Assembly (NCBI GenBank): GCA_026707285.1
Contig: JAPOXD010000035.1
Coordinates: forward strand, 1-51,962
Direction of reading: 5' to 3'
Source: Chloroflexota bacterium
Lineage (GTDB): Bacteria; Chloroflexota; UBA11872
DNA: 51,962 bases
A program made the translations under genes and the position numbers. Every line of letters begins with the position of its first letter. Position 1 is the stretch's first letter. The notes under the pieces are model-generated. The model had not been told where the DNA came from, ran no database searches, and worked only from the letters and a program-made list of their open reading frames with translations. Positions 1 to 51,962 of this stretch are shown here, in pieces.

Positions 1-656
1 TCCGCGATGCCCGACGTGTCCGCCGTCAGCGTCTGGCCCACCTCGGGCGTGCCGCTGATGGTCGGGGCGCCAGTCGCCAGGCGGTTCGGGCGGGCCGCCA
101 CCTCGCCCGTCGCCGCGCTGGAGAGCGACTCGGCATGGCCGGCGTCGTCGGTGAACGTCACCCGAACCTTGATGGTTGCCCCCGCGTCGGCGTCCACCAG
201 CTCGTAGCTTGCGCCGGTGGCGCGGTCGATTTCGGCGTCATTGCGAATCCACTTGTAGTTGAACGTCGCGTTGGCCAGGCCGTCGGCGTCGGCGATGCCC
301 GACGCGTCCGCCGTCAGCGTCTGGCCCACCTCGGGCGTGCCGCCGATGGTCGGGGCGCCCGTCGCTGTCCGGTTTGGCCTGGCCGCGACCTCGGCCGTCG
401 GCGCGCTGGTGAGCGACTCGGCATGCCCGGCGTCGTCGGAGAACGTCACCCGAACCTTGATGGTTGCGCCCGCGTCGGCGTCCGCCAGCCCGTACGTCGC
501 GCCGGCCGCGCCGTCGATGCCGGCGTCATTGCGAATCCACATGTAGTTGAACGTCGCGTTGGCGAGGCCATCGGCATCCGCAAGGCTCGATGTGTCGACG
601 CCTAGGGTTTCCCCGACCTGCGGCGTGCCGCTGATGGTCGGGGTACCGGTCGCCGG
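1..656 (-). repeat. Ig-like repeats of 96 residues in the giant protein
   Basis: Three units, the last partial, repeat with a 288-bp period; for example positions 7-52 and 295-340 are nearly identical. Each unit encodes a module with GTPEVGQTLTAD, ADADGLANATFNYKWIRND and AGATIKVRVTFSDDAGHAES. Modules of this wording recur in large extracellular proteins of environmental bacteria. The near-identity of neighbouring copies suggests recent tandem duplication, and the array continues off the left edge. Confidence 0.9.
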
Positions 657-3600
657 CGCGTTGGTTGGCGGCAACGTCGGGGTGACTTCGGTCCGGTTGG
701 ACGCCTCACTCACGCCGGACTTTCCGATCGCCTTGACACGGTAGACGTGCCGCACGTCGGAAGTCGTTTCGGTGTCCGTGTAGGTCGTGTCGGTTGAACC
801 CGTGTCCTCGACGTAGACCTGCAGCGCGTCTTCGCCTTCAGTGGGGCGCCGCCGCAGGATCCGATAGCCGCTAACGGACGCGTCGTCCGGGGCATCCCAA
901 GTGAGAGTGACGGAGCCGTCACTGTTTGCCGTGGCACCGAGGTTCTGCGGCGCTTGCGGCGGGCTCGCCGGCGGGTCTACGGACTTCCCAACGCTGGGCT
1001 CCACGGACTTCCCGGCGTTCGTCGTGCTCTTGGACTGCCCGGTGGTGCTCTTGGACTTTCCGTCGGTGCCCTGGCCCTGGCGGTTCGAGTTGACCGACCG
1101 GCCCTCGCTTGGAGCGCCATCTCCGGTGATGGTGTGCTCGAGGCTGTTGGTGAGCCGCCGGTCGCCACTGGCGCACGGGGCGCCTCGAGCGTCACACGCC
1201 CTGTCCGCGGGAAGCGTGATCGTGATGTCGTCCTGGGAGTCGGGCGCCAGCACGACCTCCCACAGCCTCGCGTCCCGGTTCACCCACCACGCGCTCGTCA
1301 CGTCGCCGCCCGAGACCGTCAGCAGGAATGCGAAAGCAGGGCCGGCGTCGATCCGAACCGGCTCACTGAAGCGGATGTGGAATCGCAGCTCGTCATCCGG
1401 TCCCGAATGGGTCTCGGGCATTTGCTCGAACTGCGCCGTGAGCGGCTGGAGCCCCGCGGGTTCGGTGAGGTTTTCGGACTCCGAACCGGGCTCGGAGAAG
1501 TCGCACGAGGCGGCGTAGTTGCCGTCCGTGTCGCGAATGGCCGGTTCGTCAGCGCTTGCCGGCATCAGGTAGCGCATTTCGACCTCGTCGGCGGCGGACA
1601 CCGGTGAGGACAAGAGGAGGGTGACGCTGCGCCCTGAGATTGACACGAATATGACGTCCCTCAAGCCGCCGTTCACGATCACCGCGAAGCGGCTGACATC
1701 GGGCACGGAGGTCTCGTCCAAGTTCCGGTCAAAGGTGAGCGTCAGCTCGGCGCCGTTCACGGTGTTGCTGGTGAGCTGAGGTCCGGCGCTCTGCGACATA
1801 CCGAAATGTTCATTGGAGGGGGCGCTATCCCCGACGGCGTTAACCGCCATGACCCGGACGGTATAGGTGGAGCCGTCGGTCAGCTCCCCGATGATGCGGT
1901 GCATCTCCGCGGTGCCGGGGGGCCACTCGTCGACCATCGCCTCGGACACCGCGTTGGCATTGCTCCAGCTTTCCGCGTCTGGCTTCCACTGGAGCCGATA
2001 GCCGGTTATTGGGGAGTTGCCGTCGCTGACCGGATCCCTCCACGTGGCGACAAGCTGATTGTCGAACGGCACGACCCGGAGATATCGGGGTTCCGAGGGC
2101 ACGGTCACCGCCGGATCGGGCAGATCCTCGAGCGGAGTCTCTTCGATCCAAATCTGGTGTGTGGTCGACGGCATCCAGTCCATGAACAGCAGATAGAACG
2201 CTTCGCTGAGCCAGACGAACGTGTTCCCGTTGTGGCCGTCAACCTCGGTGAATCGAACCGCGACATCGCCGATGTGCAGGGTCCAGTCCTCCCAGTGATC
2301 CCGCTTCACCTCGGCGGCCCAGCTGGGCCCGTCCACGCGTCGTATGTGGATGGAGAACCGCGAGCGTTCGGGGATCCCGTATGCGGGTCTCGGGTCGAGG
2401 CTTGGGTCGATGTTTGGCCAGGTATGGACACTCCAGACTTTGAAGGTCTCGCCGCGGAACGTGAAGTGGTCGCTGCTGATGCTCGAGCGGTCCGCGTAAG
2501 GGTCCTGGGTCCCGTGATATCCGAGGTGCAGACGTCCGAAGTCGTCGTTGGAGCTGTCGGCGAGCTTGAGCACGGCGCACCAGATGCCGGAATCGCACGT
2601 GGCCGGTTGGTCGGCGTCGTCATTCATGAGCGTGACGTCGGCGGTTGACGGATGGGCGGCGACGTAGCCCTCCGGCAGGTTGCCGAAGCCCAGTCGCACC
2701 ATCTCACCGTCATCCTCAATGGTGTCGTCAACGGCCACCAGCGTGAATGACTTTTGGATTTCCCAGGCGCCGAACGTCAGAACCGGCGGCACTCCCGTCC
2801 AGTCATCCGGTGTCGCTCCAGCATGACCCTCCGCGGTCAGCGTGATTTCCACCGGCTCCTCACGCGACGAGTCGAGCCTGACGGTGACGATCGCGTCGAG
2901 CCCGCCCTCCGTGGCGCTATACCGTTCAGCGTCGAATCTGACGAGCACGGAACCCTCGGCGTAGGGAATCTCCTTGGTGAATCCCGGTCGCTCATTGGGG
3001 TCCGTAATCGGGACCCGATCGTCGTCGGAAATCGTTACCGTGGTCGTCGCCGAGGCGCCGGCGCTTACGCCCGTGGGCAAGCTGCCGCCAAAGCCGAGCT
3101 CGACGCTCTCCCCGTCGTCATCATCGGAGTCATCAACCGCCATGAACGTGAACGTTTGCCGAGTGTCGCCGCTGACGAACGTCACATTGGTCGGGACGCC
3201 GGTGTAGTCGGAATCCGTGGCCCCGTTCTGATTCGTCCGCGTCAGCGGGATCACCACTTCCCGCTCCGGATCGGCGCTCAATTCCACCGTCACCACGACC
3301 TCGTTTTCCGCCACGTTCGTGGTCGAGGGGTCGTCGTACTCGTCCACCGTGTAGGTTGACGCGCCAAAGCTCACGCTCACCGCCGGGTCGTCGTCATCGG
3401 CGATGCTCACCACGGCTTCATCGGTGGCGCCCTCACTCACGCCCAGCGGCAGGCTGCCGCCAAAGCCCAGCTTCACCGACTCTCCGTCGTCATCAATGGA
3501 GTCGGGCTTGGCTCTGAACGTGAACGTCTCTAGCGTGTCGCCGCTCGCGAACGTGAGCCGCGCCGGCACCCCCTCGTAGTCCGCGCTGCTTGCACCGTCC

Positions 3601-6600
3601 TGGTTCGTCGTCGTGATCGGGATCTCCACCGTCCGTTCGGGATCCGCGCTCAGCGTCACCGTCACCACGACCTCGTTTTCGGTCACGCTCGTGGTGCTCG
3701 TGTCGTCGCTCTCCGCCACGCCGTAGCTGGCTTGCCCAAAGCTCACCGTCACCGTCGGCACGTCGTCATCCGTGATCGTCACCGTGGTCGACGCGGGCGT
3801 GCCCGCGCTCACGCGCGTGGGCAGACTGCCGAAGCTCAGCTTCACCGACTCGCCGTCGTCGTTCGCGCTGTCCGACGCCGCGCTGAACTTAAAGGTCACT
3901 TCCGTGTCGCCGCTATGGAACGTCACGGTGGCCGGCACGCCCGAGTAGTCCGCGCTCGTCGCCCCGCCCTGGTTCGCCTTGAGCAGCGGCACCTCCACCG
4001 TCCGCTCGGGGTCCGCGCTCAGCCGCAGCGCCACTGTCTCGTCGGTCCCCTCCGCCACCGTGTAGGTCGCCTGCCCAAAGCTCACCGTCACCGCCGGATC
4101 GTCGTCGTCCGTAATCGAGACCGTCGCGGTGTCTGGAGTTCCGGCGGTCACCCGCGCGGGCAGGCTGGCGCCGAAGCCGAGCCGCACCGACTCCCCGTCG
4201 TCGTCCACGCTGTCGGACGTGGCGCTGAACGTGAACGTCTGCTCCGTCTCGCCGCTCGTGAACGTCACCTTGGCCGGCACGCCCGAATAGTCGCCGTTGC
4301 TCGCTCCACCCAGGTTCGTCGTCGTCAGCGGAATCTCGACCGTCCGCTCGGGATCCGCGCTCAGCGTCACCGTCACCTCGACCTCGTTTTCGGTCACGTT
4401 CGTGGTGCTCGTGTCGTCACTCTCGGCCACGCTGTAGCTGGACTGCCCAAAGCTGACGGTCACCTCCGGATCGTCGTCGTCCGTGATCGTCACTACCGCC
4501 TGCGACGGTGACACGGCGGTGACCCCGGGGGGTAGGGTCCCGAACGTCAGCCGGACCCACTCCCCATCGTCGTCCACTGTGTCGGCCGTCGCCCGAAATG
4601 TGAACGACCTGGTCGTGTCCCCCGCATTGAAGGTCAACCGGGGCGGCACTCCCGAATAGTCGCTACTCGTCGCGCCGTCCTGGGCCGTCGCCGTCAGCGG
4701 GATCTCCACCGTGCGCTCCGGATCGGCGCTCAGCGCCACCGTCACCTCGACCTCGTGCTCCGCCAAGGTCGTGGTGCTCGGGTCGTCGCTCTCCGCCACG
4801 CTGTAGCTGGTCCGCCCAAAGCTCACTGTCACCGCCGGATCGTCGTCGTCCGCAATGCTCACCACCGCCTGCGACGGCGACGTCGAGCTCACTCGGTCCG
4901 GCAGGGTCCCGAAGGTCAACTTCACCCGCTCCCCGTCGTCGTCGATCGCGTCTTGCTCAGCCCTGAAGCTGAACGTCTCCGTCGTGTCCCCGCTCACGAA
5001 CGTCACCCGCGCCGGCACCCCCGAGTAGTCGGCGGCCGTCGCCCCATCCATGTTGGTCACGGTGATCGGCACTTCCACCGTCCGTTCCGGATCCGCGCTC
5101 AGCCTCACCGTCACCGTCACGTCGTCGCCCTCCGCCACTGGGTACGCCGCCTGCCCAAAGCTCACTGTCGCCGCCGGATCATCGTCATCCGCGATTGACA
5201 CCGTGGTCGTGGCCGGGGCGCCGGCGCTCACGCCCGTGGGCAGGCTGGCGCCAAAGCCGAGCTTGACGCTCTCGCCGTCGTCATCCGCTGAGTCGCCTTC
5301 CGCCCTAAACGTGAACGTCTGCTCCGTCTCTCCACTCGTGAACGTCACCTCGGTCGGCACGCCCGAGTAGTCGCCGTTGCTCGCCCCTCCCTGGTGCGTC
5401 GTCGTCAGCGGAATCTCCACCGTCCGCTCCGGATCCGCGCTCAGCTTCACCGTGACCACGACCTCGTTTTCGGTCACATTCGTGGTGCTCGGGTCGTCGC
5501 TCTCCGCCACGCTGTAGCCGGACTGCCCGAAGCTCACCGTCACTGCCGGGTCGTCGTCGTCGTTAATCGATACCGTTGACGTCGCCGGGGCGCCGACGCT
5601 CACACCCGCCGGCAGGCCGCCGCCAAAGCCCAGCTTCACCGACTCCCCGTCGTCGTCCACGGCGTCCGGCGTCGCCCGGAACGCGAATGACTTCGCCGTC
5701 ACGCCGCTGGTGAACGTGAGGTTGGCCGGCACGCCCGAATAGTCGCTGGAGCTTGCCCCGCCCTGGTGCGTCGTGGTCAGCGGGATCACCACCAGCCGCT
5801 CCGGATTGGCGCTCAGCGTCACCGTCACCTCGACCTCGTGCTCCGTCGCGTTGGTGGTGCTCGGGTCGTCGCTTTCCGCCACGCTGTAGCTGGCCTGCGC
5901 GAAGCTCACCGTCACCGCCGGGTCGTCGTCGTCCGTGATGGCCACCACGGCCTGCGACGGCGACGCGGAGCTCACCCTCGGGGGCAGAGTCCCGAAGGTC
6001 AAACGCACCCGCTCACCGTCGTCGTCGATCGCGTCCTGCTCCGCGCGGAACTCGAACGTCTCCGTCGTGTCCCCGCTCACGAACGTCACCTGCGGTGGCA
6101 CACCGGAGTAATCCGCGCTCGTCGCGCCGTCCATGTTGGTCAGGGTGATCGGCACCTCCACCCTCCGCTCGGGATCCGCGCTCAGCTTCACCGTCACGGT
6201 GGCTGTGCCGCCCTCCGTCGCGCTGAAGCTCGCCTGCCCAAAGCTCACCGTCACCGCCGGATGGTCGTCATCCGCGATCGACACCGTGGTCGTTGCCGGC
6301 GTACCGACGCTCACGCCCGCCGGCAGGGTGCCGCCGAAGCCCAGCTTCACCGACTCTCCGTCGTCGTCCACGGCATCGGCCGTGGCACGGAACGTGAACG
6401 ACTTCGTTGTGTCGCCGTCGGTGAACGTGACGTTAGCCGGCACCCCCGAGTAGTCGTTCGTGCTCGCCCCGCCCTGGTTCGTCGTCGTCAGCGGGATCAC
6501 CACCTCCCGCTCCGGATTCGCGCTCAGCGTCACGGTCACTTCGACCTCGTGCTCCGTCGCGTTGGTGGTGCCCGGGTCGTCGCTTTCGGCCACGCTGTAG

Positions 6601-9600
6601 CTCGCCTGCCCGAAGCTCACCGTGACCGCCGGATCGTCGTCGTCCGCAATCGTCACCGTGGTCGTCGCCGGGGCGCCGGCGCTCACGCGCGTAGGCAGGT
6701 TGCCGAAGCCAAGCTTGACGCTTTCGCCATCGTCGTCCACCGCGTCCTGAACTGCCGAAAAGTTGAATTCCTTCTCGGTGTCGCCCGCGCTGAAGGTGAC
6801 GGTGGTCAGCCCTCCCACGTAGTCGGCGCTGGTCGCGCCTCCCTGCTCGGTCGTCGTCAGCGGAATCTCCACCGTCCGCTCCGGGTCGGCGCTCAGCTTC
6901 ACCTTCACGGTGACGTGGCCCCCCTCCGGCGCCGAATAAGTCGGCTGTCCGAAGCTCACGTTCACCGCCGGCACGTCGTCGTCGGTGATCGCCACCGTCG
7001 TCGACAGATGGGCCCCCGCGCTCACCCGGGACGGGAGGTTCCCCAGCGTCAGCTTCACCGACTCCCCGTCGTCATCCACGTTATCGGCAGTGGCGCTGAA
7101 CGTAATCGTCTGCGCCGTTTGGCCGCTGGCAAACGTGAGGCTGGTCGGCACGCCGGAATAGTCTTCGGTCCCTGATCCGCCCTGGTTCAGCCGCAGCACG
7201 GTGATCGCCACCGTCCGCTCCGGGTCCGCGCTCAACGTCACCGGCACCATGACGTCGTCGCCCTCCGCCACCGTGTACGTCGCCGCGCCGAAGCTCACGC
7301 TCACCGCCGGGTCGTCGTCGTCCGCAATTCTCACCACAGTCTCGTCCGTGCCGCCCTCGCTCACTCTCGCCTGCAAGGCGCCGAACGTCAGCCTCACGGA
7401 CTCTCCGTCGTCGTCCACGGTGTCGTCCGTCGCGCTAAATCTGAACGTCTGCTCCGTCTCGCCGCTGGTGAACGTGACCTCGGCCGGCACGCCGGAGTAG
7501 TCGACGTTGCTGGCGCCGCCCAGGTGAGTCGTCGCCAGTGGGATCGCCACCGTCCGCTCCGGGTCCGCACTCAGCGTCACCGTCACGGTCACGTCGTTCC
7601 CCTCGGCCACCGGATAGGCCGCCTGCCCGAAGCTCACCGTCACCGCCGGCACGTCGTCGTCGGTGATCGACACCGTCGTGGCCGCCGTGGCGCCGACGCT
7701 CACGGCCGTCGGCAGCGTGGCGCCAATGGCCAGCTTCACGCTCTCTCCGTCGTCGTCCACCGTGTCCTGCTTCGCCGTGAATGTGAACGTCTGCTCCGTG
7801 TCGCCGCTGGCGAATGTCACCGTGGCCGGGACCCCGCCGTAGTCCGCGCTCGTCGCGCCGCCCTGGTTGGTCGCCGTCAACGGGATCTCCACCGTCCGCT
7901 CCGGATCTGCGCTCAGCGTCACCGTCACCGTGACGTCGTTGCCCTCGGTGACCGCATACGTGGGCTGCTCGAAGCCAACCGTCACCGGCACGTCCTCGTC
8001 GTCCCTCACCGTCACTCTCACCGGACTCACGCTGATCCCGTCGTAGTCTCCGTCGCTGGACGCAGCTGCGTGGGTGATCGATTCCGTGTCATCGACGGCG
8101 TCGGCGTCCTGGGCTGCCGAAACAGTCACCGTCTGCGCCTGGCTCCAGGTAGAGGCGGTGAACGTAAGGCTCGTCTCGTCGACCGACACATCCGAACCGC
8201 TCGGGGCGTTGACGGCGATGGTGACCGCCGCCGTAGGTTGGCTGTCCAGGACGACCGTGTAGGCCTCGGAGTGCCCCTCAGCAATCGGCAAGGCGGTCGG
8301 CGTGACGGTGACTCCGGCCCCGTCGTCGTCCGTGATCGCAACCGTGGTGGTGTCTCGCGCCTGCGTGTCACCGCTCGGGATGCTGGTGTCGACGGTGACC
8401 CCGGCGGGCAGCATCGAGCCGAAGCCCACCTTGACGCTCTCGCCGTCATCGTCGACGGCGTCCTGGGTCGCATCGAGCGCGAACGTCAGCTCGGTGTCGC
8501 CGCTGTTGAAGGTGACGGTGGCGGGCACGTTGGAGTAGTCGGCGCCGGTGGCGCCGCCCTGCTCCGTGGTGGTGAGCGGAATCTCCACAGTCCGCTCCGG
8601 GTCCGCGCTCAGCGTGATCGTGATATCGACGCTTTCGCCCTCGGCCACCGTGTAGCCAGGGGCTCCGAATCTCACCGAAACCTCCGGATCGTCGTCGTCG
8701 GTAATCGCCACCGTGGTCGCGTCGGTAGCGCCGACGCTTACGGCCGCCGGCAGCGCGGCGCCAATGGCGAGCTTCACGCATTCCCCGTCGTCGTCCACGG
8801 CATCGTCGGTGGCGCTGAACCTGAACGTCTGCTGCGTCTGGCCGCTGGTGAACGTCACGTTGGCCGGGACACCCGAGTAGTCCGCGCCCGTCGCCCCACC
8901 CTGGTTCGTCACCGTCAGCGGAACTACCACCGTCCGCTCCGGGTCCGCGCTGAGGGTGACGCTGATAACCGCCTCGTTTTCGGTCACGTTCACGGTATCC
9001 GGATCATCGCTTTCGGCCACGGTGTAGCTGTCGGACGCAAAACCGACGGTGACGGACGGCACGTCATCGTCGGCGATCGCCACCGTGGTCGCCGCGGGAC
9101 TGCCGGGACTCACGCGCGCGGGCAGGTTCCCGAACGCCAGCCGCACCGACTCGCCGTCGTCGTCCACCGTGTCGTGAAGCGCCGAGAACGTGAAGGTCTC
9201 CGTGGTGTCGCCGCTCACGAACGTCACGCGGGGCGGCACCCCCGAGTAGTCGCCGCTGCTCGCCCCGCCCTGGTTGGTCGTCGTCAGCGGGATCTCCACC
9301 GTCCGCTCCGGGTCCGCGCTCAGCCTCACCGTCACCGTGACGTCGTCGCCCTCCGTCACCGGATAGGTCGACTGTCCGAAGCGCACCGTCACCGCCGGAT
9401 CGTCGTCGTCGGTGATCGACACCGTCGTCGCCGCGTGCGTCCCCGCGGTCACCGCGTTGGGCAGCCCCCCGAAGCTCAGCCGCACCGACTCGCCGTCGTC
9501 GTCCAGCGTGTCGTGGGCCGCACTGAACGTGAAGGTCTGTTCCGTGTCGCCGCTCTCGAAGGTCAGGGCGGTCGGCACGCCGGAGTAGTCCCCGCTTGAC

Positions 9601-12600
9601 GCGCCACCCTGGTTCACCCTGAACAGCGTAATCTCCACCTCCCGCTCCGGGTCCGCGCTCAGCGTCACCGTGACCTCGACCTCGTTCTCGGTGAGATTCG
9701 GCGTTGCGGAATCGTCGCTCTCAGCCACGCTGTAGCTGGCCTGCCCGAAGCTCACCGTCACTGCCGGCACGTCGTCGTCCGTGATCGCCACCGTGGTCTG
9801 CGACGGCGACCCGGCGGAGACCCTGGCGGGGAGGTTCCCGAAACCCAACCGCACACGCTCATCGTCGTCGTCCACCGCGTCCTGCTTCGCCGTGAACGTA
9901 AAGCTCTCCTCCGTGTCGCCGCTGACGAATGTGACGGTTGGCGGCACGCCTTCGTAGTCCGCATTGGTTGCCCCGCCCTGGTTCGTCGTCGTGATCGGAA
10001 TCTCCACCGTCCGCTCGGGATCCGCGCTCAGACGCACCGTCACCGTGACGGTGCTGCCCTCGGTCGCGCTGTAGCTCGTCTGCCCGAAGCGCACCGTCAC
10101 CGCCGGATCGTCGTCGTCCGCAATCGTCACTACCGCCTGCGACGGAGACGCGGCGGTGACCCTGGGGGGCAGGGTCCCGAACGTCAACCGCACCCACTCC
10201 CCATCGTCGTCAATGGTGTCCGGCGTCGCCCGGAACGTGAACGTCTTCGTCGTGTCGCCCGCGTTGAAGGTCAACCGGGGCGGCACTCCCGAATAGTCGC
10301 TACTCGTCGCGCCGTCCTGGGGGGTCACCGTCAGCGGGATCTCCACCGTTCGCTCGGGATCCGCGCTCAGCTCCACCGTCACCTCGACCTCGTGCTCCGT
10401 CACGTTCGTGGTGACCGGGTCGTCGCTCTCCGCGACGCTGTAGCTCGCCTGCCCAAAGCTCACGGTCACCGCCGGATCGTCGTCGTCCGTGATCGCCACC
10501 ACGACCTGCGACGGCGACGTGGACGTGACCCGGGTGGGCAGGGTCCCGAACGTCAACCGCACCCGCTCCCCGTCGTCGTCGATCGTGTCCTGCTCAGCCC
10601 TGAAGTTGAACGTCTCCGTCGTGTCCCCGCTCACGAACGTCAGCCGCGGCGGCACTCCCGAATAGTCGGCGCTCGTTGCACCGTCCATGTTGGTCACGGT
10701 GATCGGGACTTCCACCGTCCGCTCCGGATTGGCGCTCAGCAATACCGTCACCGTGACGTCGTGGCCTTCCGCCACTGCGTGGGCCGAATTCCCAAAGCTC
10801 ACGGTGACGGCGGGATCGTCGTCGTCCGTGATGGACACCGTGGTCGACGGGTGCGTCCCCGCGCTCACCCGGTCCGGCAGGCTGGCCAGCGTCAGCTTCA
10901 CCGACTCGCCGTCGTCGTCGGCGTTGTCCGGCTCCGCGGTGAAGGTGAAGGTCTGCTCCGTGTCGCCGCTCAGGAAGGTCACCCGGGGCGGCACGCCGGA
11001 GTAGTCCGCGCTCGACGCTCCACCCTGGTTCACCTTGAGCAGCGTGACCTCGCCGTCCCGCTCCGGATCCGCGCTGAGAGTCACGGTCACTGTCACCTCG
11101 TTCTCCGCCACGCTCAAGGTCAACGGATCGTCGCTCTCGGCCACCGTGTACGTTGCCGCGCCGAAGCTCACCGTCACCGCCGGGTCGTCGTCATCTGCGA
11201 TCGAAACCGTCGTCGCCGCCGGGGCGCCGGCGCTCACGCGCGCGGGCAGGTTGCCGAAGGTCAGCTCCACGGACTCCCCGTCGTCATCGAGGGCGTCGGG
11301 CTTCGCCGTGAACGTGAACGTCTGTGTCGTGTCCCCACTCGCGAACGTCACGCGGGCGGGCACGCCTTCATAGTCCCCGTTGCTGGCCCCGCCCTGGTTC
11401 GTCCTCGAAATCGGTATTTCAACCGTCCGCTCCGGGTCCGCGCTCAGCGTCACCGTGACCGTGACCTCGTTCTCCGTCATGTTCGTGGTCGCGGGGTCGT
11501 CACTCTCCGCCACGGTGTAGCCGGCCTGCCCGAAGCTCACCGTCACTCTCGGGTCGTCGTCGTCCGCGATCGCCACCGTCGTCGCGGCGGGTGTCCCGGC
11601 AGTCACGGCGTTGGGCAGGTTGCCGAAGCTCAACCGCACCGATTCGCCGTCGTCATCCAGCGTGTCGGGGGCCGCCGAGAAGGTGAAGGTCTGATCCGTG
11701 TCGCCGCTTTGGAAGGTCACGCTGGCGGGCACGCCGGAGTAGTCGCCGCTCGTGGCGCCGCCCTGATTCACTCGGAACAGCGTGATCACCACCTCCCGCT
11801 CCGGGTCCTCGCTGAGCGTTACCGTCACCGTGACGTCGTTCTCCGTCACGTTCGTGGTGCTCGGATCGTCGCTCTCCGCCACGCTGTAGCTGGCTTGCCC
11901 GAAACTCACCGTCACCGGGATGTCTTCGTCGTCGATCACCGTCACGTCCACGTCGGCCACGCTGATCCCGCTGTAGTCGCCGTCCGTTGAGTTGGTCGCG
12001 TGGGTGATGGTGGCCGGGTCATCCAGCGCATCCGCGTCATGCGCCGCCGACACCGTCACCGTCTGTGCGTTAGCCCAGTTGCTGTCCGTAAACGTCAGGC
12101 TCGTCGGGTCCGCTGTGACGTCCGAGCCGCCGGGCGCGGTGACAGCCACGGTGACGTCGGCGATCGGCTGCGTGTCCAGCACCACCGTGTAGGTGGTCGA
12201 AGCCCCTTCAATAACAGTTAAGGAGGATTCCGAGACAGTGATCCCGGGATCATCGTCGTCGTTGACGGTGACGCCGAGGCTGCCCGCGCTCAGCCCGTCG
12301 TAGTCGCTGTCGGCAATCGAGCTGACGGTGTGCGTGATCGTGGCCGTATCGTCGACGGCGTCGGCGTCCTGGGCGGCCGAAACCGTCACGGTTTGCGCGG
12401 TGCTCCAATTCTCGGGCTTAAAGGTGAGGCTGCTCGAGCCCACCGACAGATCGGTACCGCCCAGTCCGCCAAGCGTCACCGTGACGTCGCCGAACGGCCG
12501 CGTATCCAGGACCACCGTGTAGGTGGCCGAGTCGCCTTCGTCGATGGGCAGCGAGGTTTCTGAAATGGTGACCCCGGCGCCCACCACATCCTCAACAGTG

Positions 12601-15600
12601 ACCGCGACGCTCTCGGCGGCGACGTTGGCATAGTCGCTGTCGGCCGTCGAGCCGACCGTGTGCGTGAGGGTGGCCGGGTCGTCGGTGGTATCGCCGTCGG
12701 GCGCCGCCGTCACGGTCACGGTCTGCGCCGCGCTCCAGCTCACTGCCGTAAAGGTCAGCGTGCTGGCGTTGAGCGACAAATCGGTGCCCGCCGCTCCTCC
12801 AATCGTGACGGTCACGTCGCCGGTGGGCTGCGTGTCCAGCACCACCGTGTAGGTCCGGCTTTGACCCTCGGGGATATCCAGCGCCGCGGGGGCGATGGTG
12901 ACGCCGGCCTCGTCGTCGTCCGTCACCTTGACGTCCACGGAGCCGAGCGCCAAGGAGACGTATTCCGCCGCTCCCGAAGCAGCGTGGGTCAGCGTCACGG
13001 GCGCCTCGTCGGCGACATCGGCGTCGTGCGAGGCCGTCACGGTCACCGTCTGCTCGATATTCCAGTTGCTGTTGGTGAATGTCAGGCTCTGGGACGACAG
13101 CGAGAGCTCAGCCCCGTTGGGCACCACCACCGTCACCGTGACGTTGGCCGTCGGCTCCGTATCCAGCACTACCGTGTAGGCGCCCGACGTGCCTTCGTCG
13201 AGGGGCAGCACGGTCTCGGAAATCGTCACGCCCGGGGTGTCGTTGTCGCGCACGGTCACCAACACGTCGGGAACGGTGTGTGACCGATAGCGCTCGTCAG
13301 TCGACGAGACCGTGTGGGTGATATTCGCCGCCGCCTCGTCAACGCCGTCGTCGTCTTGCAGGCCGGTGACGGTCACGAATTTCCTGCTCCAGCTCTGGGA
13401 CGTGAAGGTCAGGGTTCCCGGATTGACGCTGAAGCCGGCATTTGGCGGCACGTCCAGCGTCACCGTCACCGGGTCCACGGGTTCCGAGGTCAGGCGCACG
13501 GTGTATCGCTGCGTGCGACCCTCTCGCACAGTCAATGCCGGCGTCGATAGGCGAATTCCAGACGTGTCGTCGTTGGTGACGATTACCTGGTCCGAAATCA
13601 CGTGCAGGCCGGGGGTGTCGGTGGTGCCCCGCAGCTCGAGCGTCTCATCCCCATCGTGAACGTCATCGTTCAAATCCCTGAGGTAATAGATGGTTTCACC
13701 CACCGACTTACCGGCGTCAATATTCAGCGGAATAACTTGAATCACATTCTCCGAGCGCACTTCAGATCCTTCGCGAATAAGTGTGGTTTCTATTTCGATG
13801 TCTTCGGTGAGCGTAGTCTTACCCTCCAAGACCGCCTGGACGTCCAGGAGCCAGACTCCGGCGCCCTCCGAAAGCGTTTCCTGGTAGATGACCAGTCTGA
13901 CCGTCGTTGGCGCCGGGTCGTCATCCACGATGGTGAGCCGGACGCCATTGACCGGGAGGCCCGGCGTGGCATTCGTGCCGCGCACAGCGAGAAACTCGTC
14001 TCCCTCGTAGAGCGTGTCGTCATTCGGAGTCAGCGTGAGCGTGCCCGTGCCGCTGAACTGGCCCGCGGGGATGGTCAGCGTCGACGAGTCGAAGGTCGCG
14101 GTGTAGTCGTCGGTTTCGGTCGCCGTCAGGCCAACGACCGTAAGCGTGACCAGGGTGTCCATGGACCGGGTCCCGGCGCCCAGCAGGGTGGCCTGCACCG
14201 ACACCGTTGCCGCACCGCCGCCTTCGCCGATCGGCGCGGAAGTCACGGACAGGCCAATGCTCGTCGGCTCGGCGTCGTTGTCCTGGATGGTCAGGTCAGT
14301 CGGCACCACGCTGATCCCGGCCGTCGTCCCGCTGACCTGCAGGGTTTCGCTGCCCTCGGCAATGTTGTCGTCCAGCACGGTCAAGACCAGCACGGCGGTT
14401 GCTGAAATCTCGCCGGCCGGGATGGTCAGCGTGGCGGTGCTGGTCGAATAGTCGTCGCCCGCAACCGCCGTCCCGTCGCTCTGGGAGAGCGTGACCACCG
14501 TGTCGACCACCCGGGTGGCTTGGCCGCTCAAGGTCCCGGTGACAGTCAGCGCCGCCGACGATTCCGACTCGTCCACGGTATCGGGGTCAACCGAAAGGAC
14601 CACCTCCACGGGCTCCACGTCGTTGTCTTCGATGACCACGCCCTTCCCGTCCGTGCCGGCCAGCGCCGACGACTTGGCGGACAGCCGGGCAACCTCGTCG
14701 TCTTCCGCGATGTTGTCGTCCACCGGGGTGAGCGTGATGGTGGTGACGACGCTCGACTGGCCCGCCGGGATCACCGTGTTCGACGTCGTGGCGGTGTAGT
14801 CCACGCCAAGGGTCGCGTTGCGGTTCACGCCCGGTCGATCGACCATCTCCACCGTCACCGGCGTGTCCACCGTGAATTGGGTGGTTCCGTCCAGCGAGAC
14901 CGTGACGGTGATGTCGGTGGCGCCGTCGTCCTCGGCCAGGCGCCGCGGGTTGGCCGAGACCGTGACCCCGGTAGGCGCCGTGTCGTTGTCCTGGATCGTG
15001 CCGGTGGCCGCGGTCACGCCCAGTGGGACCATCTCGTGCGGTGAGGTGGAGGTGATGCGGGCCTCGTCCAGCACCACCCGGAAGGTCTCGTTGCCCTCCA
15101 CCAGGGTGTCGTCGGTGGTGGCGACGGTGAACGTGGCGCTGGTGCTTCCGGCGGCAATGGCCACGGTACCGGTGGCGGCCGGATAGTCCGCATCGGGCTC
15201 GGCCGTCTCGCCGCCCGCGAGGGTGTCCCCCGCTTGCGTCGTCGACCAGTCCACCGACACGTCCTCGTCGCTCGCCACTGAAAGGACCACGGTGAACGTG
15301 GCGGCCGTGCCCTCGGCGACGGATGGCGTCCCCTGAATGGACACAGTCAACGAGTCCTGGTCCAGGATGTTGGTCGAGGCCCTGTCGTCGCCCGACGCGA
15401 TCGTCACCGCCCGCGAACCAGCAGCCCCGTTGGAGATCTCCACGGTCATCGTTTCGTCGTCGTCGTCCGTCCCGTCGGCGCGAATGGGGAAGGTGATGGT
15501 GCCCTTGATTTCTCCGGCTGGAATGGTCAGCACGCCCTGGCTGCCGGTGGTGTTTCCCGGTGGGAATGTCAGATTGCCGATCGGGGTGCTGTAGTCGTCC

Positions 15601-18600
15601 GGGGCGCTCACGTCGCCCTTGGTTTCAAACTGCACCGTCACCGCTTCCGCCGCTACGCCCCCGGTCAGCGTGACGGTGAACTGGGCATCCTGCCCTTCGG
15701 CCACCGTCTCGGCATCGGCCGTGATGGTGGCGGCCAGCGTCTCGTCGTCCCGGATGCTGACCTCGTAGGACGCCCCGGTAGGAGAAATCGACAGCAGCCT
15801 GGATCCCGCCTGGACCAGCTCGACCGTGAACGTCTCCAACGCCGGCTCGAAGAGGTTGTCGTCTTCGAGATAGACGTCCAGGAATCCAGTGGTGTCTCCA
15901 ATGGGGAAGTTGAACACGCCGCCGGCCGCCCGATAGTCCGCGCCCTCGGTCGCCGTGCCGGCCACCACCTGCCAGCCCACGGCCGGGCGCCGCTCGCTGG
16001 CCACGGTGTTTGGATGCTTGAGCTCCACCATGAACCGCACCGGGCCGCTGTGGTCTTCGTCGACGACCGCGTACGCCCGGCTCACCGAGGCCACCATGGG
16101 CTGTTCGTCGTCGATGATGGTGCCGACCGCGGTGTCATCCGCCAGGCTCGAATGATGCGGCGGGCTCCTGAGCCGGACCTCTAACGTTTCGCTCTTCTCC
16201 TGGATGGCGTCGTCGGTTACGGCAACGGTGAAGGTCTTCTGCTGCTCCCCGACCGCGAAGGTGAGGGTCTCCGACTTCGCCTCGAAGTCCTGGCCCAGGC
16301 TGGTGGCAGTCACGTTGGCGTGCGACGTGGCCTCACCGTCCACCGTCATCACCTGAACGGTCACCTCCTCGGGCGCCGCCGCGTTCAGGCTCACGGTGAA
16401 GTCCAGCTGGCGGGCCGCCTCGCCGGCCTGGGCGTCCTGAACCGAGAACGTCAAGTCGTTGTCATGGACCGTGCGACGCACGGTGGGCATGTCGTGGCCC
16501 GGGATCTGGGGAAGCGCCCCGAATATGGGCGAGTACCCCGCGCCATTGAGAACCTCGGCCGTGACGGTCCCGGTGGCCTCGACGGTCGCGTCGTCGTCGA
16601 TGGGAATCGTCAGCGAGGCGTAGGACGAGCCGGGGGCGAACGTGACCGTCGTCGGGGCCGAGCCCGAGATCACGTTGCCTTGCTGGGTCACGCGAACGTT
16701 GACCGTCAGCGCCACGTTGCCCGGATCGCCGTCGAAGTCGAAGCACTGCGTGGACTGGTCGCCATAGCACGGGTCGTCGGCGTCCAGCGGCGCTCCGGCC
16801 GCTAGCGGCGGAAGACGCTTGATCCGCAGGACGATGTCCTGTCCCTCCACCACCGAGCCTTGCGCGTCGGTGTCGAAGATCACGGCCATCGCCAGCTCGT
16901 CATCGAGGATGGTCCCGCTGGCGGTGTCGTCGCCCAGGACCAGCTCGGAGGGGTTGCTCAGCACCACGTTGAAGGTCTCGTGGTCTTCGTCCATTGAGTC
17001 GTCGAGCAGCGTGACGGTGAACGTCTTCTCGGTTTCGCCAATGGCGAAGGTCAGGGAGCCGCTGGCGGCCGTGTAGTCGGTCCCGGCCGTCGCCGCCTTG
17101 GTGGAGCCGTCGTCCGCCGTGGCCCAATCCACCGTGGCGACCTGCTCCAGGTTCGGGGCGTCCAGGCTGACGGTGAAGGTGATGCTCCCGTCCGCCTCCC
17201 GGCCCTCGGCGTCGGCCACGCTCACGCCGGGCTGCACGTAGTCGTTGTCGGTAACCGCCGTGGTTACCCTCCATGACTCCCACGCCGTGCCTATGTATTG
17301 ACCGACGCCGTAGCAGCGCTCGTCGTCGGTACAGTCCGCTCTCAGTTCGTAATGGAGGGCCACGCTGATCGAACCATCAACCTCGTCCACCGCGTCGTCG
17401 GTGGTCGGAATGGTGAGGGTGGCTGTCGCCTCGTTGGCGGCGACAGTGATCGTCTGCTGAGTGACGCTGGAGAGGTAGTCGCCCTCCTGGGTCAGATTCA
17501 CCCTGACCTCGAGGGGCCGCGACATGGCGTCGGGCTTGCCCCCCTGGCGGCGCAGGGTGAAGGTGGCGGCGTCGCCCTCGTTCACGGAGGCCTGGTCCGC
17601 ATCGATGCGCACCCCCATGAAGCTGCTGTAGTACCGGAATTCAACGTTCGACGGGGTCCCCACCTGGTATTGGGGAAAGTAGCCGCAGTCTGCCGGGTTG
17701 TTGGGGCAATAGTGGGAGCGCAGCTCCATGTTCCCGGATATGCCGAGAGCATGGATGTAACCGAGCGTACGAATGCTGACGCCGTGAGCGTCCCCCGGCT
17801 GGAACCCGAATCCCAGGGTTTCAGTGTCGGTATACGTTTCATTCCCGAGTGGAGCTGGCCGGTAGCGGGTCTGGGTGAAGTCGTAGTTCAGCCAGAGCAA
17901 GCCTGACGCGTCGCCGGTGCGGCTGAAGGGAAGCTGGGGCTTGTAGTCGAGCCCATCGTAGAGATCGCTCGTCGTCGACGTCCCGGTCACGGTGGGAATG
18001 TCGTTGTCCCGGACCCAAATCTGGGCGGACGAGCTGCTCAGGGCAATGTAGTCGTCGTCCGCGTCGTTGAGGACCGTGGCGTGGTAGGTGCTGTTGCCGT
18101 GGGGCAGGGTGTCGTCGGTAGTCGGTCGGGTGATGGTGACGGAATTCGTTCCGATTGGGAATTCGACCGTGATCTCCTCCACGCCGAAGTGGATGTGATA
18201 CCGAGGGCTGGTGATGCCACGGGTGGGGTCGTCCAGGTCCGCCTGGGTCACCCGGTACCTGACCCGCGTGAGCTCGAGCCGGGCCTCCAGGGCAGTGTTC
18301 GTGGGGTTCGTTCGGGAGACCGTGAAGGACACCGAATCCCCCTCGGTCACCCAGTTCTGGTCGCGGGCGACGGTCACCGAGGGCTTGAACCCGTCGTCGT
18401 CGTAGATGGTGAAGGTGTGGGTGTTGGGCCAGCCGGCTCGATAGTCCGTGCCGTCCACCACAGTGACCGTCAGCTTGCCGATGTCCTCGGCCGTGGCGTC
18501 GTCTTCGGTCGGGATGGTGACGATGATGTCTTTGCTGCCCTTGGGGAACGTTGCGGTCTGAGGCAGTGAGCCGCTGGCGTACTGCCCGGTTTCGGTCACG

Positions 18601-21600
18601 TCCAGGGTCACCGTAAGTGCCGGTCCGGTAGAGCGCCTGATCAACTCCAGCTCGATGGTCTCGCCCTCGGCGATCCGTAGCTGGGAGGTGTTCAGATCCA
18701 CCAGCCCGAGGTTGACATCCCGCACGGTCACCGAGGCGGTTGCGGGGCTTCCCCGCCGGTAGATCTTGGATTCGCCAATCGACGTCGGGGCCACCAGGGT
18801 TACGGTGACGGTGTGGGGGCCGGCCCGTTCGTCGTCGTCGGTCGTGGTGATGGTGTGGTCCACGGTGTCCGATCCCGCGGGAAACACCACGGTGTCGCGG
18901 CGGCTCAGGGCCTGCGGGGCGGTCTTGTCCACATCCAGCCACACGGTCAGCTCGTCGGTCGGATCGCCGTCTCGGGTGAGGGTCAGCACCACGTCACTGC
19001 CCTCGTCAACGGACTGCGCCTGAGCTTCAAGCGTGACCTCGGACTCGTCGTCGGTGATGACGCCCCGGGCGGTCAGCGAGGCCTGCCCGTCCTGAAGGGT
19101 CGCGTAGACGGGATTGCTCAGCACCACCGTGAAGTCCTCGGTGAGCTCGGCGAGCCGGTCATTGACCACCGGCACCTCGATCACCGCGCTCCTTGCGCCG
19201 GGAGCGAAGGTGAGCGTCCCCGTGGATTCGACGATGTCGTCGCTGGCGCCGGGAACGCCGTCGGTGATCTCGTAGTCGACGGTGATGGTCCGGAGCGACG
19301 GCAGCGGGCTGACCATGTCCACCCAGAATTCCGCCGTGCCGTCGGCTTCGCCTACCTCGACGGCGATGTCCCGGAATCCGAGCACGGGCAGCGGGTCTCG
19401 GTCGCGCACTGCGATCGTCGCCGAAGCCTGGGCGGGATCGATGACGTAGCCGTCGCCGGGCTCCAGCGTGACCACGAAGAACGCGTCCGCCTCATTGCCG
19501 TCGTTGGCCTCGGTGAGGTACGCCCGCGTGATCCCGGAATTTCCCGTCAGGATCGTGTGCGTTCGTGGGCTCAGCAGGCCGTCCGGGACCGCGCTGCCGA
19601 TCTCGGCGTGCGAGACGGTCACCGGCAGCGGCGCCTCGGTGTGGCCGTCGTGCACGATCCGGTAGTAGAGCAGGGCGCCTTCGTCCACCACCCTGGTGAT
19701 GGCCCGCACGCCAACCGTGTAGGGATCGTCGTCCAGAATCGTGCCCCGAACCGTGGTCGGGCCCGTTGGCGTCCAAAACTCCGGCCGCCCGGGGTGCAGC
19801 GTGAACTCGTAGTGCCGGTCCGGGGCCTTGTAGTCGTCGTCGTCGTCGAAGGTCAGGTGCAGCAGGGATTCGCCGGATCCCATCCCGAACGCCATGTATT
19901 GCTGTGCGCCGACCGGTCCGCCCGTGATGGTGAACTCGATCGGGTTCTTGTCCTCGCCGATCCGTTGCATTATCAGGATCAGCGGGTTGCCCTCGATCAC
20001 CTCCGGGTGGTTGAAGACGATTTGCACCTGCGGCGCCACGTCGTTGTCCGCCACGTCCACCGTCACCGAGTCGGCGCCCGTGATCTGGTACTCGCGCGCC
20101 GGCTTCACCGTGAAGGTCAGCGTGCTGTCGGGAATGTCCCGCCAGTCGTCCGGCGGCGTCAGGACGATCTCCTTCACGGCTTCACCCGCGGCGAAGACCA
20201 CGTTGGTCGGCGTGGTCACGGCTTCGCTGGCGAAGTTGCCGTCGAGGAACCCGCCGGGGTCGTCGACCGACACGCCCACGATCGACTCGACCGCCGTGTT
20301 GTTGGTCCGGGTCAGCGTGAAGGTGACCGGCTCGCCCTCGGTGATGCTGGTGGTGTCGGCGCTGAGGCTGATGGTCGGGAGGTCGTCGTCCTGGATGCGC
20401 ACCTCCGTTATCGGGGTGCGGCGGTCTTGACCGTGGATAGTCCAGGAAGCCCTGAGCTTGAGAGTGTCCCGGGGTTCGTAGTCCACGTCGTCCCCGGTGG
20501 CGATGGTGAGCGTCTGCGTCTGGGTCTCGGACGCCACGAATGGGAGGAAGCGGTCCGTCAACGGAATCGCCGGGAATGTCACCTCGTAGACCCGGTCGGT
20601 GGGATTGGTTCCATCGGGTCGCTGCTGATTGGGTTCCCACGTGTCCACCCGCACGGTGAACGGCTCTATGAGGTACCCGTAAACGCGCTCGACGGAGAGT
20701 GTGATCGACTGGCCCTCGGGCACCGGTTGCGGCGCAATCGAGGTGAAGCGGATCTGCACGAGTGGCGTCTCGCCGGGGCCATCAATTGTGTGCGATCTGC
20801 TTCCGTTCACGGTCCAGTATTGGGCCTCTTCGGCGTCGGTCAGGGCAGTTCCGTCGGCGGCCTCGATGCGTATGATTTCCGCCGAATACTCCCAATCGCT
20901 AGGGTCGTCAATCCCGTTGTGGAGAACTTCGATCCGACCGACGACGCTCCGCTGGTTGCCGGTGAGAGTCAGGGGGAATTCCTGGTAGCGGTTGCCGGTT
21001 AGCGGGTCGATGGGCCAGTGGGAGTGCCGTGGACCCGCCCACCCGCGGTTGTGCTCCACCCGCACCACGAAGGACACCGGCTTGCCAATGTCCTGCGCGC
21101 GGCGGCTGACCATGAAGTGCAGCGGCCAGCGCTCCTCGATTTCGTCCCAGTGGCGAAAACTCCGTCCGTCTTCGTAGTAGAAGAACCCCTCGGCGGGGCC
21201 GGGCGTGCAGTCGCCGGTGCCAGGGCAGAGAAGCCAAGCCTCACCTGCTTCCCACGAAGACTCGTCGTAGCCGACCCAGCCCCACTCGAGCGTTAGCTCC
21301 TGGGCGGTGTCGGTGTCGGAGACCGATATGCTGTCAAAGGTCCCGTGGCCCGATTGCCCAAGCAGATAGCCGGTTCCGGGAAGCACGCGGACGGTGACCA
21401 GGCCGGCGCTGGGCAGGTCGCGCTCGTCGTCGGGGGCGGTGAGCGTGAGCGTGTGGGTCGTGGCGTTTGCCGCGAAGGTGATTTGCGAGGGAATGACGGG
21501 CGCGGGATCCCAGTGGTTGCCCCGCAGATGGTCGTTCGGGTCGTCCACGCGGATGTTGACGGTCAGCTCGGAGGCCGCGTCTCCGCCGGTGCGGGTGAAC

Positions 21601-23300
21601 GTGAAGCTGCCGGATTGCCCCTCCACAATCGAGTTCTGATCCCTGGCCACGGTGACGATGGTGCTGCCGCTGGGAGGATCGTTGATCTCGACTTCGACCT
21701 GGTTGGGAGTTCCCTCGGTATAGCGACTGCCGCTGATTGACTCGATGTCGGCGAGCAAGATGTCGGTGGTCTCAACCTCACCGTCGACGTAGGGGTAAAC
21801 CTCAATGGTGGCGATGGTCTGCCACGGATCGAGCGTCACGTCGTGGTAGAGCGTGCTGGGATTGACGCCGAAGCCTTCCTGGCGATTCGCTTCGCTGGTC
21901 TGGACCCGGACAGTCACCGATTGGCTGGTCGGGCCGTCGACGCGGACGATTTCGAACACCACCTCCTCACCCTCGGTGACCGTGGACCGATCCGCCTCGA
22001 TCGTGACCAGACCGTTGGTGGCGCCGGTGTCGGTGACGTCGATCGAGGTTTCCCGAAATCCCTGCTTGACGGTCCAATACTCGGCCTCGGCGGACGCGCT
22101 GAGGTCGGCGCCGTTGGCGTTTTGCAACGGTCGAATCGAGGCCCAAAAGCCCCAGTTGGTCTCGGTCTCGCCGTTGGTGGTGATCCGCAGCTCTTCCTTC
22201 ACCTCGAGATCGGTTCCCGACAGGTCGAGGGGAAAGTCCTTGTAGAAGCGGCCGGAGTTGGAGTCTTCGGTCCAATCGGCGAGCCGATAGTCTGCGCCGC
22301 TGCGATCGGTCTCCAGCCTGACCGTGAAGACCGCTGTCTGGTTCGCGTCCTGGGAGCGTCGCTTCACCACGATGGCAACCTTGTCGCCCTCGGTCGCGTC
22401 GGCGTCGTTGACGCCGTCCTTGCCGAAGTTGAGCTCCAGCTCCTGGGCCGTGTCGTTGTCGGTGACCGTGACGCTGGCCGAGGGCTCGAGTCCCGAGCCG
22501 CCGACGAGATAGTCGCGGGAGTGCCGCAGCGCGACCTCAACGTCGCCGTCCGCCAGGTCGCGCAGGTCGTCGGGAGTCGCTAGCGAGAGCGTTTGGCTGG
22601 TCTCGTTCGCCGCGAACTCCACCTGCGTGGGAAACGTGGGCGGCGGGTCCCAGTGGTTGCCGCGCAGGCGATTGTCCGGGTCCTTGACGCGAATACCCAC
22701 GGTCAATGGATCGGCCGTTTCGCCGTCGCGCGTCAAGGTGAAGGCGGCGGTCCCGCCTTCGGCGACCGAGGCCTGGTCCGCGCTGATTGTGACGCGGCTG
22801 AATCCGGCGGGCGCCTGCTGCACGTCGGAGACCGGCACGGAGGCGATGCCGGGGCTGCCGACCACGTAGTTGCCGAGGGATTGATAACGGTCGTTTGACG
22901 GCAGGACCTGCGCCTTGAGCTCCAGCGTGCCCGCATTGACGTCTGGATCCACGAAGGCGCCCACGGTGAACGTGGCCACGCGGGAGTTGACGGCGAACGT
23001 CACCTGATGGGTGTGCTCGGTCTCGTTCTGGCCCAGCGCGTCTTCGTGATGCGGCTCCCAGGTCTTTACCCGGACATGCCTCTCCGCCACGCCGCCGTGC
23101 CAACGTGTGAGCGTGAAGCTGGTCAGCCCACCTTCGGAGACCCCAAGATCATCGGCGGCGATGGTGACCGTGTTTGTGGCATCGCTGAAGGTCTGCGCCC
23201 GCGCCGTGTCGGAAAGGTCGACGGCGAAAACCGCCGCGGCGCCGGCCACCAGCATGAGGACCAGGCGAAGAAGGGGTGCGGCCGCCTTGGCCAGGCGCAC
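1..23300 (-). CDS. Giant secreted Calx-beta/FN3 surface protein (at least 7,766 aa; C-terminus beyond the left edge)
   Basis: This minus-strand frame has its codons ending on coordinates divisible by three. I checked every line for in-frame TAA, TAG and TGA and found none from position 23,456 to position 1. The chosen GTG at 23,300 opens a textbook Sec signal peptide: basic VRLAKAA, a hydrophobic stretch, then an ARAQ-like cleavage site near residue 36. An in-frame TTG at 23,360 with GGGGG just upstream is an alternative start. The mature chain is almost wholly beta-sandwich repeats: divergent Calx-beta modules (roughly 13,560-23,190), TYTVVLDT-type modules (11,930-13,560), a regular Calx-beta array (3,020-11,920), then FN3, SwmB-like and Ig-like modules. 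Many junctions carry DDDD or DNDT strings, as expected for calcium-binding linkers. By family it should be a very large adhesin or surface-layer filament. No enzyme domain or anchor is visible in the sequenced part; sorting or secretion signals would be at the missing C-terminus. Its ligand cannot be inferred. Confidence 0.93.
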   Translation of the reverse strand, partial: MRLAKAAAPLLRLVLMLVAGAAAVFAVDLSDTARAQTFSDATNTVTIAADDLGVSEGGLTSFTLTRWHGGVAERHVRVKTWEPHHEDALGQNETEHTHQVTFAVNSRVATFTVGAFVDPDVNAGTLELKAQVLPSNDRYQSLGNYVVGSPGIASVPVSDVQQAPAGFSRVTISADQASVAEGGTAAFTLTRDGETADPLTVGIRVKDPDNRLRGNHWDPPPTFPTQVEFAANETSQTLSLATPDDLRDLADGDVEVALRHSRDYLVGGSGLEPSASVTVTDNDTAQELELNFGKDGVNDADATEGDKVAIVVKRRSQDANQTAVFTVRLETDRSGADYRLADWTEDSNSGRFYKDFPLDLSGTDLEVKEELRITTNGETETNWGFWASIRPLQNANGADLSASAEAEYWTVKQGFRETSIDVTDTGATNGLVTIEADRSTVTEGEEVVFEIVRVDGPTSQSVTVRVQTSEANRQEGFGVNPSTLYHDVTLDPWQTIATIEVYPYVDGEVETTDILLADIESISGSRYTEGTPNQVEVEINDPPSGSTIVTVARDQNSIVEGQSGSFTFTRTGGDAASELTVNIRVDDPNDHLRGNHWDPAPVIPSQITFAANATTHTLTLTAPDDERDLPSAGLVTVRVLPGTGYLLGQSGHGTFDSISVSDTDTAQELTLEWGWVGYDESSWEAGEAWLLCPGTGDCTPGPAEGFFYYEDGRSFRHWDEIEERWPLHFMVSRRAQDIGKPVSFVVRVEHNRGWAGPRHSHWPIDPLTGNRYQEFPLTLTGNQRSVVGRIEVLHNGIDDPSDWEYSAEIIRIEAADGTALTDAEEAQYWTVNGSRSHTIDGPGETPLVQIRFTSIAPQPVPEGQSITLSVERVYGYLIEPFTVRVDTWEPNQQRPDGTNPTDRVYEVTFPAIPLTDRFLPFVASETQTQTLTIATGDDVDYEPRDTLKLRASWTIHGQDRRTPITEVRIQDDDLPTISLSADTTSITEGEPVTFTLTRTNNTAVESIVGVSVDDPGGFLDGNFASEAVTTPTNVVFAAGEAVKEIVLTPPDDWRDIPDSTLTFTVKPAREYQITGADSVTVDVADNDVAPQVQIVFNHPEVIEGNPLILIMQRIGEDKNPIEFTITGGPVGAQQYMAFGMGSGESLLHLTFDDDDDYKAPDRHYEFTLHPGRPEFWTPTGPTTVRGTILDDDPYTVGVRAITRVVDEGALLYYRIVHDGHTEAPLPVTVSHAEIGSAVPDGLLSPRTHTILTGNSGITRAYLTEANDGNEADAFFVVTLEPGDGYVIDPAQASATIAVRDRDPLPVLGFRDIAVEVGEADGTAEFWVDMVSPLPSLRTITVDYEITDGVPGASDDIVESTGTLTFAPGARSAVIEVPVVNDRLAELTEDFTVVLSNPVYATLQDGQASLTARGVITDDESEVTLEAQAQSVDEGSDVVLTLTRDGDPTDELTVWLDVDKTAPQALSRRDTVVFPAGSDTVDHTITTTDDDERAGPHTVTVTLVAPTSIGESKIYRRGSPATASVTVRDVNLGLVDLNTSQLRIAEGETIELELIRRSTGPALTVTLDVTETGQYASGSLPQTATFPKGSKDIIVTIPTEDDATAEDIGKLTVTVVDGTDYRAGWPNTHTFTIYDDDGFKPSVTVARDQNWVTEGDSVSFTVSRTNPTNTALEARLELTRVRYRVTQADLDDPTRGITSPRYHIHFGVEEITVEFPIGTNSVTITRPTTDDTLPHGNSTYHATVLNDADDDYIALSSSSAQIWVRDNDIPTVTGTSTTSDLYDGLDYKPQLPFSRTGDASGLLWLNYDFTQTRYRPAPLGNETYTDTETLGFGFQPGDAHGVSIRTLGYIHALGISGNMELRSHYCPNNPADCGYFPQYQVGTPSNVEFRYYSSFMGVRIDADQASVNEGDAATFTLRRQGGKPDAMSRPLEVRVNLTQEGDYLSSVTQQTITVAANEATATLTIPTTDDAVDEVDGSISVALHYELRADCTDDERCYGVGQYIGTAWESWRVTTAVTDNDYVQPGVSVADAEGREADGSITFTVSLDAPNLEQVATVDWATADDGSTKAATAGTDYTAASGSLTFAIGETEKTFTVTLLDDSMDEDHETFNVVLSNPSELVLGDDTASGTILDDELAMAVIFDTDAQGSVVEGQDIVLRIKRLPPLAAGAPLDADDPCYGDQSTQCFDFDGDPGNVALTVNVRVTQQGNVISGSAPTTVTFAPGSSYASLTIPIDDDATVEATGTVTAEVLNGAGYSPIFGALPQIPGHDMPTVRRTVHDNDLTFSVQDAQAGEAARQLDFTVSLNAAAPEEVTVQVMTVDGEATSHANVTATSLGQDFEAKSETLTFAVGEQQKTFTVAVTDDAIQEKSETLEVRLRSPPHHSSLADDTAVGTIIDDEQPMVASVSRAYAVVDEDHSGPVRFMVELKHPNTVASERRPAVGWQVVAGTATEGADYRAAGGVFNFPIGDTTGFLDVYLEDDNLFEPALETFTVELVQAGSRLLSISPTGASYEVSIRDDETLAATITADAETVAEGQDAQFTVTLTGGVAAEAVTVQFETKGDVSAPDDYSTPIGNLTFPPGNTTGSQGVLTIPAGEIKGTITFPIRADGTDDDDETMTVEISNGAAGSRAVTIASGDDRASTNILDQDSLTVSIQGTPSVAEGTAATFTVVLSVASDEDVSVDWSTTQAGDTLAGGETAEPDADYPAATGTVAIAAGSTSATFTVATTDDTLVEGNETFRVVLDEARITSTSPHEMVPLGVTAATGTIQDNDTAPTGVTVSANPRRLAEDDGATDITVTVSLDGTTQFTVDTPVTVEMVDRPGVNRNATLGVDYTATTSNTVIPAGQSSVVTTITLTPVDDNIAEDDEVARLSAKSSALAGTDGKGVVIEDNDVEPVEVVLSVDPDTVDESESSAALTVTGTLSGQATRVVDTVVTLSQSDGTAVAGDDYSTSTATLTIPAGEISATAVLVLTVLDDNIAEGSETLQVSGTTAGISVVPTDLTIQDNDAEPTSIGLSVTSAPIGEGGGAATVSVQATLLGAGTRSMDTLVTLTVVGLTATETDDYTATFDSSTLTIPAGQFSGTGTLTLTPNDDTLYEGDEFLAVRGTNATPGLPVNGVRLTIVDDDPAPTTVRLVIYQETLSEGAGVWLLDVQAVLEGKTTLTEDIEIETTLIREGSEVRSENVIQVIPLNIDAGKSVGETIYYLRDLNDDVHDGDETLELRGTTDTPGLHVISDQVIVTNDDTSGIRLSTPALTVREGRTQRYTVRLTSEPVDPVTVTLDVPPNAGFSVNPGTLTFTSQSWSRKFVTVTGLQDDDGVDEAAANITHTVSSTDERYRSHTVPDVLVTVRDNDTPGVTISETVLPLDEGTSGAYTVVLDTEPTANVTVTVVVPNGAELSLSSQSLTFTNSNWNIEQTVTVTASHDADVADEAPVTLTHAASGAAEYVSLALGSVDVKVTDDDEAGVTIAPAALDIPEGQSRTYTVVLDTQPTGDVTVTIGGAAGTDLSLNASTLTFTAVSWSAAQTVTVTAAPDGDTTDDPATLTHTVGSTADSDYANVAAESVAVTVEDVVGAGVTISETSLPIDEGDSATYTVVLDTRPFGDVTVTLGGLGGTDLSVGSSSLTFKPENWSTAQTVTVSAAQDADAVDDTATITHTVSSIADSDYDGLSAGSLGVTVNDDDDPGITVSESSLTVIEGASTTYTVVLDTQPIADVTVAVTAPGGSDVTADPTSLTFTDSNWANAQTVTVSAAHDADALDDPATITHATNSTDGDYSGISVADVDVTVIDDEDIPVTVSFGQASYSVAESDDPSTTNVTENDVTVTVTLSEDPEREVVITLFRVNQGGATSGDYSGVPASVTFQSGDTDQTFTFSAAPDTLDDDGESVRLSFGNLPNAVTAGTPAATTVAIADDDDPRVTVSFGQAGYTVAESDDPATTNMTENEVTVTVTLSADPERTVEIPISRTNQGGASNGDYEGVPARVTFASGDTTQTFTFTAKPDALDDDGESVELTFGNLPARVSAGAPAATTVSIADDDDPAVTVSFGAATYTVAESDDPLTLSVAENEVTVTVTLSADPERDGEVTLLKVNQGGASSADYSGVPPRVTFLSGDTEQTFTFTAEPDNADDDGESVKLTLASLPDRVSAGTHPSTTVSITDDDDPAVTVSFGNSAHAVAEGHDVTVTVLLSANPERTVEVPITVTNMDGATSADYSGVPPRLTFVSGDTTETFNFRAEQDTIDDDGERVRLTFGTLPTRVTSTSPSQVVVAITDDDDPAVTVSFGQASYSVAESDDPVTTNVTEHEVEVTVELSADPERTVEIPLTVTPQDGATSSDYSGVPPRLTFNAGDTTKTFTFRATPDTIDDDGEWVRLTFGTLPPRVTAASPSQAVVTIADDDDPAVTVRFGQTSYSATEGSTVTVTVRLSADPERTVEIPITTTNQGGATNADYEGVPPTVTFVSGDTEESFTFTAKQDAVDDDDERVRLGFGNLPARVSAGSPSQTTVAITDDDVPAVTVSFGQASYSVAESDDSATPNLTENEVEVTVTLSADPEREVEITLFRVNQGGASSGDYSGVPTALTFESGDTEQTFTFSAAHDTLDDDGESVRLSFGGLPNAVTAGTHAATTVSITDDDDPAVTVRFGQSTYPVTEGDDVTVTVRLSADPERTVEIPLTTTNQGGASSGDYSGVPPRVTFVSGDTTETFTFSALHDTVDDDGESVRLAFGNLPARVSPGSPAATTVAIADDDVPSVTVGFASDSYTVAESDDPDTVNVTENEAVISVTLSADPERTVVVPLTVTNQGGATGADYSGVPANVTFTSGQTQQTFRFSATDDAVDDDGECVKLAIGAALPAAVSVGATDATTVAITDDDDPEVSVRFGAPGYTVAEGESVDITITLSADPERTVEIPLTTTEQGGATGADYSNVPATVTFNSGDTELTFALDATQDAVDDDGESVKVGFGSMLPAGVTVDTSIPSGDTQARDTTTVAITDDDGAGVTVTPTALPIAEGHSEAYTVVLDSQPTAAVTIAVNAPSGSDVSVDETSLTFTASTWSQAQTVTVSAAQDADAVDDTESITHAAASSDGDYDGISVSPVRVTVRDDEDVPVTVGFEQPTYAVTEGNDVTVTVTLSADPERTVEIPLTATNQGGATSADYGGVPATVTFASGDTEQTFTFTAKQDTVDDDGESVKLAIGATLPTAVSVGATAATTVSITDDDVPAVTVSFGQAAYPVAEGNDVTVTVTLSADPERTVAIPLATTHLGGASNVDYSGVPAEVTFTSGETEQTFRFSATDDTVDDDGESVRLTFGALQARVSEGGTDETVVRIADDDDPAVSVSFGAATYTVAEGDDVMVPVTLSADPERTVAITVLRLNQGGSGTEDYSGVPTSLTFASGQTAQTITFSATADNVDDDGESVKLTLGNLPSRVSAGAHLSTTVAITDDDVPAVNVSFGQPTYSAPEGGHVTVKVKLSADPERTVEIPLTTTEQGGATSADYVGGLTTVTFSAGDTEKEFNFSAVQDAVDDDGESVKLGFGNLPTRVSAGAPATTTVTIADDDDPAVTVSFGQASYSVAESDDPGTTNATEHEVEVTVTLSANPEREVVIPLTTTNQGGASTNDYSGVPANVTFTDGDTTKSFTFRATADAVDDDGESVKLGFGGTLPAGVSVGTPATTTVSIADDDHPAVTVSFGQASFSATEGGTATVTVKLSADPERRVEVPITLTNMDGATSADYSGVPPQVTFVSGDTTETFEFRAEQDAIDDDGERVRLTFGTLPPRVSSASPSQAVVAITDDDDPAVTVSFAQASYSVAESDDPSTTNATEHEVEVTVTLSANPERLVVIPLTTTHQGGASSSDYSGVPANLTFTSGVTAKSFAFRATPDAVDDDGESVKLGFGGGLPAGVSVGAPATSTVSINDDDDPAVTVSFGQSGYSVAESDDPSTTNVTENEVVVTVKLSADPERTVEIPLTTTHQGGASNGDYSGVPTEVTFTSGETEQTFTFRAEGDSADDDGESVKLGFGASLPTGVSAGAPATTTVSIADDDDPAATVSFGQAAYPVAEGDDVTVTVRLSADPERTVEVPITVTNMDGATAADYSGVPARVTFVSGDTTETFSFRAEQDAIDDDGERVKLTFGTLPDRVSSTSPSQAVVSIADDDDPAVTVSFGRTSYSVAESDDPSTTTLAEHEVEVTVALSADPERTVEIPLTATAQDGATSSDYSGVPPRLTFNAGDTTRSFTFRATADTVDDDGEWVRLTFGTLPPGVTAVSPSQAVVTITDDDDPEVTVSFGQSSYSVAESDDTSTTNVTENEVEVTVTLSADPERTVEIPLTTTNLGGASNGDYSGVPAKVTFTSGETEQTFTFSATSDSVDDDGESVRLGFGASLPARVTAGTPDTATVSITDDDDPAVTVSFGQATYTVAEGTDETVALRLSADPERTVEVPLLKANQGGATSADYSGVPATVTFHSGDTEVTFKFSAASDSANDDGESVKLSFGSLPTRVSAGTPASTTVTITDDDVPTVTVSFGQASYGVAESDDTSTTSVTENEVVVTVTLSADPERTVEIPITTTNQDGASSADYEGVPARLTFASGDTLETFTFRAKPDSIDDDGESVKLGFGGSLPLGVSEGATDEAVVSIADDDDPAVSVSFGASTYTVDEYDDPSTTNVAENEVVVTVELSADPEREVVIPLTRTNQNGATDSDYTGVPTNVTFVSGDTRQTFTFMAVDDSDDDDGESVELGFGGSLPTGVSAGASATTTVTISDDDRVPITDPNERPGFTKEIPYAEGSVLVRFDAERYSATEGGLDAIVTVRLDSSREEPVEITLTAEGHAGATPDDWTGVPPVLTFGAWEIQKSFTLVAVDDTIEDDGEMVRLGFGNLPEGYVAAHPSTADVTLMNDDADQPATCDSGIWCAVLKLADSSNDDFGRLHLGYHGTQDPYADRSSISSDHFTFRGETFKVWSVHTWPNIDPSLDPRPAYGIPERSRFSIHIRRVDGPSWAAEVKRDHWEDWTLHIGDVAVRFTEVDGHNGNTFVWLSEAFYLLFMDWMPSTTHQIWIEETPLEDLPDPAVTVPSEPRYLRVVPFDNQLVATWRDPVSDGNSPITGYRLQWKPDAESWSNANAVSEAMVDEWPPGTAEMHRIIGELTDGSTYTVRVMAVNAVGDSAPSNEHFGMSQSAGPQLTSNTVNGAELTLTFDRNLDETSVPDVSRFAVIVNGGLRDVIFVSISGRSVTLLLSSPVSAADEVEMRYLMPASADEPAIRDTDGNYAASCDFSEPGSESENLTEPAGLQPLTAQFEQMPETHSGPDDELRFHIRFSEPVRIDAGPAFAFLLTVSGGDVTSAWWVNRDARLWEVVLAPDSQDDITITLPADRACDARGAPCASGDRRLTNSLEHTITGDGAPSEGRSVNSNRQGQGTDGKSKSTTGQSKSTTNAGKSVEPSVGKSVDPPASPPQAPQNLGATANSDGSVTLTWDAPDDASVSGYRILRRRPTEGEDALQVYVEDTGSTDTTYTDTETTSDVRHVYRVKAIGKSGVSEASNRTEVTPTLPPTNAPATGTPTISGTPQVGETLGVDTSSLADADGLANATFNYMWIRNDAGIDGAAGATYGLADADAGATIKVRVTFSDDAGHAESLTSAPTAEVAARPNRTATGAPTIGGTPEVGQTLTADASGIADADGLANATFNYKWIRNDAEIDRATGASYELVDADAGATIKVRVTFTDDAGHAESLSSAATGEVAARPNRLATGAPTISGTPEVGQTLTADTSGIA
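690..960 (-). other. Fibronectin type III module of the giant protein
   Basis: The frame encodes an FN3-type module with PQAPQNLGATANSDGSVTLT, TWDAPDDASVSGYRILRR, a TTYTDTET turn and VYRVKAIGKSGVSEASN. The order and spacing of these strands is the usual FN3 signature. It sits between the low-complexity linker on its N-terminal side and the Ig-like repeats on its C-terminal side. Confidence 0.85.
960..1110 (-). other. Low-complexity Ser/Lys/Thr linker in the giant protein
   Basis: This is a short flexible segment built from repeated GKS and SKSTT words (for example SKSTTGQSKSTTNAGKS and GKSVEPSVGKSVDPP). It separates an Ig-like module from the FN3 module. It is the only clearly disordered stretch I saw in the chain. 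A hinge, a glycosylation site or a proteolytic site are possible; none can be shown from the sequence. Confidence 0.7.
1130..1790 (-). other. SwmB-like module followed by an LTVSGGDVTSAW-type Ig-like module
   Basis: Positions 1,500-1,790 encode LTSNTVNGAELTLTFD, a VSRFAVIVNG strand and DTDGNYAAS. This matches the SwmB-type repeat, named after a cyanobacterial swimming-motility surface protein. Positions 1,130-1,490 encode FRIRFSEPV-like and LTVSGGDVTSAWWVNRDARL strands, then DDITITLPADRACDARG and DRRLTN. That wording often accompanies FN3 modules in environmental surface proteins. Both occur once in the visible part of the gene. Confidence 0.7.
1805..2640 (-). other. Second FN3 module and a non-repeated beta-rich module
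   Basis: Positions 1,805-2,110 encode an FN3 module (SEPRYLRVVPFDNQLVATW, ITGYRLQWKPD, YTVRVMAVNAVGDSAPSN). Positions 2,150-2,640 encode a module of about 160 residues with LHLGYHG, SSDHFTFRGETFKVW, WTLHIGDVAVRF and a tryptophan-rich end. The second is not a Calx-beta repeat. Its pattern (GY, then a F-x-Y/F-x-G strand, then WTLHIG) recalls uncharacterised modules in similar giant proteins. It closes the long Calx-beta array. Confidence 0.6.
3020..11920 (-). repeat. Array of about 24 Calx-beta repeats in two length classes
   Basis: DDDD-coding junctions recur about every 340 or 370 bp (near 3,020, 3,388, 3,760, 4,100, 4,470, 4,838, 5,180, 5,550, 5,920, 6,262, 6,632, 6,972, and so on to 11,920). 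A unit reads VTVSFGQASYSVAES, VTVTLSADPERTVEIPL, GGASNGDYSGVP, VTFTSGETEQTFTF, then DDDGESVKL and a closing DDDD. The long units carry about ten extra residues of the type SDDPSTTNVTENE; the short units lack them. One unit near 8,005-8,320 belongs to the TYTVVLDT type instead. The repeats are close to Pfam Calx-beta in layout and are probably calcium-stiffened beta sandwiches. Confidence 0.9.
11930..13560 (-). repeat. Five TYTVVLDT/NWxxAQTVTVT-type modules
   Basis: Units of about 320-330 bp encode GVTISETSL, a TYTVVLDTQP strand, SLTF, a NW-x-x-AQTVTV strand, and DADAVDDTATITHTVSS followed by DYDGLS. They differ from the neighbouring Calx-beta repeats in wording and lack the DPERTVEIP strand. 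The same type is inserted once at 8,005-8,320, in the middle of the regular array, which shows module shuffling within the gene. Confidence 0.85.
13560..23190 (-). repeat. N-terminal region of divergent Calx-beta-type modules
   Basis: The first 3,200 or so residues after the signal peptide are modules that keep Calx-beta features (VSEGG or VAEGG openings, DNDT or DDE closings, FTV-L strands) but diverge strongly from one another. A recurring subtype contains LRGNHWDP, FAANxT and PDDxRDL and is seen at 21,350-21,700, 22,500-22,800 and, more weakly, elsewhere. The high divergence here compared with the near-identical array at 3,020-11,920 indicates an older N-terminal region and a younger expanding C-terminal region. 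Confidence 0.8.
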
Positions 23301-23483
23301 TCTGGTGCCGCCCGACCTAGCTGTCGGAGCGCGTCGTTGACTCCTGAGCAGGCCGAACAAACATTCCCCCCGGACCGGAGGGCAACCGCCACTTTGGGGT
23401 CGCCCCGAGACTGCGGCGCAATCTCTCCGTGCAGCTCCCCGCGGCTGCAACCGGTACTACGCGAGTAGTCTAAATAGACCAGT

Positions 23484-23533
23484 ATTAGAGTCGCGTGAGA
23501 AAGCGCCACGGAGGCATGTGACCATCGTTAGAC
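23484..23533 (+). repeat. Spaced direct repeat, copy 1 (candidate operator)
   Basis: This copy has ATTAGAG, four bases, GTGAGAAA, twelve bases, CATGTGA, then a looser tail ending AGAC. The second copy at 23,645-23,694 keeps all three blocks at identical spacing without gaps. Copy 1 lies 120-185 bp upstream of the giant gene's possible start codons. Block conservation at fixed spacing suggests a protein-binding or promoter element rather than a chance match. Confidence 0.55.
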
Positions 23534-23644
23534 TTTTGGAAAACACCGCGCTTTAGCCAGATTTACCACCACCGTTCGCCTGCCCTGACGCTGTGCGGCT
23601 GTACGAATGGTTGCTAGGTATAAACCTCACTTAACATCGACACC

Positions 23645-23694
23645 ATTAGAGCCCTGTGAGAAACGCGTGGAAACTCATGTGAGTATTGTGAGAC
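23645..23694 (+). repeat. Spaced direct repeat, copy 2 (candidate operator)
   Basis: This is the second copy of the ATTAGAG-4-GTGAGAAA-12-CATGTGA element, 161 bp from the first and in the same orientation. It ends about 55 bp upstream of the GTG start of the regulator gene. OmpR-family regulators often bind direct repeats, so the neighbouring OmpR-type protein is a natural candidate ligand. That link is inference. Confidence 0.55.
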
Positions 23695-23748
23695 CTAATT
23701 CGATTTGGTATATTTCCACCACTCAGCGCCAGGACTTCCAGCGCCCGC

Positions 23749-26160
23749 GTGCATACACACAACGCTCCGGTCGGCGCCGAGGCGGAAGCGGTCGGCGACG
23801 CGCGCGATCCCACGTCCCGGATGGCGGAAGCCTGCTTCCGCGTCACCGGGATGCTCGACGTCGACGACGCGGTGCAGGCGCTGGTGGACGAGGCCCGGTC
23901 GATCACCGACGCCCGCTACGGGGTGCTTGTGACGTTCGACGACGCCGGACACCTCGAGGACGCGGTGATGTCGGGGATGAGTCCCGCCGAGCGCGAACGG
24001 CTATCGGGGCTGCCCGAGGGCCAGCAACTCTTTGCGCACCTGCGGCACCTGCCGGGTGCGCTTCGAGTCCAGAATCTCCGGACCTACACCGCGTCACTCG
24101 GCTTTCCCGCCGACGCGATGCTCGCCGAGAGCTTTCTGGGAATGCCGATGCGCCACCTGGGCCAGCAAATCGGATGCGTCTTCCTGGGCGGCAAGCTCGA
24201 TGGCACGGAGTTCACACCGGAAAATGAACGCATCCTGGGCATGTTCGCGTCCCACGCGGCCGTGGTGCTCACCAACGCACGGTCGTATCGGGACGAACAG
24301 CGGGCCAAGGCCGAGCTGGAAGCCCTGATCAATGACTCTCCGCTCGGCGTGCTGGTGTTCGACGCGCGAACCGGCAATCTCCTGACCGTCAACGAGGAGA
24401 CGCGACGCATCGTGGGGGGCATGCGCGGGCGCGGCCACTCGCTGGAGGCGCTGTTGGGCGTGATGACCTTTCGCCACCCGGATGGGCACGAGCTCGATCT
24501 CGACGAGCTGCCGCTGACCCGCGCCCTGAGCAGCGGCGCCACCGTGCGCGCGGAGGAGCTCGTCATCGAGCATGCCGATGGACAAACGGTGCGCGTCCTG
24601 GTCAACGCCAAGCCCATCCGCTCGGAGGAAGGCGAGATCGTGTCCGTCGTCGCCACCATCCAGGACATGTCGTCGCTGGAGGAGGTCGAGCGCCAACGGG
24701 CCGAATTCCTGGGAATGGTGAGTCGCGGGCTGCGCACGCCGCTGACCACGATCAAGGGGTCCACTGCGACCGTGCTGAGCTCGTCCGCCCGGCCCGATCC
24801 GCAGGAGATGCTGCAGTTCTTCCAGATCATCGACGATCAAGCCGACCGGCTGCGGGAGCTGACGGCCGACCTCCTGGAAATCTCGCGCATCGAGACCGGC
24901 AAGCTGTCAGTCGCACCGCGACCGACCGACGTGGCGGAACTGGTCAACGAGGCCGCGCGCGCGTTCGAGCAATCCGACGCCACGCAACGCCTCCGTACGG
25001 TCCTTGCGCCTGAACTTCCCCCAGTTGCCGCCGAGGCTTCTCGTCTGCTCCAGGTGTTTCGCAACCTGCTCGGCACCGCGTCGCTTCTCTCACCGCGCGG
25101 TTCCACGATCACGCTGACGGCTTCCAAATCCGACGCCCACGTGGCGATCTACATCGCCTTTCAGGGCACCGAAATACCGGCCGACGACCGCCCGCATATC
25201 TTCAGCAAGCTCTACCGGCTGTCCGACGAATCCGCACACACGGCGAGCACCAATCTGGGCTTGGCGATTTCCAAGGGAATCGTGGAAGCTCACGGCGGGC
25301 GAATCTGGGCGGCAAGCGATGCCCCTGCGCGCGGATCGCAATTCGTCTTCACCCTGCCCATGGCAGCGCTGGACGAGCCTGCCGAGGATGCCTCGCCGCC
25401 GCTCGAGCGTACGTCGGATCAGGTGTCGACCGGCTCCGCGAGTCGCGAGGCGATCGTCGTCCTTGACAGTGACCCGCGCCTTCTGCGCTACGTTCGCCAT
25501 GAGCTCCGCGACGCCGGATTCAACCCCTATGTCGCCGACGACTACTTAATGCTCAAAGACCTTGTTCGAACGCGCCGGCCAAGCCTGGTTCTCGTGGACG
25601 TGAACGTCCTCAGCTTGGACGGCATTTCCTGGAACACACGACTCGCCGAGATCAGTGACGTGCCAACAATCGCGCTCTGCGATCGGGAGAGCGATCCTGA
25701 CCTTTCCGCCGCCCTCGAGTCCGGCGCCGTTGACTATCTGACCAAGCCCTTCTCGCCGAACGAGCTCCTCGCACGAGTAAGAATCGCGCTGACCAGGGCT
25801 CCTGCCTCAACCGCCGACGACCAGAGTCACCACTTTGTGCTCAAGGATCTCTCGATCAACTACGCGGCGCGTACCGTCACGGTTGCCGGACGGCCGGTCC
25901 AACTATCGGTCACCGAATACAATTTGCTTGCGGAACTGTCCACAAATTCCGGACGGGTATTGACCCAACATCACCTCCTCCAACGAGTTTGGGGACCCGG
26001 CCATTTGGACAATTCACAGATTCTCCGCACGTACATCAGATACTTGCGGAGAAAGCTCCACGACGACGTCAGCGATCCCAAATACATCTTCACATCGCCA
26101 TCCGTGGGCTACCACATGCCGGCACCCCCTGCTCCGGATGCCGCTGACGAGTCACTCTGA
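23749..26160 (+). CDS. GAF-PAS-degenerate histidine kinase-receiver-OmpR winged-helix fusion regulator
   Basis: The 803-residue soluble protein has a GAF-like domain (about 25-180), a PAS-like domain (190-310), a kinase core (315-540), a receiver (567-682) and an OmpR/PhoB-type DNA-binding domain (697-790). The kinase core looks inactive. The H-box His is replaced by Arg (VSRGLRTPL, R326). The N-box Asn is Thr (NLLGTAS, T443). The G1 DxGxG motif is AFQGTEIP (about 470-477). The G2-like LGLAISKGIVEAHGG remains. The receiver keeps its acidic pair, D617 and K666. The winged helix looks complete (VTEYNLLAEL, RTYIRYLRRKL, VGYHMP). The protein therefore probably senses a small ligand and binds DNA without its own phosphorelay. 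The start is GTG; an in-frame ATG at 23,821 is an alternative. It diverges from the giant gene and may control it (inference). Confidence 0.9.
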   Translation: MHTHNAPVGAEAEAVGDARDPTSRMAEACFRVTGMLDVDDAVQALVDEARSITDARYGVLVTFDDAGHLEDAVMSGMSPAERERLSGLPEGQQLFAHLRHLPGALRVQNLRTYTASLGFPADAMLAESFLGMPMRHLGQQIGCVFLGGKLDGTEFTPENERILGMFASHAAVVLTNARSYRDEQRAKAELEALINDSPLGVLVFDARTGNLLTVNEETRRIVGGMRGRGHSLEALLGVMTFRHPDGHELDLDELPLTRALSSGATVRAEELVIEHADGQTVRVLVNAKPIRSEEGEIVSVVATIQDMSSLEEVERQRAEFLGMVSRGLRTPLTTIKGSTATVLSSSARPDPQEMLQFFQIIDDQADRLRELTADLLEISRIETGKLSVAPRPTDVAELVNEAARAFEQSDATQRLRTVLAPELPPVAAEASRLLQVFRNLLGTASLLSPRGSTITLTASKSDAHVAIYIAFQGTEIPADDRPHIFSKLYRLSDESAHTASTNLGLAISKGIVEAHGGRIWAASDAPARGSQFVFTLPMAALDEPAEDASPPLERTSDQVSTGSASREAIVVLDSDPRLLRYVRHELRDAGFNPYVADDYLMLKDLVRTRRPSLVLVDVNVLSLDGISWNTRLAEISDVPTIALCDRESDPDLSAALESGAVDYLTKPFSPNELLARVRIALTRAPASTADDQSHHFVLKDLSINYAARTVTVAGRPVQLSVTEYNLLAELSTNSGRVLTQHHLLQRVWGPGHLDNSQILRTYIRYLRRKLHDDVSDPKYIFTSPSVGYHMPAPPAPDAADESL

Positions 26161-26227
26161 TGCTGTCTCTCATTTCGATTCACGTCTCATTGAAATCTGA
26201 TCCCGGATCCTCAACGATGGGCTGACA

Positions 26228-27079
26228 ATGGCTATCCGCATCGTCACTGACAGCGTGGCCGACTTGCCCCCTGACGTTGCACGCGCCAACGAGATTTCTG
26301 TTGTGCCGCTATATGTCTTGATCGGCGGCGAAGCATTTCGGGACGGTATCGACATAGACGCCGATGCGTTCTATTCCCGCCTGATCACACTCGCCAAACT
26401 GCCGACCACGTCGCAGCCATCCGCTCTAGACTTTGCAGATGTATATCGCCGTTTGATAGACCAGGGTCATGACATCGTCTCGATCCATGTCAGCTCAAAG
26501 TTAAGCGGCACGCTAAACTCGGCGGAGCTGGCCAAGTCTGCGATCGGAGAGCCTCATCGCATCGAAATCGTCGACTCCCTACTCGCCGGCGGATCGCAGG
26601 GGCTCTTGACCCTCAGCGCGTCGGGGTGGGCGAAGGAAATGACCTCGCACATCGACGTGGCGCAACGCGTACGCGAATCCGCATCTGCAAATTTCGGTTA
26701 TATCACGGTCGACACTCTGAAATATCTTAAAATGGGCGGCCGCATTGGCAAGGCGCAAGCATTCCTGGGCGGCCTACTGGATTTCAAACCGATCGTTTGC
26801 GTTCGCGATGGCGAGGTGCACCCGGTCGAGCGTCCTCGAACTCGCCGTCGAGCCATTGCCCGGCTCACCTCAATAGTGCGCGACTTAGCCCCGATCCGAA
26901 GTCTGCACGTGAGCTATACCACCGGTGCTCAGGATGCCGTCGTCATTCGCGACGCGCTGGCCGATCTCGTGGATCCGGACGCGCTTGTGGAGTCACGGTT
27001 TGGACCGGTCCTGGGCACGCATCTTGGTCCCAACACCATTGGCGTGGCAGTAACTCGCGCGAACTCCGCCGGGTACTAG
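26228..27079 (+). CDS. DegV family protein (EDD-fold fatty-acid-binding protein)
   Basis: The 283-residue protein begins IRIVTDSVADLPPDVARANE, the standard DegV N-terminus. It has TSQPSALDF for lipid binding, a VSIHVSSKLSGTLNSA segment, and the conserved VDTLKYLKMGGRIGKAQAF stretch. DegV proteins bind fatty acids and, in Firmicutes, some act as FakB partners of a fatty acid kinase. No FakA-type gene is nearby. The length is normal for the family. It follows the regulator gene by 67 bp on the same strand, so co-transcription is possible. The Shine-Dalgarno sequence is weak. Confidence 0.93.
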   Translation: MAIRIVTDSVADLPPDVARANEISVVPLYVLIGGEAFRDGIDIDADAFYSRLITLAKLPTTSQPSALDFADVYRRLIDQGHDIVSIHVSSKLSGTLNSAELAKSAIGEPHRIEIVDSLLAGGSQGLLTLSASGWAKEMTSHIDVAQRVRESASANFGYITVDTLKYLKMGGRIGKAQAFLGGLLDFKPIVCVRDGEVHPVERPRTRRRAIARLTSIVRDLAPIRSLHVSYTTGAQDAVVIRDALADLVDPDALVESRFGPVLGTHLGPNTIGVAVTRANSAGY

Positions 27080-27906
27080 AGCTGGGATGATACGGGTGAC
27101 AAATCCGGGAAGCGGATCCAGCGACCGATGCGGACTTGGCGGGTGAGCCCCGCGCGGCGGATGCGTGGGTGCCATTGGCTAGCGAGGCGCACGGAGAGAG
27201 GGAATTGGGCTAGGGTTTGGCAAGCTACGGTGCGGAGCCACGTACTGCGCAGTGAATACTCTCAAGAGTTATCACAATTGTGGAGTGGCCAAGCGCTGTG
27301 GCAGGCCCGCCGGCTCCGCCCTTCGCGGCAAACCAAGGCTCCCAAACCTGTAAGAACCTCGTTGGAGCCCACACCCGGAATTGAACCGGGGACCTCGTTC
27401 TTACCAACTATTTCGCTGCTAGCGCTGTGGCACACACCAGTAGACTGCGAGCGAAACGCATCACATTATGGTGTGGTGGGTTTTCCGGGGCCTGTAATCC
27501 CCGGGCCGAATGACCCGAAACGACGTTTAGCTAACCGGTACGACCCAAAAAATCGCTCGCAACGAGCTCCGAGAGTACCGGATCGTTGCCGCACCGAGGC
27601 GATCCGACCTCGACTAGCGTGGCTCCGGGGCTTGGCCAGTCGCAACTGTGCCGAGCGCCATCGTGCAGTCGATTCTGAACGGGGCATTCCGCCAGCATGC
27701 GGATACTCATCCTGCAAACGCGCCCGTGCCAAGCCGCAACCAAAGCTCCAGACCCTCGTGGCCTTCTGCTTGGTACTGGAAGCTCACGGCCACCGTAACG
27801 TCAATCGGCACGGTGGCGCTCCGTCGCCAGCGCGAGTTGTGTATGCAAAGCCGAATTCGCATCTGATCTGCCGTCGCCGACGGCGGCTGAGGACAAGCGC
27901 TTGACG
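27080..27906. other. Gene-free stretch containing the tRNA-Thr fragment
   Basis: I see no convincing protein gene here; the plus-strand open frame at 27,128-27,904 has arginine-rich, low-information composition. The stretch holds the 3' half of a tRNA-Thr gene at 27,363-27,407. A 12-bp direct repeat AGCGCTGTGGCA at 27,292-27,303 and 27,421-27,432 flanks that fragment. The remainder shows no repeat or RNA that I recognise. Confidence 0.6.
27363..27407 (-). pseudogene. 3' half of a tRNA-Thr(GGT) gene; candidate attachment site
   Basis: Read on the minus strand, it runs from the anticodon loop (TTGGTAA, anticodon GGT) through a variable region, a perfect T-arm (CCCGG-TTCAATT-CCGGG) and the acceptor strand TGTGGGC-T-CCA. 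The sequence 5' of the anticodon cannot form an anticodon stem, D-arm or 5' acceptor strand (GCCCACA expected). It is therefore a fragment and not a working tRNA. Such fragments, broken at the anticodon loop, are typical att sites left by tyrosine-recombinase elements. The element would lie on the higher-coordinate side. Confidence 0.75.
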
Positions 27907-30900
27907 CTAGCCGGGCACCGGTTGTCGCAACGCCTCGCGAACACGCTCGACCGCAGCTGCCAGGTTAGGAACGCTGCGCTCTTCGTTCGCATGCAGGAAC
28001 AGGAATCGGCACGCCGCAACCCACTGTTGGAGCGACTCCTCCAGAGCCAATGCATAAGTCGCACCCTGCAATTCGTAACGCGCCAGCGCCTGATCAACCG
28101 CCTCACCGTCGCGTAGGGCGTCAGTCTTGTAGTCCACTACGACCAAACCTCCGTCACCGGTCTGATACATCAGGTCGATAAAACCCTCGACCAGGACTTC
28201 GCGCCCGCTTCCGTCGGAGATGGGTGCGGCAACGTAGACCTCTCGCCAATAGCGGTCTGACGCGACGGCATCTTGCAGGCTCGGACTGCCGAGGGCAGCG
28301 CGAATCAGTCGCGAGACGTCCGCCGAAGCACTCGGACCCAGGCCTTCGGCGGCGCTCTGCGCCTTCGCAACCGCGCCTATTGCGATTTCGTCAGCCGCTT
28401 CAATGTTGATCGTCTGGAGTGCCGCATGGACGGCGCGGCCGATGCCGGTGCCAGCGCGTCCTCGACGCCACGGCGGCAAGTCATCGGCTGGTTCGTCTTT
28501 CTCCAGATTGCGATCTTCGGGACTTGTGCCCTTGGCAAGGCTTGTGGCGGACCTAACGTGGAAGACGGAGTTTTCGCGGATCGCAGCCTCGCGCTTTTCG
28601 AGCCACTGCTCGCGGCTGTCTGCCGTGTCAATTCCTTCCTGTAGCTCTGCATCCCTGACCCTCTCCGCCGGTGCCCTCTCCCCTTCTGCACGATCATCCT
28701 GCTGAGGCAGTACAGGCGTGAAGCGGCGAAATAGAGGCGCATTTGCGTCAATCGAATGCTGATCAACTAGATCGGCGATTATGTGTGCGTCCGTCGTCGG
28801 GCTGTCGCCTGCCTTCCGATAGAGACTGATAACCAGATGGTCGCGGGCTCGGGTGGCGGATACGTAGTTCAGTCGAACGCGTTCGGCGCGCTGCATACTT
28901 GCTTCACGCTCATATAGTTCGGCGTAGCCGCGCGTCTGCAGACTCTTTCTGAAGTACAGCTCAGGTGCCTCGCCGGTGCGCCAGAGTAAGCGGGGCCGCT
29001 CGTCGCGAGGCCGGACGTTTAGACCGGCAAGTACGACCACCGGAAACTCGAGGCCCTTAGCCGCGTGAATCGTCAGGATACGCACGGCGTCGTGGTCGGA
29101 CTCCGGCACGACGGACTCGACAACGCGGGTATCCTCGTCGGTCTGATGCTGGGCCCACCTTAGAAACTCGTTGAGAGTGCGCCCGCCGCGATCGCTGAAA
29201 CCGCGGGCCTGGTCGAGGAGGAATCGCAGCCGCTGCCAGCGGTCACGCGGACGCCGGTCGACGACGGCTAATTCCATCAACCGCCGCTCCCGGATCACGC
29301 GTTCAACCAGAGCACTCACCGACAGTCCCCACCGTTCGACGGCGGTGGATCGGAACCATCGCAGCGCCTCAGCGACAGGATGGCCGGCGGGAATCCTGTC
29401 CGGAATCTCTGCGCGATAGTCCCAGTGGCCGCTGGCCTCTCGCCAGCCCAGCAGGTCTTCGTCGGAACAAGCAAACGCCGGTGATCGCAACGATCCCACG
29501 AGCGCGACTTCGTCGGTTGGATCATCGAGCGCACGGAGAATGCCGAGCAGCCTGGCGACATCCTCACTGTGGTAAACCAATGATCGGCTCTCGAGCCGGT
29601 AGGGGATGTTTCGCTCGTCGAGTTCAGGGAGCAACTGGCTGAGTCCCGTGCGCGTGGGCACCAGCACCGCGATATCGGAGTAATTTGCTGGCCGCCACGC
29701 TCCGTCGATCTGGTCGAGCACCGGCCACTCGGCCTGCCGCACATCAGCAATGATCTCTCCTAACTCCTGCGCTTCAGCTTGTCGCACAGCAGGAAGCAAC
29801 GCCTCGAGTTCGTCGCCGGCGACCACAACGCCAGGCGCGGTTCGCCCCGCCAATCGCTCGCGGTGGGCCTGCAAGTCTTCCCAGACTGCTTGGCCACCGC
29901 TCGAGTCATCCTGCATCAGCGGCCCAAAGACCGCATTCACAAAGTCCGTGACACCTGGCTGCGAGCGAAAGTTCTGGATGAGGTGCACGCGCGAGCTCGC
30001 GTGACGCTCGCGAACAGCGGTGTATTGCTCGATATCTGCGCGTCGAAAGCGATAGATCGACTGTTTGGGATCGCCGACATAGAAGAGGCCGCCCTCTTTC
30101 TCACCGGCAATGGCATCGGCGATCTCGGCTTGGAGCGGATCGGTGTCCTGAAACTCGTCGATCAGAATGAAGCGAAACCGATCGCGGATGCGCGCGGCCA
30201 CTGAAGGGTTGTCACGCAGCAGCGTGCGGCAGTGGACGAGCAGGTCCTGAAAGCCGAGTCGACCGTGGCGGCGGCGCTGGTCCGCGTAGTCGAGTACGAA
30301 CTCCCGGATCGCGTTATAGATGGGCGAGCAAATGCACTCGACGACTTCGAGCCGCAGCCGCTCGCGACGCTCGTGGAGGCTTCGCATCGCGTCGCGAATC
30401 TCATTGAGTGCCTCACCAATCCAATTGCCTCTCGCACCCACATTCCCAACGCGGAGCGACGTCGGAGTTGAGTGTTCGAGCAGCTTGGCCAACGCACCAT
30501 GATCGTCGGCGGATTCGCTCAGACGGTCAGCGAAGATCTCTAAGTCTTGAAGACGCCGATTGAGGCGATCGTGGTCATTGGTACATGCGCCACGCCGCTC
30601 AATCACGGATCGCAAATCGGAAACGAATGCAGCAACGTCGACACGCCCAGCGGCCATGGCCGACGTTTCGGGCTGCGCCCGATCCCAATCCTCATGCACC
30701 TTGCGCGCGACCTCCGCCAGATGGTCTAGGGTCACGCTGGCGTCGAACGCACTGCGCATTGGATCCGTAAGCTCCGGACGTTCAAGCATGTTGTCGAGAC
30801 AGTCGCGCCAGCGCTCGGCGAGCTCAATGCTGGACTCGGTGTCGTCGACGATCTCAAACCCTGGCGGAAGTCCTGCCTCAAGCGGATAGAGCGCGAGGAT

Positions 30901-31242
30901 GCGCGCGGCGAAGGCGTGGATGGTTTCGATTGCAGCGCTTTCGAGCTCCTCCAGCGCAGCCTCGCATCGTTGTTGGCGCTCGCGATCGGCTGAGTTGTCG
31001 GATTCTTCTTCGAGGCGTTCCAGGATTCGGTCGCGTAGCTCGGCGGCAGCCTTTTCGGTGAACGTGATCGCTGCAATTCCAGAACCGTCGACCCGACCTG
31101 AGGCAATCAAATTGACAATCCGCTCAACCATTTGGTGCGTTTTGCCAGTGCCAGCTCCAGCCTCGACAAATAGTGTCTCATCGAGCGCTTGCTCGATTCG
31201 GGTTCGATCTTCCCGATCGCTCAGTTGGATGACGGCGCTCAC
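27907..31242 (-). CDS. AddA/RecB-like UvrD-family helicase with C-terminal PD-(D/E)XK nuclease
   Basis: The 1,111-residue protein has the SF1A helicase Walker A VEAGAGTGKT (residues 26-35), motif Ia TFTEKAAAELRDR, Walker B FILIDEFQDTDP, motif III GDPKQSIYRFRRAD and motif V TIHAAKGLEFPVV. At the C-terminus GFIDLMYQ plus VVDYKTD (about 1,020-1,041) and a later Q form the RecB-type nuclease site. It starts with GTG inside the last codons of the upstream gene (GTGA overlap), so the two are translationally coupled, as AddB-AddA pairs are. Function by family: processive unwinding and trimming of double-strand ends for recombination, which also degrades phage DNA. Its place beside a tRNA fragment leaves open whether this is the housekeeping or an island copy. 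Confidence 0.93.
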   Translation of the reverse strand: MSAVIQLSDREDRTRIEQALDETLFVEAGAGTGKTHQMVERIVNLIASGRVDGSGIAAITFTEKAAAELRDRILERLEEESDNSADRERQQRCEAALEELESAAIETIHAFAARILALYPLEAGLPPGFEIVDDTESSIELAERWRDCLDNMLERPELTDPMRSAFDASVTLDHLAEVARKVHEDWDRAQPETSAMAAGRVDVAAFVSDLRSVIERRGACTNDHDRLNRRLQDLEIFADRLSESADDHGALAKLLEHSTPTSLRVGNVGARGNWIGEALNEIRDAMRSLHERRERLRLEVVECICSPIYNAIREFVLDYADQRRRHGRLGFQDLLVHCRTLLRDNPSVAARIRDRFRFILIDEFQDTDPLQAEIADAIAGEKEGGLFYVGDPKQSIYRFRRADIEQYTAVRERHASSRVHLIQNFRSQPGVTDFVNAVFGPLMQDDSSGGQAVWEDLQAHRERLAGRTAPGVVVAGDELEALLPAVRQAEAQELGEIIADVRQAEWPVLDQIDGAWRPANYSDIAVLVPTRTGLSQLLPELDERNIPYRLESRSLVYHSEDVARLLGILRALDDPTDEVALVGSLRSPAFACSDEDLLGWREASGHWDYRAEIPDRIPAGHPVAEALRWFRSTAVERWGLSVSALVERVIRERRLMELAVVDRRPRDRWQRLRFLLDQARGFSDRGGRTLNEFLRWAQHQTDEDTRVVESVVPESDHDAVRILTIHAAKGLEFPVVVLAGLNVRPRDERPRLLWRTGEAPELYFRKSLQTRGYAELYEREASMQRAERVRLNYVSATRARDHLVISLYRKAGDSPTTDAHIIADLVDQHSIDANAPLFRRFTPVLPQQDDRAEGERAPAERVRDAELQEGIDTADSREQWLEKREAAIRENSVFHVRSATSLAKGTSPEDRNLEKDEPADDLPPWRRGRAGTGIGRAVHAALQTINIEAADEIAIGAVAKAQSAAEGLGPSASADVSRLIRAALGSPSLQDAVASDRYWREVYVAAPISDGSGREVLVEGFIDLMYQTGDGGLVVVDYKTDALRDGEAVDQALARYELQGATYALALEESLQQWVAACRFLFLHANEERSVPNLAAAVERVREALRQPVPG

Positions 31243-34200
31243 GTTGCATCGCCGTCCACGAGGGAGACGTAGCCTGCCAGCCGCGGATCGTAACGGGTCG
31301 CATTCCAGGTGGACTGGCGGTCGCGCGAGCAGACTGCGTCATAGGCGCAGTGTTCACAGTTCTGCGGACCATGATAGGCGTCATCGCCCGGATGGGCAGG
31401 GTAGTGCCCCCGTCCAATTCCGTCGACAATGTGCCCCAGCACATCGCGAAATCGATCGGTTGCAGTGTCGCCCCAGGTCACCTCAAGGCTGCTGAAATCT
31501 CCACGGTCGGTGATAAACCAGTATGAGGATGTGACCTCTACGGACGAGGGATCACTGCTCTGCTGCGCTGCTGCGACCGCATAGACAGGAAGCTGGAGAT
31601 ACTGGCCCCGAATCACGGGGTCCTCGTCTAGGTCGCTTCGAGTAGGCCTCAATCGACCCGTCTTGTAGTCGATAACCTCAAGGCGGCCGTCGTCGGCTGA
31701 CTGATCGATTCGATCGATCTTGCCGCGCAAATGCACCATTCGACCGTCGGGCAACGTGAGCGACACCGGCGGGCTGCCTGCAAGACCAAAGGCGTACTCA
31801 CTTGAGACCTGAATGACCCCGCGGTCGGCTCTGCGCTTGTTGTCCTGGGTTAGGAATTCCTGGAGGTCATCCTGGATCAGCTGACGTTCTCGCTGCCACA
31901 ACAGGTCGCGTCCGGTCACGCCCCGCCGCTCGGCGGCGTCACACTTGTCGCCGGCGATGGTTGCCAGGGAGCGGCGATGTGACTCCGTCCATTCATCGTT
32001 CGGAGTCTGGGGGCCTGCGACGCTGCTGAAGAACGTATGCAGGATGTCGTGAATGAGCGCACCGCGTTCCAATGGCGAAATCACCAGGTCATCCTCGGCC
32101 TCGTCTTGTTCGGCGACTCTGAGCACTCGGCCGAGGAAATAGCGATAGGGGCAGACTGCCCAATCTTGTAGAGCGCTTGGCGAGTGCGGTCGTTGGGCAT
32201 AGCTCGGCGTTCCGCCGACGATATGCCCGTCCCACTCGCCAAACGAGTTGCTGCGCCGCGCTTTCTGAAGGACCAGCCCGCGCCTTAGCGGGAGCTCGCT
32301 TCTGACGAGGAAGTGATCTTCGGGCTTTGCGGCGCGGCGGATGCTGCGGAGGTCGTACTCCTGCCTCGCTCCGGGGACTAGCGCATTTGCCACCGACCAC
32401 TCGAATGAGGGAACTGTGTGGAACCAAGTGCAACTGTCGAGAGCGTCGATCTTTGATCCGTAGACACGCCGCCCGTGGAGAACAGTGGCGGATTCGAGTA
32501 GCCAGCGGCTGGGAAAGCGCGCGCGTTGTCCCCGGACATCGGCGCGTGGATAGCTGAGGTGGCGTTCCTCCGCCGACCAGAGCGCAGCCAGATACTCGGA
32601 GCGCCGCCGGCGCGCCCGATCGCGAGCGCCGCTGAGCCCGGCCTCGTTTCGCAGCGGTTCGGGCAACAGTGGGTCTTCACGGTCCAAGCCGGGCAGCGAG
32701 CGTTCGGCAGCTCCGACGATGAAGACTATGTCCCAGTCGGTCCCCACTCCCGCAGAAAGCGGCCCGACGAAAACGCCACGGCCGAAGTGACCAACCCGCC
32801 CGGAAGGGCGGTCGAGACAGCGCTCAGCGGCAGCGCGGAAGGACGCCGGGTCGGTCTCGCCCAACTCGTCCAGTTGGGCGAGCGACCTGAGAAGATCATC
32901 GACGGCGCCCCACGCTTCAACCTCGCGCGCCACATCGGCGGATCCGTCCATGCCCAGACGCGCCGCGAAGGCGTTACGTCCGCCCAGATAGCGCTCCAAC
33001 AGAACCTCCGCGCCGCGGGCATAGGCTGACCATGTTGCGGTTCGCGAGATCCTTCGAATCCCATCGACAAGCTCGCGGACGAACTCCCGAAACTCGCGCA
33101 ACTCAGCGAGCTCCCGCTCCATCGCGAGCACACGCCACGGGTGTTCGTCCTCCTCGTCCCGCTGCAGCCTGCTGAGTTCGCCCTCAATCTTGGTGCGGTG
33201 CTGAGCAAGGCGCTCAAGCCAGTGGCGCGGGTCACGGAGGAGGTTTGCCCTGCGAGCAATTCGACTCCATCGGGCTGCCGGAGCGATCTGTCGGTTGGCT
33301 CTGAGGATGGGTGCTCCCGATAGCCAGGGCGCAACGGCTTCGTCCCACGAAATCCGTTTCGGCGTAGAGGCCAAACGCTCCGCGATCTGCAATAGCGATA
33401 GCAGCGTTCGCCCGACAATCGTTTGGCCAGATGTGATCGGCAGGCGGCCGTTCCAAGGGATTTCGGCGGCGTCGAGCTGTTCGGCTGCAATTCGCTGATA
33501 GGGGTCAGGATGGGCGTAGAGGATGGCCGCGCGGTGCAGAGGTCGACCGCCGCTCAGGCGATGGCTGAGCTGGCGAATCGCGTCACGGATTTCTTCCTCG
33601 GCGTCGGGAGCCTGCAGAATTTGGCTCACAGCGGGAGACTCATTGACTGTCAAGTTCTCCCTTGGCTCAGGCCAACCGCTAAGGGCGTTCTTGTCGACCG
33701 TCGGGTCACCACTGAGTCCGACCACCACTTCGAGCGGTACCCGGTCCGAAAGAGCGGAAACAAAGCGTTTCTGGCGCAGGGTCAACTCGCCGGGGAAATA
33801 GAGCACGACGCCCCCAATGTCGCGCAGGATCACCGCGTCCTGTTCGAGCACCTTGGTTGCAGCCACCACGAGGTCGCGCTCGTCATAGAAGCTACGCACA
33901 CGACTGCGAAAGTCTCGGTAGCGATCGACGAGACAACGGTGGCGTTCCGAGTTGGCCCCAATTCGGTCAAGAGCTTCGTCGTCACAAATGTCGAGTTCGG
34001 AGAAGGCGAACTCGAGGCTTTGAAGAGCCAGGCCGTCGAGGAGGACATCGCCGAGGAACGCCTCGCGCACATCATAGACAGCGGCACGAATGGCCTCGAT
34101 GCGATAGACGGTGCTGAGCGGTCGCCGCCCGCCCGCCGCGAGCGTCGGTGACCCGATTAGCTCAATCAGGCGATCCAGCACCAGCATGCGCACGTTCACG

Positions 34201-34379
34201 ACGCCCCCAGGACGCATGCCGAGGACCCGACGAATACTCAGTCCGGCCAACACATTCGGTGGCACAACCGTCACAGGGGCCAGTCGATCGTCACGCTTAA
34301 GTCGATCGATCGCTCGCTCGAGCACGACCAGACCAGCACGCCCAATGACCGCGACCGAGACGCTAAGTTGCCTCATCAC
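31239..34379 (-). CDS. AddB-like subunit: inactivated helicase fold with PD-(D/E)XK nuclease and Fe-S cysteines
   Basis: The 1,046-residue protein lacks a clear Walker A motif at the N-terminus, as AddB-like inactivated subunits of some lineages do. The C-terminal half holds the nuclease: SALQDWAVCPYRYFLGR, ERGALIHDILHTF, GKIDRID, then EVIDYKTGRL and QLPVYA. Cysteines at CPYRYF and at CEHCAYDAVC (C1008, C1011, C1017) would bind the 4Fe-4S cluster that pins the AddB nuclease domain. It overlaps the AddA-like gene by four bases. The start is GTG followed directly by ATG. It is upstream of AddA, the usual gene order. Confidence 0.9.
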   Translation of the reverse strand: MMRQLSVSVAVIGRAGLVVLERAIDRLKRDDRLAPVTVVPPNVLAGLSIRRVLGMRPGGVVNVRMLVLDRLIELIGSPTLAAGGRRPLSTVYRIEAIRAAVYDVREAFLGDVLLDGLALQSLEFAFSELDICDDEALDRIGANSERHRCLVDRYRDFRSRVRSFYDERDLVVAATKVLEQDAVILRDIGGVVLYFPGELTLRQKRFVSALSDRVPLEVVVGLSGDPTVDKNALSGWPEPRENLTVNESPAVSQILQAPDAEEEIRDAIRQLSHRLSGGRPLHRAAILYAHPDPYQRIAAEQLDAAEIPWNGRLPITSGQTIVGRTLLSLLQIAERLASTPKRISWDEAVAPWLSGAPILRANRQIAPAARWSRIARRANLLRDPRHWLERLAQHRTKIEGELSRLQRDEEDEHPWRVLAMERELAELREFREFVRELVDGIRRISRTATWSAYARGAEVLLERYLGGRNAFAARLGMDGSADVAREVEAWGAVDDLLRSLAQLDELGETDPASFRAAAERCLDRPSGRVGHFGRGVFVGPLSAGVGTDWDIVFIVGAAERSLPGLDREDPLLPEPLRNEAGLSGARDRARRRRSEYLAALWSAEERHLSYPRADVRGQRARFPSRWLLESATVLHGRRVYGSKIDALDSCTWFHTVPSFEWSVANALVPGARQEYDLRSIRRAAKPEDHFLVRSELPLRRGLVLQKARRSNSFGEWDGHIVGGTPSYAQRPHSPSALQDWAVCPYRYFLGRVLRVAEQDEAEDDLVISPLERGALIHDILHTFFSSVAGPQTPNDEWTESHRRSLATIAGDKCDAAERRGVTGRDLLWQRERQLIQDDLQEFLTQDNKRRADRGVIQVSSEYAFGLAGSPPVSLTLPDGRMVHLRGKIDRIDQSADDGRLEVIDYKTGRLRPTRSDLDEDPVIRGQYLQLPVYAVAAAQQSSDPSSVEVTSSYWFITDRGDFSSLEVTWGDTATDRFRDVLGHIVDGIGRGHYPAHPGDDAYHGPQNCEHCAYDAVCSRDRQSTWNATRYDPRLAGYVSLVDGDAT

Positions 34380-34809
34380 GTTGAGTGTATCGCCGCGACG
34401 CGATTAGCCTTCGGTCGAGGCGCCAAGTCAACCGCCATTCGTGCGGATACCATAGATCCCGGCGATAGGTCCATCAGGCATCGCGCCGCGAATCTTGCTC
34501 CCCCGACGGTCGAAATCCCTACACTCTTCGCGCCACGCCCATGGCGCTGGACTACGATTTGCAGCGACCTCCTCTTCGCAGTCCAATTCAGTAAATGCAT
34601 CTCAAGCGAGACTGCGTCCCGCACCGCGTCCTCTGATAGTCCTTGCCGCGTCAAACGCCACAGCACAGAGCTACGCACCTAACATGCACTAGCCAAACTG
34701 CCGACCGCGACTCCGTCAGCCAACGAGCATCTTCTGCTTGGCTCAATCACGTCTCCACCTTGGTCGATCAATTGCCTACCGCTCGTACCATTAGAACTAC
34801 CAAAGTACC
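34380..34809. other. Intergenic stretch between the AddB-like gene and the Cas4-like gene
   Basis: This stretch is more AT-rich than the helicase genes and holds no convincing protein gene. Both neighbours are on the minus strand, so it should contain the promoter of the AddB-AddA operon (right after position 34,380) and the end of the Cas4-like transcript. I see no clear terminator hairpin. Confidence 0.5.
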
Positions 34810-35466
34810 TTAGAAGTCCAAGGTCTCCCCCTCCGTTTCCAAATCTTCATCCACTCGCTCAGGGCAGTCCTTCGACGTAATGTTGCAGTATCGACATTCC
34901 CGTGCGCTCGGTATCTTTCTCGCCGGTCTCTCAGACGCCAAACGCAGAATCAGATCGGTGACGTTCGAAATGAACTTCGAGTCAACCGCCGCAGCCGGAA
35001 TGTCGATCTCATGGCCATCGTAGACGACTTTACCGTCAAACGAGATGCCTCTATGTTGACCCAACGATCGTGGAATCGCATACATATAAAGCATTACCTG
35101 AACACTGTGTGAAGGAAACGGCCGGCCAGTCTTTATGTCAATGACGACACCACTATCTTCTTGCTTCACAATCAGATCAGGCTTGCCGGCCAATTTTGCA
35201 GACCTACCTCGAAGAACAAAGCTGTTCTGATCTTCGGTGAACACGACATATCCTCGCTCCTCCCAATGCTGCCGATTCGCAGCAACATTCGCCGAATGAT
35301 CAATCTGCCATGCCACGTCATCGAAAGTGCTGGGCTTCCTGTCCCAACTCCATCCCTCGTGATGCGCCTTGAACCATGCAGACCATTCGCAAGAGTTTTC
35401 TCCAACTAGCAGTTTCGTAAGCCATGTCACCCAGATATATGGTCCATCATGTCGAGAAACTGCCAT
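34810..35466 (-). CDS. Cas4-like PD-(D/E)XK nuclease, stand-alone
   Basis: The 218-residue protein has GKPDLIV (D97), VVIDIKTGRP (D110, K112) and a later Q123 in the RecB motif context. A lone N-terminal cysteine (C26) and three C-terminal ones (C191, C194, C201 in CRYCNITSKDC) match the Cas4/AddB-type 4Fe-4S pattern. Start ATG has AGGGAG upstream. Cas4 trims DNA ends and protospacers in CRISPR loci, but no array or other cas gene lies in this window. Solo Cas4-like proteins occur in mobile elements and in other DNA-repair or defence settings. A separate transcript from AddAB is likely given the 430-bp gap. Confidence 0.85.
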   Translation of the reverse strand: MAVSRHDGPYIWVTWLTKLLVGENSCEWSAWFKAHHEGWSWDRKPSTFDDVAWQIDHSANVAANRQHWEERGYVVFTEDQNSFVLRGRSAKLAGKPDLIVKQEDSGVVIDIKTGRPFPSHSVQVMLYMYAIPRSLGQHRGISFDGKVVYDGHEIDIPAAAVDSKFISNVTDLILRLASERPARKIPSARECRYCNITSKDCPERVDEDLETEGETLDF

Positions 35467-36789
35467 ATTGGCACTCCCTAGCTAGTCGCACCCGACCGTA
35501 CCACGTTTTCGTCGCCACCGGAGGCTTCATTCAGTCTAAACGTCCCAGTTTCGTGTCGCTGAGAGATTCAATTCAATCTCCAATCTGTGACACACTCGAC
35601 TAATCGTGGCTCATGTAGAGGATCCCAATATTGGGTACGACAAACACTGAATCATACACTCGGTTATCGAGCTATCACACTTGCGACCATTCAACTTGCC
35701 ATAAATCTTCTCTCTTGAGTCTTATTGTGAGTCACAGTAGTGTGTATTGCGAGTTGACTCTCGGCACGGTCAATCAATCTCTCCAGTCTGAGCCACTAGG
35801 CATCCTGCTGCCCATTGGTTCTGTAACTCAGCTCCGTTGATTGGTTCAAGTCATCGGGGCAACTCTTGCCGCCGCATCACACCTCTGGCTCCAGGCTAGT
35901 GTGAGGTCACCGCTTCAATGGCAATCACCTCTCAAGGGAAACCCGGGGAGACCACAGAGGGCCAATGGCGCGCTTGTCTCGTGAGACCAGAATCTTCATG
36001 CTCTACGGTCGGCCGCGCACGAACACTCAGAGGTCTCCGAGCACGACTCTTTGGCGAGCCTCGCCGAGTTTCGAGAAGGGTTGCTCGCGAGCCAAGCCTA
36101 TCTCGCGAATCTGCCCACGAATCTCTCTTTCAAGCACGGCGGGCTCGCCGATCTCTCCCATCCGATCGCCTGCGAGAGTGGCTTCGATGTCGCCGTGGTG
36201 CGCTTGAATTCAGCAAGTTCGTCAGCCGGCGTCGGGCAAGGATTCACAGTGTTGCTTGGGCGCGCTCAGTCCTTGAGCCCAACGTCCGCCGGTCTTTTGA
36301 AGACAATCGTCGAACACATCCGCCAGCGGCCAAACGAGCGCTATAGTCTTTGCTCGAGACTCGGATGAGGTGCGGACGCCGGCCCGTGAGAAGTGGCGCG
36401 CGATGCTCCTGGTTCAAGCCCGATGCAAGAGTCCCAGATAATCCGAAAAGGACTACTGAGCGGCTCCAATGCGCGCCAGGTCACCAAGTGTCCAGTAGTA
36501 CCAGGGCCTTTCCTGAGACTCGTCATGACACCCTCTCAAAGCAAACGTGACTGCGCCGAGAAAGACGCATGCCGCGATTGGGGGCATCGCATTGATCCTT
36601 GAGCACTCGTTGCGAATCGGCGATGCGCATCGGATCGAACACATACCCGCGGCGACATGGTGGACCAAGTGTGAGGGACGAGGCGATGAACCTGACGGGC
36701 GAATGCGTGGCAGCTGGTGAAGCACGGTGTCGCGTGATCCAGACACAATCCGGTGAGGCGACCAGCACCCGGTCGAGTACGATTGGTTC
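35467..36789. other. AT-richer spacer between divergent nuclease and ATPase genes
   Basis: About 1.3 kb with no confident gene. The part at 35,480-35,900 is distinctly AT-rich compared with the window and carries no long open frame; it should contain the promoter of the Cas4-like gene. A short open frame at 35,985-36,368 is listed separately. The part at 36,370-36,789 shows nothing I recognise except the leader of the ATPase gene. Confidence 0.5.
35985..36368 (+). CDS. Hypothetical protein or gene remnant, function unknown
   Basis: An open frame of 128 codons with no ATG; TTG at 36,051 would give 105 residues (ASLAEFREGLLASQAYLANL and onward). The amino-acid mix is natural and not arginine-heavy like the antisense shadows, which is the only support. 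I recognise no domain. It could be the C-terminal part of a decayed gene. Its frame is open back to a TGA at 35,982. Confidence 0.25.
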   Translation, partial: DQNLHALRSAAHEHSEVSEHDSLASLAEFREGLLASQAYLANLPTNLSFKHGGLADLSHPIACESGFDVAVVRLNSASSSAGVGQGFTVLLGRAQSLSPTSAGLLKTIVEHIRQRPNERYSLCSRLG

Positions 36790-39360
36790 ATGACCTCACT
36801 TACAGAAGAACTCACCAATTGGGCTCAGGAACGCCCGGCCTGGCAACGCAGGGTGATGAGCAGAATTGCGGACGGCGAAAAGCTGGGGCAAGCCGACTAC
36901 CGCCAAATCGCGAGTCTATTGGCACGCGGCGACTGCGACTCAGACTCAAGCATTTCGTTTGGCGAAGCTGCAGCCGTCCGAGAAGCAAGGCCAGCGGTGC
37001 GCTTACTGGAGGTAGAGACTGGCAAGAGCGTGAACGCGCTTGCGCATGGCCAAAAGCTCACATTTGGACCCGAAGGACTCACCGTCGTATACGGTGACAA
37101 TGGTAGTGGCAAGTCTGGCTACGCTCGACTGCTCAAGCAAGTCGTGGGCGCACGGGTTCAAGAAGAAGTCCTTTCAAACATCTTTCTTGATCGCGCTGAC
37201 TCGATTCCCGGCGCTGAGATTGTCTATTCCATCTGCGGTGTGAAGTCCGAACCCTGCGACTGGCATGAGGTACCACACGAGCTAAAGCGCATAAGCTTTT
37301 TCGACCAAAGCTGCGGGGACGCTTTTGTGACGACTGCATCCGAGGTCACCTTCAGACCGGCGGCCCTATACATTCTCGATGCGTTGATTGAAGCCTGCGA
37401 TGGAATCCGCCAAGAGTTGGATCTGCTTCTACGTGACAACGAACGGCAGTCAGCGCCACTCCCGGTAGTGTCTAAAGGTGGGGCAGCGGCTCAATTCCTT
37501 GCACAGCTCTCGGGAACAACGTCCAAAGCTGAAATCGAAAGTGCCTGCGAATTCGACTCTTCGGCAGAAGGTAGAATTGCGAAACTAAAGAAGCTAGAAG
37601 CCCAGCTAAAGAGTTCCGACCCTGCCGAAGAGCGTAATCGCCTCAACGACCTGGCCACCCGATACGAGCTAGTTGCAAACCACCTGAGTCTGTTGAGCGT
37701 TCGGCTTGCTCCGGACGTCATAAATGACGTCGCCGAAAAGCGCCGACTGGCGCGTGAGCTTCGTGCCGCGGCAACGATTGCCGCTCAAGAAACCTTCGAA
37801 AGCGAACCAGTTTCCGGAGTTGGATCCGACACATGGCGCACTCTCTGGGAAGCAGCACGTAGCTTCTCCGAGACGGAAGCATTTGTCGGCGAGACATTTC
37901 CCATGGTCGACCAGTCCGCGAAGTGCGTCCTATGCCAGCAAGAACTCGACGACAATGCGCGGTCGCGCTTTCGACGCTTTGAAGCCTCCGTTCGCGATGA
38001 GACGGAGCGCCGAGCGGGTACGGCGGAAGCCGCCGTCGACGCAGCTGTCACTAGAGTTCGGGCGATCGAGGTTGCTCCAGCCACAGTCCTTGCTGCGTTC
38101 GAGATCCTTGGGCCAAGTAATCCAGCCCTTCTTGAACAATGTCGCACCGCTGTCGATAGCTTCGCCACGGTTGCGCAAGCAATAGCGCACGGCAAAGAGA
38201 TTGCGGTGACAGACAACGACCAAATGGAGCGCATCGAGAACTCTCTGCTTGCCAAATCTGCCCAACTGCGAAGTGCAGCGTCAACGACAAGTGATAGCCA
38301 ATACGACAAACGTCTGCGCGATATCACTGACGAGTTGACCAAGCTAGAAGACGCCGCGCTAATGAACAACGCGAGCTCAACTATCCTGCGTGAAGTATCG
38401 CGACTGAATGAACAGCAGACTATAGAAGAAGCAAAAAGGGGCACCAATACGGCCGCCATTACCAGAAAAAGTACTGAGTTCACCCGGGCATTTGTTACCT
38501 CTCAAATCCAAGACCGATTCGCCACCGAGTTGCATCGCCTCCGTCTACCGAGGGTCGTACTCTCTGATGTTGGGGGACAGAAGGGACAACTGAGGAAACA
38601 GCCTGCATTCGATGGTGCTGTGCAGCATCCTGACATCGACAAGGTCCTCAGCGAAGGTGAACAGCGTGCTCTTGGATTGGCGGGATTCTTCACAGAGGCC
38701 TCTCTCGACTCGTCTAAGTCAGCGCTGGTTTTGGACGATCCTGTCTCCTCTCTTGATCACGTGCACCGCGACCTCGTCGCCACGCGACTTGCGGAGTACG
38801 CCGCCGAGCGACAGGTAATAGTCTTCACGCATGACCTCGCATTCGTTTCCGAGCTCCATCGTGCGACCGTAAGGTCCGATATCGCCTTTGTCGAACGAAC
38901 CGTTGAACGTCAGCAGGCTGGAGGACCTGGAGTCTGTTTGGAATCTCATCCGTGGAAAGCCAAGGCAGTCACAGCGCGATTGGGCGACATCAAAGCGGAC
39001 CTTTCACGCGTCAAGAAGACTCTCGATACAGGAAGCCAAGAGGAGCAGGTTCGGGTAATCGCGGACTGGTCGGGCAAGCTCTCCGAAACCTGGGAACGAA
39101 TAATTAGTGAAACAATCACAAGTCCCCTATTCGATCCAGGAACCCAACAGGTTAGTCCAAACATGCTCAAGCTGTTCGTGCAAATCAATGAGGGAGACAA
39201 TAAGGAGTTCCAAGAAAGCTATAGCCGTATTTCGCGTTGGGCTCGGCGACATGACAAGAGTCTAGACACGAATTTTGTGCCGCCCGAAGTCGATGAATTG
39301 AGCCGCGAGCTTGAGCTCGTTAAGGCTTGGTTCGATCGGGTTCGCAAGTATCGCAGCTGA
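36790..39360 (+). CDS. Rad50/RloC-like AAA ATPase with a CxxC hook (candidate defence protein)
   Basis: The 856-residue protein has an ABC/SMC-type ATPase split by a long helical insert. Walker A is YGDNGSGKSGYARLLK (102-109 core). The signature is LSEGEQRALGLAGF (620-625). Walker B is ALVLDDPVSSLD, and FTHD (679-682) is the H-loop. Near the middle KCVLCQQEL (C379, C382) resembles the zinc hook of Rad50 and RloC. The layout fits the AAA_13 group that includes PrrC and RloC anticodon nucleases. I do not see their nuclease motif in the last 170 residues, so the effector is unknown. Its GC content is clearly lower than that of neighbouring genes, which suggests transfer. The next gene downstream is on the opposite strand, so it may act alone. 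Confidence 0.85.
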   Translation: MTSLTEELTNWAQERPAWQRRVMSRIADGEKLGQADYRQIASLLARGDCDSDSSISFGEAAAVREARPAVRLLEVETGKSVNALAHGQKLTFGPEGLTVVYGDNGSGKSGYARLLKQVVGARVQEEVLSNIFLDRADSIPGAEIVYSICGVKSEPCDWHEVPHELKRISFFDQSCGDAFVTTASEVTFRPAALYILDALIEACDGIRQELDLLLRDNERQSAPLPVVSKGGAAAQFLAQLSGTTSKAEIESACEFDSSAEGRIAKLKKLEAQLKSSDPAEERNRLNDLATRYELVANHLSLLSVRLAPDVINDVAEKRRLARELRAAATIAAQETFESEPVSGVGSDTWRTLWEAARSFSETEAFVGETFPMVDQSAKCVLCQQELDDNARSRFRRFEASVRDETERRAGTAEAAVDAAVTRVRAIEVAPATVLAAFEILGPSNPALLEQCRTAVDSFATVAQAIAHGKEIAVTDNDQMERIENSLLAKSAQLRSAASTTSDSQYDKRLRDITDELTKLEDAALMNNASSTILREVSRLNEQQTIEEAKRGTNTAAITRKSTEFTRAFVTSQIQDRFATELHRLRLPRVVLSDVGGQKGQLRKQPAFDGAVQHPDIDKVLSEGEQRALGLAGFFTEASLDSSKSALVLDDPVSSLDHVHRDLVATRLAEYAAERQVIVFTHDLAFVSELHRATVRSDIAFVERTVERQQAGGPGVCLESHPWKAKAVTARLGDIKADLSRVKKTLDTGSQEEQVRVIADWSGKLSETWERIISETITSPLFDPGTQQVSPNMLKLFVQINEGDNKEFQESYSRISRWARRHDKSLDTNFVPPEVDELSRELELVKAWFDRVRKYRS

Positions 39361-40063
39361 AGACGCGCCAAGCACCGATCTTGGATTGCGAATTCTTGGC
39401 CTCGGGCCAAGCGACCGCGCCTCGCAGAACACCGCCATGCATGTAGCCTCCAGCCAAACCTGGGCCGCCCTCCACAATACCCTGGGCAGGTCCGCCTCTC
39501 GTCGAGCCCCGGCCTTAGTCCAGCAGATCGCCGCAGACCCGACCCGGGCGCCGTGCGGATCGCGGCCGGCCGCAGACCGTGAGTTTCCGTAGATAGAAAA
39601 ATCCCGACGTGCGTCAAAGCAGCTCTAAACAAGCCGTGGAGTCGGGCAAGTCTACGTGTTTGACACCACCCAACCCGGCCCCGCGAATCGCAACCATGTC
39701 TCTTCGCCTTTCGCGCGCATGGCTCAAACACTGCCGGTATCCAGGACGAATCCGGCACCTTGGACGCATGCAATCTTCGACGCAAGGGACCAGCCGCGAC
39801 GCTGGTGGATCCCCATGGTCCGAGTCCCGCCGATCTGTCCTGAAGGCCGCCACTCGCTTCACGGAGGCAGCGAGCGCCCGACACCCATGACCGGTGGCAG
39901 TCTCTTCAGGACCATGGAGACCCGGCTCCGCCCGAGTGAAAGGCACGGGCCTCTGGGGACTTCACGTAGGCGCGAAACCCGGGACGACGGGCGCCGCGGC
40001 CTAGGGGCACCCGGTCGGGAGACTCAGTGCCCAACGGACCTGCGGCCACGCGAAAGCGCACCG
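39361..40063. other. Gene-free stretch between convergent genes
   Basis: The ATPase gene and the JAB-protein gene converge on this 700-bp stretch. Several frames are open on both strands but all are arginine/proline-rich and I recognise nothing in them. It may hold terminators for both transcripts, though I could not find an unambiguous one. Old mobile-element remains are possible. Confidence 0.4.
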
Positions 40064-40573
40064 CTAGGGCATCAGACCATCCTCCTTCAGGCTTACGGCC
40101 CGGTCACCACCGATGACGACGTGGTCCACGATCTGGATGCCCAGCAGCTCCGCCGCCGCCACCAGCTTTCGGGTCAGCGCGGTGTCGTCCGCGCTCGGCG
40201 TCGGATCACCGCTGGGATGGTTGTGGCAGATGACTAGGTGAGGAATAGCCGCGACCACCGCCGGCCGCAGCACTTCTGCCGGCCGGACCATGATGGCGCA
40301 GACATTGCCCTGGTAGATGACGCGCTGGCCGACCACGTGGCGCCGGCTGTCGAGGAGCAGCACCCGCATCTGCTCCTGGGCAAGCCCGGCCATCTCGGGC
40401 GCCAGGAGCTGCCACACGTCATCGGGGCAGTCAATGGTGGGCCGGTCGTCTTTGTTGCGTGCCGGCTGGGCCTCCACGCCGTAGCGCATGGTCAACTCGT
40501 GCAGAAGACGCAGATTGAATCTGAGCGCGTCCAGCAGGATCTCGTCGCGGGTGACGGTCGTCGTTTCGGTCAT
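40064..40573 (-). CDS. RadC-type JAB/MPN domain protein, short form
   Basis: The 169-residue protein has the RadC JAB core: RVLLLDSRRHVVGQ, then VICHNHPSGDPTPSADDTAL with the zinc ligands His-x-His and Asp, and DHVVIGGDRAVSLKEDGLMP at the end. It lacks the N-terminal helix-hairpin-helix part of chromosomal RadC and is typical of the short forms on plasmids and integrated elements. Start ATG has AAGGAGG seven bases upstream. It is the last gene of the four-gene minus-strand operon. JAB proteins are often metallopeptidases acting on isopeptide bonds; for RadC forms the substrate is unknown. Confidence 0.9.
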   Translation of the reverse strand: MTETTTVTRDEILLDALRFNLRLLHELTMRYGVEAQPARNKDDRPTIDCPDDVWQLLAPEMAGLAQEQMRVLLLDSRRHVVGQRVIYQGNVCAIMVRPAEVLRPAVVAAIPHLVICHNHPSGDPTPSADDTALTRKLVAAAELLGIQIVDHVVIGGDRAVSLKEDGLMP

Positions 40574-41066
40574 GTCGGCCTCCTTGGCTGTGGGTTGAAG
40601 AAAGCAATGGGGCCGCCTCCGAGATCGAAGACGGCCCCGGGCCACGCCGGGCTCCGGCAGTGGCAATGCAGCGGCGGGCCTCGGGTCCCGACGGACTGGG
40701 GCTTGCTGCGAGCGTTCGCCGAGGTGCCCGAGGTGTCCTGGGGTCGATCCGCGGCGTCGATGGTCCCTGCCGCGGCCCACGGGCTTGGGCGGGCTGCAGG
40801 CGCCATGGCGGGATCCCGGTGCACGCGGTCCACGGCACCGTTCCGTTAGTGACCTGGACCGGCCGTCACGCCGAGCACCGGGGCAAGCGAGACGACCGAG
40901 CCGCCGTGTCGCTTTCGGGACCCGGCGACCGGTCGCGGACTGCTACCGGGGACTGCGGCGCCAGATGGGTCTCGCGAAGCGACACCTCCTGGGGACGGCT
41001 GATTCGGCTGGGTCTCGTGCCGCCGGCAGAGACGCGGTTGCCAGTCGCTACCCGCCGGCCTCCGAC
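40574..41066. other. Long operon spacer between VWA and RadC genes
   Basis: This 490-bp spacer is very GC-rich and carries no confident gene on either strand. Near the RadC end it contains a hairpin (40,609-40,638) followed by a strong Shine-Dalgarno sequence. The remainder could be a decayed gene or a long leader; I cannot tell. Confidence 0.4.
40609..40638 (-). terminator. GC-rich hairpin upstream of the RadC-type gene
   Basis: The arms GGGGCCG (40,609-40,615) and CGGCCCC (40,632-40,638) form a perfect 7-bp stem with a 16-nt loop. No T-run follows, so it is not a classic intrinsic terminator. It lies about 35 bp before the RadC start codon and is one of three hairpins at equivalent places in this operon. 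Confidence 0.5.
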
Positions 41067-42590
41067 TCAGCGCTGCCTGAGGGTGTTGACCACCCCGCCC
41101 AGCAGGGGCGCCAGCGCCGCCGCGGACGGACAGTCGATGAAGCGCTCCCCGAAGAGCCGGCGCATCGCCCGCCGGTTGCCGGCTTCCAGCTCGACGCCCA
41201 GCCCCAGCACTTCGATCCGGGCCTCGGCCGCGCAGTGGTTCAGATGCTGCACGGCCGGCGGGTCGTGCGGCTCGCCGTCGTGGATGATCACCAGCACCTT
41301 CAGCGTCTCGGGCCGCGCGGTCATCTCGTTCAGGATCGCCTCGTAGGCGGGGCTCATGGCGCTGCCGGTGATGGCCGGCAGTCCCGCCAGCCGGGCCAGC
41401 GCCCGCTCTGACGCGTCACCCGACCGCAGGATCCACTCCGCGCCCTCGAAGGCGACCACCCCGTGCCAAACCTCCAGATCCGCGCAGGCGAGGTGCAGGG
41501 TGGCCGCCGCTACCCGGGCCGCCTCCATCCGCGCCCCGTCCATGGAACCTGACCGGTCCAGCAGCACGCCCACCGCCACGGACTGCGGGTCGGGCTCCGG
41601 CTCCGCCGGCATCACGAAGGGTGTGGCGTCCTGGCTGCGGATTGCCGCCCGCAGGCTCAGCCGCCCGTGCCGATCGCTCCACTCCGGCGTGCGCGCCACC
41701 TCCGGCAGGGCGAGCCGCGCCACCAACTCCGACGCCAGCGGCTCCGCCGCCGCCAGCAGCGGGCCCGGCGGCGCCAGCAACCGCTCGGGGTTATGACCCG
41801 CCGTCGCCACCTCGGCTGGAAGCTCGTCGTCGTCCACCGCTGACTTGCCGGGATCCTGCCAGTCGGTCCCGCTTCCCGGCCGCGGCTCGGCCGGATCGGC
41901 ACGCATCCCGCGACTTGGCGCCACCAGCACCAGCACCTGCTCGGGCAGGTTCTGCTCCAAATCCAGGATGGCCACGATCCGCTCCGCGAGGTCGTAGACC
42001 CGTCCCGTGTCCGGCGCCACCCACGCCCGCTCCACCAGCGGCTTCACCTGGCGCCAGCGCTGCTGGTTCGGCTTCGACAGCTCACCTTTCAGCGGCAGCA
42101 CCAGCCGTTGGGCCCAGCGCCACTGCAGCGCCGCCAGCACCAGCCAGCGCGGGTCGTCCGGGTCCTGCAACTCCCCGCGCGGCTGTCCCAGCGGCGGGAC
42201 GCGTAGGTAGCAATGCCGCGTCAAGGCCGTCAGCGCCCGGCGCACCGACCAAAACTGTCCGCCCATGATCCGCTCGATGCGCTCGTCCTCCAGCACGTTC
42301 GTGACCTGCTGCACCACCGGGGTTGCGTCGTCGCGCGGCGTCGTGTAGCGCGCATGGCCCACTTCGTGCACCAGCAAGCCGCGCGTCAGCAGGTACTGAG
42401 TCCGCGGCGGGCCCGGGTGGGCCCGCGGGTTCACCGTGATCGAACGCCGGGCGAAGTCGCAGACGCCGCTCAGGCAAATGTTCGGGTTGTCCTCGAGCTC
42501 CACCGCAAACGCGTAGGGGCCCAGGAACGACTTGCCGTAGGTCACGAGCTGCCGCTCGATGCTCGGCCACTGATACCACCGCACCGCCAT
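41067..42590 (-). CDS. VWA-domain protein with HExxH metallopeptidase-like motif (CobT/CoxE-like partner)
   Basis: The 507-residue protein has two parts. The N-terminal part has LLVHEVGHARYTT (HEVGH at 75-79) and NVLEDERIER (101-106), a candidate HExxH plus glutamate zinc site. The C-terminal part is a von Willebrand A domain with the MIDAS motif LLDRSGSMDG (345-349) and a later IIHDGEPHD. VWA proteins with MoxR-type ATPases next to them act as chaperone or remodelling pairs. Here the ATPase gene is immediately upstream. ATG has AAGGAGG at good distance. The linker (about 225-275) is acidic and probably flexible. Whether the metallopeptidase site is active is unknown; its presence alongside VWA is the interesting point. 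Confidence 0.85.
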   Translation of the reverse strand: MAVRWYQWPSIERQLVTYGKSFLGPYAFAVELEDNPNICLSGVCDFARRSITVNPRAHPGPPRTQYLLTRGLLVHEVGHARYTTPRDDATPVVQQVTNVLEDERIERIMGGQFWSVRRALTALTRHCYLRVPPLGQPRGELQDPDDPRWLVLAALQWRWAQRLVLPLKGELSKPNQQRWRQVKPLVERAWVAPDTGRVYDLAERIVAILDLEQNLPEQVLVLVAPSRGMRADPAEPRPGSGTDWQDPGKSAVDDDELPAEVATAGHNPERLLAPPGPLLAAAEPLASELVARLALPEVARTPEWSDRHGRLSLRAAIRSQDATPFVMPAEPEPDPQSVAVGVLLDRSGSMDGARMEAARVAAATLHLACADLEVWHGVVAFEGAEWILRSGDASERALARLAGLPAITGSAMSPAYEAILNEMTARPETLKVLVIIHDGEPHDPPAVQHLNHCAAEARIEVLGLGVELEAGNRRAMRRLFGERFIDCPSAAALAPLLGGVVNTLRQR

Positions 42591-42621
42591 CGATCGTCCT
42601 CCTTCTTGTCGGGAAACATGA

Positions 42622-42651
42622 GAGGCCCGCGCCTTGTGCGGCGCGGGCCTC
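42622..42651 (-). terminator. Perfect 12-bp hairpin between the ATPase and VWA genes
   Basis: GAGGCCCGCGCC (42,622-42,633) and GGCGCGGGCCTC (42,640-42,651) form a 12-bp perfect stem with the loop TTGTGC. No T-run follows in the minus direction. It sits between the MoxR stop and the VWA Shine-Dalgarno and may attenuate or protect the transcript. Confidence 0.65.
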
Positions 42652-42677
42652 GGTACTCGGGGGCTTCGCGGCCTCGG

Positions 42678-44288
42678 TCAGACGCCCACCGGTCGGTGAT
42701 TGGCCACCATCTGCAGCAGCAGGTCGCGCGTCTCGCTCGTCACCCGCCCGTCGGAGTTGCGACCGGCCACTCCAGGCAGCCAGGACATCAGCGCCGCATC
42801 CGCCAGGATGCGTCCGGCGTCCCCCGGACCCTGCAGCGGCTCCCGCGCCAGCTCGCCCCAGGCCAGCAATCCCCGCGGCGTCATGTCCGCCGGCAGTTGC
42901 CGCGTGCGCCGCAGGGCGCGCGTCTCCTGGGCCACCCGCACCATCCAGGTGGCCACCGCCGCCGGCAGGCCCGTGCGCCGGCGCAGCAGCGTCGCCTCGT
43001 CCTTCGGCTCCAGGTAGTCGAACTCCAGCGTCACCGGGAACCGGTCCGCCAGCGCCGCGTCGATCGGGTTCACCAGGTACCCCTGGCCCTGGTTCATGGC
43101 CATCAGCACCATGAACCCGTCCACCGCCCGCACCTCGCGCGAGCCGTGCTCGGTCAGCACCAGCGCCCGGCGCGAGATCGCGCCCAGCAGCACGTTCAGC
43201 GTCTTGCCGGGCATGCGGTTGGCCTCGTCCACGAAGAGCACCTGCCCCTGCCGCATGGCCTGCGTCAACGGCCCGTCGGCCCAGGCATAGCGAGCCGCGG
43301 GGCTGCCGGTCTCCAGGTCGCCGCCCGCCGCCAGGCGACAGGCGATCTCTGCCTGCACCGTGAATGGGTCGGCCTCAGCCGACCGGTCCGGCACGTAGCC
43401 GCCCAGCAGGTCCACCGGCTGCATGGCCTCGTGGCCTTCGACGGTCCGCAGCTCGCGGTGGCCGTAGCGCGCGGCCTCGGTGGCGCACAGAGACTTGCCC
43501 GTACCCCGCGGGCCCACCAGCATGGCGTGCAGACCACGTTCCACCGCCAGGACCAACTGGCCGAGCTGGGGTCCGCAGAACGTGGCGCCCTCCACTCGCC
43601 GCGTCAGGGCCTCGGGCAGTCGACTGGGCACGACCAGTCCCGTCGCCCGGTAGGCGGTCAAGGCCTCGGAGTCGGTCAGCAGGGGCGCCAGGTCGTCCGA
43701 GGTCGGGTCGGGCCGCGCCTCGCACGCCACCTCGATCACCAGCCGGTGCAACCGGTCGTTGACCGGCGCCGGCGTCTGGTCGCGGAACAGCAGCCAGTAC
43801 CAGAGCTCATCCGCCACCCGCGCCAGCGGCACGGCCAGGGACTCACCGACCTCTCCCTCAGCGGCTTGCCAGGCCGCCAGCAAAGCCTCCCAGGCGTCCA
43901 ACAGGTCGATCGCGGACTCGCGGCTGGCGAACGCCTCCAGCAGCGCCACCAAGCCCAAATCGGCATCAACCCGCCGCAGTCCGGCCAGCGCCGGGCCGGC
44001 AAAGCTGAGGATCCGTTCGCCCCGCGTATGGCGTCGCGGCCGCCGCCGCAGCCACAGCCCGTCGCCGTCGGCCAGCCGCGTGCGCGCCTCGAGCACATCC
44101 CCTTGCAGGCCCATCACGACGGCCTCCAGCAGCGGCACCGCACACGGCGCCGGGCCGGCGTCGCGTCGCCGGGCCTGGGCCGGCAATGGCTCGTTCGCGG
44201 GCAGCCACGGCGCCAGCGCCGTGGCGTCTCTGCCATACAGCAATTGCTCCCTGATCTCCCAGCCGTGCACGTTGAGTCGACGTCCCAT
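42678..44288 (-). CDS. CobS/MoxR-type AAA+ ATPase
   Basis: The 536-residue protein has a N-terminal part of about 230 residues with no motif I recognise, then an AAA+ core. Walker A is VGPRGTGKSLCA (259-266). Walker B is QVLFVDEANRMPG (350-357). Sensor 1 is MAMNQ (396-400), followed by IDAALADRFPVTLEFDY. The pre-sensor stretch with LNVLLGAISRRALVL and EHGSREV matches the MoxR/CobS/GvpN group. These work with VWA partners to insert metals or remodel complexes, and the adjacent VWA gene is the expected partner. GGGAGGT precedes the ATG. The operon order is 44,401 gene, this ATPase, VWA, RadC-like. Confidence 0.9.
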   Translation of the reverse strand: MGRRLNVHGWEIREQLLYGRDATALAPWLPANEPLPAQARRRDAGPAPCAVPLLEAVVMGLQGDVLEARTRLADGDGLWLRRRPRRHTRGERILSFAGPALAGLRRVDADLGLVALLEAFASRESAIDLLDAWEALLAAWQAAEGEVGESLAVPLARVADELWYWLLFRDQTPAPVNDRLHRLVIEVACEARPDPTSDDLAPLLTDSEALTAYRATGLVVPSRLPEALTRRVEGATFCGPQLGQLVLAVERGLHAMLVGPRGTGKSLCATEAARYGHRELRTVEGHEAMQPVDLLGGYVPDRSAEADPFTVQAEIACRLAAGGDLETGSPAARYAWADGPLTQAMRQGQVLFVDEANRMPGKTLNVLLGAISRRALVLTEHGSREVRAVDGFMVLMAMNQGQGYLVNPIDAALADRFPVTLEFDYLEPKDEATLLRRRTGLPAAVATWMVRVAQETRALRRTRQLPADMTPRGLLAWGELAREPLQGPGDAGRILADAALMSWLPGVAGRNSDGRVTSETRDLLLQMVANHRPVGV

Positions 44289-44319
44289 CGGGCACCTCCC
44301 GTCCTACGAAGTCATGGAA

Positions 44320-44367
44320 CGCCCGCGCGGGCCCGGCCCCCGGGAGCCGGCACCACCCGCGCGGGCG
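44320..44367 (-). terminator. GC-rich hairpin upstream of the MoxR-type gene
   Basis: CGCCCGCGCGGG (44,320-44,331) pairs with CCCGCGCGGGCG (44,356-44,367) as a 12-bp stem; the 24-nt loop contains a further GGCCC/GGGCC-like fold. Each arm is itself partly palindromic. No T-run follows. It lies about 30 bp before the MoxR start. Confidence 0.55.
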
Positions 44368-44400
44368 CCGCCCCTCTTGGGGCCTATCGAATACGGACGC

Positions 44401-45051
44401 TCAGCCCAGCGCGGCGCCCACCGGTTCCATCAGGGCCCGCTGGGTGAGCTCCGCGATCCAGGCGGCCGCGGTGCGCCGGTCCAGCCGGCCGAGATCGCAG
44501 CCGTACCGCGCCGGCGCAGCGGTCACGACGTCCAGCCCCAGGCGTTCGCCGAGCAGACGCAGGGCTCTCACCTGAATGGGAAGAACGTCCGCCGTCGCGG
44601 GAGCGGTAGCCGGTGCCGCCAATTGCGCCGTCGGACGGCTCAGCTGACGGCACGCCCCGCTTGGGCGATCGATCCAATCGGGATCCACCGCCACCCGGTG
44701 CCAGGTACCGCGCGCGAGGTGCGCCGGGCGCACCCCGCCCGTCAACTGCCGGATCGCGGCCGCCGCCTGTCGCCGGGTGATATCGCTCACCGCGACGCCG
44801 AAGCGCACCGGCAGCTCCTGCCGCCAGTCGGTGCCGAGCAGCTCCGCCAGCAGGGTCATCTGCCGGTTGCGCGCCGGCCGCTCGCCATACGGCACCTGCC
44901 GAGCGACGCTCGCGTTGGGCCGCGCGGCGCTAGCGGTCGCCGCCGAGTGCCCGACCGCGTTCGTCACTTTCGTGGCGGCCGTCACCGGTCCGCCACGCCA
45001 CACCATGCGCCGTGCTGCCTGCGGCAGCAGACGCCCTAAACCTGGAATCAT
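44401..45051 (-). CDS. Hypothetical protein with two ITRRQAAAAI-type helical repeats
   Basis: The 216-residue protein opens the four-gene operon; ATG follows AAAGGAGAA. Two related segments occur: LLAELLGTDW to SDITRRQAAAAIRQLT (about 67-113) and LLGERLGLDV to LGRLDRRTAAAWIAELT (about 162-206). Both read as a helix, a gap, then a RRQAAAAI- or RRTAAAWI-type helix. Similar short repeats occur in single-strand annealing and ssDNA-linked proteins of phages and plasmids; I treat that as a hint. Its first 60 residues look disordered. The function is unknown; as the first gene it may target or regulate the module. Confidence 0.7.
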   Translation of the reverse strand: MIPGLGRLLPQAARRMVWRGGPVTAATKVTNAVGHSAATASAARPNASVARQVPYGERPARNRQMTLLAELLGTDWRQELPVRFGVAVSDITRRQAAAAIRQLTGGVRPAHLARGTWHRVAVDPDWIDRPSGACRQLSRPTAQLAAPATAPATADVLPIQVRALRLLGERLGLDVVTAAPARYGCDLGRLDRRTAAAWIAELTQRALMEPVGAALG

Positions 45052-45864
45052 GACGCTTCTCCTTTGCCCATTGAGGGCACGAAGACCCGCCGGATCCCAT
45101 CGCCGACGGGCCGTTGGCCACCCCCCGGTGGCCGTCCCGCCGGCGCCTCAATACGCCGACCTCAGACTTCGACGCCCGGGGCGACCTCCCTACGCTCGGG
45201 CGTCCTACTCACTCGAACCGGGCAACCTCCCGTTACCCGGTCTCATCAATCCGTGTCGCGGACCCGCGACGGTTTTGCGTTGCGCGGGTGTCGCGACAGG
45301 GCCAGCGTGCCCGGAATGCGCCGGGACGCCTATCCAGGTTTCCGTAAACGTGGAGAGACGGGACGGCAAGGCCGCCGAGGAGATCAAGCGGCGGGAACAG
45401 CATCCGTGCCCCCATCCAATCAGTATTCGTTATGCGACGCGGCGGCTACTGCTGGTGAAGTGCGGGCGAAAGGATCTTTCGGATCTGGGCGAGGATTCCC
45501 CACCAAGATGGTGTCAGGCGCGCCCGACCTCGATAAGACTGGCGTAGTGTGAGGGAGTTGGCTTGCCGGCCATGCGTGTTGGGCGATAACTCGACCGTCG
45601 GGATCTTGCACGTTCGTTTCGGTGCGCTACCAATGCCGAATTACGAGGCCTCCCGGCTGGCGGATGTCGAGCTAGCCATAGGAATAGCGGTGCGCAGCCA
45701 GACTTGAGGGGCTAGTGGCCTCCGGGCTGTGCGGGTTCGAGTCCCGCCCTCGGCACCACTCGAAGTGGCGGGCCGGATTCGGTCCCCGCGTCCCTAGAGG
45801 GCCAACCAGCCAGGCTAGGGGCGTTCGTGGCACGCGTCGCGCCGTGAAATCCGGCTAATTCTAG
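45052..45864. other. Upstream region of the four-gene operon, with the tRNA-Leu fragment
   Basis: No confident protein gene. The left part should hold the promoter of the minus-strand operon, but I could not name boxes. A 15-bp string TATCCAGGTTTCCGT at about 45,331 recurs with one change near 46,544. The tRNA-Leu fragment lies at 45,703-45,758. The space from 45,760 to 45,864 shows nothing further. Confidence 0.5.
45703..45758 (+). pseudogene. 3' half of a tRNA-Leu(GAG) gene; candidate attachment site
   Basis: From the anticodon loop (CTTGAGG, anticodon GAG) it continues with the long variable arm of a leucine tRNA (TAGTGGCCTCCGGGCTGT), a perfect T-arm (GCGGG-TTCGAGT-CCCGC) and CCTCGGC-A-CCA. 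The expected 5' strand GCCGAGG, D-arm and 5' anticodon stem are not found upstream. It is therefore a 3' fragment broken at the anticodon loop. The element that left it would lie on the lower-coordinate side, towards the operon and nuclease genes. Confidence 0.75.
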
Positions 45865-46509
45865 CTAATTCGGATGGGTCGCGGCTTGTCGTTCCGCCTG
45901 TCGCCATCCCGCACGGGTACGAGCTTTCCGAGCACGCGCGCCGCGCCTCGATCCACGAACGACCGCAGAGACGGCACCATCGGCCGGCGGAGAACCTTGG
46001 CTGCTCTCGGGCGCCTCGTGCTCCAGTCTTCCGCCCGCAGCGCGCAACTCGCGCAACAGATTGGCAATCTCGGCATCGAGGGCCGCCAGCACCTGGGGGC
46101 GCCAACGTCGCGACACGTGGCTGCGACTCAAACCGGCCGACGCGGCGATCCCGGCGATCGACTCGCCGGCCACCCAGCGCTGCAGGAACTCGCCCTTGCG
46201 GGGATCTAGGGCGCTGGCCACGCGGGCGCAGGCGAGGCGTAGCACCGCCTGGACCGCCCAGCCCTCGGGGAATGCCCGATCGGCGAACTGCGTCCGGCCC
46301 AGTGCCTGGAGGTCCCGGTACTTGGCGAGCGGCGACTGCGAGAGCTCCCAGGCCGAGTTGATCTTGCGCAGGGCCGCCTGTAGCGCCCGCAGGCGCGATG
46401 CCCGCGAATGGCGGCCACGGCGGGTGCCCGGCGGTTGTCCACTCTTCGGGTGAGGCAGATTCCGCCGGGACACGGAGTCGCAATCGCGGAACGGCAGCGA
46501 TTGGGTCAT
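45865..46509 (-). CDS. Helix-turn-helix protein, copy 1
   Basis: I chose the ATG at 46,509 (MTQSLPFRDCDSVSRRN), giving 214 residues; the open frame extends further upstream but without good composition. The conserved part is residues 45-155 with ELSQSPLAKYRDLQALGRTQ, CARVA, FLQRWVAGESIAGIAASAGL and SRSHVSRRWRPQVLAALD. Residues 115-137 form a clear HTH of the resolvase/sigma-4 type (ESIAGIAASAGLSRSHVSRRW). The tail is basic and low in complexity. I do not recognise the family. A close paralogue, frameshifted, begins at 51,326 about 5.1 kb away. Confidence 0.7.
   Translation of the reverse strand: MTQSLPFRDCDSVSRRNLPHPKSGQPPGTRRGRHSRASRLRALQAALRKINSAWELSQSPLAKYRDLQALGRTQFADRAFPEGWAVQAVLRLACARVASALDPRKGEFLQRWVAGESIAGIAASAGLSRSHVSRRWRPQVLAALDAEIANLLRELRAAGGRLEHEAPESSQGSPPADGAVSAVVRGSRRGARARKARTRAGWRQAERQAATHPN
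45968..46424. repeat. Direct repeat, copy 1 (coding segment of the HTH gene)
   Basis: About 450 bp is shared, at roughly 80 percent by eye, with 51,516-51,962 in the same orientation. The shared stretch is the HTH coding region. The two copies flank the PLD-ATPase gene, the IS110 remnant and the small basic gene. Recombination between them could excise or duplicate that segment. Confidence 0.75.
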
Positions 46510-46713
46510 GGTTGGTCCATCATGGTTCCCAACTGGGTTGGCGGCTACCCAGGTTTCCGTCGAATCGGCGACGATTCCCTGGCATGGTTGCCGTTGCCAG
46601 GCGGGCTTCCGCACTGGTCGGTGGACGGCAGGTCGGGACTTTGCGATCAGTCGAAAGCGTAGACGTGCGTCACGACCCGGGCGATTCGCCACTCGTAGGC
46701 GTTCCGATCCTTC

Positions 46714-46731
46714 CCCGGTCCGAAGACCGGG
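46714..46731 (+). promoter_or_regulatory. Perfect stem-loop in the leader of the PLD-ATPase gene
   Basis: CCCGGTC, loop CGAA, GACCGGG form a 7-bp perfect stem 130 bp upstream of the start codon, in the space between two divergent genes. The GNRA-like CGAA loop makes it stable. It could belong to a leader RNA of the plus-strand gene; no T-run follows. Confidence 0.45.
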
Positions 46732-46861
46732 TGTAACTTGTTTCGTGGGGGTTGTCCGAGTCGTCGCCCAGCTTGCGCCGGCTGCGCAATGGTAGTGAGA
46801 GTCAGCACCCGCCGAGCCAATGCCGATCGGCCGAGTCGCGGCGGAATCTGAGGAGAATGGC

Positions 46862-48919
46862 GTGAAGCATAGCGGCCCCGGACCCGAACAGACCCTGAGC
46901 TTCGACCTAGACGACGGCACGGGCTTGCGTGTGGCCCGCGCCCGGTTCCAGTCCGAGACTAAGTTTTCTTGGTCGATCTTTGACGGCTACGACCGCATCC
47001 GCATCCTCACTTACTCGGCAGGGACAAGCGCCATCGTCCGACTTCTGGACGAGCACAGCTTTAGCGACTTTGAGTGCGTCTTTGGGTGCGAGAACATCCT
47101 GCACACCCTGAGGGACGTCTTGGCCTTCCAACAGGTCGCCATCGGCGACGCCAAGGCGGCCATCAGAAACTTGCCCAGTGAGCGCCATGCCTCAATCCTG
47201 AGGCGGGTCAGGAAGGGACAGGCCCGGTTCCGGGTGCTGCGCAAGCAGATAGCCCACGCCAAGCTGTACCTCTTGGACAACACGGAGTCCGGCAGCACTC
47301 GCGTCCTCATCGGCTCGGCCAACCTGTCGGAGACCGCCTTCGGCGGGCGCCAGTCCGAGACCCTGGTCTGTTTCGATGATGATGAAGCCGCCTGGGGCCA
47401 CTATGTGGGCATGTACCAGTCCATCAGGGACCAGGCCTCTGACGAGATGCCCCTGCCACCGGAGCGCATCGAGCACGCTGAGATAAGCCTCACTGAAGTC
47501 CCCGTTCTGGCACTTGACGACCATGCCACCCTGGTGATCGACTCAGCCGATGAGGAGGAACCGAACGGCAATGCTGTCCACATGAGCGTCCCCCACCAGA
47601 TAGAGCGGATAGAGAGGATGAAGGCTGCCGTACCCCCGGTAGTGGCCAACCTCATCCCGGCGCCCCGCAACGGAAGGCAGCAGATACCTCGCGATATCAG
47701 GCGCCGGATCGTCAAGGAGTACAGCCGCATCCGCGTCGTCCAGACGGAGGAGGAGGCCGACCACCGGGAGCTGTCCATCGACAGAGACGCGAAGACCGTC
47801 ACATTCTTCCGCGAGCCGTTTTCACTGGAAGCTGACCTCGACTCCGCCAGGAACGACGCGAAGCTGTTGGTGGAATTCTTTGGCAACTACGAGGGCACCT
47901 TTGAGGGCGGCATGGGGGTGGAGAGGCTCCAGCGGGACTACTTCATCCTCTGGTCTTGGCTTTACTTCTCACCGTTCATGTGCGACATGCGGACCCTGGC
48001 CGGCCACGAGGGCGACATTTTCAGGTACCCGTCCGTTGCCATCGTTTACGGAAAGCCCTCCTGCGGGAAATCCAGCCTCATCGACACGCTAATGACCTCC
48101 ATGTTCGGAAGGGCCTACAACGTAGACAAGCGGGAGTTCACCAAGCGCAGGCTCTGGGACATTCAGCACGCCTACCGGCGGTTCCCCGCCGTCTTCGATG
48201 ACATCGGCAGGCCCGCCATACGCAACCATGGCGAGGACGTAATCAAGGACGAGGTGCCACCGCTGGTCTCCGAGTACCCCTGCTTCGTCCTCTCCATGAA
48301 TCAGGAGTTAAAGGCCTTCCCCGACCAGATCGTCAAGCGCAGCCTCATGATCTACACCACCACCGCCCTCCCGTCCTATAAGGAGAGCCTGCGGCACGAG
48401 TTGCACCTGAAGATTCAGGAGGTACGCCGGGGCCTATCCTCCAACCTGTACCGGGAGTACCTCAGGAGGACGCTGGCCCGGCTCGACGAAACGCCCGTGC
48501 CCGACGACTGGCTGGAGTTCTCCTCTACCATCCTCTCAGGCCTCATTGGCGACCTGCTGGGGGAAAGCCCGCCCACGTGGTGCGCCCCCATCAGGTGGAA
48601 CGACTACGCCGAGAAACGTCATGAGCGGGTTAAGGCCCAAGTGGACCACCTGCTCAGGCCGGCCACGAGGATGAAGAAGGAGGGCAACCAGTCCAGCGGC
48701 TGGATACTTGAGAAAGACAAGGTCATCGTGATTGAGCAGACCGACACTTTCGGACGTCGCGAGTTCGATTGGGAGAACGTTCCCTCCACCCTGATAGACG
48801 ACAATGCCAGCGTCGGCGCACGAACCGTCATAAACCGTCCCGAATTGGAAGAGTTCCTCGGCAGAAACCTCAACAGGCGGCAGAACGGACTGGTGGGCAG
48901 GCTACTCAGTCGGAGATGA
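46862..48919 (+). CDS. Phospholipase D-like domain fused to a P-loop ATPase (candidate defence effector)
   Basis: I chose GTG at 46,862 because AGGAG lies six bases upstream; an ATG 42 bases earlier has no such site. The 685-residue protein begins with a PLD-type domain: H132 and K134 in IAHAKLYLLD, then RVLIGSANLSETAFGGRQSE (151-164). Only one HKD motif is present, so two chains should pair to make an active site, as in BfiI-type nucleases. The C-terminal half has Walker A VYGKPSCGKSSLID (397-404), Walker B AVFDDIGRP (443-448), sensor VLSMNQ (478-480) and basic IVKRS (491-494), most like superfamily 3 helicase or related AAA folds. Codon choice (many AGG) differs from the neighbours, a sign of transfer. 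No partner gene follows closely. I know no named system with exactly this layout. Confidence 0.85.
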   Translation: MKHSGPGPEQTLSFDLDDGTGLRVARARFQSETKFSWSIFDGYDRIRILTYSAGTSAIVRLLDEHSFSDFECVFGCENILHTLRDVLAFQQVAIGDAKAAIRNLPSERHASILRRVRKGQARFRVLRKQIAHAKLYLLDNTESGSTRVLIGSANLSETAFGGRQSETLVCFDDDEAAWGHYVGMYQSIRDQASDEMPLPPERIEHAEISLTEVPVLALDDHATLVIDSADEEEPNGNAVHMSVPHQIERIERMKAAVPPVVANLIPAPRNGRQQIPRDIRRRIVKEYSRIRVVQTEEEADHRELSIDRDAKTVTFFREPFSLEADLDSARNDAKLLVEFFGNYEGTFEGGMGVERLQRDYFILWSWLYFSPFMCDMRTLAGHEGDIFRYPSVAIVYGKPSCGKSSLIDTLMTSMFGRAYNVDKREFTKRRLWDIQHAYRRFPAVFDDIGRPAIRNHGEDVIKDEVPPLVSEYPCFVLSMNQELKAFPDQIVKRSLMIYTTTALPSYKESLRHELHLKIQEVRRGLSSNLYREYLRRTLARLDETPVPDDWLEFSSTILSGLIGDLLGESPPTWCAPIRWNDYAEKRHERVKAQVDHLLRPATRMKKEGNQSSGWILEKDKVIVIEQTDTFGRREFDWENVPSTLIDDNASVGARTVINRPELEEFLGRNLNRRQNGLVGRLLSRR

Positions 48920-48975
48920 CACTGGATGCCCTAGCGGCAAATGGTTCATATGCCTAGCAGCGAAGGGCGCTCTGA

Positions 48976-49257
48976 CACTACGCCGAGAAGAACGACTACC
49001 TGGTCGTCCGCGTCTTTGTGGACGTGGAGGAGAGCGGACGCATCTCCGACCACCCGGAATGCCGCAAGTCGATCGACGAGGATGCCAGGACCAGCGCCGA
49101 CGGCGTACCACTGTGGGAATTCGAGTGTGCGCCCGGCACATTCGTGAGCGCGTTCACCTCGCCGACATTCTCGGAATCGCCCAGCCACCGGAGCCCGCCA
49201 ACGCCGGCCCGATCCATACGTGGGGCCGGACGGCACGGTCGAATGCTGGGGCAATGA
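48976..49257 (+). CDS. Small hypothetical protein or fragment
   Basis: An open frame of 93 codons after a TGA at 48,973. It reads YAEKNDYLVVRVFVDVEESG and on to PLWEFECAPGTF, a natural-looking composition, then drifts into serine/arginine-rich sequence. A GTG at 49,018 is the only plausible start. I do not recognise it; a decayed gene downstream of the PLD-ATPase gene is as likely as a real one. Confidence 0.3.
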   Translation, partial: HYAEKNDYLVVRVFVDVEESGRISDHPECRKSIDEDARTSADGVPLWEFECAPGTFVSAFTSPTFSESPSHRSPPTPARSIRGAGRHGRMLGQ

Positions 49258-49401
49258 CGTTCTTGGCCAAGCCGCGCCGCCCTAGACAAGATGGCGGGTC
49301 CGGCGGCAGTCGCAAAGCCGTCGGTTGCGCAGGTTGGGTTAGGCGCCTGTGCCAAGCGACAACGGACGGAGCCGGTCCAATGCCGCAGAGTGCGCGAGAG
49401 T

Positions 49402-50390
49402 TGGGGTTGAATGTATACAAGGCCTCAATCGCGCTGGCCGTGGCGAGGCAAATGGGGCGGGACGGCTGCTGGGCCTGATCTCCAACGATGCGGAGGCGAT
49501 TCGCAAGTTGGCGCGCCGGGTGTGGACAGCGGCCTTTGCCTTCGGGGCCGGGCCTTAAGGCTTCCCGGTGTAGCGACAGCTGCAGGCCTTGGGACTTGCC
49601 GGTCTCGCGGCGGCGCCCAGGGCTCATGCCGCGGAAGCCCGGCGACCGATTCAAGACTGACAGGCAAGATGCGCGCCAGGCAGCCCGCCGTCGGCGGGCT
49701 GCCTGGCGCGGGGTGGGTGTGCCGGATGAGGCCCATGAGGTATTGCGGGATCTGGTGTGCGCTCCTGCGGTCGCGCGGACCGATCGGCGGCGGCACCGGC
49801 TGATGTAGTTCCTGTTGCGCCTGTCTGGGCGTCCGCCCGCGGGGAATTTCCCCTGGCGACAGCCGCGCCCAGCGTCCCAGGTCGTGCAGCTGGGATTTCA
49901 GCAGAGCCTGGTCGAGACGGAGGAACGGCTGGCGCGGCTGGAGACGAAATTGGACCTGGCCGCCGAAACCAGTCTTCACCAGCCGCTCATCGAGGCCCAG
50001 TACGCGTGGCGCGAGATCGGCCTGGTGCTGGCGGCCATGCCGATCGCGGAGCTCGGCGAGCTGTAGAACTTCTGACATCCGCGCGAGGTGATGGCCTACG
50101 TGGGTCCGGTCCCCAGCGAGCACTCCAGCGGGACACGCTAGCGTCGCGGGCGGAGCAGCACGAGCGGTAACAAGGCCCTGCGCCACCCTCCAGGGCAAGT
50201 CGCGTGGTGCTACCGGCACGCGCCACGGGTAGGTCCGACCCTGCGGCAGCAGCAGGCGGCGGCGCGGCCCAGCGTTCCAACAGGCCGCCGTTGCAGTCGC
50301 CCGCGGACTCCTGGGCTCTCGATGGGCCGTGGTCTGCGCCCCCTCGGCGCTAGCTTCACCGCCCGCCGCCGGGCGCCAGCTGGTGACTGA
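49402..50390 (+). pseudogene. Decayed IS110-family transposase
   Basis: Pieces in shifting frames match the IS110 order. LNVYKASIALAVARQMG and LISNDAEAIRKLARRVW come near the N-terminus. PRKPGDRFKTDRQDARQAAR and VPDEAHEVLRDLV follow at about 49,625-49,760. ARLETKLDLAAETSLHQPLI and GLVLAAMPIAELGEL come at 49,930-50,065. MAYVGPVPSEHSSG with SGNKALRH comes at 50,090-50,185. Stops and frameshifts break it in at least four places, so it is dead. IS110 elements lack inverted-repeat ends, and none are seen. Confidence 0.85.
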
Positions 50391-50399
50391 CCCATCGCG

Positions 50400-50936
50400 C
50401 TGCCGTGTGGCTAGCTAGCGGTTTGGAGCTCCCGCGCCGGACGGCGTGTGCCAAGGGCCCCGCCCCAACATGCAATCGTTGATCGACGCAGCTCCCGACG
50501 ATCCTCTGGCATGCGGTCCGGGTTACGGCCCCGACCCCCGAGTATTGGTCTGACGCACACTCGGCGCTGCCGGTACCGCCGCTGCGCTGTGGGCCGCGCA
50601 CTCCTGGGGAAATCACGGCAGGAATTACCCTCGGCCATCAATCTGACTGGTCTTTCCATTTCAGTCTGTCCACTTCCCAAATAAATTTCACCCCAGGCAT
50701 CTCTTCAGGAAGTGAACATATTAGGCGCTAGTCGACACTGTACCCCGTGTCATGCAGGATTGCCCGAAATAAGTCGCAACCGTCCAGCCTGCACGAGATA
50801 AGCGGCGATCCGCCAACATTTGCACGATTACGTCTCGGATAGGTTCGACTCTTGGGCCACGACTTGCCTGCGACAAGCCGGCTGTGCCACGATTCTGCGA
50901 TCCAACGCAGATTGTTCGATGGGAGTCGGGAAACGC
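50400..50936. other. Stretch after the IS110 remnant without a confident gene
   Basis: Several short frames are open on both strands, but none has convincing composition or a start site. The DNA becomes less GC-rich from about 50,640, marking the leader of the small gene at 50,937. I see no repeat or RNA here. Confidence 0.4.
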
Positions 50937-51197
50937 ATGAAGCTCAAAGAGGTGGTATCGACGAGTGACTGGAAGCAGCGACCGCAGCGGTCACGGCGCA
51001 TCAGTCCTGAGATTCGCGAGATTATCAGCCGCCTAGATAAGACGTCGCGTGGCGAATGGGTAGTCATCAGCCTCACGGAGCAGGAGAAGAAGCGACAGCC
51101 GACGATTCGCGGTCGGATCTCGTCGGCAGCCGCACAGTTGGGCTTCAAAGTGAAGTTTGAGATGCGGGCGGGCGACTTGGGCGTACAAAAGGCATAG
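50937..51197 (+). CDS. Small basic protein, function unknown
   Basis: The ATG at 50,937 gives 86 residues (MKLKEVVSTSDWKQRPQRSR onward); the frame opens earlier at 50,820 but the upstream part looks unstructured. It has a basic N-terminus, an ISPEIREIISRLDK helix, then WVVISLTEQEKKRQPTIRGR and SSAAAQLGFKVKFEMRAGD. The composition and helix-strand pattern resemble small DNA- or RNA-binding proteins, without a family I can name. It stands alone between the IS110 remnant and the second HTH copy. Confidence 0.6.
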   Translation: MKLKEVVSTSDWKQRPQRSRRISPEIREIISRLDKTSRGEWVVISLTEQEKKRQPTIRGRISSAAAQLGFKVKFEMRAGDLGVQKA

Positions 51198-51325
51198 GCC
51201 AACATCGGCGGCGTTCGGCCGTCGGAGTGGACCATGGCGCGGTAGTCGCCGAATCAGATCCAATCGCCGTGGCTAGCTCCCGTGTGTCCGTTGTGCCGTG
51301 CCTACTTACGCTCCGGCGAAGATGG

Positions 51326-51962
51326 TCACACCTGGCCCAGTTGCGCAGTGCCGGCGCCATTCCTTGTCCGGAATCTCACAGGCCGACGTGGCAGTCGGCG
51401 GTGGTGCCGAGATGGAACCCGCGTTGGGGCGGGCGCCTGTGCACCTGACCGAACGGCACAACTCGAAGTGGCGCGAGAACTGGCGCCGCGGCCCGATCCA
51501 CGGTCGACCGTAGTGACGGCACCATCGGCCGGCGGAGAGTCGTGGCTGCTCTCCGATGCCTCGTGCTCCAGTCGCCCGCCAGTGGCGCGCAGCAGATTGG
51601 CAATCTCGACATCGATGGCCGCCAGCACCCGCGGTCGCCAGCGTCGCGACAGATGGCTGCGACTCATGCCGGACGTCGCGGCGATGCTGGCGAATGACTC
51701 GCCGCCGACCCAGCGCCGAAAGAATTCGCCCTTGCGCGGCTCCGGAGTGCCGGCGACCCGGGCGCAGACAAGGCGTAGCACCACCAGGTCGGACCAGCCC
51801 TCTAGGAATACCCGGCCGGCGAACTGTGTCCGGCCCAGCGCTTGGAGATCCCGGTACTGGGCCAGCGGGGACTGCGAGAGCTCCCACGCTGAATTGATCC
51901 GGCCAGAGCCGCCTGCAACGCTCGCAGACGCGACTCGCGGGAGTGGCGGCCGCGGCGGCTGT
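51326..51962 (-). pseudogene. Helix-turn-helix protein, copy 2 (frameshifted, cut by the window edge)
   Basis: The frame from 51,897 down matches copy 1: SPLAQYRDLQALGRTQF, then VCARVAGTPEPRKGEFF, RRWVGGESFASIAATSGM, SRSHLSRRWRPRVLAAID and EIANLLRATGGRLEHEA. Near 51,900 one base is missing relative to copy 1 (22 versus 23 bases over the same stretch), which breaks the frame between RLRALQAAL and INSAWEL. The C-terminal tail diverges after SGRGAS. The start lies beyond the right edge. Confidence 0.75.
51516..51962. repeat. Direct repeat, copy 2 (coding segment of the HTH gene)
   Basis: This is the partner of 45,968-46,424, same orientation, about 5.5 kb apart start to start. It continues to the window edge, so its full extent is unknown. 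Confidence 0.75.

Follow-up and report, generated by a model that had tools for sequence, protein, structure and literature searches.

A single-chain two-component regulator of a Chloroflexota bacterium with catalytic losses in both kinase and receiver

What does a regulator do that carries the kinase, receiver, and DNA-binding modules of a hybrid two-component system within one open frame but has lost residues on which phosphotransfer depends? The question is raised by a gene in a 51,962-nucleotide stretch of a Chloroflexota genome (contig JAPOXD010000035.1; the whole stretch is referred to here as the window). A preliminary description, made from the letters of the sequence, had proposed that the protein was built from a dead histidine kinase. 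The family was searched in its own genome, in its order and class (41 genomes), and in a 400-genome sample of the phylum.

The gene and its domain layout

The gene occupies positions 23749..26160 of the forward strand, stop codon included, and encodes a single-chain regulator of 803 amino acids with the domain order GAF-PAS-DHp-CA-REC-wHTH. This assignment draws on the open frame, on Pfam, and on the one close ortholog found among the 41 class genomes, L013 in genome G011, which belongs to another genus of the same family and is 60% identical. All six domains score above the gathering score in a Pfam profile search. From the N terminus, all on the forward strand, they are a GAF domain of the DosS/DevS-like kind that lacks the heme-ligand His (residues 36 to 174; 23854..24270), a PAS domain (residues 189 to 307; 24313..24669), the HisKA or DHp domain (residues 316 to 384; 24694..24900), a degenerate HATPase_c or CA domain (residues 430 to 539; 25036..25365), a Response_reg domain (REC) that is a pseudo-receiver (residues 569 to 678; 25453..25782), and an OmpR/PhoB-type winged helix (Trans_reg_C; residues 714 to 789; 25888..26115; Pfam E value of 1.5e-19), for which the closest solved structures are KdpE and other OmpR/PhoB regulators. 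Pfam thus finds every one of the GAF, PAS, receiver, and winged-helix modules that had been placed on one chain beforehand, the receiver, though, in degenerate form. The GTG at 23749 is a plausible start codon, ahead of which no clear Shine-Dalgarno sequence is present, and the first 18 residues have low model confidence in AlphaFold. No transmembrane segment was seen in the regulator on inspection by eye, and no sensor domain other than GAF and PAS was found.

Loss of the kinase motifs is shared with an ortholog

The H-box of the window protein, FLGMVSRGLRTPL, contains SRGLRT where relatives have SHELRT. The two substitutions responsible, H326R and E327G, are both common to the ortholog and are encoded by adjacent codons (24724..24729, forward strand) that read CGC GGG in the window and CAC GAG in the relative L014. 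In the alignment, three further motifs on the same strand have changed: the N-box reads NLLGTA instead of NLxxNA (N443T; 25075..25077), the G1 box is lost, with AFQGTEI in place of xDEGRGI (D471F and G475E; 25159..25173), and the G2 box is altered (G502N; 25246..25260). The preliminary description had listed the His-to-Arg, Asn-to-Thr, and DxGxG losses, with which the alignment agrees while adding G502N, and had proposed a comparison with relatives that keep SHELR. In that comparison, H326, E327, N443, D471, G473, G475, and G502 are invariant in all 40 relatives outside the degenerate branch, a branch made up of two sequences, the window protein and L013.

The ortholog has the same SRGLRT, retains N443, and carries D471N and G504N. 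The phospho-accepting His is therefore Arg in both members of the branch and His in 40/40 relatives, while the Mg-ATP residues (the N-box Asn and DxGxG of G1) are missing in the window protein, and L013 has N443 but D471N. The His is also present in all 40 of the more remotely related single-chain proteins examined in the phylum, so that, among the relatives and outsiders compared, its loss is seen only in the window-L013 branch. The HisKA/HATPase_c fold is nevertheless retained, as indicated by the Pfam match and by the predicted DHp and CA folds. Sequencing errors, which had been named as a possible refutation, are ruled out at codons 326 and 327 because the ortholog, from another genus, has both H326R and E327G. 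Judged from these comparisons, the loss of H326 is real, old, and restricted to this branch.

Catalytic residues of the receiver are also missing

A pseudo-receiver has been defined by the loss of at least one of five catalytic residues, DD1, DD2, D, T/S, and K (PMC12632262). In the alignment, the window protein keeps D573, D617, and K666 of this set and has lost those at positions 574 and 644, so that two of the five are gone, compared with one in L013, and both receivers fall under the definition. The Mg-binding acid (DD2) of the acid pair, now D573-S574 (25465..25470, forward strand), is Asp in 39/40 relatives, Ser in the window protein, and Arg in L013; a nonacidic DD2 is found in ∼80% of pseudo-receivers (PMC12632262). 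The S/T position and the residue after it, T+1 (25678..25683, forward strand), read C644 and D645. The former is Ser in L013 (S644C in the window protein), and the latter, usually a small residue that gives access (PMC12632262), is Ala or Gly in 37/40 relatives, Asp in the window protein, and Glu in L013. The Pro at D+4 has become Leu in both proteins. Loss of DD2, an acidic T+1, and a missing D+4 Pro are features published for pseudo-receivers (PMC12632262). The phospho-acceptor position, D617 (25597..25599, forward strand), is retained together with K666 and Y663; it is Asn in 17/18 members of clade B, a related group described below.

Phosphorylation of D617 appears unlikely, because the Mg-binding acid is Ser or Arg and T+1 is Asp or Glu in the two orthologs. 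The same residues disfavor acetyl phosphate or any other donor to D617 and speak against the earlier suggestion that control might pass through a phospho-donor for this residue. What the preliminary description had listed as lost was thus right but incomplete, the receiver being degenerate along with the kinase.

These residues also bear on whether the protein might have survived as a phosphatase only, its DHp domain dephosphorylating either the receiver on the same chain or that of another protein. Both orthologs have kept the Thr of the HExxT motif (T330), and the conserved His is dispensable for HisKA phosphatase activity (PMC12632262); however, E327 is Gly, the nucleotide site of the window protein is destroyed, and receiver phosphorylation is not expected, which makes such a role scarcely credible.

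Only the catalytic modules are released from constraint

Identity between the window protein and L013 is 84% in GAF, 71% in PAS, 79% in DHp, and 63% in wHTH, compared with 44% in CA and 40% in REC. When intact pairs with a comparable overall identity are taken instead, CA and REC (∼64% each) rank with the better-conserved domains. When the contrast is expressed as the mean identity of GAF, PAS, DHp, and wHTH minus that of CA and REC, it amounts to 32.5 points in the window pair, whereas 780 intact pairs average -3.9 and do not exceed 10.6. The difference between DHp and CA is 34.7 points (at most 26.1 over the 780 intact pairs), and that between wHTH and REC is 23.9 points (at most 11.6). The dN values of CA (0.49) and REC (0.64) likewise lie above those of 115 to 127 matched intact pairs (0.14 to 0.43 and 0.19 to 0.51, respectively), and those of PAS, DHp, and wHTH are within the range of the matched pairs. 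By these measures, only the catalytic modules, CA and REC, are released from constraint, and the other modules are conserved.

The GAF domain has a dS of 0.63, compared with 1.1 to 1.8 in other regions of the gene, and its conservation was consequently dropped as independent evidence; the contrast of PAS, DHp, and wHTH with CA and REC stands without it. Because dS is low in GAF and only 0.1 to 0.5 in a neighboring giant gene, the region has probably been affected by recombination among lineages.

The loss of several catalytic motifs and the raised dN of CA and REC could also be the marks of a duplicated regulator that is becoming a pseudogene. This is highly improbable. In both genomes the frame is open across 803 codons, with a dS that exceeds 1 for most of the gene; every domain has a dN/dS under about 0.45; and the regulator, degV, and the giant gene are arranged in the same order. 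Because of the low dN/dS in all domains and the open frame, the gene is judged to be neither a pseudogene nor in decay.

If the gene is maintained, its product might still be a constitutive DNA binder, with a receiver locked in the active state, a vestigial sensor, and control by expression level alone. The Arg at DD2 in L013 resembles the activating D13K substitution of CheY, which reportedly activates without phosphate. Expression level is, moreover, thought to control some pseudo-receiver regulators (PMC12632262). The strong purifying selection on PAS and GAF (dN/dS of about 0.2) suggests a live input instead, and we regard constitutive binding as unlikely.

The conservation of DHp bears on a further alternative, to which we also assign a low probability: that the protein is a pseudokinase forming heterodimers with an active paralogous kinase and altering its output, in the way that RetS acts on GacS or that has been suggested for ChrS and HrrS, its DNA binding being secondary. 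The DHp domain is highly conserved, at 79% identity between the orthologs, intact-kinase paralogs are present in the same genome, and heterodimers are known for other paralogous kinases (PMC9491836 and PMC12189002). A homodimer scaffold predicts the conservation of DHp equally, however, and the conserved wHTH and the candidate operator at the gene's own promoter argue against a secondary place for DNA binding.

Predicted structure and the GAF domain

In an AlphaFold model based on a 43-sequence alignment (mean pLDDT of 79.8), every domain fold is kept, and a long helix from GAF to PAS and a DHp hairpin are present; the ATP-lid region is of low confidence, and the arrangement of the domains is unreliable at a pTM of 0.49. 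Foldseek matches include the active kinases WalK, HK853, and YycG, as well as KdpE. Among solved structures, the GAF domain matches DevS/DosS best (E value of 2e-17); the two differ at the position of the heme-ligand His, which is Ala in the window protein, and L013 has no His nearby. Heme sensing through a DosS-like GAF was considered and set aside on account of the missing ligand, and the sequence of the window GAF domain gives no reason to expect that it binds heme as DosS does.

Putative operators and neighboring genes

Two boxes precede the gene on the forward strand, box 1 (TTAGAGTCGCGTGAGAA; 23485..23501) and box 2 (TTAGAGCCCTGTGAGAA; 23646..23662), each with half-sites 11 bp apart. Half-sites of OmpR/PhoB operators are usually 11 bp apart, and both boxes are putative operators. 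Box 2 ends 23 nt before the -35 element of a sigma-70-like promoter recognized by consensus match only (TTGTGA-17-TATATT with TG before the -10 element; 23686..23714, forward strand). The pattern TKAGARNNNNNTGAGAR, which was defined after the region was seen, occurs twice in the 3.2-Mb genome, both times in the intergenic region upstream of the regulator, and three times in G011, where two of the occurrences match the window boxes in position and are separated by 159 bp, compared with 161 bp in the window. As the best intergenic direct repeat, the box pair was equaled in 7/300 shuffles when the window alone was considered. Autoregulation through the two putative boxes is likely on this evidence.

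The third exact box of G011 (G011:C16:43656-43672; L071) lies upstream of a gene for an RpoD-like sigma factor, at a distance of ∼160 bp. A wider regulon did not emerge from the box, sites with one mismatch being equal in number to those of a reversed-pattern control. The expectation that the box would track the recognition helix failed: an exact box is found at positions 991 to 1007 of L051 (G002), before an intact gene of clade A, at a distance from a similar promoter that nearly equals that in the window. Because the recognition helix of that gene is different, the binder of the boxes may be a regulator other than the window protein.

Downstream of the regulator lies a gene for a DegV-family protein (26228..27079, forward strand; Pfam DegV), a possible cotranscribed partner that has the same place in the gene order at the L013 locus; degV or a piece of it also adjoins L002, L045(+), and L017. 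Divergent from the regulator is the giant secreted-type gene (3..23456, reverse strand), whose frame of at least 7,818 amino acids runs off the contig end and whose start is likely near 23303. It has a signal-like N terminus, a Calx-beta domain, and long repeats and is 90.6% identical to its counterpart in G011, in another genus, over 13.8 kb. Because its dS is so far below that of the adjoining regulator, the giant gene appears to have been recombined or transferred. It is a possible target of the regulator.

A regulator that may work without phosphate

On balance, we consider it rather probable that the window protein, a hybrid two-component regulator by architecture, no longer uses a phosphorelay and acts as a one-component transcription factor independent of phosphorylation, a role that its domain layout and lost residues fit. 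The sequence evidence consists of the catalytic losses in kinase and receiver, common to the ortholog, and of the relaxation of the catalytic domains while the other modules are conserved. From it we infer that the protein is enzymatically inactive, that a signal is sensed, that GAF/PAS are coupled directly to DNA, and that the gene is autoregulated. Against a phosphate-free reading stand the retention of D617, K666, and Y663 and, in L013, of N443 and the REC Ser.

In the mechanism proposed, a cytoplasmic signal would be sensed by GAF, PAS, or both, and the resulting change would travel down the long coiled coil and through the helices of DHp, a domain retained as a scaffold for the dimer. Still folded, the ATPase and receiver domains would serve only as spacers or allosteric contacts, and the paired winged helices would bind tandem half-sites, first at the regulator's own promoter (boxes at 23485 and 23646). 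The preliminary description had already suggested that the dead kinase acts as a dimer or scaffold, with control from GAF/PAS to DNA in one chain; the loss common to two genera, the conserved DHp and wHTH, the fast CA and REC, the predicted intact fold, and the probable operator are in line with this. Its phrase about a dead kinase holds but understates the case, since the receiver half has been lost along with the kinase, and in sister clades the relay is disrupted by other changes.

Several known systems share parts of this arrangement. The hybrid two-component systems (HTCS) of Bacteroides, among them BT4236, likewise have sensor, HisKA kinase, receiver, and DNA-binding domain on one chain, and BT4236 has Gln at the phospho-His site, for which its authors suggest a phosphorylation-independent mechanism (PMC11253607). 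HTCS are membrane sensors, however, whereas the window protein has only GAF and PAS sensors and an OmpR-type winged helix; compared with BT4236, it has also lost the receiver pocket and the ATP site, and the loss can be traced in an ortholog. DivL, RetS, and ChrS(CA-fs) are similar in signaling through a kinase fold without, or not solely via, their own His-to-Asp transfer but differ in acting on partner kinases. None of the three is known to have its own receiver and winged-helix output. ChxR, BldM, WhiI, and CmrT have receivers that lack catalytic residues and bind DNA independently of phosphate, but they are separate proteins, whereas the pseudo-receiver in the window is fused behind a dead kinase and sensors.

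About 0.9% of HisKA domains are without the His, ∼6% of bacterial receivers are pseudo-receivers, and the activation mechanisms of the latter have been called a mystery (PMC12632262). A description of the family of the window protein was not found in the literature searched, a search that is no proof of absence. What is new here is that kinase and receiver losses occur together on a single, soluble-looking chain whose output is of the OmpR type, that an ortholog allows them to be traced, and that the evidence, resolved by domain, indicates release of the catalytic modules only. With both dead halves of the relay on one chain with sensors and output, with intact homologs, and with a candidate operator, phosphorylation-independent signaling becomes directly testable. 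Counting HATPase_c and receiver domains, in turn, overstates the number of working two-component systems in such genomes.

Related proteins have broken the relay at other residues

A tree was built on GAF, PAS, DHp, and wHTH, with residues 326 and 327 excluded. The window protein and L013 fall in a group of 21, together with clade B and L045(+), with support of 99/98; L055, which is partial and nearly identical to L014, was excluded from this group. The relay is broken in 20 of the 21 members, in 17 of them through the replacement of the receiver Asp by Asn, and L014 alone is complete. The clade B proteins L002 (G000:C48) and L003 (G000:C7), paralogs that sit in the genome of the window, resemble the window protein in their architecture, in their membership of the same group, and in having a broken relay, but the break is on the other side: as in the rest of the clade except for one member, the kinase is intact and position 617 is Asn. 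In the 22 members of clade A, the kinase boxes are intact and position 617 is Asp, L034 having Ser at DD2. The intact proteins of this clade, L019 and L042 among them, have the same domain order and length as the window protein and are 40 to 47% identical to it; unlike in the window protein, their H-, N-, G1-, and G2-boxes and their receiver pockets are complete.

L045(+) (G020, 3521-6190) has kept the His and lost N443, G473, G502, both DD acids, and the receiver Asp, now Glu. Its grouping with the window branch is neither supported nor rejected (AU test, P = 0.52). About 16 of the 40 phylum outsiders, mostly from family f21, independently combine an intact kinase with a degraded receiver; in this phylum, then, single-chain proteins seem to have been able to dispense with the relay more than once. 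We hold it possible, at somewhat less than an even chance, that the subfamily as a whole has abandoned His-Asp phosphotransfer in favor of a conformational signal passed along the chain, the catalytic residues that were broken varying from branch to branch. If so, the proteins would form a natural series from two-component to one-component regulators, with the loss of the receiver Asp (clade B), of the kinase and Mg site (window protein), and of nearly everything but the His (L045).

The clade B paralogs raise the alternative of a split relay, in which a paralog with an intact kinase and an Asn receiver phosphorylates D617 of the window protein in trans. Both genomes with a dead-kinase protein also carry such a paralog (intact kinase, D617N receiver), and D617 and K666 are retained. 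Nevertheless, Ser or Arg in place of the Mg-binding acid and Asp or Glu at T+1 should block phosphorylation, the receiver is the fastest-evolving domain, unlike a selected interface, and clade B is found in many genomes without a dead-kinase partner. The split relay therefore seems improbable to us, and signaling without phosphate remains the preferred reading for the window protein.

Some minor observations concern the same relatives. Clade B, with its conserved kinase fused to a nonphosphorylatable receiver, is found in nearly every genome of the family. In L119 to L140, single-chain kinase-receiver-winged-helix proteins mostly from f21, the kinase boxes are intact (AAHELKTPL), and the receivers are without the Asp (for example, LILLSTRLA) and the acid pair (for example, LAESD). 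L045(+) has degV downstream, and its GAF domain retains the DosS-like heme-ligand His (GFPENHPPM). Finally, a 2.8-kb stretch that includes the clade B gene is 97.5% identical between G000:C48 (about 85976-88784) and G000:C7 (2824-5630), with different flanks, and represents either a recent duplication or an assembly repeat.
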